A DNA stretch of 64,000 nucleotides, from NCBI GenBank assembly GCA_016715325.1, contig JADKAL010000005.1, positions 124,001 to 188,000 on the forward strand, in the 5' to 3' direction. Under the pieces are notes generated by a model, which saw only the letters and a list, made by a program, of their open reading frames with translations, did no database searches and was not told the origin of the DNA. Position 1 is the first letter of the stretch. Each line of letters starts with the position of its first letter. The position numbers and the translations under genes were made by a program. The DNA is from Methylococcaceae bacterium (GTDB lineage: Bacteria > Pseudomonadota > Gammaproteobacteria > Methylococcales > Methylomonadaceae). Positions 1-64,000 of the stretch are shown piece by piece.

Positions 1-88
1 GCTGGCTAAGATGATTTGAGGTTTGTTAGTTTTTTTCATGATTTTTAATCGATAAGGTTCGCAAAGCTGGCTTATGAATTGGGGTACT

Positions 89-700
89 TTAATGAAAATG
101 CCAATTATTCTGCCATTGCTCAAAAATAAAATCACCAAGCGACATATTTACACCTTTAGGCATCCTAAATCGTGCGCCTCCCGAAGGTGTTAGTAAGGTT
201 TTACAGGTAATTTCGTGTGTTTGACAATACGTTAGAATAGCGTCCCAGCGTTGCCGCCAAAAGGCATCGTTGACGCTTCGGGTTAAATAAACCTGTTCTA
301 TAGAGTTATGTTTTACGAGTATGTCTAGTATATCCACAAAAGAAAACTCATCGAATTGCCGGGCAATTAAATCGTCACGGTAGTTTTTAAGGGATTCGAT
401 ATGATCGGCGTTGTTAGAGTCGGCATCGTCGATGCTTGCGATTAAGTCGGTTAAGGCAATTCGATGCCGACGGCAAAACGCTTTCCACTCGCTCGGCGAG
501 GCTTGCCGTAGCGGCTGTTCTCCGTAAAGTCGCGGTAAGACATCCCAGAAGTAATTATTCCGCGTCCGTCCGTAAAACCATTGTGCGTAATTGCTTAAAA
601 TATCCCAATCCGGATTAAATGTGCCGACGATTAAAGTTGCCGGTTCAAAGTCGAGCTGTTCTAAATGCAGATCGGTAATAAATTTGTGGCGACACGGCAT
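89..700 (-). CDS. Uracil-DNA-glycosylase-superfamily-like protein
   Basis: 203 aa. Seen: an N-terminal strand followed by GTFNP (residues 26-30) and then GRTRNNYFWDVLPRLYG (about 44-60), which resembles the 'VGTFP...RNxFW' start of small UDG-superfamily and Mug-like folds; a later LTPSGG stretch (about 169-174) sits where the family has its second active-site motif. The usual catalytic residues are not obvious, so enzymatic DNA repair is not demonstrated. It lies alone, 22 bp after a minus-strand membrane protein gene. Start chosen at the only early ATG. Fold-level call only; it could be a UDG-fold protein of unknown substrate. Confidence 0.5.
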   Translation of the reverse strand: MPCRHKFITDLHLEQLDFEPATLIVGTFNPDWDILSNYAQWFYGRTRNNYFWDVLPRLYGEQPLRQASPSEWKAFCRRHRIALTDLIASIDDADSNNADHIESLKNYRDDLIARQFDEFSFVDILDILVKHNSIEQVYLTRSVNDAFWRQRWDAILTYCQTHEITCKTLLTPSGGARFRMPKGVNMSLGDFIFEQWQNNWHFH

Positions 701-721
701 AGATAAATCGGATCATCAACA

Positions 722-1255
722 TCACGATTTTTTGTATCCGACCGCTGCTTTAATCCGTTGCACCAGCTCACCGGCCCACAGATTCTTAAACCAAGTTTTT
801 ATATTAACGATTTTAGCTTTGATATGGAGGTAAACCGTGCTGGTTTTGATCTTATGCAGCACAGACAGCAACCATTCGTAGCAGAATTTAAACCAAACGA
901 ACGTTAACAGTTTGTCCTGGGCAATCTTGAACAGCCAAAATGTGAAGGCCGCTATCGGGATTTTTCCGGCATAGATAATCACGGCAGGAATGATGAGTCC
1001 TTGTGCAAACAAACCGATGGCGACAACACCCAAGCCTTCGACAGCAGCAAAGAGGAATAAGAACAAGATTAGTAAGGTATAACGGTTGAGGCGGGCAATC
1101 GCAATTTCGACCTTTTGCAGGATCTTAAGGCCGTGAATAAATTCATAGATCGGTTCGGCAATTCGTTCCCAAATCAGTTCATCCAATATCAAGTAGATAA
1201 GAACCAATACCGTGAGAACGGCATTTAAGATTTTGCGATAGAGCGTTTTTAGCAT
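722..1255 (-). CDS. Hypothetical multi-pass membrane protein
   Basis: 177 aa from the ATG at 1255 (a TTG nine codons upstream is an alternative). Not recognised as a named family. Seen: a hydrophobic N-terminal helix (ILNAVLTVLVLIYLIL), a central hydrophobic pair (about residues 60-105), then a basic amphipathic C-terminal half rich in Lys and Trp. Likely an inner-membrane protein. It is followed closely by the UDG-like gene on the same strand, so the two may be co-transcribed. No catalytic motif is visible. Confidence 0.55.
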   Translation of the reverse strand: MLKTLYRKILNAVLTVLVLIYLILDELIWERIAEPIYEFIHGLKILQKVEIAIARLNRYTLLILFLFLFAAVEGLGVVAIGLFAQGLIIPAVIIYAGKIPIAAFTFWLFKIAQDKLLTFVWFKFCYEWLLSVLHKIKTSTVYLHIKAKIVNIKTWFKNLWAGELVQRIKAAVGYKKS

Positions 1256-1299
1256 GGGATTTTTCTTTGAAAGGACGAACAACGCGTGTTAAGGAGAAA

Positions 1300-1392
1300 T
1301 TATTGATTCGGCTTAGAGAAGTCTTAAGTTTCCGCTCGTCTTTCGACTGGCTCAAGACGATCGGTTCAGGCATTAGGAGGCTGAATCAATAA
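1300..1392. repeat. MITE-like repeat, copy 1
   Basis: About 93 bp bounded by inverted ends (TTATTGATTCGGC on the left, CTGAATCAATAA on the right) with the internal phrase TCTTTCGACTGGCTCAAG and CGGTTCAGGCATTAGG. The same ends and core phrases recur at 3826, 14035, 45757, 45901 and 61940. It is non-coding and sits between divergent genes. Confidence 0.6.
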
Positions 1393-1519
1393 CGGACTAT
1401 TGTGCAAGTATAATCGTTTGAATCAATTGCCTGAAAGAAATTTATCCGGTCTTCCTAAGCCTTGGGTGCTTTACTTCTGGATTATAATGCTCGACAACGT
1501 TTTATTTAGGATAAGAGCG

Positions 1520-2296
1520 ATGACGATTGACTGGACGAATACGGCAGCCGCGATCTGGCGGCAGCGGAAAGAAGTTTTACGACCGATTGCGCAAATCGAT
1601 CCTATCGGACTAGAAGATCTCTTGGGTATCGATGTTCAAAAGCAGCAAATGATTCAGAACACCGAGCGTTTTCTGACGGGATTACCTGCTAACAATGCCT
1701 TGCTCTGGGGCGCGCGTGGGACGGGCAAATCGTCCTTGATCAAGGCATTGTTGAATGCTTATAAAGCGCAAGGTTTACGGTTGATCGAAGTCGAGAAGCA
1801 GGACTTGGTTTGTTTACCCGACATTGTGGACGATATTCGGGAACTTCCGCAGCGCTTTATCGTTTATTGCGACGATCTTTCTTTTGAAGCGGGCGATAGC
1901 CGATATAAATCGTTAAAAAGCGTTCTTGAAGGATCGGTTGAATTGCCGCCCGATAATGTTCTCGTTTATGCGACATCGAATCGACGCCACTTGCTGCCGG
2001 AGCAGATGAAAGACAATCTCGATACACGTTTGGTGGACGGCGAAGTGCATTACTCCGATACCGTAGAAGAAAAAATTTCACTTTCGGATCGGTTCGGTTT
2101 ACGTTTGGCGTTTTATCCGCAATCGTCGGAGACTTATCTGGCGATTGTGGAAAGCTTATTCCCAAACGCATCAGACCTCGACACACTGCATAAAACGGCG
2201 TTGGATTATGCCCATCAGCACGCCTCTAAAAGCGGCAGGACAGCCAAGCAGTTTTATAACGCTTTTTCCGATAGCGATGTTGTAATAAAACAATGA
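1520..2296 (+). CDS. DUF815-family AAA+ ATPase
   Basis: 258 aa from the ATG at 1520, preceded by AGGATAAGAG; the reading frame stays open upstream to 1400 but that part lacks family character. Seen: GARGTGKS Walker A at 64-71, a Walker B-like VYCDDLS about 45 residues later, and the family phrase on 'bridging' small-loop residues (YATSNRRHLLPE, ending near residue 160). The family (DUF815) consists of stand-alone ATPases of unknown cellular role. Followed 30 bp later by corA on the same strand, possibly co-transcribed. Confidence 0.85.
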   Translation: MTIDWTNTAAAIWRQRKEVLRPIAQIDPIGLEDLLGIDVQKQQMIQNTERFLTGLPANNALLWGARGTGKSSLIKALLNAYKAQGLRLIEVEKQDLVCLPDIVDDIRELPQRFIVYCDDLSFEAGDSRYKSLKSVLEGSVELPPDNVLVYATSNRRHLLPEQMKDNLDTRLVDGEVHYSDTVEEKISLSDRFGLRLAFYPQSSETYLAIVESLFPNASDLDTLHKTALDYAHQHASKSGRTAKQFYNAFSDSDVVIKQ

Positions 2297-2326
2297 GATT
2301 AGGTATAGAGCAGAAGGGAACGAAAT

Positions 2327-3292
2327 ATGCTAATTAATTGTGTGGCTTATCAAGAAGGGAAAAAATTAAAGGATATTAGTATCGAAGAAATCAGCGATTA
2401 TCTTGAAATACCGGATTGTTTTGTATGGGTGGCTTTGCAGGATGTAAAACTAGAAGAGTTGGAAAAAATGCGCGAAGAATTCGATTTGCATCCGCTGGCA
2501 GTCGAAGATTCCTGGCAAAGCCATCATCGTCCTAAAGTCGAGGAATACGGCGATTCGGTTTTCGCCGTGATGCATTTGGTGAGGTTGGACGGCGATCACT
2601 TGACAGTCGGCGAAGTCGATGTGTTTGTCGGTTTAAATTTTGTACTTTCGGTGCGGAATCGAAGCAATGACGGTTTTCTCGGCGTAAGAACGCGTTGCGA
2701 ACGCGAGCCGCATTTATTGAGTCAAGGTTCCGGCTTCGTCTTTTACGCCTTGATGGATGCGGTGGTCGACCGTTATTTTCCGGTCTTAGATGCATTGGAA
2801 ACCGAACTTGAAGCGATTGAAGATCAGATATTCATCAAAGGATCCGCCAGTTCCAATATTGAACGGTTGTACACGCTAAAGCGTAAAGTTCTGACTTTAA
2901 AACATGCCGTTGCTCCTTTAATGGAAGACGCAGGCAAACTTTATAGAGGCCGAGTGCCGATGGTGTGTAGCAATTCACAGGAATATTTCCGCGACGTCTT
3001 CGATCATCTCATTCATATTAATGCATCAATTGATACGATGCGCGAAACGATCGGGACGGCCATTCAAGTCAATCTATCGATGGTGACGATAGAAGAAGGC
3101 GAAGTCAATAAACGTCTTGCCGCCTGGGCCGGGATATTTGCCGTTGCCACATTATTGGCTGGAATTTGGGGGATGAATTTCGAAATGATGCCGGAGCTCA
3201 AATGGAAATACGGCTATCCGTCAGCTTTGTCATTGATCGCTATTATTTGCGGCATTCTCTATCGTCGCTTTAAGAAAGCGGGGTGGCTGTGA
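2327..3292 (+). CDS. corA: CorA-family magnesium/cobalt transporter
   Basis: 321 aa, usual length for the family. Seen: long soluble alpha/beta N-terminal domain, coiled helical stretch (about 150-260), and two C-terminal transmembrane helices with the selectivity signature GMN at 282-284 followed by MPEL. Ends in a basic tail (RRFKKAGWL), as in CorA. Forms a homopentameric Mg2+ channel in the inner membrane. Ribosome site AGGGAACGAAAT precedes the ATG. Confidence 0.93.
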   Translation: MLINCVAYQEGKKLKDISIEEISDYLEIPDCFVWVALQDVKLEELEKMREEFDLHPLAVEDSWQSHHRPKVEEYGDSVFAVMHLVRLDGDHLTVGEVDVFVGLNFVLSVRNRSNDGFLGVRTRCEREPHLLSQGSGFVFYALMDAVVDRYFPVLDALETELEAIEDQIFIKGSASSNIERLYTLKRKVLTLKHAVAPLMEDAGKLYRGRVPMVCSNSQEYFRDVFDHLIHINASIDTMRETIGTAIQVNLSMVTIEEGEVNKRLAAWAGIFAVATLLAGIWGMNFEMMPELKWKYGYPSALSLIAIICGILYRRFKKAGWL

Positions 3293-3404
3293 CGAATAGA
3301 TAGCGCTAATTTTGCGATCACAATTTGATTTCTATCAATAGTTCCTTATGGATTTTGCGTTAAAGTTTTTGTTGTTTCAGTCATTTCTTCAGATGAGGTG
3401 GGCA

Positions 3405-3716
3405 ATGAAAATTATTAAATTGTTGATAATGCTATTCGTTTTATTCGGGGTAAACGTAGATTATTCGGTTGCTGTAGATAACAACGCTGCTAAAACTTCA
3501 GCAGTTAAAAATGCTGCAAAAACTAATGCCGAGATAGATTACGACGATAAATATAGAGCCTATTCAATGGATGGCGTAACCTCGGCCTCTAAGCTTGCTG
3601 CCCAACGAAGCCACACGGTAGCAGGAAAAGACGAACGCAATTTTGCGATCTTCACGTCGATAACGGTTGTCTTAATCATCTATTTTTTCTCGCAATTTGA
3701 ATTTTTCGATAAGTAA
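3405..3716 (+). CDS. Small exported/membrane protein of unknown function
   Basis: 103 aa from the ATG at 3405, placed after GAGGTGGGCA; an upstream in-frame ATG at 3348 has no ribosome site. Seen: an N-terminal signal-like helix (MKIIKLLIMLFVLFGV), an Ala/Asn/Lys-rich spacer, an acidic YDDKYRAYSMDG segment, and one C-terminal transmembrane helix (FAIFTSITVVLIIYFFSQF). No family recognised. It stands alone between corA and the aldehyde dehydrogenase gene. Confidence 0.5.
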   Translation: MKIIKLLIMLFVLFGVNVDYSVAVDNNAAKTSAVKNAAKTNAEIDYDDKYRAYSMDGVTSASKLAAQRSHTVAGKDERNFAIFTSITVVLIIYFFSQFEFFDK

Positions 3717-3825
3717 AGGCATCTCATAGAGAGATTTTCTCGCCACAGATTATATTCCAAATGTATATTTTTGAGTTTTGGATAACGGCAACCCCCCGTC
3801 GATATGACGGGTACTTTAAAGAACG

Positions 3826-3879
3826 TTGATTCGGAAGAAGCTAAGGCGTTTTCAAAAACTTTATAAGGCCGGAGCAATA
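3826..3879. repeat. MITE-like repeat, short copy 2
   Basis: Left end TTGATTCGG and right end TTATAAGGCCGGAGCAAT match the ends of the dispersed repeat family (best copy at 45757-45872), but the internal part is shortened to about 30 bp. Confidence 0.4.
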
Positions 3880-3943
3880 GATTTTCTATTTGTTGTCGTT
3901 ATACTGATTCAACAGAAGTTATAAACATAAAGAGGAGATAGGT

Positions 3944-5428
3944 ATGAACGCATTAAGTCCAAAGACGATTGAATTCATTGCAAAACCAAAACAGCTGCTG
4001 ATAAACGGGCGCTGGGAAGCCGCCGTTTCGGGAAAAAACTTTTCGGTAACGAATCCCGCGTCGGCGGAAGTCATTGCGCAGGTTGCCGAAGGCGACAAAG
4101 AGGATATCGATAAGGCTGTGAAGGCAGCGCGTCAAGCCCTGGAAAGTAGTGCCTGGGCAGCTATGACGCCGTCCGACCGGGGCAAGTTGATTTGGCGGAT
4201 CGGCGATTTGATCTTGAAATACGCTGACGAATTGGCGGAGTTAGAGTCGCTGGATAACGGCAAACCGTTCACCGTTGCGCGCGCCGCCGATGTTGCATTA
4301 TCGGCGGATATGTTTCATTACATGGCAGGCTGGGCTACCAAACGGCATGGCATAACGATCCCGATCTCGGCCTCCGGCGGCAATTATCATTCCTATACCC
4401 GGCTTGAACCGGTCGGTGTAGTCGGTCAAATAATTCCGTGGAATTTTCCATTATTGATGGCGGCCTGGAAGTTGGCTCCGGCATTAACAACCGGTTGTAC
4501 GATTGTTTTGAAAGTCGCTGAAGAAACGCCTTTATCTGCCTTGCGACTAGGTGAAATATTATTGGAAGCCGGATTGCCCGACGGTGTCGTCAACATCGTC
4601 ACCGGTTTCGGCGAAACCGCAGGTGCTGCGTTAGCGGCGCATCCTATGGTCGATAAAATCGCATTTACCGGTTCGACCGAAGTCGGGCGATTAATTGTCA
4701 AGGCCGCTGCCGGAAACTTAAAAAAAGTCTCGTTGGAACTGGGCGGCAAATCGCCGAATATCATTCTTAAGGATGCCGATTTAGAACTCGCGATTCCAGG
4801 CGCGGCCCACGCTATTTTCTTCAATCACGGTCAATGTTGCAATGCCGGGTCGAGGCTCTATGTCGAGCAAGCTATTTTCGATGAAGTTTCGGAAGGGGTT
4901 GCCGAAATCGCCAGCCACATCAAACTAGGCAACGGCTTAGACCCGCAAACCCAAATGGGACCGCTGGTTTCGAATACCCAATTCAATCGGGTTTGCGGCT
5001 ATCTGGATTCCGGCTATCAGGAAGGCGCGAAGGCGATTTGCGGCGGTAAAAAACGCGAAGGTGCGGGTTATTTCGTCGAGCCGACGGTATTGGTTAATGC
5101 CAGCCAGCAAATGAAAATCGTGCAGGAAGAAATCTTCGGGCCGGTTGTTGTCGCCATGCCTTTTAACGAAGTGGATGAACAACTTATCCAAAAAGCTAAC
5201 GATTCTATTTACGGACTCGCCGCCGGTGTCTGGACGCGCGACATCAGCAAAGCCCATCAAATCGCTAACCGCATAAAAGCCGGTACGGTGTGGATCAATT
5301 GCTACAGTGTTTTCGATGCAGCTCTACCCTTCGGCGGGTACAAGCAATCCGGTTGGGGACGCGAAATGGGCGCAGCGGTGTTGGAAAATTATACGGAGGC
5401 TAAGGCCGTTACAATTAATATCGGATAG
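3944..5428 (+). CDS. NAD(P)-dependent aldehyde dehydrogenase
   Basis: 494 aa, full length for the ALDH superfamily. Seen: cofactor-binding IPWNFP and FTGSTEVGR, the general-base glutamate in LELGGKSPN, the nucleophile cysteine in NHGQCCNAGSR, and the terminal GGYKQSGWGRE. Oxidises an aldehyde to the acid; the substrate is not determined by the sequence, though betaine- and phenylacetaldehyde-type enzymes look alike. A strong ribosome site (AGAGGAGATAGGT) precedes the ATG. Monocistronic; convergent with the K+ channel gene. Confidence 0.92.
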   Translation: MNALSPKTIEFIAKPKQLLINGRWEAAVSGKNFSVTNPASAEVIAQVAEGDKEDIDKAVKAARQALESSAWAAMTPSDRGKLIWRIGDLILKYADELAELESLDNGKPFTVARAADVALSADMFHYMAGWATKRHGITIPISASGGNYHSYTRLEPVGVVGQIIPWNFPLLMAAWKLAPALTTGCTIVLKVAEETPLSALRLGEILLEAGLPDGVVNIVTGFGETAGAALAAHPMVDKIAFTGSTEVGRLIVKAAAGNLKKVSLELGGKSPNIILKDADLELAIPGAAHAIFFNHGQCCNAGSRLYVEQAIFDEVSEGVAEIASHIKLGNGLDPQTQMGPLVSNTQFNRVCGYLDSGYQEGAKAICGGKKREGAGYFVEPTVLVNASQQMKIVQEEIFGPVVVAMPFNEVDEQLIQKANDSIYGLAAGVWTRDISKAHQIANRIKAGTVWINCYSVFDAALPFGGYKQSGWGREMGAAVLENYTEAKAVTINIG

Positions 5429-5458
5429 AGGTTTAATTTTTCTTGATAGCCGAGAGCC

Positions 5459-5884
5459 TTACTTATCTCGCCAGAGTTTCTGCATTTCAATAAACATGAA
5501 TGAAGACGTCCAGCCGATTAAGACCAGTCCGGTGAGTGCTTCCAAACCGGCCAGAAAACGGATGTCGCCGGTTGGATGGATGTCGCCGAATCCTAACGAA
5601 GTGTAATTGGTAAAGGAAAAATAGCTGCAATCCATCAAGCTATTATTAAATTCACCTTTTAAAGCGCCGAAGTGACCGCTTCGAATCTTGAAGTAATAGC
5701 CGAAAGCAAACAGCCAGATTTCCAAAACATGAGCGAAAAATGCGCCGAATAAGCCGAACAAAACCCGTAAACGATGTTTAAAGTTAAGTTTTGGTATCAG
5801 TATCGATAAAAAATTGAGCGCTTCATAATGGATCATGATTGCGCAAGCTACAAGAACGCAATTTATGGCAAAGGTATAGAACAT
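5459..5884 (-). CDS. Two-TM potassium channel family protein
   Basis: 141 aa. Seen: an N-terminal helix, a second helix (about 43-67), a pore helix with the selectivity-filter-like TSLGFGDIHP (about 96-105), then a final transmembrane helix (LEALTGLVLIGWTSSFMF). This is the minimal Ion_trans_2 layout without a cytoplasmic RCK domain. The filter reads SLGFGD in place of the commoner TVGYGD, so K+ selectivity is likely but not certain. Converges on the aldehyde dehydrogenase gene with a 30-bp gap. Confidence 0.8.
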   Translation of the reverse strand: MFYTFAINCVLVACAIMIHYEALNFLSILIPKLNFKHRLRVLFGLFGAFFAHVLEIWLFAFGYYFKIRSGHFGALKGEFNNSLMDCSYFSFTNYTSLGFGDIHPTGDIRFLAGLEALTGLVLIGWTSSFMFIEMQKLWRDK

Positions 5885-6334
5885 AATGGTTGATCAGTAA
5901 GAAGCCTACGGTTGTTGGTCATAAGCAATAATAGATGTTTATGATGACAGATTCCAATACCTCTTCGTCGTTTTATATAGATATTTAATTCCACAGCCGT
6001 TTTCACTCTTTCCCGGATGTAGAAAATTTAAATCAATGTTTTTTTTCTAGGTGTATTTTAATGAACAAGTAAGAATAAAGCGAAAACAGAGGATTTATCG
6101 AGATTGTAAGCGATTGATACGGATATTAAATGTTTGAAAATAAAGGAAGTTAATGCTTGCACAGTGCCGAACCCATTTTGTAGATTGGATGATTTGAATT
6201 TTTGTGAATAGCTCGCACTGTTGACAGTGATCAAGAGGAGGTTTGTGAAGAAAAAACGCAACATCAAATTTGCGTCTTTTTGGGGGGTAATGGATTTTAG
6301 ATGGAAAATAACAAGCTGAAATCCGTTAAGTATG
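5885..6334. other. Gene-free AT-rich stretch
   Basis: No convincing gene. An AT-rich open frame on the minus strand (6058-6267) has no ribosome site or family likeness. The 5' part must hold the promoter of the channel gene; I could not pick one reliably. Confidence 0.5.
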
Positions 6335-6375
6335 TTTCTTGCCTCTTTCAGATTTACTCTGAAAGAGGCAAGAAA
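6335..6375. other. Strong perfect hairpin downstream of dsbD
   Basis: An 18-bp perfect inverted repeat (TTTCTTGCCTCTTTCAGA, loop TTTAC, then its complement) ends 15 bp beyond the dsbD stop codon. Read along dsbD mRNA, no U tract follows the stem, so it is not a classical intrinsic terminator; an mRNA-stabilising or Rho-blocking 3' structure is more likely. Confidence 0.6.
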
Positions 6376-6390
6376 AAAAGTGATTTCGGT

Positions 6391-8319
6391 TTAAGACAGA
6401 CGGTTTAATTCCGCGATCATTTTTTGCGTCGCTTTATAATCCGTGCCGGACCATGCCAACTTTCCATCGGGTGTGATGATAGCAAAATAAGGTAGTCCGA
6501 TTTTCAACGGACGATGTTCTTGGCTGGCGCGAAATTTTTCGAATTCCGGTTCTTGATCGATTAATTTGACGGCGACTGCTTTTTCACGTAAAGCGTGATT
6601 AAGTTCTTCGTTTTTTGCGGTTTCTTTTTTAAATTCCGTGCAGTTAGCGCACCAGCTTGCGTAAAAATCGATAAAGATCGGCTTTCCCGTTTCTTGGGCA
6701 ACTTTCTTGGCGGCGTCGAAGCTTCTATACCACGCAATTCCGGCTTCGTTTTGTATCGCTTCAGTGCTGGAAACTTTTTCGATTGCCGTGTTTTGATTTG
6801 AAACGTTGTGCGCAAAAGATTCGGCTTGCGCTTGATTCATAAATGGAATTTGCCCTAACCCGGCAATAACCAGCCAACCTCCGATAATCATCGAGAGTAC
6901 GCCTACATAATGTTGCATTTTTTGATTAGGCTGAGCGTCTTGCGGCATTAAACTCAATACTTGACAATTCACCACAGCAATCCATATGGCAACTAAACCA
7001 ACAGCGATTGTATCGGTTGTTGCGGCATCAACACCCAGAACCCCCATCCCTTTTTGTAAATAAGTGTAAGCAAAATACAAAATCATAAAGCCGAAAGCAT
7101 ATTTGACTTTATTCATCCAATATCCGGCTTTAGGCATCTGTTTAAATTTAACGACGCTTATGATAAAGAATGGTAAGCCCACGCCTAAACCGAAGCCGCC
7201 CATCATCACGCTACCTTGCGAAGCGATGGTAAGCTTGCCCCAAAAGTCTAAACTCTGATTAATTAAGGCTAACGCAGCTGCTTTTTCGGCAATATTATCG
7301 GCTACCTGTAACAGCAAAGCGAATACGATAGGGCCGACGCACGGAGAAATGACAAGTCCGGCCACGCTACCCATTAACAAGGTGCCGCCAACGCCTTTGA
7401 CTTTAGAGGATTGTTGATCGAGCGTATAAACTTCGTTTTGCATGAAGCTAAGCTCGTAGAATCCCAGCAATGCTAAGGCAAAAAAAGCAAAGAACAGGGC
7501 GAAACCAAGGTTCACAGCGGCGGATTGCATAAAGGTATTAAACGCTCCGCCCGTCATGCCAGCCATAAGGCCTAAGATCATATAAGTCGCTATCATGCCG
7601 ATAAAATAGGCAGTCGCGTGATGCTTTTCCTTGCTGGCATTGCCGTTAGCTCTACCGACAATAAACAGGGAAGTAATCGGCAACATCGGGTAAACGCAAG
7701 GCGTAGCAACCGATAACAAACCGGCGATAAACATCAAGCCGAACATAATCGCCATGTTATCTTTATGGCTATTGAATAATGCCAAGAGCTTATCCATGAA
7801 GCTTGTCGCTTCTTCCGTTTGGCCAGAAGATTGGGCTGTATCACCGGCAATTGGTGGTAAGGCCAAATCAACCTTCGCGGTTTGCGGACGAAAACAAACA
7901 TTGGTTAATTCGTTGCAAAGCTGGTATCTAAGTTCCAGATCGGCTGAATTAACGATTGAAGGCTTTGAACCGGTTTGCGCCAATTCCAGTGTGAAGTCGC
8001 CTTTGTCGCGCAAAACTGTTGCCTTCACCAGACTATCATGAACACCGGCAGGTTTTTCGAATTTGTTAATTCGTAAACCGGATTCAGTCAATTTGGAATT
8101 GGGATCGACAGTAATCGGCAGGTATACATTTTCGTCACCGGCATCAAGATAAGCATGATGATCTTTCGGTACAGTTAAGGTTAACCGATACTGCGCAGGC
8201 CATTGGCTGGAATTAAGCGGCGTAACGCTAAGGTCCGCTTTGGGGGTTTCCGAATGGGCTAAGCTGATGCTTAGTATCCATAGTATTATGATGGTTAATA
8301 CGTTTTTCATTACATTCAC
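6391..8319 (-). CDS. dsbD: Thiol:disulfide interchange protein DsbD
   Basis: 642 aa. Seen: signal peptide (ILWILSISLAHSE), N-terminal periplasmic domain with Cys pair (LCNELTNVCF), an eight-helix membrane domain holding the two membrane cysteines (VATPCVYPMLP and ISPCVGPIVF), and a C-terminal thioredoxin domain with WCANC near residue 556. It carries electrons from cytoplasmic thioredoxin to periplasmic acceptors such as DsbC or TlpA-like proteins. It lies 211 bp downstream of the DUF3570 gene on the same strand, so it may supply the TlpA protein encoded at 10103. Confidence 0.95.
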   Translation of the reverse strand: MNVMKNVLTIIILWILSISLAHSETPKADLSVTPLNSSQWPAQYRLTLTVPKDHHAYLDAGDENVYLPITVDPNSKLTESGLRINKFEKPAGVHDSLVKATVLRDKGDFTLELAQTGSKPSIVNSADLELRYQLCNELTNVCFRPQTAKVDLALPPIAGDTAQSSGQTEEATSFMDKLLALFNSHKDNMAIMFGLMFIAGLLSVATPCVYPMLPITSLFIVGRANGNASKEKHHATAYFIGMIATYMILGLMAGMTGGAFNTFMQSAAVNLGFALFFAFFALALLGFYELSFMQNEVYTLDQQSSKVKGVGGTLLMGSVAGLVISPCVGPIVFALLLQVADNIAEKAAALALINQSLDFWGKLTIASQGSVMMGGFGLGVGLPFFIISVVKFKQMPKAGYWMNKVKYAFGFMILYFAYTYLQKGMGVLGVDAATTDTIAVGLVAIWIAVVNCQVLSLMPQDAQPNQKMQHYVGVLSMIIGGWLVIAGLGQIPFMNQAQAESFAHNVSNQNTAIEKVSSTEAIQNEAGIAWYRSFDAAKKVAQETGKPIFIDFYASWCANCTEFKKETAKNEELNHALREKAVAVKLIDQEPEFEKFRASQEHRPLKIGLPYFAIITPDGKLAWSGTDYKATQKMIAELNRLS

Positions 8320-8530
8320 CTTAATTTTGTGATTAGGAATGATCTATTTTTGGGTTGTGCTAAAGTCGGATTTATTCAGTCAGTTTTCGATAAGAATAAC
8401 CATAGCGGCTTACCGTATTAATAATGTGATTGAGTCTCTCATTATTAAAAGCTAAGTCCAGGACGCTTAAATTCCTTTAAAACTCAAGTATTCATGCTTT
8501 TAAATTGACTGAGTATTAAGCGACGGTTTG

Positions 8531-9832
8531 TCAAAATTTCAAGTTAAATCCTGCTGTTATCAAGTAATAGCCGAAATCGTTGAAGCGCTCTTTACCGTTA
8601 CCGCCAAGTTCGAATTCCGATTTATGCGCGTAATATTCGAAGCCCGCTTGGAGTTTTAATTGGTTGATAGGCTCCAAGTTATTGATTTCTTTGCTAACTT
8701 TTAGCCCTCCAGAGACGGTTCCAAATCCAGCTAAACGATAATCGCTGGAGTAAGATTTCAGATTTTTAGGGCTTAAAATAAAATTAAAGTTGGAATCAAA
8801 ACTCGCATTTAGGTCGCTGTTAGCAATAGGTTGGTAGAAGTCCGCCCTGTCTTGGGAGTAGTACCTGAACCGCGGAATGATTTGCCAACCATCGGCTATA
8901 GGTTGATGCCAACTGAATTCGACTGTATGGGCGTTGATTCCCCAATCGTTGGTGCTGAACCGGTAGTCGGCATGTAAAGCAGCATTATTGAACTGATCAA
9001 AATGCCTAACGTATTGAGTCAACCATGCCCATTCAAAGCGCTCCCTAGGGCGTTTCTCTGAGAGAGTGGTGTCAAAATCAGGCGCCATCAAGAAGCCGTC
9101 AAGATATAAATCCCCATGAAAGGTTACTTGCTTATAGGGATCTGTCAGGTATCCCTTATGGTAACCAAAGGTTATGTTGCTTTGTATTAACGAATCTTTA
9201 TCGATTACCTGGGACACACCTAACAAATATTGCATGCTGGTTTTGTGAGCTTTAAATCCGTCGGGAAGATTTGTCCAGGATGTAAAAGTCGGTTGTATCT
9301 CGTCAAACGCAACCGAAGCGCCGAAATTCAGTGTGGTTAATTTTTTATTAAAATCCAAACTTGCGGCAGTATTAAAATACTTTGAGGAATAATCATGTTC
9401 TCTCGAATAGCCTCCGCCGATATTAAGTGAAGCCGTATCGAAAAAATAAGTTAATGCAGCGCTAGCAGCATCGCGTTTTTCACAAATTGAATAACCGCAC
9501 TCGCTGGTTAGCGCTGCTCCCGATGCGCCGCTTAAAACTTGAGTGATTTTCCCGTTCGGTTCCCTTGTGTTGTAAATGGGCGAAGCACCGCCAATAATAT
9601 CTTCGACAATATTTACAGAGGCTGTCATGTTTTTTCCGATGGGTGTCGAAAGCGCGGCTTCATAAATATCGACCCCCATACGACCGCTTCCTTCTTGATA
9701 ATTGCCGTATTGAAAATCCGCGTTATAGGTTTCTTCAACGCGTCCTGCGTTAGCAGTTTGTATTAATCCGGGCAATGTCAGCGCGGCGCATGTTAGCTTA
9801 AAAGCAATATTCGAATTTTTTTCATTTTTCAT
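8531..9832 (-). CDS. DUF3570 outer-membrane protein
   Basis: 433 aa. Seen: signal peptide ending ALTLPGLIQTANA, then alternating amphipathic strands rich in Tyr, Asp and Gly and a terminal strand ending in Phe (LITAGFNLKF), typical of an outer-membrane beta-barrel. The N-terminal 'GRVEETYNADFQYGNYQE...GVDIYEAAL' region is the DUF3570 hallmark. Function is unknown for the family. It is the third gene of a TlpA - DUF4266 - DUF3570 run, 42 bp after the DUF4266 gene, and from established co-occurrence of these families probably works with the lipoprotein. Confidence 0.85.
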   Translation of the reverse strand: MKNEKNSNIAFKLTCAALTLPGLIQTANAGRVEETYNADFQYGNYQEGSGRMGVDIYEAALSTPIGKNMTASVNIVEDIIGGASPIYNTREPNGKITQVLSGASGAALTSECGYSICEKRDAASAALTYFFDTASLNIGGGYSREHDYSSKYFNTAASLDFNKKLTTLNFGASVAFDEIQPTFTSWTNLPDGFKAHKTSMQYLLGVSQVIDKDSLIQSNITFGYHKGYLTDPYKQVTFHGDLYLDGFLMAPDFDTTLSEKRPRERFEWAWLTQYVRHFDQFNNAALHADYRFSTNDWGINAHTVEFSWHQPIADGWQIIPRFRYYSQDRADFYQPIANSDLNASFDSNFNFILSPKNLKSYSSDYRLAGFGTVSGGLKVSKEINNLEPINQLKLQAGFEYYAHKSEFELGGNGKERFNDFGYYLITAGFNLKF

Positions 9833-9874
9833 AGCGAAGTCTTTTGTGATTAAGGTTCAGCGTTTGGCAACGGA

Positions 9875-10090
9875 TTAATTACAACCGCAACCGCCGCCAC
9901 CGCCGCCATAACCGCCTGCTGCGGCTTCTTTACTGAAAGCAGTGTGCTGACGTAAGCTGAATTCCAATGCGTCGGTTGTAAAAGCCATTTGCGAAAGCGC
10001 CAAATTTCCTCTTTCTCTGGGTTTAACTTCGGTACAAGCAGCACAGGATAAAAATAGGGCTATCAGTAAACAAAAGTTGATGGATTTCAT
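9875..10090 (-). CDS. DUF4266 lipoprotein with Gly-rich CGC tail
   Basis: 71 aa. Seen: lipoprotein signal peptide (lipid Cys16 or Cys19 in LSCAAC), a short polar helix (about 25-55), then a flexible glycine run that ends in C-G-C-N, i.e. Cys68 and Cys70 at the extreme C terminus. Known: DUF4266 proteins are tiny lipoproteins found with DUF3570 proteins. Inferred: the tail cysteines are a redox or metal-binding pair (or a modification site) served by the adjacent thioredoxin. The gene is 12 bp after tlpA; its ribosome site is weak, suggesting translational coupling. Confidence 0.8.
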   Translation of the reverse strand: MKSINFCLLIALFLSCAACTEVKPRERGNLALSQMAFTTDALEFSLRQHTAFSKEAAAGGYGGGGGGCGCN

Positions 10091-10102
10091 AATTTGAACC
10101 GG

Positions 10103-10609
10103 TTATTTAGCAAACAAAGTCGTAATTTTTTGTTCCAATTCAGTCACATCGCCGCTGGTAAAACCGTGATGAATGTGTTGTACAACGCCTTGTTTGTCTA
10201 CGATGAAAGACGTCGGCATCGATTCCACAACGAATTGATCCGACCATTCGCCTTTGGCGTCACGTAGTACGGTAAAGCCGACAGGGAATTCTTTGAGAAA
10301 TTTTTCGGCTTTAGCTTTATCTTCGTCCAAATTAATCCCCACGACTTCGAAGCCTTTCGACTTAAGTTTTTCGTGGAGCTTGTTGAGTAAGGGGAATGAA
10401 GTCCGGCACGGCGCGCACCAAGATGCCCAAAAGTCGACATAGACCACTTTGCCTGCAAATTGTTTTAAAGACGTCGGTTGATCTTTTTGCAAAGTAGGTA
10501 AAGTAAACTGCGGCGCCGGTTGACCAACATCAGTTGCATTGGCGTTAAGGCAAGTAAATCCGGTAATCATTACCAAAGCGACAGTACATATTTTTTTATT
10601 TTTTTTCAT
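10103..10609 (-). CDS. TlpA-like periplasmic thioredoxin
   Basis: 168 aa from the ATG at 10609, preceded by AAGAGGG; a longer in-frame start 22 codons upstream would spoil the signal peptide. Seen: signal peptide (TVALVMITGFTCLNANA), redoxin fold with WASWCAPC (active-site cysteines 65 and 68) and the cis-Pro segment ESMPTSFIVD. A periplasmic thiol reductant or oxidase. First gene of the TlpA-DUF4266-DUF3570 run; DsbD encoded downstream is the probable electron source. Confidence 0.9.
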   Translation of the reverse strand: MKKNKKICTVALVMITGFTCLNANATDVGQPAPQFTLPTLQKDQPTSLKQFAGKVVYVDFWASWCAPCRTSFPLLNKLHEKLKSKGFEVVGINLDEDKAKAEKFLKEFPVGFTVLRDAKGEWSDQFVVESMPTSFIVDKQGVVQHIHHGFTSGDVTELEQKITTLFAK

Positions 10610-10988
10610 GGAATCCCTCTTAAAAATAATTAATAAACAACAGGTTGTTGTTGATAGAGCTATTTTAAAATCCAAAAGCTCAGCAGTAAAAGTAGGAAGA
10701 AACGTACTTGCGGTTTGATAGTAATTGTCGAAAATTAACTGATACTTAAAATTACAAAATAAAAAATCATTGATTAATTAGAAGTGTTTTTTTTTATTTG
10801 CTTATTGAAAATTTGGGTGGATTGATTGTTCGGGAAACGAATTTATTTTTTATTATTTTTAAGCATCGTTTAATTAAAGGCCGTTAGTCTGCCCTCGACC
10901 TTTCTTAAAAACGGATTGTTTATCAAGACAGAGAAGGCCATTTTTAAGATTGGTTATTTCATTTACGACAATTTAGAGGTCATTAACT
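10610..10988. other. Divergent intergenic region
   Basis: About 380 bp, strongly AT-rich, separating tlpA (leftward) from the CxxCH protein gene (rightward). It must hold both promoters. No palindromic operator or RNA element is evident by eye. Confidence 0.4.
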
Positions 10989-11644
10989 ATGAATAAAAAA
11001 AACATTATTGGAAGTACAGGTACTGCGCTGCTGTTAGTGTTGGCGTCGCAACTGATTGTTACTGAGGCGCAAGCAACGGATAAAATTTATGCTCAAGCAG
11101 CTGCGTTAAAAGTGATTCCTGTTACCCCAATCACCACAAACACGACTAAATGTATGGCTTGTCATGCCGTTCCTGCTGGAGCAAAGCAGATAAAGTCAAT
11201 TTAAAACCGGGTATTAAAACAGCGTGGTCGGCGGATAAAACCAAATTGACTGCACTCAAAACGCTGCTAAATACGTTGCCGACAACAACAGTGGGGTCTG
11301 CAACATCCGGCGTTGCTAAAACCGATGTCTACGAAGTTTACTGTGTAGCGCCTGCGACTTCGTTGATCGCTTCAGTTTCCGATTTGGCACCGGTCAAGCC
11401 GGCAACCGTGAGTATTCAAATTAAAAAAGGAGCCGCACTCTCTCCTGCAAAAACCGATACGGTCGATGGCGACGCAGGTTTTAGCCCGACAACAACGCTT
11501 GCAGGCGGCGTAGGTCCTTACACTGTAAATGTCACTAAAAATGCTTCAACAACAGTGGGTGCGGAAACCTACAAAGGGCTGCTTTCGTGCAAAAACGGTG
11601 CTGCTTCTGTTGGTTTAGCTTGGCGTTTAGTTACAAACAACTAA
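10989..11644 (+). pseudogene. Secreted CxxCH (monohaem c-like) protein, frameshifted
   Basis: Two overlapping frames make one protein of about 218 aa if one A is added to the AAA run at 11183-11185. Seen: signal peptide (ALLLVLASQLIVTEAQA), then TTKCMACHAVPAGA, a single CxxCH haem-c motif near residue 55, joined through KADKVNLKPG to a Thr/Ala-rich domain with two further cysteines (EVYCVAP, LLSCKNG). No methionine ligand is certain. Inferred role: periplasmic or extracellular electron carrier, or a protein with the motif but no haem. It is divergent from the TlpA-DUF4266-DUF3570 genes. The break looks like a homopolymer undercall, not decay. Confidence 0.65.
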
Positions 11645-11804
11645 TTTTCGTCAGATTTAATTTGTAACATTCTTTTGAGAAGCGTCGGTCATTTTTCTGA
11701 CCGGCGCCTTGTAGGAAATGAAATATACTAGCTAGGTCAAAAATGGCCTGTATTCATAAGCATTATTGCTTTTTAAGCAGCATTCGCGATCCCAAATAAC
11801 GATT

Positions 11805-12707
11805 ATGTGTCTTTACATATCACAATATTCAGGTCCCAATTCTTTCTTTCGAGGAAGTCTACTAGGTTGCCTCATCTTACTCTCTAACGGAACTAACGCA
11901 GAATCGTCCCAAACATCAATATCGAAACAAATTTCAATGCTTGATTTTGTTTCGACTACCCATAAAGGCAGCGAGTATCGACTCGAAGTCAGACAGATGC
12001 CGTTAGGGCAGGTATTGAAGCGAATCGAAGCTGAAACTCAGGTGCCTATTCATTATTCAGTACTACCTGAGGGGTTGGTTACGGCGACGTGTGTTGGGTC
12101 GGCTCTCAAAACGATTTTGGAATGTCTGCTCGACAGAAAAGCCGATTTAATCGTTCGGTATTCCGCCGATAAAATCCAATCGAATGGCACTATCCTCGAA
12201 ACTTGGGTGCTCGGTTCAAGATTGGATGGAGCTGTTGCTAGAAATTGTCCTGTCCCGCTAGAACATTATATCGACGCTACTACCTTACCTGAAAACCAAC
12301 AAGAGGAGGAAGTCGCTCGATTACGAACGCAAGAATTATTGAAGATGGCTCGTTCTGAAAATCCTGAAGAACGCGCCAGCGCAATCGGCGCTTTTCTGTC
12401 CGAGGGTGGTGAAGACGATCCTGAAATTACCGCCGCCCTTGAGCATGCATTAACAGATGAAGATGGTAATGTAAGGGCGCAAGCGGTCTCAAATTTATCG
12501 CATCGAGGAGATAACGCTAGTAATTCGTCAATCGTTCAAGAAGCTTTACAGGACAGTTCCCCCGATGTCAGGATGATGGCGGTCGATAGCATTACCGACG
12601 ACGAGGCGTTACTTCGACTGGCAATTCAGGATAGCGATGAAACCGTGAGGAGCTTGGCTGGCCTGAAATTAGAACAACTGACACAAGACAACAACGCTGT
12701 TAAATAA
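11805..12707 (+). CDS. Exported STN-domain / HEAT-repeat protein
   Basis: 300 aa from the ATG at 11805; a TTG at 11766 is in frame but the signal peptide starts better here (FRGSLLGCLILLSNGTNA). Seen: residues about 45-130 look like a secretin/TonB short N-terminal domain (LEVRQMPLGQVLKRIEAETQVPIHYS), and residues about 180-295 are three or four HEAT-like helical repeats (DGNVRAQAVSNLSHRG, SPDVRMMAVDSITDD, DETVRSLAGLKLEQL). No enzyme motif. Probably a periplasmic scaffold. Stands alone 160 bp after the CxxCH gene. Confidence 0.65.
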   Translation: MCLYISQYSGPNSFFRGSLLGCLILLSNGTNAESSQTSISKQISMLDFVSTTHKGSEYRLEVRQMPLGQVLKRIEAETQVPIHYSVLPEGLVTATCVGSALKTILECLLDRKADLIVRYSADKIQSNGTILETWVLGSRLDGAVARNCPVPLEHYIDATTLPENQQEEEVARLRTQELLKMARSENPEERASAIGAFLSEGGEDDPEITAALEHALTDEDGNVRAQAVSNLSHRGDNASNSSIVQEALQDSSPDVRMMAVDSITDDEALLRLAIQDSDETVRSLAGLKLEQLTQDNNAVK

Positions 12708-13136
12708 CGCCGTGTCGCTGTAAATAGCTTTGAGGCGCGTGGTTTTTGCGCTTTGTCTACGTTTAAACGTTTATTTTTCCAGAAAAAATAAACGCTGGAA
12801 TTAAGTATAAATCTTATTCGTGTTAAACTCGCAACGTTTTGCTATTGGCTCCAACACGCTTTTAAAATAATTTAGATGGCTGCTCACTCACCTCAGGTAA
12901 TGGAATTCAAAATTTTAGATGAACTCCATTAGCGATTCATAAAATCGGGTTTTTCAGTACAAGGTATTTTAACTTTATGCATTGGAAATACTTCGTTTAT
13001 TTTAACGGTACAGCGCTGTTTCTAAGTTTTTGATAATATTGAATGACGGCAGCTGCATAAAAAAAGTTATGAGCGAAACTTTTTCGAACGATTTTTAAAA
13101 CTCACTCTATTAGCGCTGTTAACGGTTATATAAATT
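12708..13136. other. Gene-free region with AT hairpin
   Basis: No gene seen. It contains an 11-bp perfect hairpin at 12768-12794 (CGTTTATTTTT, loop CCAGA, complement) about 60 bp after the STN-HEAT gene, which could end transcription from the left, and AT-rich sequence that must include the promoter of the cation efflux gene. Confidence 0.4.
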
Positions 13137-14039
13137 ATGTCCCAATCCAATTCAACCAAAGCCGTACTTTACGCATTTTCAGCCAACTTAGGCATTGCTT
13201 TAGCTAAATCGGGCGCCGCAATGTGGACGGGTTCGGGTTCCATGTTAGCCGAAGCGATTCATTCTTATGCCGATTGCGGCAATCAAGTCCTTTTGCTGAT
13301 CGGCATGAAACGGTCGGGAAAAGAGGCGACTCAAAAACATCCAATGGGCTACGAGCGCGAAGCTTATATTTGGTCGATGATGGTGGCGATTATTCTATTT
13401 TCAGTGGGCGGGCTTTTTGCCGTTTACGAAGGCTGGCAGCGTTACTTTGAGCCGCATGAGATTGAAAACGCCAAAATTGCTTTGCTTATTTTGGTTGTGG
13501 CTGTCGTCATGGAAAGCCTTTCATTAAAAGGCGCCTTATCGGCGATGGCGGAGGAAAAAGGCGAACGGTCTTTGTGGCAATGGTTTAAACAAACTCATTC
13601 CAGCGAGTTGATGGTTGTTACCGGCGAAGATATTGCGGCGTTACTAGGGTTGGTGATTGCATTGGTGACTTTAAGCCTTGCCGTATTGACCGGGAATTCG
13701 GCCTTCGACGCAATCGGTTCGATAATGATCGGTATTTTGTTGATTGTCGTGGCGGCGGTTGTGGGGGTCGAAGTCCATTCGTTGTTAATCGGCGAATCTG
13801 CTGACGGAATCCGGGTCGAGATTAAAGCTTATCTCGAAGCGCAACCTTCGGTGATAAAAGTGCTCAACATTTGGGCTATTAATCACGGTAATTCCGTCAT
13901 GGTCATGATTAAAGCCGAACTCAAACCCGATATGCCGGTAATAAACGCTGTGAGTGAGATTAATGCAATGGAAAAGCAGATCAAATCGACACATAGTCGT
14001 GTTAAATGGATTTTTTTTGAGATCGATAACGAAGATTGA
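13137..14039 (+). CDS. Cation diffusion facilitator transporter
   Basis: 300 aa. Seen: six hydrophobic helices; HSYADCGNQ in helix 2 and EDIAALLG in helix 5 carry the acidic metal-site residues of the CDF family; a cytoplasmic C-terminal domain follows (about 215-300). Exports divalent metal (Zn, Co, Fe or Mn) in exchange for protons. The helix-2 site reads HxxxD rather than the Zn-type HxxxD/DxxxD pair arrangement that I can assign with certainty, so the metal is left open. Its stop codon lies inside the left end of a MITE-like repeat. Confidence 0.88.
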   Translation: MSQSNSTKAVLYAFSANLGIALAKSGAAMWTGSGSMLAEAIHSYADCGNQVLLLIGMKRSGKEATQKHPMGYEREAYIWSMMVAIILFSVGGLFAVYEGWQRYFEPHEIENAKIALLILVVAVVMESLSLKGALSAMAEEKGERSLWQWFKQTHSSELMVVTGEDIAALLGLVIALVTLSLAVLTGNSAFDAIGSIMIGILLIVVAAVVGVEVHSLLIGESADGIRVEIKAYLEAQPSVIKVLNIWAINHGNSVMVMIKAELKPDMPVINAVSEINAMEKQIKSTHSRVKWIFFEIDNED

Positions 14040-14180
14040 TTTTAGGTTCGGCTTTTGAAGTTTTAACTTCCGTTCACCCTTGTACCCTTTGGGTAATGAG
14101 CCTGTCGAAAAGTGGTTTGATTCTTAGAATCACTCAGCAGAAACGGTTCAGACTTTAAATGGCCGAATCTAGATATTACG
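14035..14180. repeat. MITE-like repeat, copy 3
   Basis: Ends GATTTTAGGTTCGGC and GGCCGAATCTAGATAT are inverted; the inside has GAAGTTTTAACTTCCGTTC and a palindrome TTGTACCCTTTGGGTA also present at 38391. The left end overlaps the stop codon of the cation efflux gene. Confidence 0.55.
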
Positions 14181-14198
14181 AAACTCGGCTCGCCGGAT

Positions 14199-14228
14199 CG
14201 AAAAAAGGCTAAATAATAAATTTAGCCT
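14199..14228 (-). terminator. Intrinsic terminator of the exopolysaccharide operon
   Basis: On the minus strand an 8-bp stem AGGCTAAA/TTTAGCCT with loop TTTATTA is followed directly by TTTTTT. It starts 4 bp after the stop codon of the CpsD-like gene, a textbook Rho-independent terminator. Confidence 0.85.
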
Positions 14229-14232
14229 AAAC

Positions 14233-15024
14233 TCAATAGCTTTTATGTTCTGGCGGGTTTTGAGATTTATTGAGGACCGTTCCGAGAAGATTTTTTCCCG
14301 AAAGCAGTTTTAAAGTTTTCTTCAATTCTTCCGGTTGCGTTTTTCCTTCCTCAACAACCAGTAAAACAGCGTCGTAGTAGTCGGTTGTAGCGAGAACGTC
14401 GTCGGTGGCTAGCACCGGGGGAAGGTCGAAAATGATGATTCGAGACTGATTACGGCTACTGATTTCGTTCATCAGTGTTTTCATTCGAGGACCCGATAGT
14501 ATTTCGGATGAACCTATCGCTTGTCCTCTTCCGGGCAAAATAGTTAAACGATCTATACCGGGGTTTATTAAAATTTCGGATAAGGGTTTATCGGAAAGGA
14601 AATAATCTCTTAATCCGCTTTCATTTTCCAAGCCGAAGTACCAATGCACTTTGGGGTACTTTAAATCTAAGTCCACCAATAAAATCGATTGGTTTAAATC
14701 CAAAGCCATTGCAATCGCAAGATTTACGGAAACCGTCGATTTACCGACGCCTTGGGTCGGCGCGGTGACCGCAAAGCTGTTCCAATTATTGTCGCGTAAT
14801 TGTTTGAGTATTTTGGTCCGAAGCATTCTAAAGGCTTCGAATTCAGGATTGTTGTTGTGCAAACTCACAATCCGTCTTTCTCTCATTAAGTCTTGGTCGA
14901 TTTTATGGTAGACACCATATCCGGGAACAATTTGATCGCGATAAATATTTTTTAACGAAGATTGTGCTTGCTCAAGCTCAGCATTTTGTATGGCTTTATC
15001 TAACGCGTCGTGAATGCTGGTCAT
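14233..15024 (-). CDS. CpsD/CapB-family exopolysaccharide tyrosine autokinase
   Basis: 263 aa. Seen: P-loop GVGKST (92-97), Walker A' LLVDLDLKYP and the later IIFDLPPVLATDD motif of bacterial tyrosine kinases. The C terminus ends in a single Tyr rather than the usual Tyr cluster, so autophosphorylation may be reduced or occur elsewhere. Works with the Wzz-like protein encoded just upstream to control polymer length and export. Ribosome site CCGGAGAACAAA. Last gene before the terminator. Confidence 0.88.
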   Translation of the reverse strand: MTSIHDALDKAIQNAELEQAQSSLKNIYRDQIVPGYGVYHKIDQDLMRERRIVSLHNNNPEFEAFRMLRTKILKQLRDNNWNSFAVTAPTQGVGKSTVSVNLAIAMALDLNQSILLVDLDLKYPKVHWYFGLENESGLRDYFLSDKPLSEILINPGIDRLTILPGRGQAIGSSEILSGPRMKTLMNEISSRNQSRIIIFDLPPVLATDDVLATTDYYDAVLLVVEEGKTQPEELKKTLKLLSGKNLLGTVLNKSQNPPEHKSY

Positions 15025-15132
15025 TTTGTTCTCCGGTTAGTTGTAAAGCCGATAATAATTAGCGAATTAAACAACTAAGATTAGTTTAGTTACTGATTTC
15101 CGTCTAAGTGATTTTTATGGTATCTGCTAATT

Positions 15133-16707
15133 TTAGAACAACATTGTTATGTTGTCCGAGATCTTGTTGACCAATATGTCGAGCGGCATATAAAAAAAGT
15201 GTATTGCTGCAGTGGCGCCGATAATTAATCCCAAAATTAAGATAATGAAGTTAATTTTATTTCTTCGGCTTCTTTTTAAATCATCCTGGTTTTCGATATA
15301 GGGAATGACGGCTAAAGGTTCCGACCCCATGATATGCGTGAGCGAACTATGATTGCGGATACTGCTATCCATCGCTTCCGCAAGTAGGCCGGCGCCTAAC
15401 CCGCCTGCGATGGAAAATAAGAAACCGGCAAATAATATTTTGATCCTATTGGGTTTTTCGGGCTTTTCAGGAAGTCTTGGCGGTTCGAGTAAAGTAAATT
15501 TCTCGGCTTTTTGTTCGACTTCGAGATTTTGCGATAATTTAGCCTCTAAATATTTAGCTTTTAATTCGTTATATTTCGCTTTATGGTTTTCCAAGTCGCG
15601 CATCAGATCGGAATAGCCGCGTTCTACTTGATGCGTTTGCGACACGTTAGCTTCCAATTTTTTTAATTGATCGTTAAGGCTGATTTTTTGTTGATTTAGA
15701 TTTTTAGCTTCAACATTCGCAAGGTTCATTTCGCTTTGGATTTGGATGTAGGCCGGATTATTGATTTGTGCCGTTGAGGGTTCGTCCTTACCTTCCTCTT
15801 TAAAATTATCCAGCTTGCGTTTCAAAGCTTTAACGTCTGGGTGCGTGCTTGAATATTTATCCAGTAAATTCTTATATTCATTTTCAATCGAAGCACGTGT
15901 TTCTATTATTGTATTTTTAGTATTGCCCGCATCGACAATTACCGGACTGGTAACGGCGAGCTGATTGCTTAAATTAATTTTTCGTTCTTGCAGCATTTTT
16001 TCTTGCAACTGTATTTGCTGCAATGAGTTTTCAATGCGGCTAATCGCACTTAAGTTGACAGTGAGTAATTCCGGTAAACTCCCGCTGTATTTATCTTTAT
16101 ATTCGGCGAGCTGGTTTTCGATTTTCTGGATTTCTAACTTGAATTTATCGGCTTCTTCTTGAAGAAATTTAGTCGATTCTTCGGCGCGTTGGGTTCTTGA
16201 TCTGATATTTTCGTCCAGAAATAAGGTGACTAATTCATTGGCTACTTTTTGAGCGATGCCGGCCGCTTTATAATCGAACGATAAGGTGAAAGCTAACGTG
16301 GCTTTAGTATTTTTACCTTTTCCGATGACGTCCGCGTTGATAAGTTCTAAGGTCGTCGATTCTTTAAACTGTTCGGCTAAATCGGATGAGTTAACGGCCT
16401 TTTTTTCATTCTTATAAAGATTAAATTTTTCGATAATCTTATTTAAGTTATCGATGGTCATCAATTTTTGTTGAATTTGGCGTATTCTTTCGTCTGCAAA
16501 ACTGATGACGGTAGATTTAACAAGATCCGACGGGATATGTTGTTGCTCGATGAGTATCGTCGCTTTGGAGCGGTAAACCGGAGGCAATGCGATGGTCAAT
16601 ATGACGCTCAAAAAAAGCAAAACTAACATCGGAACAATGATGGTGTATTTACGTCTGCGAAGGATTTGCAGATAGTCTTTAATCGATTTTTCTTGTTCCA
16701 GTTCCAT
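15133..16707 (-). CDS. Wzz/GumC-type polysaccharide chain-length protein
   Basis: 524 aa. Seen: N-terminal transmembrane helix (TIIVPMLVLLFLSVILTIAL), a long periplasmic coiled-coil region (about 150-400), Pro-rich PPRLPEKPEKPNR before a second transmembrane segment (about 430-450), and an extra hydrophobic C-terminal helix (INFIILILGLIIGATAAI). This is the Wzz/PCP layout without a fused kinase; the kinase is the separate downstream gene. Operon with the beta-barrel gene 6 bp upstream. Confidence 0.9.
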   Translation of the reverse strand: MELEQEKSIKDYLQILRRRKYTIIVPMLVLLFLSVILTIALPPVYRSKATILIEQQHIPSDLVKSTVISFADERIRQIQQKLMTIDNLNKIIEKFNLYKNEKKAVNSSDLAEQFKESTTLELINADVIGKGKNTKATLAFTLSFDYKAAGIAQKVANELVTLFLDENIRSRTQRAEESTKFLQEEADKFKLEIQKIENQLAEYKDKYSGSLPELLTVNLSAISRIENSLQQIQLQEKMLQERKINLSNQLAVTSPVIVDAGNTKNTIIETRASIENEYKNLLDKYSSTHPDVKALKRKLDNFKEEGKDEPSTAQINNPAYIQIQSEMNLANVEAKNLNQQKISLNDQLKKLEANVSQTHQVERGYSDLMRDLENHKAKYNELKAKYLEAKLSQNLEVEQKAEKFTLLEPPRLPEKPEKPNRIKILFAGFLFSIAGGLGAGLLAEAMDSSIRNHSSLTHIMGSEPLAVIPYIENQDDLKRSRRNKINFIILILGLIIGATAAIHFFYMPLDILVNKISDNITMLF

Positions 16708-16713
16708 AGTTTT

Positions 16714-17937
16714 TTATTTTGAAATGCTCAAGCCTTGCCAATTAAAGTTGAGTGTTAGCATGATCAGATGCGATTCGGCAAAGTTGTTGGCGGATAGATT
16801 CCCGAAGTCGTCTTGGGTTCTATCTTGGGTTCTGTAGCGATAGCTACCGGAAAGCGTCCACTCGGGAGCCAAGTGCCAATTGATGCTGGGTTGCAAGACG
16901 ATGTTTTCCCGGCTTGCTTGATCGTTAAAGTTAACTTGTGTCGATTCGGAATAATAGATATTAAAGCCCGTCGATAAGTTTTCAGCTATACGGTAGTTTA
17001 AAAACATACCGGCATCGGTTTGTTCTTGAAGACGACCAAAGTTAGAAGGCGCCAGCGATCGTCTGAAGCTAAAACTCGTGGTCAAATTATCGGTTGTATA
17101 GTCTGCGCTAAAATCGGCTAAAAATCCGACGGAGGAACTCGTAACCGAAGAAATTGTTGAGTCCGTTTGACGAATGCCGACCGTTCCCGACAGTTTCCAC
17201 TTTTCCGATAAATTGTAAGCATTTGTTAAGTTAATCCCGTAGCTATCGAAGTTAATGTTCGATGTTTGCGACGAGCCGCTTTGTTTTGATTCATAATTAG
17301 AGAAGAATAAACCGAGGCTGCTGGAGAAACGTTCAGTCCATGTGCGTTGCCAAGCAAAATTAATTTCTAAGTTATTATAATTTCTGAATAAGTCATTGGT
17401 GGCATTGTCGAATGAAGTTGCCGAATAAGACGATGCTAGAGTTAGGTTGTCGATTTCAGACAGATGATAAGTCAATGAAGGCGACACGGATTGGGTAGTG
17501 CTGACTGCATTTGCAGAAAAATTTCCCGAGGTTTGTAAGGCATTGTTTCGCGTAGGCGTAATTGAATGGTTTAACGCAATTCCCCAATCGAAACGTTCGG
17601 TTTTATATTTACCGCTGAGAGCATAGTTTTGCATGTCTTGGTTAAAACCCGGTAAATCCGAGTAAACTTGTGTGCCGTATAGGGCGTCGGCTCTGATCTC
17701 GGATACGTCGGTGGTATGACTCAGCGTTAGGACCGGTATGATCTTATAAAAGAAAGATCCTTGCGCATTTTGTTGCATTTGTACATTCGAATCGTAGCCT
17801 AGCGATTGGTCGATAGAACTTTTCAGCGACCATTCCGCCGACAGCGCCGAGCCTGAGGCCGCTAACAGCACCACGCCGACTACAAGGCGTTTTGCTACGG
17901 TTGTTCTAAGCAAGTTATTACGGAACAACAACAACAT
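16714..17937 (-). CDS. Outer-membrane beta-barrel protein of the EPS cluster
   Basis: 407 aa. Seen: signal peptide (VVGVVLLAASGSALSA), then repeated amphipathic strands with many Ser/Thr/Asn and Tyr/Trp girdles, ending LTLNFNWQGLSISK. Matches the beta-barrel proteins that accompany exosortase/PEP-CTERM polysaccharide loci. Probably aids polymer passage across the outer membrane. Its start overlaps the restored 3' end of the Wza-like gene by 20 bp. Confidence 0.8.
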   Translation of the reverse strand: MLLLFRNNLLRTTVAKRLVVGVVLLAASGSALSAEWSLKSSIDQSLGYDSNVQMQQNAQGSFFYKIIPVLTLSHTTDVSEIRADALYGTQVYSDLPGFNQDMQNYALSGKYKTERFDWGIALNHSITPTRNNALQTSGNFSANAVSTTQSVSPSLTYHLSEIDNLTLASSYSATSFDNATNDLFRNYNNLEINFAWQRTWTERFSSSLGLFFSNYESKQSGSSQTSNINFDSYGINLTNAYNLSEKWKLSGTVGIRQTDSTISSVTSSSVGFLADFSADYTTDNLTTSFSFRRSLAPSNFGRLQEQTDAGMFLNYRIAENLSTGFNIYYSESTQVNFNDQASRENIVLQPSINWHLAPEWTLSGSYRYRTQDRTQDDFGNLSANNFAESHLIMLTLNFNWQGLSISK

Positions 17938-18492
17938 CGCCGCTCTTTAGAAAATACTTTTTATCCAGACCTTTACCGTCCTCCAGCTCGCTGTATTCAA
18001 ACCGGATTGATTCGCCGCCTGAGCTATTTTTCTTAGTATGATAATGTCATCTTCCGCAGCAAAAGGCGTTAAACCGCCGGCCAAACTTAATGCTTGCACA
18101 ACGTGCATAGGTTCGACCATGACATATTTGCCCGGTGCTTTAACTTGTCCGGTGACGTATACGGCATTTCCGCCGGCCGATTTCACAACAATATTAACGA
18201 CCGGCTCAGCGATATACTCGGTCAATTTTTCGGTTAATTCTTTTTTTACCGACTCAAGTGTTTTTCCTGCTGCAGGGACAATGCCGGCTAACGGAAAACC
18301 GATACTCCCGTCGGGCAAAACCGTCACTTCACGTTTTAAGGCGTCTTCATTCCAGACAGAAATTTCCAGAATGTCCCCCGGATTAATTAAATACTTTTCA
18401 GTGTCCGCAAAACTAAATTGCCCAAACAGTGAGGCTGCGAAAATAAGCAATACCTTGATTAAATTGAATTCAGCTAATTTGAATATTTTCAT
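17918..18492 (-). pseudogene. Wza-like polysaccharide export protein, frameshifted
   Basis: ATG at 18492 gives a signal peptide (VLLIFAASLFGQFSFA) then the Poly_export domain (YLINPGDILEISVWNE, LPDGSIGFPLAG) and a SLBB domain (AVYVTGQVKAPGKYVM). As written the frame turns to nonsense after IIILRK and stops at 17947. Adding one T to the plus-strand T5 run at 18027-18031 restores NSSGGESIRFEYSELEDG and the family ending FLKSGDVVVVP, giving 191 aa ending at 17918. The protein forms the periplasmic/outer-membrane export channel with the Wzz-like protein. Shorter than E. coli Wza, as usual for this cluster type. Confidence 0.85.
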
Positions 18493-18504
18493 GACTCCAA
18501 CCTT

Positions 18505-18536
18505 AAAATTAAAAAGGGGGGCTATTTGCCCCCCTT
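18505..18536 (-). terminator. Intrinsic terminator between PEP-CTERM gene and wza-like gene
   Basis: On the minus strand a G6C/GC6-type stem (AAGGGGGGC, loop AAATA, GCCCCCCTT) is followed by TTTTTAATTTT. It lies 25 bp after the PEP-CTERM stop and just before the Wza-like start at 18492, so it separates a structural gene from the export genes. Confidence 0.9.
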
Positions 18537-18560
18537 CGTAGTATAGAACAATTCGGTTTT

Positions 18561-19052
18561 TTATGCAGCAAGACCGGGCTGTGATTTGCGGCGAACAAGA
18601 CCAATCATACCCAAGAACGCAGAACCGAACAACCAAACAGCAGCCGGTACAGGAACGACCGAGCTGATTGTGCTGATTGTTAGGCTATAAGGTTGATTTG
18701 CTGCGCTAGATAAGATAGCGAACAAATAAGTGCCTGTCGTTAAAAGCGCACTGAAGCTGCTTGTGTTGAAGTCTAAAACGGAACCGTTTCCGGCAACAAT
18801 GCTTATAAATGAAGTTGTGCCTGTCAAAGCAAAATCAACGGTTGCTGTATCCGATACTGTCAACGACCATGATGAGATGGGCAAACCAAAAAAGGATGTC
18901 GGGGCGCCGGTAGCCGTTCCACTAACAGCTGAACCAGATGCCGAAACAACACTTCCACCGATAAAATTACCCAGTGTCAATGTTGCCGCGGAAGCGGTTT
19001 GCATGGATAACGAGCTGAAAGCAAACAATAATGCAATGTAAAATTTTTTCAT
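18561..19052 (-). CDS. PEP-CTERM sorting-signal protein
   Basis: 163 aa from the ATG at 19052, after GGAGCTTATT. Seen: signal peptide (YIALLFAFSSLSMQTASA), a Thr/Ser/Gly-rich low-Lys body with beta-strand character, and the C-terminal sorting signal VVPVPAAVWLFGSAF then a short helix and RRK. Known: exosortase (XrtA/EpsH) cleaves such proteins at the (P)EP-like motif and they are displayed with the exopolysaccharide. No exosortase gene is in this window. Likely an abundant matrix protein given the terminator behind it. Confidence 0.88.
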   Translation of the reverse strand: MKKFYIALLFAFSSLSMQTASAATLTLGNFIGGSVVSASGSAVSGTATGAPTSFFGLPISSWSLTVSDTATVDFALTGTTSFISIVAGNGSVLDFNTSSFSALLTTGTYLFAILSSAANQPYSLTISTISSVVPVPAAVWLFGSAFLGMIGLVRRKSQPGLAA

Positions 19053-19776
19053 AATAAGCTCCAATATATTTTTAAGAATGATAATAGTGAATTCCTGATA
19101 CGACTTGGCGATATTCAAGTTGTAAGTCAGGTTGTAAACGCTTTGTTAGTAGCAGTAACAATTAATTGTTTGCGTTCGGATTTGCCGTCTCGTAGGTTTG
19201 AGAGGGTTTGAACCTGTTCGCAATAGCAATCGATTCACTACACTATGTCCTGATATTCTCGTTCCCGCTCTTCCTAAGCGGTTCCTTTTTTTCCAGCCCT
19301 CCTGGGTTGGATTTATTCTAATAATCTAAATCGTCCAGATTTAGTTATATCAATGTGTACTTCACTCATTTCCAAAAGAAGTACAGATTCGATTCTTGTA
19401 AATGCATCGCAAGCACTAACATATGAAATGTGTAGACTTGGTTGCATAGCCTTTGTATTAAGTTTGGTTGTAGTTTTAAGCGAACCTTGTCGTTGGCGCT
19501 TCTAACTTCAAAAGGAATAACTTCAACGATCAATTTTTAACAAATAATACAATTAGAATATTAAGTGAATATTAACTGTTTTTCTTTGTCTTTTGTTATT
19601 AATACAGCAATAATAATGCCAAAAAATAAATAAAACAAGTTGTTTGTTGTAAGCTTATGTTTAATAAAAGATAATTATTTTATTAAAATAAATTAAGTCA
19701 TTGCGGAAGTTTTTTTCTGATCGTTTTAGGTGCATTTCCTTGTTAAATATGCACTGCACTGGTTAATGTTCAGATT
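19053..19776. other. Long upstream region of the EPS genes
   Basis: About 720 bp without a gene, very AT-rich from 19500 on. It holds a small perfect palindrome at 19326-19344 (CTAAATC, GTCCA, GATTTAG) that could be an operator or short hairpin. I looked for a sigma-54 promoter, expected for PEP-CTERM/Prs regulation, and found only an off-by-one spacing near 19170. Confidence 0.45.
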
Positions 19777-21195
19777 TTAATAAGCTTTAGAACCGACAAA
19801 CCCTTTGATGATCGTTAGTAAAATAATTTTGATATCTAGCCATAACGACCAATTCCTAATGTAGTTAAGGTCGTACCGAATTCTCCCTTCCATTTTTTCC
19901 AGCGTATCGGTTTCGCCTCGATAACCGTTTACTTGTGCATAGCCGGTAATCCCAGGTTTCACTTTGTGACGGAGCATATAACCTTTCACTTGATCGCGGT
20001 AAAACTCGTTGTGCGCCACAGCGTGAGGCCGCGGTCCTACAACCGACATCCGGCCTTGCAAAACATTAAAGAATTGCGGCAATTCGTCTAAAGAGGTTTT
20101 TCGTAAAAAAGCGCCTAACCTAGTGATGCGAGGGTCGTTTTTTTTCGCTTGAACGACTTCGTCGGAATCTTCGCTAACTGTCATCGACCTGAATTTCAAG
20201 ACAATAATTTCTTCGCCTCTAAAACCGTAGCGTCGTTGTTTAAATAGAACCGAGCCGGGTGACGTGAGCTTTATGGCAATGGCGATAGTCAGTAAAGGGA
20301 TTGCAATCAGAATTAAGATAATGGAGCTGAAAACTATATCGAATATGCGTTTTACGACGCCGTCCACTCCGTAGAAGGGGGTGTCCAGAATGCTGATGAT
20401 GCGTATACCTTTGATATTGGTAACGGTCGCACTCAACATATCAAATCCGAATAAGTCCGGAACGTAATGAACGGATACGGTAGAGTCCGATAGTTGTTCG
20501 ATAATGCTTTTAATACGCAGCTCCGCCCTAAGCGGTAACGTAATATAAACGACATCGATCAGGCCTTCCTTGGCGAGTTTAATGAGTTGGTCTATGTCGC
20601 CTTTCAGTTTAGTCATATCGAACGGATCTTCGTTTTCAGAGACGCGAAGTCTATCGTCGTAAAAACCGACCAGTTGGTTGCCGAGCGTTTCTTCTTCGAG
20701 AAATATTTTTTCTAGTTCCGAACCTAGTAGGGTGGCGCCGACAATGGCGACGCGATGACGGTTTTTCCCCAATTTACGAAGTAAACCCGCTAAGTTGCGA
20801 ACAATGACGTGCCATGAAATTATCTCGATCGGAACAAAGACGCTCCAGGCTAAGAAATATTGTTTATAAATAGGATCGATCAGCGAGACAACTTCGTCGA
20901 CAAACATCAGGACGAGCAACACGCTAAACCATGATATAACGATGAGTCTGACTTCTGTGAAAGTCGACATCGCACGGCTGCCCCGATATAACTCATTGAA
21001 CGAAGCGAATACCCCGAAACCTACGATGGAAATTAATAACCACCACGTGTGTTTGTTATCCCACTCAACCGCCGCCATGTCCAGAACCGACCATAAGGTC
21101 AGGCCGATAACCAAAACGTCCAGTAATCTAGCCAATACAACAAGCTTATTACTGTGCTGACGAATAGATCTCAATGATTTTGCGGGATTCGGCAT
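19777..21195 (-). CDS. Undecaprenyl-phosphate sugar phosphotransferase (WcaJ-like)
   Basis: 472 aa. Seen: several N-terminal transmembrane helices (about 20-130), a CoA-binding-like middle domain (HRVAIVGATLLGSELEK), another helix (about 285-310), and the C-terminal bacterial sugar-transferase domain with LKFRSMT, TSLDELPQFFNVL, VGPRPHA and KPGITGYAQVNG. Starts polymer synthesis by moving a hexose-1-phosphate, often glucose, to the lipid carrier in the inner membrane. Lies upstream of the PEP-CTERM and export genes on the same strand. Confidence 0.92.
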   Translation of the reverse strand: MPNPAKSLRSIRQHSNKLVVLARLLDVLVIGLTLWSVLDMAAVEWDNKHTWWLLISIVGFGVFASFNELYRGSRAMSTFTEVRLIVISWFSVLLVLMFVDEVVSLIDPIYKQYFLAWSVFVPIEIISWHVIVRNLAGLLRKLGKNRHRVAIVGATLLGSELEKIFLEEETLGNQLVGFYDDRLRVSENEDPFDMTKLKGDIDQLIKLAKEGLIDVVYITLPLRAELRIKSIIEQLSDSTVSVHYVPDLFGFDMLSATVTNIKGIRIISILDTPFYGVDGVVKRIFDIVFSSIILILIAIPLLTIAIAIKLTSPGSVLFKQRRYGFRGEEIIVLKFRSMTVSEDSDEVVQAKKNDPRITRLGAFLRKTSLDELPQFFNVLQGRMSVVGPRPHAVAHNEFYRDQVKGYMLRHKVKPGITGYAQVNGYRGETDTLEKMEGRIRYDLNYIRNWSLWLDIKIILLTIIKGFVGSKAY

Positions 21196-21358
21196 AGAAC
21201 TATTATTTCAAATGGGTAATCGATTAAGGCGCGACTAATCTCACGATTTGTGTAACGCGAATGTTAAAAAAGTTATTGATTGGAAAAAATGAATGTCATG
21301 CACTTTAGTTGATGGGGAATATTAAGTATATGTTTAATCCCAAATATAGACCTGATTT

Positions 21359-23113
21359 TTAGGGATTCACTGCGGGAGGGGCGGCAATTTCACTGGTGCT
21401 GACGAAAATCGAGCGGTCCGAGAGATCGTCATTTTTTTTTAATGCTTCTATCAAGATTTCGTCATGACCGTAAATATCGGGATAAAAAGACAGATTATTG
21501 TTTTGATCGACATAGGTTGTCGTGTAGAAAAATAATACCGGAATCGGATTTTGTAAGATAACGCGCTGGTTAGCAGGATTTTTCATCGCCTTTTGAATGG
21601 TGTCAGCATTCCATTTACCTTGATTTTTAAGGGCGAACTCAGCTAACGCTTTAGGATTTTCGACACGGACGCAACCATGACTGAAATCCCGGCGCGATTT
21701 ACTAAAAAGAGAATTAGCCGGCGTATCGTGCAAATAAACATCGTCTTTGTTGGGAAAAATAAACTTTACTTTGCCTAGGCTGTTTTTTCCACCGGGTTTT
21801 TGTCTGACTCTTAACAAGCCCTTTTTAAGCTTTTCAATTGAATCCTTATTGACGGAAGCCGGTTTGGCGGAATTGCCGAAACTTGAGACAATTTCCATAT
21901 TTTGGGATAACAGGTAGCCTGGATTGCGCACCAGTTTAGGTAAAATCTCGTCTTTTAGAATATTTTTAGGAACATTCCAATAAGGTGAGAATTCTATAAA
22001 ACTCATTTGGGCCATCAAAACCGGGGTTTGGTTTTTTAACGCTTTACCCACGACAACGCGCATCGTCGTCACCTCAGGGGCGGATTGGTCGGCGCCGTTA
22101 ATGGCCCATAATTGGAATGCCGGAATATTAACAATAATGGAGCGGTTAACGTTAGATAATTCAGGTAGCCAGCGCAACCTTTCCAGCGCCAGTTCGATTT
22201 GGGTGATGCGCTTCGATAACGGCTCGTTGAGTGCGAGAACGGTCCCCGGACCGATCGTGCCGTCCGCACCTAAGCCGTGACGAAGCTGAAATTTTTTGAT
22301 CCCTGCGACAAGATCCGGCGTATATTTAAGCTTATCCTTTACGGAATCCGCTGCGGAATTAGCGGCAAGATCGCCTAGACCTACTAAGTATTTTTCAAGT
22401 TCAAGTAATTGAGGATGCGATTCGCCGGGTCTTAATTTGCCTTTGACACTAAATTTTAGTGCGGATGTTTTAGCAGCGGTTTCGCGATAAGCGGCGAGAG
22501 CGGATTTCAGCTTTTGGTATTGTTCCAGTTTCGGTTCGGCTAATTCCGAAAGTTTGGATAAGGTGTTCAGGGTTAGACTGTCTTTTATCAAAACCGGAAT
22601 ATCGAGTGTTTTTTTATCCCGTAATTGCAGATTGAAATTAATCCCTTGAGGATTAATTCTGCCGTAATGAAGGTCGTGTAAATAACGCAATAACGCGATA
22701 CTCAGTGCGGTATCTGAAAGCGCGAGTTCTTTATAATTCGTTTGCGGAAGTGCTAACGCCGCATTGAGTTTCGTCTTTAATTGAGCAATATCGTAATCTT
22801 CCGGATTTAAGCCTTGGCTTGATGCATTTGTTAGTAAATTGATAATTACTTCCGTATTTTTCGACGAATGCGGATTGCCGAGCCACAGCAATTGATAATT
22901 AAAGCGCTTGTAAAGCGAATCCAAGTCTTCCGTCCGATTAGAAAAATCGCTTAATTTTAGATACGGGTGAAGCCTCGCCGTAATAATATTATTGATTTCT
23001 TTGCTGACATTTGAGTCTTGCGTGGATGTTTCGGCAGACAATAATCCTATTGAAAATGTTGTTAACATCAATAACAACCAAACGGATGCAAAAATTTTTG
23101 TTCGTTGAATCAA
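21359..23113 (-). CDS. L,D-transpeptidase (YcbB/LdtD-like)
   Basis: 584 aa. Seen: signal peptide (VWLLLMLTTFSIGLLSAE), scaffold domain, a peptidoglycan-binding helical domain (VAGIKKFQLRHGLGADGTIG, about 268-287), and the YkuD catalytic domain with HGCVRVENP, catalytic Cys481. Makes 3-3 cross-links in peptidoglycan in the periplasm. About 160 bp upstream of the sugar transferase gene on the same strand; co-transcription is possible but not shown. Confidence 0.92.
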   Translation of the reverse strand: MIQRTKIFASVWLLLMLTTFSIGLLSAETSTQDSNVSKEINNIITARLHPYLKLSDFSNRTEDLDSLYKRFNYQLLWLGNPHSSKNTEVIINLLTNASSQGLNPEDYDIAQLKTKLNAALALPQTNYKELALSDTALSIALLRYLHDLHYGRINPQGINFNLQLRDKKTLDIPVLIKDSLTLNTLSKLSELAEPKLEQYQKLKSALAAYRETAAKTSALKFSVKGKLRPGESHPQLLELEKYLVGLGDLAANSAADSVKDKLKYTPDLVAGIKKFQLRHGLGADGTIGPGTVLALNEPLSKRITQIELALERLRWLPELSNVNRSIIVNIPAFQLWAINGADQSAPEVTTMRVVVGKALKNQTPVLMAQMSFIEFSPYWNVPKNILKDEILPKLVRNPGYLLSQNMEIVSSFGNSAKPASVNKDSIEKLKKGLLRVRQKPGGKNSLGKVKFIFPNKDDVYLHDTPANSLFSKSRRDFSHGCVRVENPKALAEFALKNQGKWNADTIQKAMKNPANQRVILQNPIPVLFFYTTTYVDQNNNLSFYPDIYGHDEILIEALKKNDDLSDRSIFVSTSEIAAPPAVNP

Positions 23114-23332
23114 AGTTAAGCTACCTGAGGAGAAAAATAGGTTAAGAATTAGTGTCGGCGAAAACGCTATAATGCTTTTGCTTAATTATACCTAACTCTA
23201 TGCCATTCCACATTAATTTCACTTTTAACGGCTTAGTCGATGAGATTCGTTAGTCTTCGCTTTATAGCGAAGACAACTTTCAAGGCAAAATCCAATATAA
23301 GATGTTTCAACTTTTTAAAACGGATGTTATTC

Positions 23333-24247
23333 ATGGCAAATAAACGGAAGCTTCCTTGCGACAGCCCGTTTTCGTCGGCAAAACAAGAAGCGAATCAAGT
23401 TTTTTACGACTACGGTTCACAGCAGAGTCTGTCGCCATCCTATCGATTAGCTTACGATGATTTCGACTTTATCATGAAAGACGAGTTGCGGCCGGTTAGG
23501 TTGCAGCTGGAACTTCTTAAGCCGGAGCTAACCCAGAAGGAACAGAATATCGAAGCAACGGTTGTGGTCTTCGGCAGTGCGCGTATAGTCGATCCCGAAC
23601 ATGCGGAGATAAACTTACAGTTTTCGGAAGAAGCATTGAGCGCTGCACCTGATGACGAACAATTGAAACAAAATGTCGAGAATGCAAGGTACGCTGTGAC
23701 AAAGTCTTACTTTTACGAGGAAGCCAGAAAATTAGGTAGGCTAATTACGGTTGAAGCGAGAAAATTAGAACAATCTATTGTTGTTGTTACCGGTGGCGGT
23801 CCCGGCATTATGGAAGCGGCAAACAGAGGGGCGTTCGATGCCGGGGGTAAAAGCATCGGCCTTAATATCGTTTTGCCGGGCGAACAAAAGCCGAATCCTT
23901 ATATTACACCTGAGCTATGTTTTCAGTTCCACTACTTTGCCATCCGTAAAATGCATTTTTTGATGCGGGCCATTGCGTTGGTCGCGTTTCCCGGCGGGTA
24001 CGGCACTTTAGACGAACTTTTCGAAACGCTCACCTTGATACAGACCCGAAAGGTTCGTAAAGTCCCGGTCATTCTTTTCGGCAAAGCCTATTGGAACAAG
24101 ATCATCAATTTCGACGGACTCGTCGAAGCAGGGGCTATCTCGGAATGCGACCGGGAGCTTGTTCAGTATGCCGAGGATGCCGAAGAAGCTTGGTCTATCA
24201 TCCTTGACAGTTACAGCAACGGGGAAAATGTTTCTAAAGTCCTTTAG
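23333..24247 (+). CDS. LOG-family Rossmann-fold nucleotide hydrolase-like protein
   Basis: 304 aa from the ATG at 23333; the frame is open to 23240 but the added residues are basic and not conserved in character. Seen: VVVTGGGPGIMEAANRG and PGGYGTLDELFE, the two signature motifs of the LOG/'lysine decarboxylase-like' family, which hydrolyse nucleoside monophosphates to base and ribose phosphate. An N-terminal extension of about 90 residues precedes the core. Followed 35 bp later by mscK. Confidence 0.85.
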   Translation: MANKRKLPCDSPFSSAKQEANQVFYDYGSQQSLSPSYRLAYDDFDFIMKDELRPVRLQLELLKPELTQKEQNIEATVVVFGSARIVDPEHAEINLQFSEEALSAAPDDEQLKQNVENARYAVTKSYFYEEARKLGRLITVEARKLEQSIVVVTGGGPGIMEAANRGAFDAGGKSIGLNIVLPGEQKPNPYITPELCFQFHYFAIRKMHFLMRAIALVAFPGGYGTLDELFETLTLIQTRKVRKVPVILFGKAYWNKIINFDGLVEAGAISECDRELVQYAEDAEEAWSIILDSYSNGENVSKVL

Positions 24248-24282
24248 AAGCAGATTATTTGAATGACTGATTAGTTTTATCA

Positions 24283-27200
24283 ATGAAGATGTTACGAATT
24301 TTTATAAACGGCCTATTTTGCTTACTGCTTTTATTTGTCGTAAATCCGACGATTGCGGCAACTGAAACTGCGCAAGTAAGCAATGCTATAACTAGCGCTT
24401 CCTCTGAAAATACGCAAATTCAGCTTAAAGCAAAAATTGAAGCGCTTACGGCGAATAAAAGTATCGACGAGGTTTCAAAGGCGCAATTACTCGCACTTTA
24501 TCAATCTTCATTGGATAATTTAGCAAATACGGCGGCTAGTAACGACAAGACGAAAGCATTTGAAGAAGCCGTAAAAAAAGCGCCCGAAAAAACAAAAAAA
24601 ATACTGCAAGAAATACAACAAAGCCAACAAAAGAACGATAAACAAAAACCGGAAGAATTCACCGGAATTCCGCTTGAAGAATTGGAACAACGTCTGATTT
24701 TAGAGAAAGGAAAAATCGATACGCTTGACGAACAAATAAGCTCGACCGAAAAAGAACTCGCATTACAGAACAATCGGCCTCAGCAAATTCGTCAAGAAAC
24801 AGTTGCTGCCCAAGAAGCGCTTGAAGCGGCGCAAAAAAAACTCGAATCATCAAGCAAAAATACCGCCTCAAAACCGGAAGCGGAAGCCGTACAAATACAG
24901 CTTAAAACGACAGCGGATTCTCGCATAGCGGAAATGAAAATGTTATCCGCAGAAGCGAATAGCAACCTAATCCGGGTGGAATTGCTTAAAGCCGAACTGC
25001 AAAGTTTGAAACTTCAGAAAGATCAATTGTCGCCGGTGATTAGCGTTATCGAAACCGTGGTCAATGAACGCAGACAACAGGAAGCCATTAATTTACAGAA
25101 CCAACTCACACAAGCAGAAAAAACCGCTTCGGGTAAGCATGTGCTTATTCAGCAGGCGGCTCGCGATAATATCCAATATAGCCGGGATTTACACGCAATA
25201 TCTGAGAAAATAGAAGCTTATAGCGAACTCAATAAAAAGGTCAATGCAAGCGCGAGCGAAATCGAGTCGGATTTTAAAAGCGCCGAAAAAAAAATCAGCT
25301 TGGCTGGGTTAAGTCCGGTCCTCGGGAAAATTCTTCGGGAACAGCGTCGAAATCTACTGAGCCAAGATCAGTTTGCCGTCGAGTCGGACGCGATACAGGA
25401 TGAAATGGCGTTGACCAGCCTTGAGCAATTCAAAATAGAAGACAAACTCAAATTACTTTCCGAGACGGATGTATATTTGAAAGATTTGATGGATCGGGAA
25501 GTCGATAAAGCCTTATCCTCCGAAAAACGGATGATGATCCAAGCAGAGCTGAGAGTCTTACTGGATAATCAAAAAGAGTTATTGAATAAATTATCAACGG
25601 CTTATACCACCTATTTGCGTACGCTGGGCGATTTCGACTTTGCAAGGCAGCAAAGGCTTACACAGGCAACAAAATTTGCCAAGTATTTAGACGAACGTTT
25701 GCTTTGGGTCCCCAGCTCAGCGCCGATTAACGGCGCATTTTTAAGCGGATTATACGATTCGGTGAAGTGGTTTTTATCCCCTCGCAATGGGCTGGCGTTT
25801 ATCAAGGACATTTCGTCCATCGCTTGGGAATTCAAGTTTTTAACTTTATTAGCGCTGTCCGGTTTATATTTGTTGCCGAAACTGAGAAGTATGGCAAAGC
25901 TGCAATTACAAGACATTGCAAAAAAATCCGAACGAATTTATACCGACAGCTTTTCAAATACGATGAAAGCACTAGGCTTTACCCTGGTCTTGGTATTGCC
26001 GCTACCGTTTTTTATTTATTTTATAGGCTGGTTTTTAAGCGCCGATGTTCATGCCTCCAACTTTAGTAAAGCGGTAGGTGTCGGCTTGCGTAGTGTCACC
26101 ATTCCGTTATTTGCTTTGCAATTGTTTTATCGCATGTTTGCCGATAACGGCATAGCAATCCGGCATTTCCAGTGGCAAAAGTCGACAGCATATCTTTTGC
26201 AGCGGCAGATAGCGTGGTTGCGATTTATTATCGTACCGGCCGTATTTATCATTAGTTCTTCCGGCGCATCTGTTATTACAACGCACAGCGATAGCATAGG
26301 AAGATTGGCGTTGATCCTTTCAATGGGCGCAATGTCGGTTTTTTTCGCAAAACTGTTAAACCCTGCAACCGGGCTTTTTCAAAGTTATATCAAGGCAAAT
26401 CCCGACGACGGTTTCACCTTGCTGCGTTTTATCTGGTATCCGGTCATCGTGTTTATTCCAATTGCCGTTATCGGTTTCGCCATTGCGGGTTATTATTTGA
26501 GTGCGTTGGAATTACAACAAAAACTGGTTGTGTCGATTCGGCTAATTTTCGGACTGGTCGTCTTGTACGGTTTGGTCGTCCGTTGGTTGACGCTGGTCAA
26601 TCGCGAGTTAGCACTCAAAAATGCTGTTCAAAAGCGTAAAGCCGCCGCGCAGACCGAAAAGCAAGACACATCCGGGGGCATCGTCAGCGATATGCCGGTA
26701 TTGCCGGTCGACGAGCAGTTAATCGATATTCCTACCATTAACGCCCAGACGATCAAGTTGCTGATTGTTTTTATCGGCTTCAGTTTGATTGCCGGTTTGT
26801 GGATGATTTGGAGCAATATCCTGCCTGCATTTTCATTTCTCGATAATATTGTGCTGTGGCAGCATCTCGTCGTTGTCGATAATCAAGAAAGCTATCAGCC
26901 GATTACGCTGACCAATCTGATGATGGTCGGTTTGTATATTTTTATTGTAGCGGTTTCTGTTAGGAATTTTCCTGGTTTGATGGAATTGCTGTTCTTCAGT
27001 CGACTTTCGATAGCTGCAGGTGGGCGCTATGCGGTTAATCAATTGGCGAGATATGTCATTATTGCCATCGGTTTTATCTGCATAGCCAATGAATTGGGCG
27101 GGAGCTGGTCGCAAGTGCAATGGCTGGTGGCGGCGCTCAGCGTTGGATTAGGTTTCGGATTGCAGGAGATATTTGCTAACCTCGTTTCCGGTATCATTCT

Positions 27201-27692
27201 GTTATTCGAACGACCGATTCGCGTCGGCGACACCGTCACGATCAATAATGTGACAGGCACGGTCAGCCGAATACAAATGCGCGCGACCACGATTATCGAC
27301 TTCGATCATAAAGAGTTGATTGTTCCAAATAAAACGTTTATTACCAATCAATTGGTCAATTGGACCTTGAGCGATACTATTACCCGTATCCAACTTCCTG
27401 TTGTGATAGCTTACGGCTCCGATGTCGAACTTGCCCATTCGCTCATGCTGGAAGTCGCGCGTTCGACGCCGCTGGTCCTTGTCGATCCGGCGGCAAGTGT
27501 GGTTTTGCCGGTATTAAAGAGGGGGTTTTAGAGTTTTTGATGACGGTTTTTGTGAGCGAACTCAGTCATCGAATAAAAGTCACGCATAACTTGCACGTCA
27601 AATTGGAAAAAATGCTCCGTGAAAATCATATCGAAATACCGTCGCATCAGCGGGAAATAATTTATTGCGAGATGGCAGAAAAATCAAGTTAA
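24283..27692 (+). pseudogene. mscK: MscK/KefA-type mechanosensitive channel, frameshifted near the 3' end
   Basis: Seen: signal peptide, a large periplasmic coiled-coil domain rich in Glu/Lys/Gln (about 30-470), about ten transmembrane helices, then the MscS domain (GFGLQEIFANLVSGIILLFE, RPIRVGDTV). The frame breaks after DPAASVV and stops at 27531. One extra T in the T4 run at 27503-27506 restores FAGIKEGVLEFLMTVFVSE and a normal MscS C-terminal domain ending at 27692, about 1136 aa, the usual length. Protects against osmotic downshock. Likely a sequencing undercall. Confidence 0.85.
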
Positions 27693-27715
27693 GCGATTTT
27701 TGAAGAAGCCTTTAA

Positions 27716-28174
27716 TTACGTCGAATGCGCTTCCTTGATGCGGTTTTTCGCTTGTAGCACCTCAATGTGAGGAATAAACAAAAGCCGGGCAACTTTGTCG
27801 ACCAGATATTCCTCATCAATATCCAGTCGCTCGTCTAACAGGGCGATTTTCCACAACGATTCGATCAGCTGTATTTTTTGTCCGTGACTGAACGCATCGC
27901 AAATCAAATGGGTAAACTCAAAGTAATCGGTGGCGCGTTCGCGTTGATGTTCGGCGATTTCGATCAGCGATGAAGCTTGGTGCTCGCTGAGCGAGAATGC
28001 GGTTTCCAGCATATCTAAAATCAGAAGGCGCTTGTTACCTTCACAGGTGCTGTCCATATGCATCATCTCCATAAACAGGGCGGCACTGGCAACTTTTAAT
28101 CTCTCTTCGATATCGTCTTTGTTATCAATTAAAGCGATATGGGTATCAAAAAAATGTTTTAGCTTTTCAAACAT
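27716..28174 (-). CDS. TerB-domain protein
   Basis: 152 aa, all helical. Seen: the TerB/tellurite-resistance-like fold features (ASAALFMEMMHMD, an acidic loop, then LIESLWKIALLDERLDIDEEYLV about 103-125), which places acidic metal-site residues in two EF-like loops. Family proteins are cytoplasmic and of uncertain function; a role in tellurite resistance is not implied here as no other ter gene is nearby. Convergent with mscK. Confidence 0.75.
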   Translation of the reverse strand: MFEKLKHFFDTHIALIDNKDDIEERLKVASAALFMEMMHMDSTCEGNKRLLILDMLETAFSLSEHQASSLIEIAEHQRERATDYFEFTHLICDAFSHGQKIQLIESLWKIALLDERLDIDEEYLVDKVARLLFIPHIEVLQAKNRIKEAHST

Positions 28175-28245
28175 GGCGGGTTTTCGTTGGATGCAATTGG
28201 AATTCGAGCGGATTAATCGGCTCGCCGACTTATTGTTAGGATGAT

Positions 28246-28274
28246 TGCGACTATCCGTAAAGTCGGATTATAGT
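28246..28274 (+). promoter_or_regulatory. Candidate sigma-70 promoter of gdx-tusB-tusE
   Basis: TTGCGA, 17 bp, TATAGT. The -10 box differs from consensus at one position and the -35 at two. It would start transcription near 28281, leaving a short leader before the TTG start at 28316. Confidence 0.4.
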
Positions 28275-28315
28275 AAAATGCCCGGTCCTAAAAAATGTTT
28301 TTATTGAGGTGTGTA

Positions 28316-28636
28316 TTGGCTTGGTTATTATTAATCATCGCGGGATTGGTCGAAATCGTGTTTGCTATAAGCCTTAAATACAATGAAGGCTTTACCCGCT
28401 TAATTCCAAGCATCATTTCGCTGGTATCGGGCGGAGCAAGCCTGTATCTACTTATATTGGCGCTTAAGTTTCTGCCGGTCGGAACGGCTTATGCGGTTTG
28501 GACGGGGATGGGCGCCGTGGGGGTGGCGATACTCGGTGTCGTGCTATTTAAAGAATCGGTCGACCTTTATCGTATAGCATCTATATCGTTAGTTATCATA
28601 GGCATTATCGGCCTTAAATTAACCGATAAAAATTAA
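28316..28636 (+). CDS. gdx: SMR-family guanidinium exporter (Gdx/SugE)
   Basis: 106 aa from a TTG start at 28316, placed 5 nt after GAGGT and giving the standard family start MAWLLLIIAGLVEI; the ATG at 28295 lacks a ribosome site. Seen: four transmembrane helices, the membrane glutamate Glu13 in GLVEI, FTRLIPS and PVGTAYAVWTG, which match the Gdx/SugE subtype rather than EmrE. Exports guanidinium with proton antiport. Its stop overlaps the tusB start. Confidence 0.85.
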   Translation: MAWLLLIIAGLVEIVFAISLKYNEGFTRLIPSIISLVSGGASLYLLILALKFLPVGTAYAVWTGMGAVGVAILGVVLFKESVDLYRIASISLVIIGIIGLKLTDKN

Positions 28637-28926
28637 TGCTTCATCTGATTTTTCAAGCTTCGCCGGAGCGTGCCGTTATCGATCGAATGGCTATCGGCGA
28701 TGCAGCGGTGTTTTTGGAAAGCGGCGTTTTGAGCATCCTGCGGCAAGGACGTTTAGCAAACGTATTGGAAGCGAAGCGTGCCGAACTAAGTTTCTATGCC
28801 TTAAAAGAAGATATGGCGATTAGAGGGATTCTTGTTGAAGAAATTGCCGAAAGTATTGTCGTAATCGACTATGCCGATTTGGTGCAATTGACCGTTGAAC
28901 ATCCCTTAATTCAATCATGGACATAA
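28636..28926 (+). CDS. tusB: TusB/DsrH-like sulfur relay protein
   Basis: 96 aa. Seen: MLHLIFQASPERA start, GDAAVFLESGVL and YALKEDMAIRG, as in TusB/DsrH. Known: TusB works in the TusBCD complex handing sulfur to TusE for tRNA 2-thiouridine synthesis; no tusC or tusD is present here. ATG overlaps the gdx stop, and its 3' end overlaps tusE by 10 bp, so the three genes form one operon. Confidence 0.75.
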   Translation: MLHLIFQASPERAVIDRMAIGDAAVFLESGVLSILRQGRLANVLEAKRAELSFYALKEDMAIRGILVEEIAESIVVIDYADLVQLTVEHPLIQSWT

Positions 28927-29249
28927 TTGTCGGTGACCGGAGTTTACCTGCCACCGACCAAGGCTTTTTATTGCATTGGCAGGATTGGGACGGCGACGTC
29001 GCCTTACGCCTCGCCGAAATCGACAACATAATCTTGACCGAACAACATTGGGAAATCATCCGCTTTTTCCGCAACTATTACAGCCAATACAAACACCTGC
29101 CGAATACGCGTGTTTTTATCAAGGCGGTTGCGCTTACCCTGGGCGAAGACAAGGGCAATAGCCGTTATCTGCATCAACTTTTCCCCGAAGGGCCTTTGAA
29201 GTATTCCGCTAAATTGGCGGGTTTACCAAAACCGCCGACCTGCTTGTAG
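28917..29249 (+). CDS. tusE: TusE/DsrC-family sulfur carrier
   Basis: 110 aa. Seen: the family helix block (LTEQHWEIIRFFRNYY, about 41-56), NTRVFIKA, and the conserved C-terminal arm ending PPTCL with a penultimate cysteine. There is no second cysteine about ten residues upstream, so it is TusE-type and not the DsrC of dissimilatory sulfur metabolism. Accepts persulfide and passes it to MnmA for tRNA thiolation. Confidence 0.88.
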   Translation: MDIIVGDRSLPATDQGFLLHWQDWDGDVALRLAEIDNIILTEQHWEIIRFFRNYYSQYKHLPNTRVFIKAVALTLGEDKGNSRYLHQLFPEGPLKYSAKLAGLPKPPTCL

Positions 29250-29760
29250 CGTTATTTTGTCTGTGGGATTGAGCAAAGGCAGGGTCGTCAATGATCCAGA
29301 CAGCATCGAACTCCCGCTTAATTACGATGACGATATTTGGAAAGGAAGAAGCTTTCTACTAAGCCTCCATCATAAATCAAGGCATATCCGGCAGTCTTAA
29401 TGTTTTTACGTCGACTATAGGTTTAATAAATCTGTAGAACCATTCCGCTGTTTTTCCCATTTTCAGCTCGGTTTAAGTTCTGTCGAATCAATTTGTTCCT
29501 CATTTCGGATACAAGATTTTGTAACCCGTCCTCATTACGCCTTCGCGATACGTCCCGTTTTCAATCATCCGTATACGTCAAATGACTGATGAGTTATCTG
29601 ACGGATTGTGCTTATTCCCCGCAAATTTAACAATGGTCTCCAAGCTTTCGATGGTCGTGCCATTGAAAAACTTAAAAAAATGAAAAGAAAAGGAACGGGC
29701 ATTTTTCTTGTTCCAAATCTTAATCCAAAACTTAAAGTTCATTGTTCAGGAGGTTGACGA
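29250..29760. other. Regulatory region upstream of fmdA
   Basis: About 510 bp with no gene. It contains the dyad operator at 29576-29603 shared with the urea operon, and the fmdA ribosome site (CAGGAGGTTGACG) just before 29761. Confidence 0.5.
29576..29603 (+). promoter_or_regulatory. Four-half-site dyad operator, fmdA copy
   Basis: CGTCA-2-TGACT-4-AGTTA-2-TGACG: an outer and an inner inverted pair of GTCA/TGAC half-sites, 157 bp before fmdA. The wider 37-bp block 29575-29611 matches 43001-43037 at 32 of 37 positions, including the trailing ATTGTGC. The regulator is unknown. Confidence 0.65.
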
Positions 29761-30984
29761 ATGAAAACGCTGATTAAGTTAGATCTTGACAAAAAGCCGT
29801 GGGAGCAGGACGGCTTGATCCATAACCGCTGGCATCCCGATTTGCCGATGGTGGCAATGGTAAAGCCCGGCGACGAGTTCCGGGTTGAATGTATGGATTG
29901 GACCGGCGGTCAGATAGGTAATAACGATAGTGCGAATGACGTACGCGATGTCGATTTAACCCAAGTACATTATCTCAGCGGTCCAATCGGTGTCGAGGGC
30001 GCGGAGCCGGGCGATTTGATGGTTGTGGATATTCTGGATGTCGGTACCTTCGATGAATATCAATGGGGGTTTAACGGGTTGTTCGCCAAAGAAAACGGCG
30101 GCGGCTTTTTGACCGACCATTACCCTGAAGCGCGTAAATCCATTTGGGATTTCCACGGGATTTATACGACCTCCAGGCATGTACCCCGAGTTAAATTCGC
30201 CGGTATCATGCATCCGGGTTTGATCGGCTGTCTTCCATCAAGAGAATTGCTGGAAAACTGGAATAAACGTGAAGCCGAACTGATTGCAACCGATCCGGAC
30301 CGCGTTCCTGCGTTAGCGTTACCGCCTAATCCGCAATCTGCAGTAATGGGCAAGCTGACCGGCGATGCCGCCAAGGCTGCCGCCGCCGAAGGAGCGCGAA
30401 CCGTTCCGCCGCGCGATCACGGCGGTAACTGCGACATTAAAAACCTTACCAAAGGATCGAAAGTCTTTTTCCCTGTATATGTTAAGGATGGCGGCCTGTC
30501 GATGGGCGACCTGCATTTTTCCCAAGGCGATGGTGAAATTACCTTTTGCGGCGCGATCGAAATGGCCGGTTATCTCGATATCAAAGTCAGTTTGATAAAA
30601 GACGGCGTCAAAAAATACGGCATTAAAAATCCTATCTTCCAACCCAGTCCGCTTACGCCTTCATACCGGGATTACCTTATTTTCGAAGGTATTTCTGTGG
30701 ATGAGCAAGGCAAACAGCATTATCTCGATGTTCATGTGGCTTATCGTCAAGCCTGTCTCAATGCAATCGAATATCTAAAGAAATTCGGTTACAGCGGCGC
30801 GCAAGCGCTTTCCATTCTGGGTACGGCTCCGGTCGAAGGCCATATCAGCGGTATCGTCGATATTCCCAATGCCTGCGCAACGCTATGGCTACCGACGGAA
30901 ATTTTCGATTTCGATTTAAAACCCAATGAAGGAGGCCCGATCAAGGTAATAACAGGTGATGTCGATACGGCCGTTGCCACATAA
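29761..30984 (+). CDS. fmdA: Formamidase
   Basis: 407 aa, full family length. Seen: MKTLIKLDLDKKPWEQ start, HNRWHPDLPMV, GGQIGNNDSANDV, the SGPIGVEGAEPGDL strand and RDHGGNCDIKNL, all typical of FmdA acetamidase/formamidase. Hydrolyses formamide to formate and ammonia in the cytoplasm; formate can feed C1 metabolism. Strong AGGAGG ribosome site. First gene of fmdA-fmdB-urtABCDE. Confidence 0.95.
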   Translation: MKTLIKLDLDKKPWEQDGLIHNRWHPDLPMVAMVKPGDEFRVECMDWTGGQIGNNDSANDVRDVDLTQVHYLSGPIGVEGAEPGDLMVVDILDVGTFDEYQWGFNGLFAKENGGGFLTDHYPEARKSIWDFHGIYTTSRHVPRVKFAGIMHPGLIGCLPSRELLENWNKREAELIATDPDRVPALALPPNPQSAVMGKLTGDAAKAAAAEGARTVPPRDHGGNCDIKNLTKGSKVFFPVYVKDGGLSMGDLHFSQGDGEITFCGAIEMAGYLDIKVSLIKDGVKKYGIKNPIFQPSPLTPSYRDYLIFEGISVDEQGKQHYLDVHVAYRQACLNAIEYLKKFGYSGAQALSILGTAPVEGHISGIVDIPNACATLWLPTEIFDFDLKPNEGGPIKVITGDVDTAVAT

Positions 30985-31010
30985 TCCTATCGACTTAAGG
31001 AGCGCGGATT

Positions 31011-31376
31011 ATGCCACTTTACGACTATCAATGTGAAACTTGCGGGCCTTTTTCAGCTATGAAAAAGATGACCGAATCCGGTCTTGCTGCCGCTTGCGGA
31101 AACTGCGGCAGCATGAGTGAACGGGTTATTTCGGTACCTTATTTTGCGCTGCTGACCAAAGCCAAACGATCGGCCTACGAACGCAACGAAAAATCCGCGC
31201 ATGAGCCGAAAGCCGTACGTCGATCCAGTTGCGGTTGCTCAGGTGCACATACTTGTCACCCCAAATCTTCTGAAACAACCATAGCTAAGGAGAATAAGAC
31301 TCAGTCAAATCAACAGGCAGGCGGTTTTCAAATGCAAACCAAGAGAACCGCACGTCCCTGGATGTTAGGTCATTAA
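31011..31376 (+). CDS. fmdB: FmdB-type zinc-ribbon protein
   Basis: 121 aa. Seen: MPLYDYQCETCG start with CxxC pairs at about 8-11 and 29-32 forming the FmdB zinc ribbon, then a Cys/His-rich tail (SSCGCSGAHTCHP). Known: FmdB was proposed as a regulator of formamidase in Methylophilus. Lies between fmdA and the transporter genes. Confidence 0.9.
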   Translation: MPLYDYQCETCGPFSAMKKMTESGLAAACGNCGSMSERVISVPYFALLTKAKRSAYERNEKSAHEPKAVRRSSCGCSGAHTCHPKSSETTIAKENKTQSNQQAGGFQMQTKRTARPWMLGH

Positions 31377-31408
31377 ACCATTGATGTTTTTTACTACTGG
31401 AGAAAAAA

Positions 31409-32647
31409 ATGAGTAAGTTAAATCGAAGTCAGCCCTTAAAAAAGCTGTCTTTTCTGGCAACCGCTGTTGCTGTACTCGGCATAACGAGCGCCTATGCGGC
31501 GGATTATCCGACCGCAAAAGTCAATACGACCGGATTAGCGGTAACCGATTCAACGGTGACTGTCGGTATTTTACATTCGGCAACCGGCACGATGGCGATC
31601 AGTGAAACCGGCTCAATCCAAGCTGAAAAGCTCGCTATCGCCCAGATTAATGCGTTAGGTGGCGTACTCGGGAGAAAAATCGAGGTGATTCAGGAAGACG
31701 GTGCCAGCGATTGGCCGACCTTTGCGGAAAAATCCAAGAAATTACTGGAGAACGACAAGGTCGCTGCGGTAATGGGTTGTTGGACGTCCGCATCACGGAA
31801 AGCGGTGCTGCCGGTCTTTGAAAAAGATAACGGTTTATTGTTTTACCCCACTTTCTACGAAGGTTTGGAGCAATCTAAAAACGTTTTCTACACCGGGCAG
31901 GAAGCGACCCAGCAAATCCTTGCCGGTCTCGACTGGATAGCTAAAGAAAAGAAAGCGAAAACTTTTTACTTGATCGGTTCTGATTATATCTGGCCGCGCA
32001 CTTCAATGAAAATTGCCCGTAAGCATATCGAGCAACACTTAAAGGGTACCGTAGTCGGTGAAGAATATGTCGCGCTTGGCGATACGCAATTCGGTTCGGT
32101 AATTAACAAGATTAAACTGAAAAAGCCTGACGTCATCTACGCAGCGGTTGTCGGCGGCAGTAACGTCGCTTGGTTTAAACAGTTGAATGCAGCGGGACTA
32201 GACGCTAAAAAGCAAACCATGCTGACGATTTCGGTAACGGAAGATGAAGTGCTGGGTATCGGGGGCGAAAACCTCGAAGGTTTCTATTCCGCAATGAAAT
32301 ATTTCCAAAGCTTGAAAAACCCTAACAACGAGGCCTTTGTTGCCGAGTTCAAAAAAGCCTACGGCGAAGCGTCTGTCATCGGCGACGTCACGCAAGCGGC
32401 TTATCTGGGTCCGTGGTTATGGAAAGCCGGTGTCGAGAAGGCCGGCAGTTTCGATGTCGATAAAGTGGCTGCGGCATTGCCGGGCTACGAATTTACCGCT
32501 GCTCCCGAAGGTTATGTCAAAGTCGATCAAAACCATCACTTATGGAGCAAGCTACGTATCGGACAATGGCGTAAAGACGGTCAAGCCGATGTGGTTTACG
32601 AATCGGAACTGATAGCGCCGGATCCATTCCCTAAAGGTTATCAATAA
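31409..32647 (+). CDS. urtA: Amide/urea ABC transporter, substrate-binding protein
   Basis: 412 aa. Seen: signal peptide (FLATAVAVLGITSAYA), then the UrtA/FmdD pattern: VGILHSATGTMAISE, CWTSASRKAVLPVFE, LLFYPTFYEGLEQSKN and GSDYIWPRT. Binds urea or short-chain amides in the periplasm. Position after fmdAB suggests formamide/acetamide as main ligands, as for the Methylophilus amide-urea porter. It differs at several pocket-near positions from the second copy at 44416 (PTFYEGLEQ against PVQYEGEES). Confidence 0.92.
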   Translation: MSKLNRSQPLKKLSFLATAVAVLGITSAYAADYPTAKVNTTGLAVTDSTVTVGILHSATGTMAISETGSIQAEKLAIAQINALGGVLGRKIEVIQEDGASDWPTFAEKSKKLLENDKVAAVMGCWTSASRKAVLPVFEKDNGLLFYPTFYEGLEQSKNVFYTGQEATQQILAGLDWIAKEKKAKTFYLIGSDYIWPRTSMKIARKHIEQHLKGTVVGEEYVALGDTQFGSVINKIKLKKPDVIYAAVVGGSNVAWFKQLNAAGLDAKKQTMLTISVTEDEVLGIGGENLEGFYSAMKYFQSLKNPNNEAFVAEFKKAYGEASVIGDVTQAAYLGPWLWKAGVEKAGSFDVDKVAAALPGYEFTAAPEGYVKVDQNHHLWSKLRIGQWRKDGQADVVYESELIAPDPFPKGYQ

Positions 32648-32749
32648 GGTTTGAAGTTTGTGTAACGGCAACCGATTCTAAGTTGCCGTTACCTCGTTGA
32701 TGTCAAAGTGATTTTAAGTTAGTAAGCAATAGTCAAATGGAGACCGGTC

Positions 32750-33667
32750 ATGTTTGGATATACGATGACAGAAATAGGAAGTATTGTCGTAATGCAGGGA
32801 TTTGCCGGATTAAGCCTTTTCAGTGTGTTATTGCTGATGGCGCTGGGATTGGCCATTATTTTCGGACAAATGGGCGTTATTAATATGGCGCACGGTGAGT
32901 TTATGACCGTAGGCGCTTACACAACCGTCTTCATGTCGAAGGTAGCCGTGCAATACGGATGGGTAGGTTCCTATTTCATGTTCGCCATTATTACGGCATT
33001 TATTCTGGCCTTTTTCCTCGGCTATTTAGTCGAATATTTGATGATCCGGCATTTATATAAAAGGCCGTTAGATACCCTGCTGGCAACCTGGGGCTTAAGC
33101 TTAGTGATGCAGCAGATTTTTCGTTCGACCTTCGGGGCTAAAGAAGTGAGCGCCGATTTACCGGAATGGTTATTAGGTTCGTTCAAACCAACGCCGGATA
33201 TCGATATTCCCATTAACGGGGTATTAGTCATGGGCTTATCGTTGATCGTGACGGTGAGCGTGTATTTATATTTGTATCGTTCCAGAGGCGGATTAAGGAT
33301 ACGGGCAACGATGCAGAACAGGATTATGGCGGGTGCGGTCGGGATTAATACAAAAAAAGTGGATAGATTCACTTTTGCTTTAGGTTGCGGTATTGCCGGA
33401 GTGGCAGGAGCAGCCTTTACTACCATCGCATCGACAGGTCCGACGACAGGCTCCCTTTATATTGTCGATAGTTTTATGGTCGTTGTGTTCGGCGGTGCCG
33501 CCAGTTTATTCGGCACGATTGCTTCGGCATTCGGTATTGCGCAAGCCCAATCGATCCTCCAGTTTTTTATGACCAGCTCGATGGGCAAGGTATCTACCCT
33601 AATGGTCATTGTGGTTATATTGATGATGCGTCCAGAAGGCTTGTTTGCATCGAAAGTAAGAAAATAG
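32750..33667 (+). CDS. urtB: Amide/urea ABC transporter permease UrtB-type
   Basis: 305 aa, all membrane. Seen: GLAIIFGQMGVINMAHGEFM, RPLDTLLATWGLSL, MVVVFGGAASLFG and the terminal RPEGLFASKVRK. Lacks the roughly 230-residue periplasmic N-terminal extension carried by the paralogue at 46075. Pairs with the UrtC-type permease encoded 9 bp later. Confidence 0.92.
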   Translation: MFGYTMTEIGSIVVMQGFAGLSLFSVLLLMALGLAIIFGQMGVINMAHGEFMTVGAYTTVFMSKVAVQYGWVGSYFMFAIITAFILAFFLGYLVEYLMIRHLYKRPLDTLLATWGLSLVMQQIFRSTFGAKEVSADLPEWLLGSFKPTPDIDIPINGVLVMGLSLIVTVSVYLYLYRSRGGLRIRATMQNRIMAGAVGINTKKVDRFTFALGCGIAGVAGAAFTTIASTGPTTGSLYIVDSFMVVVFGGAASLFGTIASAFGIAQAQSILQFFMTSSMGKVSTLMVIVVILMMRPEGLFASKVRK

Positions 33668-33676
33668 GAGCAAGTT

Positions 33677-34822
33677 ATGCACGTAATATCGGAAAAATTA
33701 CTGGGTGGCAAACAAGGCGCTGTTAACTTGTTGATTTTGGCGTTACTCTTATTTGTTATCTTTCCCTTGTGGCTGGATTTGTTCCGGCTGAACCTGTTAG
33801 GCAAATATGTAACATACGCCTATGTCGCAGTCGGTTTGGTCCTATTGTGGGGGAATGGCGGGATTTTAAGCTTAGGACAAGGCATCTTTTTCGGACTCGG
33901 CGGCTATTGCATGGCGATGTTTCTGAAACTGGAAGCCTCCGATCCGGTCAGCACCAAAATCCAGACCACACCCGGCATTCCGGATTTTATGGATTGGAAT
34001 CAAATTACGGAAATACCGTTTTTTTGGGAACCCTTCAAAAGCTTACCTTTAACGCTACTGTTGATATTGCTCGTGCCGACTTTCTTGGCCTTGATTATCG
34101 GTTTCGCCATGTTTAAAAGAAGGGTAGGGGGCGTTTATTTCTCCATTATTACGCAAGCGATTGCGCTTATTTTGAGTATCCTGATTGTCGGTCAGCAGGG
34201 TTATACCGGCGGCGTTAACGGAATTACAGACCTGAGAACCTTACTCGGCTGGGACATTCGTACGGACGGCGCAAAATACTTACTTTATTATATCAATGCC
34301 GGATTATTGATACTTTGCATCCTTCTTTCCCGGTATATCTTAACTTCCAAATTCGGCATGTTGCTGTTGGCGATGCGGGATAAGGAAGAGCGCGTTCGTT
34401 TTTCCGGCTACGACGTGTCTAATTTCAAGATCTTCATATTTTGCATTGCCGCCATGATTTCCGCCGTCGGCGGTGCGATGTTTACTTTACAAGTCGGCTT
34501 CATGTCGCCGAGTTTCGTCGGCATCGTTCCTTCAATCGAAATGGTCATTTTTGCTGCAGTCGGCGGCCGTATGTCGCTGATCGGCGCAGTCTACGGTACA
34601 TTATTGGTTAATTTCGGCAAAACCATGTTCTCGGAAACTTATCCCGAATTGTGGCTATTCTTGATGGGCGGCTTATTTATAGCTGTCGTTATGTTCTTCC
34701 CTGACGGCTTGGCGGGTGTTTACGACAAATACGCCACACGGTTCAACCTAGCGGGGCGTATTGCCAAAGTGATCCAGAAAATCAGCAAAAAAGCTTTGAA
34801 GACAGTGGGAGAAGAAGCATGA
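33677..34822 (+). CDS. urtC: Amide/urea ABC transporter permease UrtC-type
   Basis: 381 aa. Seen: about ten transmembrane helices, LWGNGGILSLGQGIFFGLGG near residue 55, the large loop with VYFSIITQAIALIL, and the C-terminal YPELWLFLMGGLFIAVVMFFPDGLAG. Its last codons overlap the urtD start by 4 bp. This intact copy is the yardstick for the interrupted urtC at 47721. Confidence 0.92.
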   Translation: MHVISEKLLGGKQGAVNLLILALLLFVIFPLWLDLFRLNLLGKYVTYAYVAVGLVLLWGNGGILSLGQGIFFGLGGYCMAMFLKLEASDPVSTKIQTTPGIPDFMDWNQITEIPFFWEPFKSLPLTLLLILLVPTFLALIIGFAMFKRRVGGVYFSIITQAIALILSILIVGQQGYTGGVNGITDLRTLLGWDIRTDGAKYLLYYINAGLLILCILLSRYILTSKFGMLLLAMRDKEERVRFSGYDVSNFKIFIFCIAAMISAVGGAMFTLQVGFMSPSFVGIVPSIEMVIFAAVGGRMSLIGAVYGTLLVNFGKTMFSETYPELWLFLMGGLFIAVVMFFPDGLAGVYDKYATRFNLAGRIAKVIQKISKKALKTVGEEA

Positions 34823-35562
34823 GCAATACCGATTATCTTTTGGCGATTGAAGATTTAACGGTTTCCTTCGACGGCTTTAAAGCGGTCGATGCCTTGTCCA
34901 TGTACATCGATAACAATGAGTTACGTGTTGTTATCGGCCCAAACGGTGCGGGTAAAACGACCGTATTAGATTTAATTTGCGGAAAAACCAAATCGACATC
35001 CGGCTCGATTAAGTTCAAGAATAAGGAACTTACCAAATTAGCCGAACATGAAATCGTTCGTGCGGGCGTGGGCCGCAAATTTCAAACACCGTCCATCTAT
35101 GAAAACCTATCCGTGTACCAAAACCTGGAAGTATCTTATCCCGTCGGCCGTTCGGTGTGGGGTAGTTTAACGTTCAAACGTACACCGGAGCTAGCGGAAC
35201 GCGTCAACCGAATTGCTGCCGAAGTTTTACTAACCGACCAGCTCCAAATGGAAGCCGCATTGCTCAGCCACGGCCAGAAACAATGGCTGGAGATCGGGAT
35301 GTTACTGATGCAAGACCCCGAACTGTTAATGCTGGACGAACCGGTTGCCGGTATGAGCGCTAAAGAACGCGACCAAACCGCAGAATTACTGAACAGGATC
35401 AGCCAAAACCGTTCGGTATTGGTGATCGAGCATGACATGGAATTTGTGAAAAAGATCGCGCATAAAGTTACGGTGTTACATCAAGGCAAAATTCTGGCCG
35501 AGGGTTCAATGGACAAAATTCAGCTTGATGAAAAAGTTATCGAAGTCTATTTAGGCCATTAA
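34819..35562 (+). CDS. urtD: Amide/urea ABC transporter ATPase UrtD
   Basis: 247 aa. Seen: Walker A GPNGAGKTT (about 41-49), signature LSHGQKQWLEIGMLL with the family-specific 'HGQKQ', Walker B LLMLDEPVAGM and switch His in VIEHDMEFV. Cytoplasmic ATPase that pairs with UrtE to power uptake. Confidence 0.94.
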   Translation: MSNTDYLLAIEDLTVSFDGFKAVDALSMYIDNNELRVVIGPNGAGKTTVLDLICGKTKSTSGSIKFKNKELTKLAEHEIVRAGVGRKFQTPSIYENLSVYQNLEVSYPVGRSVWGSLTFKRTPELAERVNRIAAEVLLTDQLQMEAALLSHGQKQWLEIGMLLMQDPELLMLDEPVAGMSAKERDQTAELLNRISQNRSVLVIEHDMEFVKKIAHKVTVLHQGKILAEGSMDKIQLDEKVIEVYLGH

Positions 35563-35609
35563 TATCGACGAGTTATCGCCGGGGAAACGATCCCGCATAA
35601 AGGAGAACA

Positions 35610-36305
35610 ATGAACATGTTTGAAGTTACCGATTTACAAGTCAGTTACGGACAAAGCCAGGTTATTCACGGCGTTAGTTTTAAAGCGGAAAAAAACGAGA
35701 CGGTTGCCATTATGGGACGTAACGGCATGGGTAAAACCACGTTATTCAAATCGCTGATGGGTATCTTGCCGAGCAAGGCTGCCAAAGCCGAAGTAGACGG
35801 CGAAAACCTTAATGGGGCGGAAACCTACCAACGCGTCGCCAAGGGTTTGGCTTATGTACCGCAAGGGCGGATGATTTTCCCGACCATGACCGTGCAGGAA
35901 AATATCGAAACCGGCTTGCAAAACACCAAGTCGAATATCATTCCCAGCGATATCTTTGCCTTGTTTCCCGTTTTGTACGATATGCGCAAACGTAAAGGCG
36001 GCAATCTGTCCGGCGGCCAGCAGCAGCAATTGGCGATTGCCCGGGCGTTGGTCACCAATCCGAAAGTCTTGTTACTTGACGAACCGACCGAAGGCATCCA
36101 GCCGTCCATCATCAAAGATATTGCCAAGGTATTGAACGAAATCCGCAAAATGCGGGAAATTACTATTATCGTCTCCGAGCAGGTATTGAGTTTTACGATG
36201 GATATCGCCGACCGCATTATCGTCATCGACAAAGGCAATTTTATCCACGAAGATAAACGCGATGCCGTCGATGCGGAAAAGATTAAGGGGTATTTATCGG
36301 TTTAA
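35610..36305 (+). CDS. urtE: Amide/urea ABC transporter ATPase UrtE
   Basis: 231 aa, ATG at 35610 after AAAGGAGAACA. Seen: Walker A GRNGMGKTT, signature LSGGQQQQLAIARAL, Walker B LLLDEPTEGIQPS, switch region VSEQVLSF. The final 75 codons and about 100 bp downstream are duplicated at 38001-38330 on the far side of the HD-GYP gene. Confidence 0.94.
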   Translation: MNMFEVTDLQVSYGQSQVIHGVSFKAEKNETVAIMGRNGMGKTTLFKSLMGILPSKAAKAEVDGENLNGAETYQRVAKGLAYVPQGRMIFPTMTVQENIETGLQNTKSNIIPSDIFALFPVLYDMRKRKGGNLSGGQQQQLAIARALVTNPKVLLLDEPTEGIQPSIIKDIAKVLNEIRKMREITIIVSEQVLSFTMDIADRIIVIDKGNFIHEDKRDAVDAEKIKGYLSV

Positions 36306-36335
36306 TATCGATTTTGGTCGTCACAGCAAAGCGTG

Positions 36336-36375
36336 TTGCGCCGTGTGAAATTTTAAGATTCGGCGCAATGCTTTT
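36336..36375 (+). terminator. Probable terminator of fmdA-urtE operon
   Basis: TTGCGCCG and CGGCGCAA form an 8-bp GC-rich stem with a 17-nt loop, followed by TGCTTTTT, 30 bp after the urtE stop. The downstream duplicate retains only half of the stem. Confidence 0.6.
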
Positions 36376-36494
36376 TAGTTATTGCGCCTTACGGCCTTAA
36401 GCGCGGTCAAACGTCAATACAAGTGGTAGCACGAAACCTGTCCTATGAAAATATAGGAGGGTTTACCTGTTGACATCAGCACATCGTGACTCAA

Positions 36495-37841
36495 TCAGCC
36501 AGGGAAAAGCTCTGGGTTATTTTTAATAATGTTTTTAAGGCTTGCAAAACAATTTGCATCAATTGCTGTTCCTACGCTCTCTTCCATAATGACCAAAGTT
36601 TTATCCACAGGGATAGCGCCACGATAAGGGCGTTCTGCAGTAATGGCATCAAAAATATCGGCGGTAGTAATAATCCGAGTTTCCAAGACAATATCAGTTG
36701 CTGTTAATCCACGAGGATAACCGCCGCCATCAAGGCGTTCATGGTGCGCAGCCGATACACGTGCTAGCTCATCAAAACTACTAATGCGCCCTAAAATGGA
36801 TTCCGTAAATTGGGCATGGCGTTTAACTGCCGCCCACTCGATCTCATCTAGTTTCCCCGGTTTGTCGAGAATACTGTTACTTACACCGAGTTTGCCAACA
36901 TCGTGCAACAAAGCGCCACGTTTAAGCCAGCGTCTTCGTGCTTCCGGGATTTCCATCGACTCAGCCAGCAAGGAAGTGTACAGGCCAACCCTGGCGCTAT
37001 GCCCTGCGGTATACGGGCTTTTTGCATCTACCACTTTACCGAAGGCTTCAGCAATATCGTCAAAATAATCCTCGTCCAATTGGACTTTATGATCTCCTGG
37101 TTCAAGGGCAAATATACGGGGTTCGACCTCGGCTGAATTCAATATCGACCAAAAATCGGGTGATTGTGAAACTTCGGTAAAAGTCTCTACTAACTCAGGG
37201 TCAAACCAAGACCCACTTCGGTTTCTAGCTTCTGCTATCGCTGCCAATTGACCGTTTGTATTGTTTACCACATCTATCACCTGAGCCAATAGTGCAATCC
37301 GCGAGTAAAGTGGTATGCTCGAACCTTGTAATCCTTCGGGGCGACCTTGACCATTCCAGTGTTCATCCAAACAATGAATGCCTTGCGCTACACCCTCGGA
37401 AAACCGTAACTGTCGGGCGATATCCGCCCCCCGTGTACATCGGGTTTGAATAAGTTCTTGAGCAATTTCCTCGCCATTTTGCAATATAGTTCCCAAGGCT
37501 TTAAGGCGATCTAACAAGCCGGAGTTGGGTCCAGTGTGGCGTAAAATAAAACGCAAAACTTGCGGCAAACTTCCATCCACCCACTTAAAGTCACGCTTAA
37601 AACTTAAGTCATCAGTCAGATAAAGTTCGCATATACGTGACGCATTGCTACTACAACCCAAGTCTTTGAGCAATAGCGTGTAATACAACTCCCACAATTG
37701 AGCCGAGGACATCCCGATTTTTTCGCCAATATGCATGCCAATCCAACAACAACGGACGCAATGACCTTCAGGTTGTCCTTCGGTTATGTCGAGGGCATGG
37801 CTTAATGCGCCGATGAGTTCGGATAGTTTTAATTCTGGCAT
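36495..37841 (-). CDS. Tandem HD-GYP phosphohydrolase
   Basis: 448 aa. Seen: C-terminal HD-GYP domain with HSARVG, LLHDVGKLG, HAQFTE and AAHHERLDGGGYP, all metal and substrate residues present, so cyclic-di-GMP hydrolysis is expected. The N-terminal half repeats the layout in weakened form (HCVRCCWIG, LLKDLGCSS, HWNGQGRP), a degenerate HD domain. No sensor or transmembrane segment. The gene lies opposite to its neighbours, between urtE and a duplicated urtE fragment. Confidence 0.88.
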   Translation of the reverse strand: MPELKLSELIGALSHALDITEGQPEGHCVRCCWIGMHIGEKIGMSSAQLWELYYTLLLKDLGCSSNASRICELYLTDDLSFKRDFKWVDGSLPQVLRFILRHTGPNSGLLDRLKALGTILQNGEEIAQELIQTRCTRGADIARQLRFSEGVAQGIHCLDEHWNGQGRPEGLQGSSIPLYSRIALLAQVIDVVNNTNGQLAAIAEARNRSGSWFDPELVETFTEVSQSPDFWSILNSAEVEPRIFALEPGDHKVQLDEDYFDDIAEAFGKVVDAKSPYTAGHSARVGLYTSLLAESMEIPEARRRWLKRGALLHDVGKLGVSNSILDKPGKLDEIEWAAVKRHAQFTESILGRISSFDELARVSAAHHERLDGGGYPRGLTATDIVLETRIITTADIFDAITAERPYRGAIPVDKTLVIMEESVGTAIDANCFASLKNIIKNNPELFPG

Positions 37842-38000
37842 CAGATGTTTTAATTAATCTCTACTAAAAAATTGACTTAAAGTGTAGTCCCTATCGTTCT
37901 CAACTCATAATACCCAAACGAATTTATGATACAAATATCGTCAATATTCAGCGCTAACGATGTGCCTCGTTCATCGGCGTTTCCTATAAATGCAACTTAT

Positions 38001-38235
38001 GGACTTAGACGAACCGACCGAAGGCATTCAAACATCCATCATTAAAGATATTGCCAAGGTATTGAACGAAATATGCAAAATGCGGGAGATTACCATAATC
38101 GTCTCCGAACAGGTGTTGAGTTTTACGATGGACATCGCCGACCGCATCATCGTCATCGATAAAGGCAGTTTTATCCACGAAGACAAACGCGATGCCGTTG
38201 ATGCCGAAAAGATTAAGGGGTATTTGTCGGTTTAA
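38001..38235 (+). pseudogene. Duplicated 3' fragment of urtE
   Basis: Begins at the Walker B region (LDEPTEGIQTS) and runs in frame to the same stop as urtE at 36305 (IKGYLSV). About 20 of 225 bases differ, roughly 90% identity, mostly at third positions, and similarity continues about 100 bp past the stop. No Walker A or signature motif, so it cannot be a working ATPase. A remnant of duplication, old enough to have diverged while keeping the frame. Confidence 0.85.
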
Positions 38236-38511
38236 TATCGATTTTGGTCGTAATAGCAAAGCGTATTGGCGACGAATCAAATGCCAAAATTCGGCGCAAT
38301 GCCTTTTCGTTGTTGTGTTTAAAGGCTGTGATTATTAATAAATTATAGAAATAATGGTTTAATATAGGATGTGCCGAGGTACGAGGGGCACTTGTACCCT
38401 TTGGGTATCTGTAGAGAAAAATACCCTCGCGAACTATACGTCTCCCTTGGTTCGGATCATCCTATAAGCGCATCTTTTGGATTTACTTAGTAAGACGGCT
38501 CGAACGAGGAG
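38236..38511. other. Tail of duplicated segment and spacer
   Basis: Until about 38330 this is a diverged copy of the region after urtE. Then AT-rich spacer with the palindrome TTGTACCCTTTGGGTA at 38391, also found in the MITE-like copy at 14035. No gene seen. Confidence 0.5.
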
Positions 38512-39113
38512 TTAGAGCTTACTCGAAATCGCCGCTAGCACCTTTGGATCATTTGCCATCCGATGGAATTCATCCTCGAAGGCCTGCAAGCCTGTTGGGG
38601 CGTTTATGGTCATTGTGAGCGTATAACTCCCACTTAAACCGGGTGAAGATACAAGGGTGTCGAACTCAATCGTAAGTCGCCTGAGCTCGCTACGCATCTC
38701 AGTTGTCCAACCGGACATCTTAGAGAACAGTTCCGCAAAAGCTTCGTGCGGACGAACGAATCGAACATCCAGTTCCCACTCGAAGAGCGTCAGAAAAAGC
38801 GCGTACAAATTGTCGCACGCTGCTTTGATCTTCTCGGCGTCGCCAGGAACACCGGTCGGACCGAATGAAGGGGTTAACTGCTTGAGAAGAACCTTTGATA
38901 CTGCTTGAGTGGTGTTCACCAAGTCATTAAGCAGATCATGTATGTAGTTCAGTGTATCTGGTCCGGGCAAGAACCTTGTCCGGCGAACAACAAATCCAGA
39001 CTCGAGTTCCGCGAATCGCTCTTCGATTCTTCGTGATCGATCATTCAAAAGAGCGCATGCGAGTCTATATTCCCATAGTTCATCTTTGTCTACAGCTATA
39101 CGAGTGATATGGC
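38512..39113 (-). pseudogene. DUF4062 protein gene, 3' part, cut by IS insertion
   Basis: Open frame of about 200 codons running into the right-hand edge of the IS (39114-39115 is the TA target). It reads HITRIAVDKDELWEYRLACA and then helical, charged sequence (RRIEERFAELESGF...) with no known motif. Joined to the 5' part at 41355-41916 over one TA, the frame is unbroken and gives 387 aa. A TTG at 39048 could start a shorter product, but that is unlikely to be native. Confidence 0.8.
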
Positions 39114-39711
39114 TAGTGTAACGTCCTCAACAAACATTAAGATATGATACAATTGGTGTCCATGAGAACGCCAATGAAAATTACACTGATTGAAGAGGAT
39201 CGAACAGAACTGGAACGCTGGGTGAAGAGCCGGTCTGTTGGGGCTAAACAAAGACTACGGGCTAGAATGGTACTGATGACCGCCGAGGGCTTGTCAACAA
39301 CGGTCATTATGGCAACGTTGGGGTCAGCAACCCGACCTTGAACAAGTGGCGGAATCGCTATCTCGAAAGTGGTGTTGAAGGGCTCAAGAAAGGCAAGACC
39401 CGCCCGTCGCGGATACCGCCGCTGCCGACTGACAAAGTCCAAGAAGTCCTGGCCTTGACATTGACCGGTAAACCGGCTGCCGCGACGCAGTGGAGTTGCC
39501 GGACGATGGCGGAGCAGGTCGGCATTTCCGGATGGCGGTGCACGGCATCTGGCGGGAGCACAAACTGAAGCCCCATCAGAGTGAAGGGCTTTAAGGTTTC
39601 GAACGACCCGCTGTTCGCCGAAAAGTTGCGCGATGTCGTGGGCCTTTACCTGGACCCACCGGAGAAGGCCATCGTGTTTTCCGTCGACGAGAAAAGCCAA
39701 ATCAGGCGCTA

Positions 39712-40835
39712 GTGTAACGTCCTCAACAAACATTAAGATATGATACAATTGGTGTCCATGAGAACGCCAATGAAAATTACACTGATTGAAGAGGATCGAA
39801 CAGAACTGGAACGCTGGGTGAAGAGCCGGTCTGTTGGGGCTAAACAAAGACTACGGGCTAGAATGGTACTGATGACCGCCGAGGGCTTGTCAACAACGGT
39901 CATTATGGCAACGTTGGGGGTCAGCAACCCGACCTTGAACAAGTGGCGGAATCGCTATCTCGAAAGTGGTGTTGAAGGGCTCAAGAAAGGCAAGACCCGC
40001 CCGTCGCGGATACCGCCGCTGCCGACTGACAAAGTCCAAGAAGTCCTGGCCTTGACATTGACCGGTAAACCGGCTGCCGCGACGCAGTGGAGTTGCCGGA
40101 CGATGGCGGAGCAGGTCGGCATTTCCCGGATGGCGGTGCACGGCATCTGGCGGGAGCACAAACTGAAGCCCCATCAAGTGAAGGGCTTTAAGGTTTCGAA
40201 CGACCCGCTGTTCGCCGAAAAGTTGCGCGATGTCGTGGGCCTTTACCTGGACCCACCGGAGAAGGCCATCGTGTTTTCCGTCGACGAGAAAAAGCCAAAT
40301 CCAGGCGCTAGATCGTAGCCAACCCGGCCTGCCGATGAAGCCGGGAAAATGCGGGACGATGACGCACGATTATAAGCGACATGGCACCACAACTTTGTTT
40401 GCGGCACTCGACGTGCAGACCGGAACGGTGATTGGGCAATGCCAGCCCAGGCACCGCCACGACGAGTTCCTCAAGTTCCTGAAGACAATTGACCGGCGAA
40501 CCGACAAAACCTTGGCATTGCATTTGATCGTCGACAACTATGCGACGCACAAACATGCCGAAGTAAAGGACTGGCTGGCCCAGCATCCCCGGTTCCACTT
40601 ACACTTCACGCCAACCTCGGCCTCATGGCTCAACTTAGTCGAGCGTTTCTTCCGGGACATTACCGAGGAACGTATCCGGCGTGGTGTTTTCCACAGTGTT
40701 GACGACCTCAAAACAGCGATACAGGAGTATCTCGACCACCGCAATAGCAACCCAAAACCTTACCATTGGACAGCCAAACCAGAGACGATCTTGGCTAAAG
40801 TAGACAAAGCTAAAGATATGTTGAGGACGTTACAC
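39712..40835 (+). mobile_element. IS630-family element, inner nested copy
   Basis: 1124 bp with terminal inverted repeats GTGTAACGTCCTCAAC / GTTGAGGACGTTACAC, flanked by TA (39710-39711 and 40836-40837). The target is the CTAG in the transposase gene of the outer copy, matching the known CTAG/TA preference of IS630. Confidence 0.92.
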
Positions 40836-40838
40836 TAG
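39740..40838 (+). pseudogene. IS630 transposase, inner copy, one-base frameshift
   Basis: N-terminal part has helix-turn-helix segments (AEGLSTTVIMATLGVSNP, MAEQVGISRMAVHG). The first catalytic Asp is in VFSVDEK; then an A5 run (40289-40293) throws the frame. With A4, as in the outer copy, it reads [18 protein letters not shown] and continues through [11 protein letters not shown] (second Asp) to [13 protein letters not shown] (Glu), about 365 aa. The TAG stop uses the target-site TA plus the following G. Either a mutation, a sequencing error, or, less likely, a frameshift site. Confidence 0.85.
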
Positions 40839-41356
40839 ATCGTAGCCAACCCGGCCTGCCGATGAAGCCGGGAAAATGCGGGACGATGACGCACGATTAT
40901 AAGCGACATGGCACCACAACTTTGTTTGCGGCACTCGACGCAGACCGGAACGGTGATTGGGCAATGCCAGCCCAGGCACCGCCACGACGAAGTTCCTCAA
41001 GTTCCTGAAGACAATTGACCGGCGAACCGACAAAACCTTGGCATTGCATTTTGATCGTCGACAACTATGCGACGCACAAACATGCCGAAGTAAAGGACTG
41101 GCTGGCCCATCCCCAGTTCCACTTACGCCGCCAACCTCGGCCTCATGGCTCAACTTAGTCGAGCGTTTCTTCCGGGACATTACCGAGGAACGTATCCGGC
41201 GTGGTGTTTTCCACAGTGTTGACGACTCAAAACAGCGATACAGGAGTATCTCGACCACCGCAATAGCAACCCAAAACCTTACCATTGGACAGCCAAACCA
41301 GAGACGATCTTGGCTAAAGTAGACAAAGCTAAAGATATGTTGAGGACGTTACACTA

Positions 41357-41916
41357 GGTTCGGTAGCAAAGGCTGAAGGAACGACAAGTCGGTTCTTCCT
41401 TGAACGAGCCAAGAGATCGCGAAATCGAGTTGAGAGTTGAATTCGCAGTGTCGTTAGTATGTCTTCCGTACGAGTGAATGGGAACACCCATTTCGTGTCT
41501 TTAACGATTTGCTCAATGAATGAAAAGACCGCTGGGTTGTCGACGGTCGGTGCAAGATCAACTTCCTTGTTCTTTTGATAGATAGGCAATAGGTCTAAAA
41601 CCTGTTTGTCAACGAAGACTATGCAGTCTAGCCCAGTGAGCCGGGCTTCTTGGTACTCGCTGTTTACCACGGACTTCTTAGTCAATGGATCAAGCGAGCC
41701 TCGTTTGCCTCCGACGATCAGTACGAGGAGATCTGCACGTTCCCTCACGACTCGCTTGCAGTTCTCGACGGTCGAAAGTTCCGGCGATACGGGAAAAGAT
41801 GGATACTCACTGAGGACGGGGTCGTGGCCCCACGATTCGATCTCCGAACGCAAGTGCTCCCGAAGCGACTTCAGGTCGTAGCAAGTAGAACTAACGAAGA
41901 GTGAGAGTCGATGCAT
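41357..41916 (-). pseudogene. DUF4062 protein gene, 5' part, cut by IS insertion
   Basis: Begins MHRLSLFVSSTCYDLKSLRE and runs to EPS, where the IS starts; as read it continues a few codons into the IS and stops at 41329. Seen: the DUF4062 N-terminal Rossmann-like pattern (FVSSTCYDLK, an ERADLLVLIVGGKRG turn, NSEYQEARLTG). Known: DUF4062 proteins are TIR-like and often act in defence or signalling. Native length with the 3' part is 387 aa. Inactivated here unless the IS excises. Confidence 0.82.
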
Positions 41917-42118
41917 TCGTGGTGCCTAACAAATTGACTAGCCCCAAATAAAAAATTAATTTTTATCCGGGCAGGTTGTTAATTTCATACGTCTAAATAT
42001 AGTCCATTCATTATCAATAACAAAGCTTTCCTAATTACACCTGATTTCGGTTAATTTAAGCGATCAAACGCACCATAATGTTTGGCTTGTGGGTTTTATC
42101 GACATTATCACTCACCGA

Positions 42119-42919
42119 TTATCGCCGCTCATACCCAAATTCCAAGATAACAGGCGAACCCTGGTTATGGATGATAATTTGCCGTCTGGGTTCGTCGCGC
42201 TGGATTCTGACTTTCGGTTCTTCTGGGTTGGCATTTTTATCCGATTCAGGTTTTTTAACTTCCTGTTCCGATGTTGTGGTTGAAGATGTGGACGGCGGCG
42301 ACATCGGGGTTGTGATCGGATCGTCCGTCGTCATTTTGTCTTCAATGCGGATTTCAGGTATCCAACCGGGCGATGTAATGGCGCCGCCTTGGTCTGCCGG
42401 TTTTTCTTTTAGCGGCCATTTGACTTCGGTGAGTAAATTAAAACACACCGTACCGATGTGGTCGGCTAATTTATCCGCCGCCAAATAGGCTTTATCGCTT
42501 TTGTCGGCCATAAAATCCATGCTGAGTTCGCTGGCTTGTTCTGGATGAAGGCTGGATTTTAGAAGACATTTGATCGGTAAAACGTCCATTTTTTGAAATT
42601 CCAACGACCGGGGGTCGGAATTTCCCGCCGAGTAGGAAAACCCGGCGGGCGACGATCCTTTTGTCACTGTGCCGACCGTTGCTATTAATAGATGACTTAC
42701 CTTTGGGTTCGGACTTATCACAACCGGATAGTCCCAGTGCTTCAGATTGTTCGCAACCGTTTGGGCGACGGTGTCGAGCTGCACAGTGTTGTCGTTAGCA
42801 TCGACATGGAGTTCGATTTCACCGGGATTGCTTAAATCCATCGCTAGCTGTGTTTTTACCGGTTGTTTGGCGCAGGCCGCGAGGCTCAAGGCTGCCAAAA
42901 AACAGAGCTGTTTAGTCAT
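42119..42919 (-). CDS. Hypothetical lipoprotein
   Basis: 266 aa. Seen: lipoprotein signal (LCFLAALSLAAC, lipid Cys about 16), a globular part (about 30-170), a Pro/Ser/Thr-rich linker (about 200-230), and a basic terminal strand (RRQIIIHNQGSPVILEFGYERR). No family recognised. Probably outer-membrane anchored and periplasmic. Divergent from the porin-urea operon, sharing the 220-bp region that holds the dyad operator, so it may be co-regulated. Confidence 0.6.
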   Translation of the reverse strand: MTKQLCFLAALSLAACAKQPVKTQLAMDLSNPGEIELHVDANDNTVQLDTVAQTVANNLKHWDYPVVISPNPKVSHLLIATVGTVTKGSSPAGFSYSAGNSDPRSLEFQKMDVLPIKCLLKSSLHPEQASELSMDFMADKSDKAYLAADKLADHIGTVCFNLLTEVKWPLKEKPADQGGAITSPGWIPEIRIEDKMTTDDPITTPMSPPSTSSTTTSEQEVKKPESDKNANPEEPKVRIQRDEPRRQIIIHNQGSPVILEFGYERR

Positions 42920-43001
42920 CGTTTTTGTTTGTTTTTTTCATGTCGATTCAGAAGGTTTTTATCAATTTTAACACTAATCGAGCGATGGATTAGTTGATAT
43001 A

Positions 43002-43029
43002 CGTCATTTGACTGATGAGTCATTTGACG
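43002..43029 (+). promoter_or_regulatory. Four-half-site dyad operator, urea operon copy
   Basis: CGTCA-TT-TGACT-GATG-AGTCA-TT-TGACG. Inner and outer arms are both perfect inverted pairs. It lies 111 bp before the porin gene and 82 bp before the divergent lipoprotein gene. The flanking 37-bp block matches the one before fmdA at 32 of 37 positions. Confidence 0.7.
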
Positions 43030-43140
43030 CATTGTGCAAAATCCGTCCAACCAAAATAATCCCCATCAAGCCTGCTTCCGGCTCATTCGGTCTTGCCGAA
43101 TGCTTCAAAAATTTATTTGTTATAACTTGGGGAAAATGAA

Positions 43141-44382
43141 ATGATGAAATCTCAACAGAAAAACCAAGGTAAAAGCTTAAAACATCGGCTTTTACCTTTG
43201 GCGTTGTTACCCTTTGCCGCTATTCATGCGCCGTCGATACAGGCCGGCGCGACTTTTAAAATCGACGATACCAAATGGGTGAGTATCGGTGCGGGGTTGC
43301 GTACCAGTTTCGAATCGGTTGAGGACGGCGCAGGCACGCCGGGCAATAGTCAATGGACGAATGATTTTAAACTGGATAACGTCCGTTTATATGTCAACGG
43401 ACAAATCCACAAATACTTGAAAGTCGAGTTGAATACCGAATGCCAAACCTGCGGCAGCGGCGGCGAAGTCCGGGTTTTGGATGCTATCGGTAAGTTTGAA
43501 TACAACTCGTACGCCAATGTTTGGGCAGGCCGATTGCTCGTTCCGGCTGAACGCCGGGAGTTGAACGGTCCGTTTTACAGTCCTATTTTTAATGTGTTTG
43601 CGTCAGGCACCCCATTTGAGCCTTCCGATTACAATATTCTTATCAAATCCGACGGTACGTCTGCCGGTGCTATCGGTCGTGACGAGGGTGCTGTTTTTTG
43701 GGGTGCTGCGTTTAACGATAGATTGCAATACTCCTTCGGCTTTTTCCGCGGTTTACGAGGCGGTGCTAACGTAGACGATAATATTCTTTACGCACAACGG
43801 CTTTCGTATAACTTCTGGGAGGTTGAAAAAAATCCTGGGTACTACACCTCCGGTACTTACTACGGAAAAGGCGGCGATATTTTAACGGTTGCAGTTTCCA
43901 ACCAATACCAGGAAGACGGGGCGGGTACTGCGTCTGATCCGGGTACATTCCGCGGCACTACCTTCGATGTGTTGTTGGAAAAAGTGTTGCCGAATAGCGG
44001 CGTAGTCACCATGAACGGTGAATACAAAAACTACGGCATCGGTAATGGTTATAGCCAAGCGACGCGCGATGCCTTTCCTACTGAAGGATTTTCGATGTTT
44101 GAAGGGAATGCCTACGACGTCAGTGCGATGTATCTTTTCCCTCAAAAAATCGGTATCGGTCAGTTCCAACCCTACGTTCGATATGTGAACGTGTTGCCTA
44201 GCACGAGTACCAACCGCAATTCCTACGAAGGAGGCGTGAATTATGTCATAGACGGACATAATGCGCGGGTGTCACTTAGCTGGACTTACGGCGATTTGTT
44301 AACCAAAGGTCTGGACTATAGTTCAACGGCGGCAGGCGATAGCATTAACGCCATTAAACTAGGCTTTCAATGGCAAATTTAA
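43141..44382 (+). CDS. Outer-membrane porin of the urea operon
   Basis: 413 aa. Seen: signal peptide (LLPLALLPFAAIHAPSIQA), a barrel of alternating strands with many aromatic residues, a Cys pair (ECQTCGSGG) in an early loop and a final strand INAIKLGFQWQI. Placed 33 bp ahead of urtA, so inferred to let urea (or amides) through the outer membrane. Family resembles phosphate-selective/short-chain-amide porins. GGGGAAA precedes the ATG pair at 43141/43144. Confidence 0.82.
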   Translation: MMKSQQKNQGKSLKHRLLPLALLPFAAIHAPSIQAGATFKIDDTKWVSIGAGLRTSFESVEDGAGTPGNSQWTNDFKLDNVRLYVNGQIHKYLKVELNTECQTCGSGGEVRVLDAIGKFEYNSYANVWAGRLLVPAERRELNGPFYSPIFNVFASGTPFEPSDYNILIKSDGTSAGAIGRDEGAVFWGAAFNDRLQYSFGFFRGLRGGANVDDNILYAQRLSYNFWEVEKNPGYYTSGTYYGKGGDILTVAVSNQYQEDGAGTASDPGTFRGTTFDVLLEKVLPNSGVVTMNGEYKNYGIGNGYSQATRDAFPTEGFSMFEGNAYDVSAMYLFPQKIGIGQFQPYVRYVNVLPSTSTNRNSYEGGVNYVIDGHNARVSLSWTYGDLLTKGLDYSSTAAGDSINAIKLGFQWQI

Positions 44383-44415
44383 TAATCATTCAAGAATATA
44401 AGGAGATTTAAAGAA

Positions 44416-45711
44416 ATGAATAAACAATTTTTTGATTTGAGACTCTGGTTTTGGTGTTTTGTATTTACCTTTGGTCTTAGCAGTGTATCTCGTGCCGAAG
44501 ACACCATCAAAGTCGGCGTATTGCATTCTTTATCGGGCACGATGGCGATCAGCGAAACCACGCTGAAAGACACCATGCTGATGTTGATCGACGAGCAGAA
44601 CAAGAAAGGCGGTTTGCTCGGCAAAAAATTGGAAGCGGTGGTCGTCGATCCTGCTTCCAACTGGCCGTTGTTTGCGGAAAAAGCGCGTGAATTATTGACT
44701 AAAGACAAGGTGGCTGCTGTGTTCGGCTGCTGGACATCCGTGTCGCGTAAGTCGGTCTTGCCGGTTTTTGAAGAGCTGAACGGACTGTTGTTCTACCCGG
44801 TGCAATACGAGGGTGAAGAGTCGTCTAAAAACGTATTCTACACCGGCGCAGCGCCGAATCAGCAAGCCATTCCGGCCGTCGATTATTTGATGAACGACCT
44901 TAAGGTGAAACGTTGGGTGTTGGCAGGTACCGATTATGTGTATCCACGTACCACCAATAAAATCCTTGAAGCTTACCTGAAAGCGAAAGGCGTGGCCAAG
45001 AAAGACATCATGATCAACTATACACCGTTCGGTCATTCCGATTGGCAAAGTATCGTCGCCGACATCAAGAAATTCGGCTCAACCGGAAAGAAAACCGCTG
45101 TTGTTTCTACAATTAACGGCGATGCCAACGTGCCGTTCTACAAAGAATTGGGCAACCAAGGACTCAAAGCGGAAGATATTCCGGTTGTTGCTTTCTCTGT
45201 GGGTGAAGAAGAGTTGTCCGGCATCGACACCAAGCCCTTGGTCGGTCACTTAGCTGCTTGGAACTACTTCATGAGCATGGATACCACCAAAAACGCGGCT
45301 TTCATCAAGCAATGGCAGGATTTCATCAAGAATCCGAAACGCGTCACCAACGACCCGATGGAAGCGCATTACATCGGCTTCAACATGTGGGTGAAAGCGG
45401 TTGAGAAAGCCGGTTCTACCGATCCAGCCAAAGTTCAGGAAGCCATCATCGGCGTGGAATTTCCTAACTTGACCGGCGGTACGGCCAAGATGCTGCCTAA
45501 TCATCACATCAGCAAGCCGGTATTGATCGGCGAAATTCAAGACGACGGGCAGTTTACGACCGTTTGGCAAACCAATAAGGTTGTCGACGGCGATGCCTGG
45601 TCGGATTTCTTGCCGGAAAGTAAACCGATTATTGCCGATTGGACAGCGCCAATCAGTTGCGGCAACTACAACACGAAAACCAAGAAGTGTTCAGGCCAAA
45701 ACTATAAGTAG
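44416..45711 (+). CDS. urtA: Urea ABC transporter, substrate-binding protein
   Basis: 431 aa. Seen: signal peptide (WFWCFVFTFGLSSVSRA), VGVLHSLSGTMAISE, CWTSVSRKSVLPVFE, LLFYPVQYEGEESSKN and GTDYVYPRTTN, the classical urea-specific UrtA pattern. Periplasmic urea capture. A 14-bp hairpin sits immediately after the stop codon, probably to stabilise this abundant message. Confidence 0.94.
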   Translation: MNKQFFDLRLWFWCFVFTFGLSSVSRAEDTIKVGVLHSLSGTMAISETTLKDTMLMLIDEQNKKGGLLGKKLEAVVVDPASNWPLFAEKARELLTKDKVAAVFGCWTSVSRKSVLPVFEELNGLLFYPVQYEGEESSKNVFYTGAAPNQQAIPAVDYLMNDLKVKRWVLAGTDYVYPRTTNKILEAYLKAKGVAKKDIMINYTPFGHSDWQSIVADIKKFGSTGKKTAVVSTINGDANVPFYKELGNQGLKAEDIPVVAFSVGEEELSGIDTKPLVGHLAAWNYFMSMDTTKNAAFIKQWQDFIKNPKRVTNDPMEAHYIGFNMWVKAVEKAGSTDPAKVQEAIIGVEFPNLTGGTAKMLPNHHISKPVLIGEIQDDGQFTTVWQTNKVVDGDAWSDFLPESKPIIADWTAPISCGNYNTKTKKCSGQNYK

Positions 45712-45717
45712 TTGAGT

Positions 45718-45753
45718 CAGGTGGTATTAGGTTGTTCGGCCTAATCCCACCTG
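45718..45753 (+). other. Hairpin after urtA (attenuator/stabiliser)
   Basis: CAGGTGG-T-ATTAGG pairs with CCTAAT-C-CCACCTG (13 of 14 pairs) around an 8-nt loop, 6 bp after the urtA stop. Followed by TATTATT, not a solid U tract. Probable partial terminator or 3' stabiliser that sets urtA expression above urtBCDE. Confidence 0.65.
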
Positions 45754-45756
45754 TAT

Positions 45757-45872
45757 TATTGATCCGTCCCTTAAATGTTTGAACCGTTCGTGCTGAGTGA
45801 GTCGAAGCACATAAAGCCTTTTGACAAGCTCAAGGTGAACGGAAGTTAAGACTTCATAAGGCCGGATCAATC
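45757..45872. repeat. MITE-like repeat, copy 4 (best preserved)
   Basis: Inverted ends ATTGATCCGTCCCTTAA and TTCATAAGGCCGGATCAAT. Inside: GAACCGTTCGTGCTGAG, GACAAGCTCAAGGTGAAC and GGAAGTTAAGACTTC. About 116 bp, non-coding, within the urtA-urtB gap. Confidence 0.65.
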
Positions 45873-45900
45873 TTGAAATTTACCAAAGGAAGCAGTGAAA

Positions 45901-46020
45901 AATTGATTTCATTCATGCCCTACGACTTCGTTCAGGAGAGCGTTTTACAAGCTCATCATTTATGACCGCTGGGTGTGAACGAAATCAACCACTCACCGTT
46001 CGTCCTGAGCTTGTCGAAGG
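45901..46020. repeat. MITE-like repeat, copy 5 plus GTCGAAG unit
   Basis: Ends AATTGATTTC and GAACGAAATCAACC are inverted and enclose about 90 bp; directly after comes ACCGTTCGTCCTGAGCTTG with TCGAAGGAC, a common dispersed intergenic unit. The whole 45712-46074 gap before urtB contains no gene. Confidence 0.5.
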
Positions 46021-46074
46021 ACTTATTCAAAGCTTCTCTATCAACACTTTATTAACAAGGACTTTACTGACGAT

Positions 46075-47718
46075 ATGAAATCAAGTTTAGCTAAGCGCTG
46101 TTTCAGACTTATCCTGTTTGTAGCGTTATATTTACCGGGGTTCGGTTCGGCAGAAGACACAGCAACAAGCGATTTCACCAGCGCGTTAAATAAAATAGCA
46201 ACCGCTTCCATGCAGGAACGCGAAGCGGCTGTTCAACAGCTTATTTCACTTAAGGAGCCGAGAACCTTGCTCATCTTGCAGGGATTATTGGATGGGCAGC
46301 TTTATAAGCTCAGGGATGGGGACAAATTGGTCCTTGCAAAACAAAAAGACAAAGGTTTTAGCCTGACCGATGCCGCTAACGGTGACGATTTGGGCACAAA
46401 AGAAAGCGCCGAAATACAAAAAATCCCTTTAAATAACAGCCTGAGGGTGCTGCTAAGAAAATCATTAGGCAGCTTGCAGTTAAATTCAAATGAGATAAAC
46501 ACACGGATCGAGGCCGTAAAAGCAATTGCAAAAGTGTTGGATGATGAAAGTTTAAAGCTTTTGCGTGATCGCTTGGCAATAGAACAGGAAAGCATCGTTC
46601 AAGACCAGATTAAGCTCGTGTTAGCGTTAGAGCAACTGAATAGTTCAACTAAATCAACGCGAATCGAGGCAATAGATTTACTAAAAGATCATCCAACCCA
46701 AGACGTTGTCAACCGCCTAAATACCTTGGTTGAGAAAGATGATGAAGGTAACTATCTCGAAACCGACAACGATGTCAGAAATAAAGCGAAAACAGCCTTG
46801 GCTGCAATCAACGCTAAGATCAGTTTGTACAGCGGTGTTGAAACGCTCTTTTTCGGCTTAAGCTTAGGTGCAGTGTTAGTGCTATCTGCCATCGGTTTGG
46901 CAATAACCTTCGGCGTTATGGGCGTCATCAACATGGCGCATGGCGAACTGATGATGCTCGGCGCATATACGACCTATGTCTTGCAACAATTGATGCCACA
47001 ACAGTTAGGCACCGCGTTAATTCTGTCGATACCGGCTGCTTTTATGGTATCGGCTGTAGTCGGCATTGCGATTGAACGCGGCATCATCCGGTTTTTATAC
47101 GGCCGGCCCTTGGAAACCTTGTTGGCTACATTCGGTGTCAGTCTAGTGCTGCAACAAACCGTCCGGTCCATATTTTCGCCGCTGAATCGCAGCGTTGCCG
47201 CACCGGAATGGATGAGCGGCACTTTGCAAATTAACGATTTCCTATCCTTAACCTGGAACCGCTTATATATACTGATATTCTGCTTACTGGTATTCATGTT
47301 GTTATTACAGATCTTGAAACGGACGCGCTTAGGGCTTGAAGTGCGCGCCGTTGCACAAAACCGGAATATGGCGAAAGCGATGGGCATTCCGACCGCCTGG
47401 GTGGATGCCATGACTTTTGGCTTAGGTTCCGGTATTGCCGGTGTGGCTGGTGTGGCGCTAAGCCAGATTACTAACGTCGGGCCGAATCTGGGTCAAGCTT
47501 ATATCGTCGATTCTTTTATGGTTGTGGTATTTGGTGGTGTCGGCAATTTGTGGGGAACTTTATTAGCTGGATTTTCTTTAGGTATCGCTAACAAGTTGCT
47601 TGAGCCGACTGCCGGTGCTGTGTTGGCGAAAATATTAGTATTGGTGTTTATCATTCTGTTTATCCAAAAACGGCCGCGCGGTTTATTTCCGCAAAAAGGC
47701 CGCGCGGCGGAGGGCTAA
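46075..47718 (+). CDS. urtB: Urea ABC transporter permease UrtB with periplasmic domain
   Basis: 547 aa. Seen: signal peptide (LFVALYLPGFGSAE), an about 230-residue helical periplasmic domain with HEAT-like pattern (TRIEAVKAIAKVLDDESLK, STKSTRIEAIDLLKDHPT), then the permease (GVMGVINMAHGELMMLGAY, RPLETLLATFGVSL, MVVVFGGVGNLWG, RPRGLFPQKG). Long UrtB of this type is normal in urea transporters; the extension may contact UrtA. Only 2 bp before urtC. Confidence 0.94.
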   Translation: MKSSLAKRCFRLILFVALYLPGFGSAEDTATSDFTSALNKIATASMQEREAAVQQLISLKEPRTLLILQGLLDGQLYKLRDGDKLVLAKQKDKGFSLTDAANGDDLGTKESAEIQKIPLNNSLRVLLRKSLGSLQLNSNEINTRIEAVKAIAKVLDDESLKLLRDRLAIEQESIVQDQIKLVLALEQLNSSTKSTRIEAIDLLKDHPTQDVVNRLNTLVEKDDEGNYLETDNDVRNKAKTALAAINAKISLYSGVETLFFGLSLGAVLVLSAIGLAITFGVMGVINMAHGELMMLGAYTTYVLQQLMPQQLGTALILSIPAAFMVSAVVGIAIERGIIRFLYGRPLETLLATFGVSLVLQQTVRSIFSPLNRSVAAPEWMSGTLQINDFLSLTWNRLYILIFCLLVFMLLLQILKRTRLGLEVRAVAQNRNMAKAMGIPTAWVDAMTFGLGSGIAGVAGVALSQITNVGPNLGQAYIVDSFMVVVFGGVGNLWGTLLAGFSLGIANKLLEPTAGAVLAKILVLVFIILFIQKRPRGLFPQKGRAAEG

Positions 47719-47720
47719 AA

Positions 47721-48812
47721 ATGTTTAAACAATTCTACGAACATGACAAGGCGGCCTTCTGGTTGTTAACACTGATTGGAGGCATCGTATTCCTGATTCC
47801 GACCGCAAATATAATTTTTCCCGAAGAATCGCCTTTTCACGTCTCAGCGTATAGTATTTCGATTATCGGCAAATATCTGACCTTTGCTTTATTAGGCTTA
47901 TCGCTTGATTTGGTCTGGGGCTATTGCGGTATTTTGGCTTTAGGGCAAGGCGCTTTTTTTGCGTTGGGCGGCTATGCGATAGGGATGTATCTCATGCGTC
48001 AAATCGGTACACGCGGCGTTTACGGGAATGCCGATCTGCCCGATTTTATGGTGTTTTTAAACTGGCAAGAACTGCCTTGGTATTGGTACGGTTTTAACCA
48101 CTTCTGGTTTGCGTTGCTGATGATCGTCCTGGTGCCGGGTTTGCTGGCTTATGTGTTCGGTTGGCTGGCGTTTCGCTCGCGGGTAACAGGGGTTTATCTG
48201 TCGATCATCACACAAGCGTTAACGTATGCTTTACTGTTGGCTTTTTTTCGAAATGAAATGGGATTCGGCGGTAATAACGGGTTAACCGATTTTAAAGAAT
48301 TACTCGGATTTAATATTCAATCCAGTGCAGTTCGGGCGTGCTTACTGATTGCTTCCGGTTTAGCTTTAATGTTGGCCTTTGTTGTCAGTAAATGGGTTAT
48401 AAACAGCAAATTAGGCCGTGTAATCACCGCAATCCGCGACCAGGAAGCCCGCGTACGGTTTATCGGCTACCGGGTCGAATTGTTTAAATTATGGATTTTT
48501 GTTTTCGCAGCGGTGTTAGCCGGTATTGCCGGAGCGCTGTATGTCCCCCAAGTCGGCATCATCAACCCAAGCGAATTCTCGCCATTAAACTCGCTTGAAA
48601 TTGTTATCTGGGTCGCTATAGGCGGACGCGGTACCTTGTACGGAGGTATCATCGGTGCAGTTCTGGTTAATTAGGCGAAAACGTTATTAACCGGCTGGCT
48701 GCCGGAAATCTGGTTATTTTTTCTTGGCGCCGCTTTCATTCTGGTTACCGTGATGTTACCTGACGGTTTGTACGGCCTTTGGCTACGTCGCGTAAAGGGA
48801 GTGCAACCATGA
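47721..48812 (+). pseudogene. urtC: Urea ABC transporter permease UrtC, in-frame amber codon
   Basis: Reads as intact UrtC (LVWGYCGILALGQGAFFALGG, VYLSIITQALTYALL) up to GAVLVN, then TAG at 48672-48674, then continues in frame AKTLLTGWLPEIWLFFLGAA to a TGA at 48810-48812 that overlaps the urtD ATG. The intact paralogue has Phe (LVNFGKT) at the amber position, and related permeases have Tyr. Full length would be 363 aa. The last helix would be lost without readthrough. A single base change or base-call error explains it. Confidence 0.9.
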
Positions 48813-49588
48813 CCGCCTTGGCTTTACCGACTGGCGAAGTCGATACCAGCCACGGGCCTATCTTATATCTGGAAGGTGTAAGCGTCAGTTTCGACGGTTT
48901 CAAGGCGCTGAATAATTTATCCCTGTATATCGACGAAGGCGAATTGCGCTGTTTGATCGGACCGAATGGTGCGGGCAAGACGACATTAATGGATGTGATA
49001 ACTGGTAAAACACGGCCTGATAACGGCTCGGTGTTTTTCGGTCAAACCATCGATTTATTGAAACTGGATGAGCCAGCCATTGCCGCTGCGGGGATCGGAC
49101 GGAAATTTCAGAAACCGAGCGTGTTTGAAAAACTAAGCGTGTTTGAAAATCTCGAACTCGCCCTTGCCACCAATAAGGGCGTTTGGCCTACGTTATTTGC
49201 CAAATTAACATCCATTCAACGTGAGCGAATCGACGAAGTTCTCCTGACTATCGGATTGATCGAAAGTCGATGGCAACAGGCAGGCGACTTATCGCACGGT
49301 CAAAAGCAATGGCTGGAAATCGGGATGCTGCTGATGCAGGAACCGAAGGTCATGCTCATCGACGAACCGGTTGCCGGTATGACGCATCAGGAAATCGAAC
49401 GGACGGCGCAGTTGTTATTGTCTTTGCAGGGCGAGCGCTCGGTGATCGTGGTGGAACACGATATGGAGTTCGTGCGTTCGATAGCCAAACGGGTAACGGT
49501 ACTGCACGAAGGTTCGGTATTAACCGAAGGGACGATGGATGAAGTGCAAAACGATCCTCGCGTCATACAAGTTTATTTGGGGGATTAA
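48809..49588 (+). CDS. urtD: Urea ABC transporter ATPase UrtD
   Basis: 259 aa from the ATG at 48809, which overlaps the true urtC stop (ATGA); an in-frame ATG at 48779 lies inside urtC. Seen: Walker A GPNGAGKTT, signature LSHGQKQWLEIGMLL, Walker B VMLIDEPVAGM, switch VVEHDMEFV. Works with UrtE below. Confidence 0.94.
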   Translation: MTALALPTGEVDTSHGPILYLEGVSVSFDGFKALNNLSLYIDEGELRCLIGPNGAGKTTLMDVITGKTRPDNGSVFFGQTIDLLKLDEPAIAAAGIGRKFQKPSVFEKLSVFENLELALATNKGVWPTLFAKLTSIQRERIDEVLLTIGLIESRWQQAGDLSHGQKQWLEIGMLLMQEPKVMLIDEPVAGMTHQEIERTAQLLLSLQGERSVIVVEHDMEFVRSIAKRVTVLHEGSVLTEGTMDEVQNDPRVIQVYLGD

Positions 49589-50370
49589 TGTTAGCCATTT
49601 CCGGAGTGAATCAATTTTACGGCGGCAGCCATACCTTGTGGGATGTCGATTTTAAACTCGAGACAGGAGCCAGCCTCTGTTTGATGGGTCGAAACGGCGT
49701 CGGTAAAACAACCTTGCTGAAATGCATCATGGGTTTGATACCGATACGCGACGGCAACATCGCGTTGCAAGGCAATTCCATTAGTCATCTTAAACCCGAA
49801 AATCGCGCCGAATTAGGTATCGGTTACGTTCCGCAGGGACGTGATATTTTTCCGTTGTTGACGGTAGAGGAAAATCTCAAGATCGGCTTACGCGCGGCAC
49901 GGAAACACGGCATCAAGAAAGTTCCAGAACATATCTTCGACATTTTTCCGGTATTGAAGCAAATGCTTAACCGGCGCGGCGGCGATCTTTCCGGCGGTCA
50001 ACAACAGCAATTAGCAATTGGCAGGGCATTGGTCATTAATCCGAAATTGCTGATTCTGGACGAACCGACCGAAGGTATTCAGCCTAATATTGTAAGTGAA
50101 ATCGGAGATGTGATTATCCGCCTGAACAAGGCGAAAGGCATCGTAACGCCTTTGTTAAAATCGGATGAAGAAAGTAAGGATGCAGTACGTGAAGGCATTC
50201 TCAAAATTAAGCAAGAATTGGGTGTGACTATCTTGATTGTGGAACAAAAACTGCCTTTTGCCCGCAAGGTTGCCGACCGCTTTTTCATTATGGACCGGGG
50301 CCGAGGAGTAGCATCGGGCGCGATGGCGGAATTAAACGATGATATGGTAAAGCGTTATTTAACGGTATAG
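49588..50370 (+). CDS. urtE: Urea ABC transporter ATPase UrtE
   Basis: 260 aa. Seen: Walker A GRNGVGKTT, signature LSGGQQQQLAIGRAL, Walker B LILDEPTEGIQPN. Compared with the 231-aa UrtE at 35610, it has an insertion of about 25 residues (TPLLKSDEESKDAVREG) between Walker B and the VEQKLPFA switch segment. Starts on the last base of urtD. Confidence 0.93.
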   Translation: MLAISGVNQFYGGSHTLWDVDFKLETGASLCLMGRNGVGKTTLLKCIMGLIPIRDGNIALQGNSISHLKPENRAELGIGYVPQGRDIFPLLTVEENLKIGLRAARKHGIKKVPEHIFDIFPVLKQMLNRRGGDLSGGQQQQLAIGRALVINPKLLILDEPTEGIQPNIVSEIGDVIIRLNKAKGIVTPLLKSDEESKDAVREGILKIKQELGVTILIVEQKLPFARKVADRFFIMDRGRGVASGAMAELNDDMVKRYLTV

Positions 50371-50381
50371 GAGAAATGATT

Positions 50382-50960
50382 ATGCACCGTAATGTGAAAT
50401 TGATATGTTCGATGGTTTTGGTTTGTTTTCTTACCCCGGTTTGGGCGCATTCCGGTCTGGATCATGTCATGGGTATTGAAACGGGTCTGTTGCATCCCTG
50501 GTCTGGTTTCGATCATTTAATTGTAATGTTTGCCGTCGGTGTGTACGCTTCTGGATTAAACGGTATTAGGGCAATTGGGTTGTCGTCGGTCATTTTAGCT
50601 TTTATGGTCACCGGTGCTAGCGCCGTCTATTTAGGTGCGGTTGTACCGGGCATTGACCTGGGTATATTATTATCCTTATTAGTGACGGGCGCTTTACATA
50701 TCAGTAGCAAACAACCACCGGTATTTTTACTGTTTCCATCAATGGCTGGGTTTGCGTTTTGTCACGGATACGCTCATGCCATCGAAATAACTGAAGGTGC
50801 ACATGTCTCTGATTATCTTGTAGGTTTTCTTTCAGGAACGGCATTAATAATCGGCTTGGGCTTTTCGGTTAGCCGTATCTGTAGTCAAAGAGGGGTTCAC
50901 CTCCGATTACTGACTGGTTTAGTGAACATGACCGTCGGCGTATTGGCATTCGTAAATTAA
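50382..50960 (+). CDS. ureJ: HupE/UreJ family membrane protein
   Basis: 192 aa from the ATG at 50382, 8 bp after AGGAG; the ATG at 50376 is too close to it. Seen: signal-like helix (MVLVCFLTPVWA), the family phrase HSGLDHVMG then HPWSGFDHLIVMFAVGV with metal-site His and Asp, and FCHGYAHAIE later. Known: HupE/UreJ proteins are nickel permeases or urease accessory proteins. Position before ureD implies nickel supply to urease. Confidence 0.88.
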   Translation: MHRNVKLICSMVLVCFLTPVWAHSGLDHVMGIETGLLHPWSGFDHLIVMFAVGVYASGLNGIRAIGLSSVILAFMVTGASAVYLGAVVPGIDLGILLSLLVTGALHISSKQPPVFLLFPSMAGFAFCHGYAHAIEITEGAHVSDYLVGFLSGTALIIGLGFSVSRICSQRGVHLRLLTGLVNMTVGVLAFVN

Positions 50961-50962
50961 TC

Positions 50963-51802
50963 ATGGCGGGTCATTCCTTTGCTTTTGCGCCAACCACATC
51001 TAAGGGTTGGGCGGCTTCGTTAAATTTACGCTTTGCGAATCGCTTTGATAAAACTCTGTTAGTTCATCGGGACCATAAGGGTCCGTTGACGGTACAACGT
51101 CCATTTTATCCTGAAGGCAACGTTTGTCATGTTTACCTGCTCCATCCGCCTGGCGGTATTGTCGGCGGCGATGAATTAAGTATTTCGATCACCGCAGATG
51201 CTGATAGTCATGCCTTGATAACAACACCGGCGGCCGGGAAGTTTTATCGTAGCGAAGGGTTGTGGGCGAACCAAACTGTAAACTTAACGGCAGCCGACAA
51301 CGCCATTTTGGAATGGCTACCTCAGGAAACCATTATTTACGAAGGCGCGCATCTTAAATCGACCATCTCAATCGATTTAGCGCCATCCGCACGCTTTATC
51401 GGCTGGGAAATATTGTCTTTGGGTCGTCCGGCAAGCGGCGAAGGTTTCGATTACGGCGCGGTCGATTTACATTGGAAAATTCATTGCGAACAACGCCCGC
51501 TGTTTCTGGAGCGCTTACGGTTGGATGCACAAGCGTTTGCGGCGCGCTGGGGATTGCAGGGTATTTCAGCGTGCGGGACATTTTTTGCAAAACCCGCCAG
51601 CCGGGAGTGCTTGACTGCGATTCAAGCGATGATCGCCGAGACGCCCTATCGAGGCGTGACGTTAATCGACGATATTTTGGTGTGCCGGGCATTGGATTCG
51701 CGCACCGATCGGTTAAGATCCTTCTTTGAGCAGGTTTGGGCTTGTGTGAGGCCTGAAATTGCCCAACGCCACGTCACCATTCCACGTATCTGGTTAACCT
51801 GA
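50963..51802 (+). CDS. ureD: Urease accessory protein UreD
   Basis: 279 aa. Seen: [39 protein letters not shown] and [13 protein letters not shown], all hallmark of UreD/UreH. Scaffold that binds apo-urease and, with UreF and UreG, delivers nickel. Starts 2 bp after ureJ. Confidence 0.95.
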
Positions 51803-51812
51803 AGATAACATC

Positions 51813-52115
51813 ATGCAATTAACACCTCGTGAAAAAGACAAACTGCTGATTTTTACCGCCGGTCTGCTGGCCGAACGACGCAAAGCCAAAGGTTTGAAGT
51901 TGAATTATCCTGAAAGTGTTGCCTACATCAGCGCCGCCATTCTTGAAGGCGCGCGCGAAGGTAAAACTGTTGCCGAGCTGATGGAATACGGACGGAGATT
52001 ATTATATCGGGACGATGTGATGGAAGGCATCGCAGAAATGTTGCCCGACGTACAAGTAGAAGCCACGTTTCCCGACGGGACAAAACTGGTAACCATCCAT
52101 AACCCGATAGAATAA
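51813..52115 (+). CDS. ureA: Urease gamma subunit
   Basis: 100 aa, exact family size. Seen: [45 protein letters not shown] and the terminal [12 protein letters not shown]. Structural subunit of the (UreABC)3 enzyme. Confidence 0.97.
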
Positions 52116-52127
52116 AAAGGAGACACG

Positions 52128-52445
52128 ATGATTCCTGGCGAGATTTTCACCGCTGACGGCGAATTGGAACTGAATGCAGGCCGCGATGTCCGCATCGTTG
52201 TGGTCGCCAATACCGGCGATCGACCGATCCAGGTCGGATCGCACTATCATTTTTATGAAACTAATTCGGCGCTTTCGTTTGAGCGCGAGTCGACTAAAGG
52301 TTTCAGGCTGGATATTCCGGCGGGTACGGCAGTTCGTTTCGAGCCGGGTCAGCAGCGAGAAGTCCGTTTAGTGGCATACGCCGGTTTAAGGCGAATCTAC
52401 GGCTTTCGCCAAGCGGTCATGGGCGCGTTGGAGAATCACGCATGA
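52128..52445 (+). CDS. ureB: Urease beta subunit
   Basis: 105 aa. Seen: [62 protein letters not shown] precedes the ATG. Last codon overlaps the ureC ATG by 4 bp. Confidence 0.97.
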
Positions 52446-54145
52446 GCAAAATTAGTCGACAAGCCTATGCCGACATGTTCGGCCCGACAACCGGCGATAA
52501 AGTCCGTTTGGGCGATAGCGGCTTGATTTTAGAAGTGGAAGCGGATCGCACCGTGTACGGCGACGAAGTTAAATTCGGCGGCGGCAAAGTGATCCGCGAC
52601 GGCATGGGGCAAAGTCAGCTCGATTCCTTATCCGCCGTTGATTTGGTCATCACCAATGCACTCATCGTCGATTACTGGGGCATAGTCAAAGCCGATGTCG
52701 GCATCAAAAACGGACGTATTGCGGGCATCGGCAAGGCCGGAAACCCCGATACCCAAGCCGGAGTTGATATTGTCATCGGTCCCGGTACGGAAATTATCGC
52801 CGGAGAAGGCCAAATTCTAACCGCTGGCGGTATCGACGCCCATATTCATTTTATTTGCCCGCAACAAATCGACGAAGCGTTGATGTCCGGCGTTACCACC
52901 ATGATCGGCGGCGGCACGGGTCCTGCAACCGGCACTAATGCCACCACTTGCACTCCCGGACCTTGGAACATTCATCACATGTTGCAGGCGTTGGATGGCT
53001 TCCCGATGAATTTCGGCTTATTGGGTAAAGGCAATGCCAGCTTGCCGTCGGCCTTGGAAGAACAAATTTGCGCCGGTGCGATGGGGCTGAAACTACACGA
53101 AGACTGGGGTACGACACCTGCCGCCATCGACTGTTGCTTGTACGTTGCCGACCAATACGATGTGCAAGTCGCCATCCATACCGATACCTTGAACGAATCC
53201 GGCTTTGTTGAAGATACCTTTGCGGCTTTTAAAGGACGGACGATTCACACCTACCATACTGAAGGCGCCGGCGGCGGTCATGCGCCGGATATTATCAAAG
53301 CCTGCGGCGAAAGTAATGTTTTACCTTCGTCGACCAATCCGACACGGCCATATACTATCAATACCGTGGACGAGCATTTGGACATGCTTATGGTGTGCCA
53401 CCATCTCGATCCAAGCATTGCCGAAGATGTTGCTTTTGCCGAATCGCGCATACGTCGGGAAACCATAGCCGCTGAAGACATACTGCACGACCTCGGCGCA
53501 TTTTCCATGATTTCATCCGATTCCCAGGCGATGGGGCGGGTGGGCGAAGTAGTGATTCGCACGTGGCAGACCGCACATAAGATGAAACTTCAGCGCGGTC
53601 CGTTAAAAGAAGATTCAAGCCGTAACGATAACTTTCGTATCAAACGCTATATTGCCAAATACACGATAAATCCGGCTATCAGTCACGGTATCGCGCATGA
53701 AGTCGGCTCGATTGAGGTCGGCAAACTGGCCGATCTTGTGCTGTGGCATCCGGCATTTTTTGCCACTAAGCCCAGCCTGATTTTAAAAGGCGGTTTCATC
53801 GCCGCCGCGCCGATGGGCGATCCCAATGCGTCGATTCCAACCCCGCAACCGGTGCATTACCGGCCTATGTTCGGCGGTTTTGGTGCAGCAGCTTCATCGA
53901 CGTCCCTGTTCTTTTTACCGAAGGTTGCTATCGAATACGATGTCGCTAACAAGCTAAAACTAAAAAAACAAATCGGAACGGTATACGGGACACGCACTAT
54001 TGGTAAAAAAGATTTAATCCATAATCATTATCAACCTAAGATTGAAGTCGATTCCCAAACCTATGCGGTGCGCGCCGATGGCGAGTTATTGATCTGCGAA
54101 CCGGCAACCGTTTTGCCTTTCGCTCAACGCTACTTTTTATTCTGA
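52442..54145 (+). CDS. ureC: Urease alpha (catalytic) subunit
   Basis: 567 aa, full length. Seen: nickel ligands in GGIDAHIHF, carbamylated Lys in GLKLHEDWG, His in AIHTDTLNE and [12 protein letters not shown], flap Cys-His in MVCHHLDPS, and Asp in SSDSQAMGR. All active-site residues are present, so this is a functional urease subunit that splits urea to ammonia and carbamate in the cytoplasm. Confidence 0.98.
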
Positions 54146-54585
54146 TGATGTTGAAATTAACCGAACTCGACTCCGACAACGAGACCGCAAACACAGATGA
54201 AGTGGTCACCTTACCTTTTGAATACCGGCAAAAAAGCCGCTTATTGAGCCGAACCGACCAAGGCACCCAAATCGGAATTTTTTTGCCGCGCGGGCAAACC
54301 TTGCGTCACGGCTTAGTGTTGACCGGGCAGGATAAAATACGCGTGCGGATCAGTGCCGCGCCTGAAGCCTTATCAGTCGTATGTACTGACGATAACTTGC
54401 TATTCGCACGTGCGTGTTATCACTTGGGCAACCGGCATATTCCGTTGCAAATTTTACCGGGCGAATTGCGCTTTATCACCGATCATGTACTGGATCAGAT
54501 GCTAATGGGTTTGGGCTTAACGGTAAGACATGCTTTATTGCCGTTTGAACCGGAGCACGGCGCTTATCATTCACATGGTCACTGA
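54145..54585 (+). CDS. ureE: Urease accessory nickel chaperone UreE
   Basis: 146 aa. Seen: LSRTDQGTQIGIFLPRG, CYHLGNRHIPLQ with the conserved metal-binding His, and a C terminal His pair (HSHGH), shorter than the His-rich tail of Klebsiella UreE. ATG overlaps the ureC stop. Delivers Ni2+ to UreG. Confidence 0.95.
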   Translation: MMLKLTELDSDNETANTDEVVTLPFEYRQKSRLLSRTDQGTQIGIFLPRGQTLRHGLVLTGQDKIRVRISAAPEALSVVCTDDNLLFARACYHLGNRHIPLQILPGELRFITDHVLDQMLMGLGLTVRHALLPFEPEHGAYHSHGH

Positions 54586-55249
54586 CCTTAACCTATTACG
54601 GCTAATGCAACTGGTCAGCCCCGGTTTGCCCATCGGGATGTTCAGTTATTCCCAAGGCTTAGAAAGTGCGGTCGCGGACGGCTGGGTGACGAATGCAGAG
54701 GAAACTAGAGAATGGCTAAGTGGAATGCTGCATAACGGTTTGTCTTGTATCGATTTGCCGATTTTAGACCGCCTGTACAGCGCCTGGGAACAGGACAAAC
54801 CGGATCAGGTTAACTACTGGAGCCAACAATTAATCGCCTACCGGGAAAGCGCCGAATTACGATTAGAAGACAGGTTATGCGGGCAAGCCTTGGCGCGTTT
54901 ATTAGTATCGTTAGATTATGGCGATATGCAAAACTGGAGTCGTCATCGCGACACTACGTTAGCCGGTATTTTCAGCTATATCGCCGTGCAATGGTGCATA
55001 CCCAAACAACAGGCCCTGCTCGGTTATTGCTGGAGCTGGCTTGAAAACCAGGTTTTGTGCGCGGTTAAACTCGTCCCATTAGGTCAGGTTGCCGGTCAAC
55101 GATTACTTGTTGAATTAACCGAGGAAATCCCAGTTTTGGTCGCTTCCGCATTAAGCTGCAATGACGGTGAAATCGGCGGCAGCGCCTTCAGTTTGGCATT
55201 AGCCAGCAGCCGACATGAAATGCAGTATTCAAGGTTGTTTAGGTCGTGA
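54575..55249 (+). CDS. ureF: Urease accessory protein UreF
   Basis: 224 aa from the ATG at 54575, overlapping ureE by 11 bp; the frame is open upstream only inside ureE. Seen: LVSPGLPIGMFSYSQGLE, RESAELRLEDRLCGQAL and the late VPLGQVAGQRLL, as in UreF. Acts as a GTPase gatekeeper in the UreDFG nickel insertion complex. Followed by an intruding gene before ureG. Confidence 0.93.
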   Translation: MVTDLNLLRLMQLVSPGLPIGMFSYSQGLESAVADGWVTNAEETREWLSGMLHNGLSCIDLPILDRLYSAWEQDKPDQVNYWSQQLIAYRESAELRLEDRLCGQALARLLVSLDYGDMQNWSRHRDTTLAGIFSYIAVQWCIPKQQALLGYCWSWLENQVLCAVKLVPLGQVAGQRLLVELTEEIPVLVASALSCNDGEIGGSAFSLALASSRHEMQYSRLFRS

Positions 55250-55329
55250 TTTTGAGAATATCCTGACGGGAGATATCATATTGCTTAAATAAAATGCTTT
55301 GGAACGTAAAATCCAACAATATTGATTAA

Positions 55330-56151
55330 ATGAATTTAAATCAAATTCCGTTTGGACTTTTATTAACTTCGAATGAGCTAGTTGATGTATCTGATGTTGA
55401 GTCAGGTAAAAACTGCAAATGTATCTGTCCGTCATGTAAAACACCATTAATCGCTAGGCAGGGCAGTATTAAAGTTTGGCATTTTGCCCATGCAAGTAAA
55501 AATGTATATGAGAAAACGGAAAATGAATGCGACTTTTCTTTTTATATCTCAGTACGTTTGATGGCTAAGCAGTTGATAAATGAGAAATTAACTCTAACTT
55601 TGCCTGAATTTTATGACACTATTGAGTTAAGAGAGGATAGGTTCGGCAATATAGTTAAAGATAAGTTTCTCGTTACTGAGGAGAAAGAGATTTCAATAAC
55701 AGACATTAAGATTGAAACGAACTTTTTTGGAATAATTGTAGATTTAGTTGGCAATATTGAAGGTTATAACTTTGTTGTTTATTTTGTTCATCCAGGCAGG
55801 AAGGTACCGCCAGAATTATCTCTTCTTGATAACAGAAAGTGCGGTGTAATCTCTGTGGATTTTTCTTCATTGCCAGAGTTATTTATAAAAGCGAGACGTG
55901 AAGGAACTTCATACAAGGAAGCATTAATGAGATTTTTATCTCATGAAAAAGAATCAAAAAAGTGGATTTTCCATCCTAATTTTCAAAGGGCAAAAGCTAA
56001 TGCTATAGAAGCTCTTAAACGACGTTTTGAAAATGAAAGAAAGCTAGCCAAGTTCACTTGTGTAATGTGTAAAGTAGATTGGGATGGATTTATACAGGGT
56101 GGAAATATCTGTCCAAAATGCGGAGATCATTTATATAGCAAACAAATTTGA
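55330..56151 (+). CDS. CoiA-like competence/nuclease-type protein
   Basis: 273 aa. Seen: N-terminal zinc-ribbon segment CICPSCKTPLIARQGSIKVW followed by HFAHAS, the typical CoiA start; a central basic region; and a second C-terminal ribbon (CVMCKVDWDG, CPKCGDHL). The restriction-endonuclease-like catalytic acids are not clearly visible. Clearly richer in A+T than the urease genes on both sides, with more Lys/Ile/Asn codons ending in A/T, suggesting later arrival. It splits ureF from ureG. Confidence 0.7.
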   Translation: MNLNQIPFGLLLTSNELVDVSDVESGKNCKCICPSCKTPLIARQGSIKVWHFAHASKNVYEKTENECDFSFYISVRLMAKQLINEKLTLTLPEFYDTIELREDRFGNIVKDKFLVTEEKEISITDIKIETNFFGIIVDLVGNIEGYNFVVYFVHPGRKVPPELSLLDNRKCGVISVDFSSLPELFIKARREGTSYKEALMRFLSHEKESKKWIFHPNFQRAKANAIEALKRRFENERKLAKFTCVMCKVDWDGFIQGGNICPKCGDHLYSKQI

Positions 56152-56281
56152 TTGTTTATACGTAATTCGTAGAAACAATCAAATTGTATCGAATCACTGG
56201 ATCGGTGCGGTTTGCATTCCCGAGAGTAGTATGGGAACGATAAAATTAACCAATATAAAGTAAGTAAAACCGAGATAACCC

Positions 56282-56896
56282 ATGAACGAAAAACACATTT
56301 TAAGAGTCGGTATCGGCGGACCGGTCGGTTCCGGTAAAACCGCGTTGGTGGATGCCTTATGTAAAGGTATGCGCGATCAATTTGAAATCGGCGTGGTCAC
56401 TAACGATATTTACACGCGTGAAGACCAACAATTCCTCATCCGAAGCCAAGCTCTGCCGGAAGAACGTATTTTAGGCGTAGAAACCGGCGGTTGTCCGCAT
56501 ACCGCCATTCGTGAAGATGCCTCCATGAATCTGGCGGCGGTCGATGAATTAAGTCAGCGCTTCGATAATCTCGACTTCATCATGGTCGAGAGCGGCGGCG
56601 ACAACTTGAGCGCCACTTTCAGCCCGGAGCTCGCCGATCTTACCATCTATGTCATCGATGTCAGCGCGGGCGATAAAATCCCGCGCAAAGGCGGGCCCGG
56701 TATCACACGATCCGATTTGCTGGTCATCAATAAAATCGACTTAGCGCCTCACGTCGGCGCATCTTTGGACGTCATGGATCGCGATGCCAAAAAGATGCGC
56801 GGCGAGCGTCCGTTCGTTTTCAGTAATTTAAAAACAGGCACCGGACTTAACGATATTATGGGTTTTATCGTTGAGAAAGGAATGTTGGTTAATTGA
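56282..56896 (+). CDS. ureG: Urease accessory GTPase UreG
   Basis: 204 aa. Seen: P-loop GPVGSGKT at 13-20, [28 protein letters not shown] (metal-binding Cys-Pro-His) and [22 protein letters not shown] is the guanine-specificity motif. Powers nickel insertion. It lies 130 bp after the CoiA-like gene and so may depend on its own promoter or on readthrough. Confidence 0.96.
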
Positions 56897-56947
56897 AATC
56901 CCGTTAAGTGTTTGTGACGGCTATGTTAACGTTTAGCCATAAATCGC

Positions 56948-58210
56948 TTAAGATTTTGAGGGTAATTGTCGTGCTAGCAATCGAACCGGATGTATCACTT
57001 TATCGTTAACTTTATTTAGAAAGAGTGCGCAACCGAAATTACTGCTCGCCACTAAATCTGCGTTTGAATCGTCAATGAGCTGAATCTTTTTTTGTCGTAA
57101 AGCGGCGGCGTTTTCCGGATGCGTAAGCATATAACTTCCGCCTGCGCCGCAACAGAGGTGATTATCCGGTAGCGATCTGATATTCAGTCCCGGTATTTTT
57201 TCCAGCAATTTGTAAGTTGTTTGCTGATTTTTTAGAACATTACGCTGACTGCATGGTTCGTGGACGGCAATTTTTAAGTGAGCCGGGTTGAGTTTTAAAT
57301 CTTCGGGCCACTGTTTTAGAAGAAAATCGTTTAAATCAAACAGATGTTGCGTGAAGCTTTCGGCTGCTTGACTATCGGTATGCCTATATTCATTTAACAT
57401 AGCACCGCAACCGGTCGCGGTGTAAATGACGGCATCTAACTGCATTGAACTGAAGACCTTTAGATTATTGCCGATTAATTGTTCGGCGGATCGTCCGTTA
57501 TGTTGGTGGATTGCGCCGCAACAACTTTGTTCGGTCGGTATGAAAACGTCAAAACCGATAGTCGTTAAAAAGTTAACGACGTCTTTTAATGTATCCCGGT
57601 CGAAATGTTCGGCAATACAGCCGGTAAATAATCCTACACGGCCACGAACAATTAGAGTTTTGCTCGGATAATATGGTTTTAACTGGTGTAAAGCCGGTTC
57701 TACAAGTAAGGCCTCCGCTTCCGCCAAGCCGAATCTTTTCAACAATCCGCTTTTACGCAGCGGTTTCCAGATACCGGATTTAAAATAAATGCACGCTAAC
57801 GGCATTAGGCGAGTCAGCCATTGTTTATGTTCGATAAACCAGAAAGCGATTTTTGCTAATAGACTTGGCGGACGGGCCAATTGCCGTTGCGTTTCGTCGA
57901 ATAACTCGCCGTATGCCATTTTGCTCGGGCAAACCGGTTCGCAAGCTCGGCATTGCAGGCAATTATCCAGATGTTCTTGCTCTTCCGTTGTGATAGCTTG
58001 ATTGTAGTTAAGGATTTTATCGATGGTGCGAATGCGATAGCGCGGCGTTTCCGCTTCCTTTTTAAAGAGGCTATAGGTTGGGCAGCTATTGAGGCAAAGG
58101 CCGCAGCGCATGCAATCGCTGGCGGAAGGAAGATAAAATTTCGAGCCGATGTTATCGTTCTGCGATAGACCAAAATCCATGTTTCCATAATTTAGGTCGT
58201 CAAAGTCCAT
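56948..58210 (-). CDS. glcF: GlcF-like CCG-domain Fe-S oxidoreductase
   Basis: 420 aa. Seen: two 4Fe-4S motifs (CMRCGLCLNSCPTY about 34-47, CLQCRACEPVCPSK) and two CCG domains (GLFTGCIAEHFD with QSCCGAIHQHNG; EPCSQRNV with HLCCGAGGSYML). This is the architecture of the glycolate oxidase iron-sulfur subunit. No glcD or glcE is adjacent. It is the last gene of the nif accessory operon with 1 bp between it and its neighbour, so a redox role linked to nitrogen fixation is possible; the symbol reflects homology only. Confidence 0.85.
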   Translation of the reverse strand: MDFDDLNYGNMDFGLSQNDNIGSKFYLPSASDCMRCGLCLNSCPTYSLFKKEAETPRYRIRTIDKILNYNQAITTEEQEHLDNCLQCRACEPVCPSKMAYGELFDETQRQLARPPSLLAKIAFWFIEHKQWLTRLMPLACIYFKSGIWKPLRKSGLLKRFGLAEAEALLVEPALHQLKPYYPSKTLIVRGRVGLFTGCIAEHFDRDTLKDVVNFLTTIGFDVFIPTEQSCCGAIHQHNGRSAEQLIGNNLKVFSSMQLDAVIYTATGCGAMLNEYRHTDSQAAESFTQHLFDLNDFLLKQWPEDLKLNPAHLKIAVHEPCSQRNVLKNQQTTYKLLEKIPGLNIRSLPDNHLCCGAGGSYMLTHPENAAALRQKKIQLIDDSNADLVASSNFGCALFLNKVNDKVIHPVRLLARQLPSKS

Positions 58211-58211
58211 C

Positions 58212-58655
58212 TCAGGACTCCATGACCTTTACATAAGCACGTCTTAGCAATTCCATTTCCGTTGGCGGGCGTCCGCGTAATTCCGGTAATGTTCTTAACC
58301 TATAACCTAACGTTTGCATCAACTTATGCGGGGGATCGAGTAGCTTAAAGCGCGCCATATAAACGGTTATGATGCCTTTCGGTGTATCGACATATTCGCA
58401 ATAGCCCGCTTCGCCGACCAGTAAATCGTTATCCAGGTTCAACAGCTGATTTACGCCTTGCACCAATACGGCAGGATGTACGCTGACTTTACTGCTATAA
58501 CCGGATTCCTCTTGCAATATGCTCGACAAAGGCGGTAGCGGTTCCGGTAAGCAGACGCTGCCGTTTTCATGCTGGGCAAACAGAGTCAGCGCACTGATGT
58601 CGCCTTTGTAATATAGCAGCAAGCTATGGTTTTGGAATTCGTTAGGAAGCACCAT
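58212..58655 (-). CDS. Nif-operon conserved hypothetical protein
   Basis: 147 aa. Not recognised by name. Seen: mixed alpha/beta sequence with a Cys (AGYCEYVDTPKG), a strand TVYMARFKLLDPPHK, and a terminal TLPELRGRPPTEMELLRRA helix. No signal or membrane helix. Tight spacing (9 bp and 1 bp) inside the nif operon argues for a role there. Confidence 0.6.
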   Translation of the reverse strand: MVLPNEFQNHSLLLYYKGDISALTLFAQHENGSVCLPEPLPPLSSILQEESGYSSKVSVHPAVLVQGVNQLLNLDNDLLVGEAGYCEYVDTPKGIITVYMARFKLLDPPHKLMQTLGYRLRTLPELRGRPPTEMELLRRAYVKVMES

Positions 58656-58664
58656 GAAACCTAC

Positions 58665-59636
58665 TTATCCGGTTAATTTATTATCATCGCCGTATATATC
58701 CCATAAGCCTTTATAGCTGCTATCCATTCTCGATAATCGCGTATTGGTAAGCTCAAGCAATGGATAGCCGGGAAAACGAGATCGATTTCCTTCGCCGTAC
58801 CACGCATCCATCCGTTGAGTAAGCCGACCTTTTTCAGCGGCGCAATCGGCAATTTGTTGTTTTAACCAATTCAGGGAAACTTGCGAACTCAGTTCGGCGA
58901 TTCGATAACGTAAGCCGTGGTTAAATATTCGTTTACCCCCGCCTTCAGCTACGGTTCGATATAGGATTTCGCCATCGGTCACTTCCACACCGGCTAAGTA
59001 ATCGATACCGAACTCATGCAACTGCGGCAGCCAGGGTGTGGTTGGACCCATCAATACGGTTTTTGCATCGGTAGCCAATTCCGCCAATCGGGGAAAGGTT
59101 TTATTGGGGATGGAACTGGCGGTTAAAAATACCCAATCTGCCTTGGGAATTAGATATTCGCAGGCGGCATCCGGGTAGTCGTCGCTTCCTGTTTGCTTCT
59201 CGAGTATTTTTAGTTCTATTTGATCTTGATAACGTTCAATGCCAGGGTAACGTCCGATAACTACCACCTTTTTACCGGTTAATTGCGGCAAAAAATAGTC
59301 GAATACGGCAAGGTTGGCTTGTTCGCCGGTATTATCCAGTCCTATGGAATCCGGTATCGCCCTAGCATTGATACAACTGTTTATAGCCGACATTGCCACA
59401 CTGGCTTGGTAGGGTTCCCATTCGAGAATCCAGGCGGCAAGATCGATAAGCGGTTTTCCTGCCAAATCGCCGGACCAGGATAAGGTACGGGTAGCAAATT
59501 GCGGACTCATGCTAAGCCCGATACTGTTACCGCTTTGGCACAGAGTCCATACCAGACCGATTAAAATGCGGTCGGCTACCGCATCGGCACTGCAATAATC
59601 CAATAGCAACTCATAAATCCGTTTAGGGTTATCCAT
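58665..59636 (-). CDS. DUF4213/DUF364 heavy-metal chelation-domain protein
   Basis: 323 aa. Seen: N-terminal DUF4213-like half with IGLVWTLCQSGNSIGLSMSP; then a Rossmann-like DUF364 half (KKVVVIGRYPGIERY, DWVFLTASSIPNKT, MGPTTPWLPQL, LAGVEVTDGEILYRTVAEGG). Known: such proteins are predicted to bind metals; some sit in nitrogenase gene clusters. Inferred: metal or cofactor handling during nitrogen fixation. Confidence 0.75.
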   Translation of the reverse strand: MDNPKRIYELLLDYCSADAVADRILIGLVWTLCQSGNSIGLSMSPQFATRTLSWSGDLAGKPLIDLAAWILEWEPYQASVAMSAINSCINARAIPDSIGLDNTGEQANLAVFDYFLPQLTGKKVVVIGRYPGIERYQDQIELKILEKQTGSDDYPDAACEYLIPKADWVFLTASSIPNKTFPRLAELATDAKTVLMGPTTPWLPQLHEFGIDYLAGVEVTDGEILYRTVAEGGGKRIFNHGLRYRIAELSSQVSLNWLKQQIADCAAEKGRLTQRMDAWYGEGNRSRFPGYPLLELTNTRLSRMDSSYKGLWDIYGDDNKLTG

Positions 59637-59641
59637 TGCGA

Positions 59642-60025
59642 TTATTCGGGCATTTCAAGCAGTTTGGGTTCGGTCTTGATATTTTGCTCGTTGCCCCAGG
59701 CATTAATGGCCTCGACAAAATAACGGGCTTTTTTGGGGTGCGGCAAGACGATATCGTATTCGGCGTAAAAGCTGCCGTCGCCATGAAACCGAAGCTGACC
59801 GATGCGTTGTTGCTTGGCATCATACCAATAGCCGACCAAATCCTGGCTTTGCGTATAAGGATCGGTGACGACGTTAAAGGCTGCCTCGCTGTAGATGGGG
59901 ACTTTTATCTTCATCGGATCGGAAAATCCGAGTTTGATGATATTTTCCATGATCTTTTTACAGATTGCCTGACCGAAAGTCCGTTTCTGTTCGCTGAGTT
60001 GCTTTATATCGTTATCAGTCGTCAT
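59642..60025 (-). CDS. Nif-operon hypothetical protein
   Basis: 127 aa, start overlaps the previous gene by 4 bp. Seen: short helical N terminus, then strand-rich sequence YSEAAFNVVTDPYTQSQDLV, GYWYDAKQQRIGQLRFHGDG and FYAEYDIVLPHP. No metal-binding cluster. Not recognised, but its place in the operon ties it to nif. Confidence 0.6.
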   Translation of the reverse strand: MTTDNDIKQLSEQKRTFGQAICKKIMENIIKLGFSDPMKIKVPIYSEAAFNVVTDPYTQSQDLVGYWYDAKQQRIGQLRFHGDGSFYAEYDIVLPHPKKARYFVEAINAWGNEQNIKTEPKLLEMPE

Positions 60026-60525
60026 GATGACTCCTCAACGGCTTCGGCCAAACTTCTAATCACCGATGCGCCGCAGCGATCCTCCGGATCGAGATCTTGC
60101 AGCAACGTTAAAATGACTTGCGCTTCAATATCTTGTTGTTTACGTAACTTAACAAAGGCCAGCGCCTTTAAGGTATAGAGATAGTACAAACCGATTTCGT
60201 TGGCACACAAGTCCCATTTCAACGGCTGTCGTGCCAGACGCCTGAAATCGCTCGGAAAACCGCCTTGGCGAGCCGCTTCTTCCAAGGCGGCACGTATTTC
60301 ACTTTCGGCGTCATGCAACCGCTTATGATGAAAATAAAACTTATACAGCGCAAAGTAAGTTTGCAAGCAGCTTCGGTCGGTTTGTTTGGCCAGCTTAAAC
60401 AACTGTTCTGCCTGACCAAAATCGGAACGATTTGCCGCAACTGCTTGCTGTAACAAGTTATTGACTGCTGAAGGAATATGCGGGCTGAAAAGTACGCGCT
60501 CTTCGAATTCGCTTACCGGCAGCAT
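60022..60525 (-). CDS. TPR-like helical protein of the nif operon
   Basis: 167 aa. Seen: helical pairs such as LLQQAVAANRSDFGQAEQLF and LQTYFALYKFYFHHKRLHDA, consistent with two or three TPR-like repeats, and GLYYLYTLKALAFVKLRKQQ. Likely a protein-protein adaptor. Starts 3 bp after the [2Fe-2S] ferredoxin stop. Confidence 0.6.
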   Translation of the reverse strand: MLPVSEFEERVLFSPHIPSAVNNLLQQAVAANRSDFGQAEQLFKLAKQTDRSCLQTYFALYKFYFHHKRLHDAESEIRAALEEAARQGGFPSDFRRLARQPLKWDLCANEIGLYYLYTLKALAFVKLRKQQDIEAQVILTLLQDLDPEDRCGASVIRSLAEAVEESS

Positions 60526-60528
60526 TGA

Positions 60529-60852
60529 CTACCAAACCTCGACAGGCACTTGCAAGGCAGCAACCGGCGTGTTGCCCAGAAGATGTTGTTCGATAATTGT
60601 TTTCACATCCTCTTTGGTCACTTTCCCGTACATGATGCCCTCAGGATAAACCAGTACGCTCGTTCCGAAAGAGCAGGGTCCCATGCAACCGGTATTGGTC
60701 AAGCCAATTTTTTCGAACAAATTACGCGCTTGAATTTCGTTCATGAACTCGTTCATCACTTCGGCGCAACCCGATGCAGAACAGGAACCGCGCGGATGTC
60801 CGGGCGGACGCGCCGGAGTACAAACAAAAACATGTTTTAGAGGGCGTGGCAT
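60529..60852 (-). CDS. Thioredoxin-like [2Fe-2S] ferredoxin
   Basis: 107 aa. Seen: cluster cysteines Cys11, Cys24, Cys56 and Cys60 (HVFVC, GSC, GCMGPC) in the thioredoxin-like ferredoxin pattern of the Azotobacter Shethna I/FdV type; later VYPEGIMYGKV. Low-potential electron carrier or protective ferredoxin for nitrogenase. Next to fdxB. Confidence 0.9.
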   Translation of the reverse strand: MPRPLKHVFVCTPARPPGHPRGSCSASGCAEVMNEFMNEIQARNLFEKIGLTNTGCMGPCSFGTSVLVYPEGIMYGKVTKEDVKTIIEQHLLGNTPVAALQVPVEVW

Positions 60853-60874
60853 GTAAGCTCCTTATTTTCAATAA

Positions 60875-61189
60875 TTAAGCCGCTGCTTTATGTTCATGGG
60901 TAAAACAATCCTTCGGACAAACCTTCGAGCAAGCTTCGCAGCCGATACAGTCGGCGGCATTTTTCAGACTCATCACCATCGTGTTGTCGTCGTCTTCAAA
61001 GTCGCCGTAGTCGTCGTCAAATTCTTCAGCGTCGAATGCCTCGTCTTTGTCGATCAAATCAAAAACGTCGCGCGGACAAACTTTAAAACAGCGTCCGCAG
61101 CCGATGCAGGTGCGTTGATTTAAATCAGTGACATAGGCCGGGGTCCATTCAGTTCCGCCAAAGGTAACGCCGGTGACAAAATCGCTCAT
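60875..61189 (-). CDS. fdxB: Nif-specific ferredoxin III
   Basis: 104 aa. Seen: two 4Fe-4S binding motifs, CIGCGRCFKVCPRDV and CIGCEACSKVCPKDC, separated by an acidic insert (EEFDDDYGDFEDDDN). This is the nif-linked ferredoxin III arrangement. Expected to donate electrons in cofactor biosynthesis or to nitrogenase. Confidence 0.93.
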   Translation of the reverse strand: MSDFVTGVTFGGTEWTPAYVTDLNQRTCIGCGRCFKVCPRDVFDLIDKDEAFDAEEFDDDYGDFEDDDNTMVMSLKNAADCIGCEACSKVCPKDCFTHEHKAAA

Positions 61190-61200
61190 GATGGATCTCC

Positions 61201-61416
61201 TTATGCCGTGGCGGCGCTTGCTGCCTGTAGCTTTTTGCTGGCTTCGTCCCAGGCTTTACAGGCATCGTAAGTAGTTTGGGCGATTTCCATCAGCTCGCCG
61301 TAAGCGTCGGGCAAGCGGTCTTCGATCAGATCGTGCAATTCCATGGCGGCTTCGCTGGCAAGTCGTTTGGTTTTTTTTACTTCTTTTTCCAGTTTTTTAA
61401 GTTCTTCGTCGTTCAT
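61201..61416 (-). CDS. DUF683/CCE_0567-family protein
   Basis: 71 aa from the ATG at 61416, after GTGAGGATTACC; a GTG four codons earlier is less likely. Seen: two helices forming a hairpin (LKKLEKEVKKTKRLASEAAM and YDACKAWDEASKKLQAA). Small metalloprotein family always found in nif clusters between NifX-associated protein and ferredoxin. Confidence 0.85.
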   Translation of the reverse strand: MNDEELKKLEKEVKKTKRLASEAAMELHDLIEDRLPDAYGELMEIAQTTYDACKAWDEASKKLQAASAATA

Positions 61417-61424
61417 GGTAATCC

Positions 61425-61898
61425 TCACGCTTCGGCGACTTCCCGGTATTGTTCGATTAAGCCAATGGCTTTATCGATGATTTTTTCGGTTTTTTCCGCC
61501 ATATCTTCCAGGCTGGGAAAACCGAATCTGTGAATATCGCGTAGAACTTTATCGACGATGATCAGTTTGCCGGCCAGAATAAAGGCCCTGCCGAAACCTT
61601 CATGGGTGATGTTGATAACAGGCACCGCCATCAAACCGGATTTCTTTTCGATCAAAGAGGCAATGGCATTGTAATAAGCTTTTACGCGCGCCAACGTCAA
61701 TTCGTCAGGGTCGCCGATTATTGGCATTTCACGTTTACGTTCCTTGGTCATCACTAACGGATCGATGATCTTTTCTTCCGGCCAGCCTTCATACGTATCG
61801 TAGGTATCCAGTGCGCGAAGTTGTTTAACCATTTCGGATACAATCTCCGATGCCATGAAAGGGTCGCCGGCTTCGACGACAAGTGCGGGTAAAGCCAT
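61425..61898 (-). CDS. NifX-associated protein (DUF269)
   Basis: 157 aa, full length. Seen: QLRALDTYDTYEGWPEEKII, TKERKREMPIIGDPDE and GLMAVPVINITHEGFGRA, the family pattern. Known as a companion of NifX in FeMo-cofactor assembly; exact role unresolved. Eight bp before the DUF683 gene. Confidence 0.92.
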   Translation of the reverse strand: MALPALVVEAGDPFMASEIVSEMVKQLRALDTYDTYEGWPEEKIIDPLVMTKERKREMPIIGDPDELTLARVKAYYNAIASLIEKKSGLMAVPVINITHEGFGRAFILAGKLIIVDKVLRDIHRFGFPSLEDMAEKTEKIIDKAIGLIEQYREVAEA

Positions 61899-61939
61899 AT
61901 TATTTCTCCGTGGAATTTATAAATTAATGTATAAAACCG

Positions 61940-62030
61940 AGTTATCGATCCGATCTTGTTTTAACTATTTCCTGGTCGTCTTTCGAGTCGCTCAATGCAA
62001 ACGGTTCAGGCCTTAAGGAAACGCTGAATT
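61940..62030. repeat. MITE-like repeat, degenerate copy 6
   Basis: Contains GTCGTCTTTCGAGTCGCTCA and ACGGTTCAGGCCTTAAGG then GCTGAATTTAGTA, matching the core and right end of copy 1. Left end (TTATCGATCCGATC) is weak. Occupies most of the 138-bp gap between nifX and DUF269. Confidence 0.5.
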
Positions 62031-62036
62031 TAGTAT

Positions 62037-62468
62037 TCATTCCTGCCAGCCTTCGTGTTCCATTTCATCGAAACGCTGAGGATCAGGGCTTTTATGCTGA
62101 TTGATCGCTTTAGCCAGCCAACTGGATGGACCGGATTTCATTTCGTTCTGCAAATCAATCAACAAATGTTTAATCGAACTGCCGTCATGGACCTTAATCG
62201 GTTGTATGCCCTGGGCGACGATTTGTTTGATTGCCGATGCGCCTATGGCTTGGCAGTAAACCGCCGCACAGCCGTCCAGCAATTGAATCTTGACCGACAA
62301 CTTGTCTTCATTGCCGTCTTGCGCCAGCTCGCCGAATTGTGAGGCTTCCAGAAATTCGGATTGTTCGGGATCGACGGCATAAATTGCAAACGACTTTGCG
62401 GAGCCGAAATGTTGATTAACGTGGAGCATATCGCTGGTCGCAAACGCGACCTTGATGGCAGTTTCCAT
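62037..62468 (-). CDS. nifX: Nitrogenase cofactor carrier NifX
   Basis: 143 aa from the ATG at 62468, after AAAGAGGGTATTTCT; upstream in-frame ATGs overlap nifN but add an untypical basic leader. Seen: IKVAFATSDMLHVNQHFGSAK, then FAIYAVDP and the DGCAAVYCQAIGASA segment of the NifX/NafY/VnfX family. Binds NifB-co or VK-cluster during FeMo-co assembly. Confidence 0.93.
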   Translation of the reverse strand: METAIKVAFATSDMLHVNQHFGSAKSFAIYAVDPEQSEFLEASQFGELAQDGNEDKLSVKIQLLDGCAAVYCQAIGASAIKQIVAQGIQPIKVHDGSSIKHLLIDLQNEMKSGPSSWLAKAINQHKSPDPQRFDEMEHEGWQE

Positions 62469-62512
62469 AGAAATACCCTCTTTGTTGGTATGTAAAACGT
62501 GCATGCGGCGGG

Positions 62513-63909
62513 TTAATGACATGATGGACTGCAGGCGTGCATTTCGGTTGCCGGTTTTTGCGCATAAGGCGAGCGGTAGATCTCGATTTCCTGATGTGAA
62601 AAATTGATGACCAGATTAGCGAGGTCGAATAAAGCTTGGCGGCTACCGCGGTAGCCGATCCAGGTTTTCTGGTATCCGCCTATAATGTCGTATAAGGGAA
62701 ACCCGGCGCGTAATACTGGTAGTCCTAAGCGTTCGGCACTGTCAACAACATGAGAGTTGCCGATCAACAATTGCGCTTTGTGTTCCTTCGCCAAGATTTC
62801 AAGATCTTCCAGGTCGCCGATTTTGACGCTGGCCACCGGAATTCTAGCCAATATTGGCGCATTGGCGGCGCTGATTGCGGCGACGACTTCCGCGCCCATC
62901 CCTTGCACCAGATGGACGAAGGCATTGAGTTGGTCGGGATCGGCGGCAATCGCAATCCGTAACTGGCCGAGCATGAAATGGGTGTCGAGCATGGCATCCT
63001 GAAGTTGCGACCGTTGGCGTTCGATTTTCTGCGGAACCGGCAGTTCGCTGATGTCTGCCAACGCCATAACCAAGGCGTCATTCGCCTCCAGTCCGTATAA
63101 ATGCTCGAAATAGAAGCTGGGGACGCCGGTTTTTTCCTGCAATAATTCACCGGCTTTTTGTAGCGATGCGCCGATGACGAATGTCGCTTTGGCATCTCCC
63201 AATGTTGCCAGTTCGGAGACCGGTGTGCCGCCAATTGTTACCGGCGAAAAATCATCGTCGGTTAGGCTGCCGTCCAAGGAATCGGATAAGTCAGGCACAA
63301 TGACGGGGCGTAAATTAAACTGCTCGATCAAATCCCGCAAGGCTTCCAGGTCGCCAGGGTTAACATAGGGCTGACCAACACATTCACCTGTCGGTGCCTA
63401 TTGCCGACTTTAGTATTGCCTGTGGCTTGATCGGGAACCAGGGTAAGGATGATTTCGTAAATTGTCGCGGCATAGCCGGTTTCCACACAGCCGGTAAAAT
63501 CGGGGGTATTAACCGCGACCACGGCAACATGATTGTATTCAGGATATTTTTCGCGGAACTCGCGTAAGTTCCGGTGCACATCGCAGCCCTGGGTTTCAGC
63601 AAGGCCCGTCGTTAGCACCGCAATCAGCGCCGGATTGGATTTTTCTGCAATCGCTTTTAAGCCCTCGATGACGTTCTCATCCGCGCCCATAACCGAACTA
63701 CCTTGATCCATCGCCGTGGTTTGCAAGGGGATCGGTTCGCGGAAATGGCGGACGAAAAAGACTTTGGCAAATGCTGTACAACCTTGTGAACCATGCAGCA
63801 TCGGGATGGCGTGGTCGAAACCCAAACAGGCGAGGGAGCCGCCCATCGGCTGGCTGGCTTTCAACGGGCTTACCGATAAGGCTTTATTGCGCTTGATGAT
63901 TTCAGCCAT
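62513..63909 (-). pseudogene. nifN: FeMo-co scaffold subunit NifN, frameshifted
   Basis: N-terminal half reads [57 protein letters not shown] and [10 protein letters not shown], clearly NifN, then goes out of frame after LVSPML. The plus-strand G3 run at 63357-63359 should be G4; this restores [20 protein letters not shown] and an intact C-terminal half, about 464 aa in total. Pairs with NifE to form the cofactor assembly scaffold. Three bp after the end of the upstream gene. Confidence 0.9.
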
Positions 63910-63912
63910 GAT

Positions 63913-64000
63913 TTATGCTCCTGCTGCCGGAAGGCTGTGTTGAATGGAGTCAAGCGCACTAGTATCCGTAAGGTTATCGTCGGAGCCTACGGTCGATGGC
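63913..64000 (-). CDS. nifE: 3' end of nifE (partial)
   Basis: The last 28 codons of an open frame that enters from the window edge and ends TAA 3 bp before nifN (tail DDNLTDTSALDSIQHSLPAAGA). Assigned to nifE from position only: nifE directly precedes nifN in essentially all nif clusters. The tail itself has no diagnostic motif. Confidence 0.55.
   Translation of the reverse strand, partial: PSTVGSDDNLTDTSALDSIQHSLPAAGA

What the first reader, a model, noticed from the sequence alone, without database searches (positions are those of the whole stretch)
29575..43037. Same four-half-site operator before the formamidase and urea operons
29575-29611 and 43001-43037 agree at 32 of 37 positions and share CGTCA-TGACT-AGT(C/T)A-TGACG with equal spacing (2-4-2). 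They lie 157 bp and 111 bp before fmdA and the porin gene, the only two nitrogen-amide operons here. The elements are 13 kb apart in otherwise unrelated intergenic sequence, so conservation suggests one shared, unidentified regulator.
Basis: seen in the sequence. Interest (0 to 1): 0.8.

Follow-up and report, generated by a model that had tools for sequence, protein, structure and literature searches.

The report
Urea and formamide operon control switch
Two matching DNA switches in a methane-eating bacterium sit just before its formamide and urea operons, and comparison with hundreds of genomes points to one overlooked sensor-and-regulator pair that probably turns both on.

Summary
Observation confirmed: 29575-29611 and 43001-43037 agree at 32 of 37 positions; no other such site in the window. 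The four half-sites are two abutting NarL-style 7-2-7 inverted repeats (TACGTCA-NN-TGACTGA, TGAGTYA-NN-TGACGNA). The shared ATTGTGC contains a -35 box (TTGTGC), with a -10 (AANAAT) 17 nt on. At the urea site a divergent -10 (TANNNT) lies the same 25 nt from the other operator edge.
An exact scan of about 85,000 genomes gave 64 stretches; 55 lie before the porin or fmdA gene.
In relatives the divergent side encodes a lipoprotein, a transporter-domain hybrid histidine kinase and a NarL/LuxR response regulator. Site and kinase co-occur in 108 of 311 Methylococcales genomes; site alone in 4, kinase alone in 50. In 274 Gammaproteobacteria the exact single 7-2-7 occurs in 4, all among the 15 with the kinase; a reversed control pattern also hits 4, none with the kinase.
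Best reading: the operator of this uncharacterised two-component system, activating amide and urea uptake operons and its own genes. Kinase and regulator are absent from the window. Binding, activation and ligand are untested.

The parts
29574..29589 (+). distal 7-2-7 unit of the fmdA operator (TACGTCA-AA-TGACTGA)
29590..29605 (+). proximal 7-2-7 unit of the fmdA operator (TGAGTTA-TC-TGACGGA), abutting the -35
29606..29611 (+). predicted -35 box TTGTGC of the fmdA promoter
   Evidence: TTG at this offset in 57 of 57 target-side flanks
29629..29634 (+). predicted -10 box AACAAT of the fmdA promoter
   Evidence: AA[TCA]AAT at 25 or 26 nt from the operator edge in 55 of 57
29761..30984 (+). fmdA, formamidase (FmdA_AmdA); first gene of the target operon
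31011..36305 (+). rest of the amide operon: FmdB-like zinc ribbon, UrtA-type binding protein, two permeases, two ATPases
42119..42919 (-). 266-aa lipoprotein-like protein without Pfam or NCBIfam family (P0001; lipoprotein judged by eye); in relatives it stands before the kinase and regulator genes
42971..42976 (-). predicted -10 (TAGTGT) of the divergent lipoprotein promoter, 25 nt from the operator edge
   Evidence: TANNNT exactly there in 46 of 49 lipoprotein/kinase sides
43000..43015 (+). distal 7-2-7 unit of the urea operator (TACGTCA-TT-TGACTGA)
43016..43031 (+). proximal 7-2-7 unit of the urea operator (TGAGTCA-TT-TGACGCA)
43032..43037 (+). predicted -35 box TTGTGC of the porin promoter
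43055..43060 (+). predicted -10 box AATAAT of the porin promoter
43141..44382 (+). porin gene (ExtI-type match below its curated cut-off; FmdC-like by context), first gene of the urea operon
44416..54145 (+). urea operon genes tested: UrtA, two permeases, two ATPases, HupE/UreJ, UreD, UreC (51803-52441 and beyond 54145 not tested)

Best explanation
The element is the operator of a dedicated two-component system. A hybrid histidine kinase whose membrane part has the fold of an NCS1 (cytosine/hydantoin) transporter, followed by an eight-cysteine linker, phosphorylates a REC-LuxR(NarL/FixJ) response regulator. Regulator dimers bind 7-2-7 inverted repeats of TGACK. In many Methylococcales two units lie back to back (16-bp step) beside the -35 box, the proximal unit centred near -43.5, and activate the porin-urt-urease and fmdA amide operons. 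The same operator can face a second promoter, for the lipoprotein and the kinase and regulator genes behind it, so the system is probably autoregulated. Shown by sequence: the operator, its conserved geometry, gene association, co-occurrence and the sensor's predicted fold. Inferred: binding, activation rather than repression, and urea or short-chain amides as the signal. In this window the kinase and regulator are not present, so they would have to act from elsewhere in the genome.
Against: No binding, expression or TSS data. The kinase and regulator are absent from the window and no whole genome is held for it. In 50 of 158 kinase-positive genomes neither operator pattern was found; 12 of those 50 were read, 38 were not. 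The 88 genomes of the 2-mismatch search include chance hits: the reversed control hit 6 of 311. Genomes are related, so the Fisher p-value (1.4e-38) overstates independence. In the class search the reversed control hit as many genomes as the motif (4 of 274 each); only the placement of the four true hits speaks for them, and one of the four (G224) is itself a Methylococcales genome, so 3 of 3 lie outside the order. Of 14 outgroup or paralogous kinase loci read, 7 have no unit with up to 2 mismatches (L157, L159-L163, L165), and two further matches lie at unexpected places (L152:2968, L155:14275). In outgroups the -35/-10 geometry is not clear. Site and kinase are on different contigs in 15 and more than 12 kb apart in 7 of 83 genomes. 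In the Methylomonas-type loci L110-L117 other reading frames stand between lipoprotein and kinase, so they are not always one operon. Two sides without a recognised divergent gene keep the -10 (L051, L057).
Confidence: 0.85

Rival explanations
1. Another, unlinked transcription factor (for example a global nitrogen regulator) binds the operator; the linked two-component system is a passenger regulated by it.
For: The kinase lies on another contig or more than 12 kb from the site in 22 of 83 genomes; no binding data exist.
Against: Genomes carry few sites: 1-2 in 12 methanotrophs, at most 3 in the order search, unlike a global regulator. The motif stays with the kinase in other Gammaproteobacteria. 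The 7-2-7 form fits a NarL-type regulator.
Confidence: 0.08
2. The linked response regulator binds here but represses, being released on induction.
For: Nothing tested distinguishes sign; the palindrome lies close to both promoters.
Against: The site lies upstream of weak -35 boxes at about -51 to -36 rather than over -10/+1 (positions inferred), the place used by CrbR and NarL as activators.
Confidence: 0.06
3. An RNA hairpin in the leaders (attenuator or riboswitch).
For: The palindrome folds as RNA, z -2.8 and -2.7 on the + strand.
Against: The conserved -35 and -10 lie downstream of the palindrome on both sides, so it would not be transcribed from either. No Rfam family matches there at gathering threshold. 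No terminator-like sites in the two stretches scanned.
Confidence: 0.01

Closest known systems
CrbS/CrbR two-component system and its ACTU motif (Pseudomonas; PMC5715377, passages read)
   Same: Hybrid kinase with a transporter domain, LuxR-family regulator, inverted repeat immediately before an RpoD promoter (-52 to -36) that is needed for activation, system controlling uptake and use of one nutrient.
   Different: CrbS has an SLC5 domain and a STAC linker and controls acetate genes; here the fold is closest to NCS1 with an eight-cysteine linker, targets are urea and amide operons, and the site is often doubled and shared by divergent promoters. The ACTU consensus letters were not seen.
E. 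coli NarL 7-2-7 operators at yeaR and ogt (PMC7419079, passages read)
   Same: Two 7-mers in inverted repeat with 2-bp gap beside the -35; yeaR uses one, ogt two.
   Different: Half-site TGACK instead of the NarL heptamer (recalled as TACYYMT); two units abut, 16 bp between centres, instead of 33 bp (-44.5 and -77.5); no nitrate link.
EupR and its putative SSF-domain hybrid kinase (Chromohalobacter; PMC2964678, passages read)
   Same: NarL/FixJ regulator with a transporter-domain hybrid kinase, controlling solute uptake.
   Different: Ectoine uptake; sodium/solute symporter domain plus PAS.
Methylophilus FmdC porin (title of Mills 1997 seen in the reference list, and two mentions in the text, of PMC5877670, passages read)
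   Different: Regulator not named in what was read; this window is from another group.
Ectopseudomonas urtABCDE operon III next to a hybrid kinase and LuxR regulator (PMC13296017, passages read)
   Same: Gene neighbourhood of the same type.
   Different: No operator or regulation described in the passages.

Membership tests
NarL/FixJ-type 7-2-7 operator | two 7-bp half-sites, inverted, 2-bp gap | tested here: met
NarL/FixJ-type 7-2-7 operator | unit just upstream of a sigma-70 -35 box | tested here: met
   Predicted promoters in Methylococcales; not clear in outgroups
NarL/FixJ-type 7-2-7 operator | bound by a phosphorylated NarL-type dimer | not testable with these tools
   needs footprinting
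CrbS/R-like two-component system | hybrid kinase HisKA-HATPase-REC behind a transporter-like membrane domain | tested here: met
   in relatives; not encoded in the window
CrbS/R-like two-component system | membrane domain is SLC5 | tested here: inconclusive
CrbS/R-like two-component system | STAC linker | tested here: inconclusive
   No significant Pfam match in the linker; an invariant eight-cysteine stretch is there instead
CrbS/R-like two-component system | REC-LuxR response regulator encoded with the kinase | tested here: met
   in relatives; not encoded in the window
Rfam riboswitch or leader RNA | match to a known family at the element | tested here: not met
   only RF02514 at 52592-52877 reached gathering in the window
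NtrC/sigma-54 regulation | NtrC site and -24/-12 promoter | not tested
   no sigma-54 scan was run; the conserved boxes look sigma-70-like

The most novel reading that the evidence does not exclude
An old gammaproteobacterial urea/amide-sensing system: an NCS1-fold transceptor kinase with a cysteine-rich (metal- or redox-binding) linker reads urea or short-chain amides and, through a NarL-type regulator and a 7-2-7 operator, controls the whole uptake and hydrolysis route from outer-membrane porin to urease and formamidase. Methylococcales doubled the operator into a symmetric switch that drives two divergent promoters with identical geometry.
Probability: 0.45. Interest if true: 0.7.

Novelty: new variant of a known kind. 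Interest (0 to 1): 0.58.

Why it matters
It names a candidate regulator, its operator and its small regulon (usually 1-2 sites per genome) for organic-nitrogen uptake in methane-oxidising bacteria, and links it to the same gene arrangement in some other Gammaproteobacteria. A gene deletion and a footprint would settle it. The transporter-fold sensor offers a way to ask what such kinases sense, and the single and doubled operators form a natural series for studying how one regulator serves one or two promoters.

Tried and rejected
Dispersed repeat or chance: rejected. Reversed-pattern controls: 1 of 14 genomes; 6 of 311 against 88 for the pattern (G008, G094, G125, G178, G225, G258); 1 of 311 against 92; 4 of 274 against 4 (G427, G443, G494, G565, none kinase-positive). 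RNA hairpin: rejected on promoter position. Viral contigs gave no match. Generic promoter and terminator scan: nothing useful. The first structure job, with 7 similar sequences, gave no usable model (mean pLDDT 44.5); the second, with 74 sequences, gave 79.9. Membrane part: the only PDB sequence match up to E 10 was an insignificant one to CRIPT, and Pfam matches were insignificant. Paper searches: their listings and the passages opened showed no description of this operator or regulator; only open-licence PMC papers are held and lists were capped, so this is no proof that none exists.

Selection effect: the operator letters are invariant by construction, because the pattern demanded them; only flanks and the searches with mismatches test conservation. 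In one search three sides were dropped as truncated (L007 left, 195 bp; L015 left, 34 bp; L050 right, about 450 bp). Several loci come from one genome or contig (for example L022 and L024), so rows are not independent. In one search the start codons of L153 and L154 are uncertain: the sites there fall inside the longest reading frames, at their 5' ends.
Full report
WHAT IS THERE. With up to 3 mismatches the four-half-site pattern occurs only at these two places in the 64 kb and in none of 100 shuffles.

GENOME SCAN. An exact scan of 84,980 species genomes with CGTCANNTRACTNNNNAGTYANNTGACG gave 64 stretches. Five (L004, L010, L028, L054, L064: Cytophagales, Acetobacterium, an alphaproteobacterium, a Bacillota bacterium, Shewanella) lie in unrelated contexts with no flank conservation. 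The other 59: 52 before a homologue of the window's porin gene, 3 before fmdA, 2 before the kinase gene described below, 1 beside lipoprotein-kinase genes (L017), 1 with its target side cut off (L015). Of the 59, 55 bear Methylococcales names; L035, L038, L043 and L060 are only called Gammaproteobacteria or proteobacterium. In viral contigs there were none. Whole genomes of 12 such methanotrophs hold 1 or 2 sites each at up to 2 mismatches.

ANATOMY. Aligning the sites in the direction of the target gene and tabulating both flanks shows conserved letters that the search pattern did not demand. On the porin/fmdA side: TTG two bases after the operator in 57 of 57, and AA[TCA]AAT 25 or 26 nt after it in 55 of 57 (both counts include the window's two sites). 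On the other side, when a lipoprotein or kinase gene is divergent, TANNNT begins exactly 25 nt from the operator in 46 of 49; at the other offsets tested (15-44) it occurs in 0 to 3 of 49. Of 13 sides without such a gene 2 have it (p=5e-8), L051 and L057. Three truncated sides were left out. The window fits: the urea site has TAGTGT there and a divergent lipoprotein gene, the fmdA site has neither. So the element is an operator often shared by two divergent promoters with mirror-image geometry. The four half-sites resolve into two 16-bp 7-2-7 inverted repeats placed end to end. If transcription starts about 7 nt after the -10, the proximal unit spans about -51 to -36.

CO-OCCURRENCE. Among 311 Methylococcales genomes the kinase's membrane part is in 158 at E<=1e-30. 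The four-half-site pattern with up to 2 mismatches is in 88 (reversed control 6) and an exact three-half-site pattern in 92 (control 1). Taking either: both 108, site only 4 (G018, G194, G211, G261), kinase only 50, neither 149; for the three-half-site pattern alone 90 of 92 have the kinase. Relatedness makes the p-value (1.4e-38) too small, and a few of the 2-mismatch hits are chance. For 83 genomes with both places printed, the site is within 12 kb of the kinase in 61, on the same contig in 68, on another contig in 15. In G224 both printed kinase copies, and in G091 the one printed of two, are over a million bases from the site on the same contig, so the system could act in trans. The window needs that, since no kinase or regulator is encoded in it.

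EXCEPTIONS EXPLAINED IN PART. Twenty kinase-positive genomes without a four-half-site match were read upstream of the kinase. Eight (L110-L117) have the operator with the porin-side outer half-site altered; these are among the three-half-site matches. The other twelve belong to the 50 kinase-only genomes and all have a 7-2-7 unit with at most 2 mismatches upstream of the lipoprotein or kinase gene; 0 to 12 of 200 shuffles of each region do as well (L126 the weakest). The printed stretches show single units in L122-L125 and L127-L129 (L123, L128, L129 read in full), a 27-bp doubled form in L118 with like pieces in L119-L121, and two degenerate units in L126 between a paralogous kinase (52%) and a gene for an amide-type binding protein. 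So the unit is the 7-2-7, and many Methylococcales have it doubled. The remaining 38 kinase-only genomes were not read.

OUTSIDE THE ORDER. In 274 genomes drawn from the class, the kinase's membrane part was found in 15, two of them Methylococcales genomes already known (G001, G224). The perfect unit TACGTCANNTGACGTA occurs in 4 of 274. The reversed control also hits 4 (G427, G443, G494, G565), so the number alone says nothing; but all 4 true hits are in kinase-positive genomes (hypergeometric 5.9e-6) and each stands before a porin or amide-transporter gene, while none of the control genomes has the kinase. One of the four is G224, at its paralogous kinase; three lie outside the order. Fifteen regions from these genomes were read, 14 of them kinase loci: [regulator-kinase] divergent from an fmd operon (L151, L155, L156, L163; binding-protein genes of L155 and L163 seen) or from porin or porin-urt (L152, L153, L154), porin-urt with an unlinked kinase (L158), and others with different neighbours. 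A unit with at most 2 mismatches stands between the divergent genes, or at their uncertain starts, in L151-L156, before the porin in L158, and next to the kinase start in L164; none in L157, L159-L163, L165 (7 of 14 kinase loci). Two more matches lie elsewhere (L152:2968, inside the kinase; L155:14275). Promoter boxes at the Methylococcales spacing are not evident in outgroups.

MECHANISM AND PRECEDENT. CrbR, a LuxR-family regulator with a transporter-fused hybrid kinase, needs an inverted repeat at -52 to -36 just before an RpoD promoter (PMC5715377, passages); NarL activates from a 7-2-7 beside the -35 at yeaR and from two sites at ogt (PMC7419079, passages); EupR is a similar regulator for ectoine uptake (PMC2964678, passages). 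A paper on Ectopseudomonas mentions a urea transporter operon next to a hybrid kinase and LuxR regulator; the passages seen do not describe its control (PMC13296017). [quoted passage not shown] The best explanation is therefore a two-component activator of amide and urea acquisition that probably also controls its own genes. Binding, sign of regulation and ligand remain to be tested.

Noticed in passing
window 39112-41357: Transposase-like reading frames (IS630 type by recall; no family search run) broken up among exact direct duplications (about 597-bp and 519-527-bp steps) between the amide and urea operons; may be an assembly artefact or nested insertion.
   Followed up: partly
window 36078-36338 and 38008-38268: The end of the last amide-transporter ATPase gene is duplicated (261 nt, 91% identical) 1.9 kb downstream, beyond an HD-domain gene (36495-37841).
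   Followed up: no
window 52592-52877, minus strand: Rfam 5_ureB_sRNA match (108.7 bits) lies antisense inside ureC; probably conserved urease coding sequence, but an antisense RNA is not excluded.
   Followed up: no
L018 kinase (L018:1648-5049:-), residues 510-547: Eight cysteines between the transporter-like domain and the kinase, invariant in 74 aligned homologues, with no significant Pfam match: a possible metal- or redox-binding linker.
   Followed up: partly
L017:2488-2515: In a sponge-symbiont methanotroph the same operator faces another gene on its other side (ATP-grasp-like by eye), with AACAAT at 25 nt but CTGTAG in place of the -35: a possible extra regulon member.
   Followed up: no
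G125:C122:1453-1553, G147:C145:7560-7660, G153:C86: Some genomes have several operator-like sites: two 73 bp apart in G125 and G147, three spread over 17 kb of one contig in G153.
   Followed up: no
L118-L121: Doubled operator with a 3-bp instead of 4-bp centre (27 bp in all; read in full only in L118), which would change the helical phase of the two dimers.
   Followed up: partly
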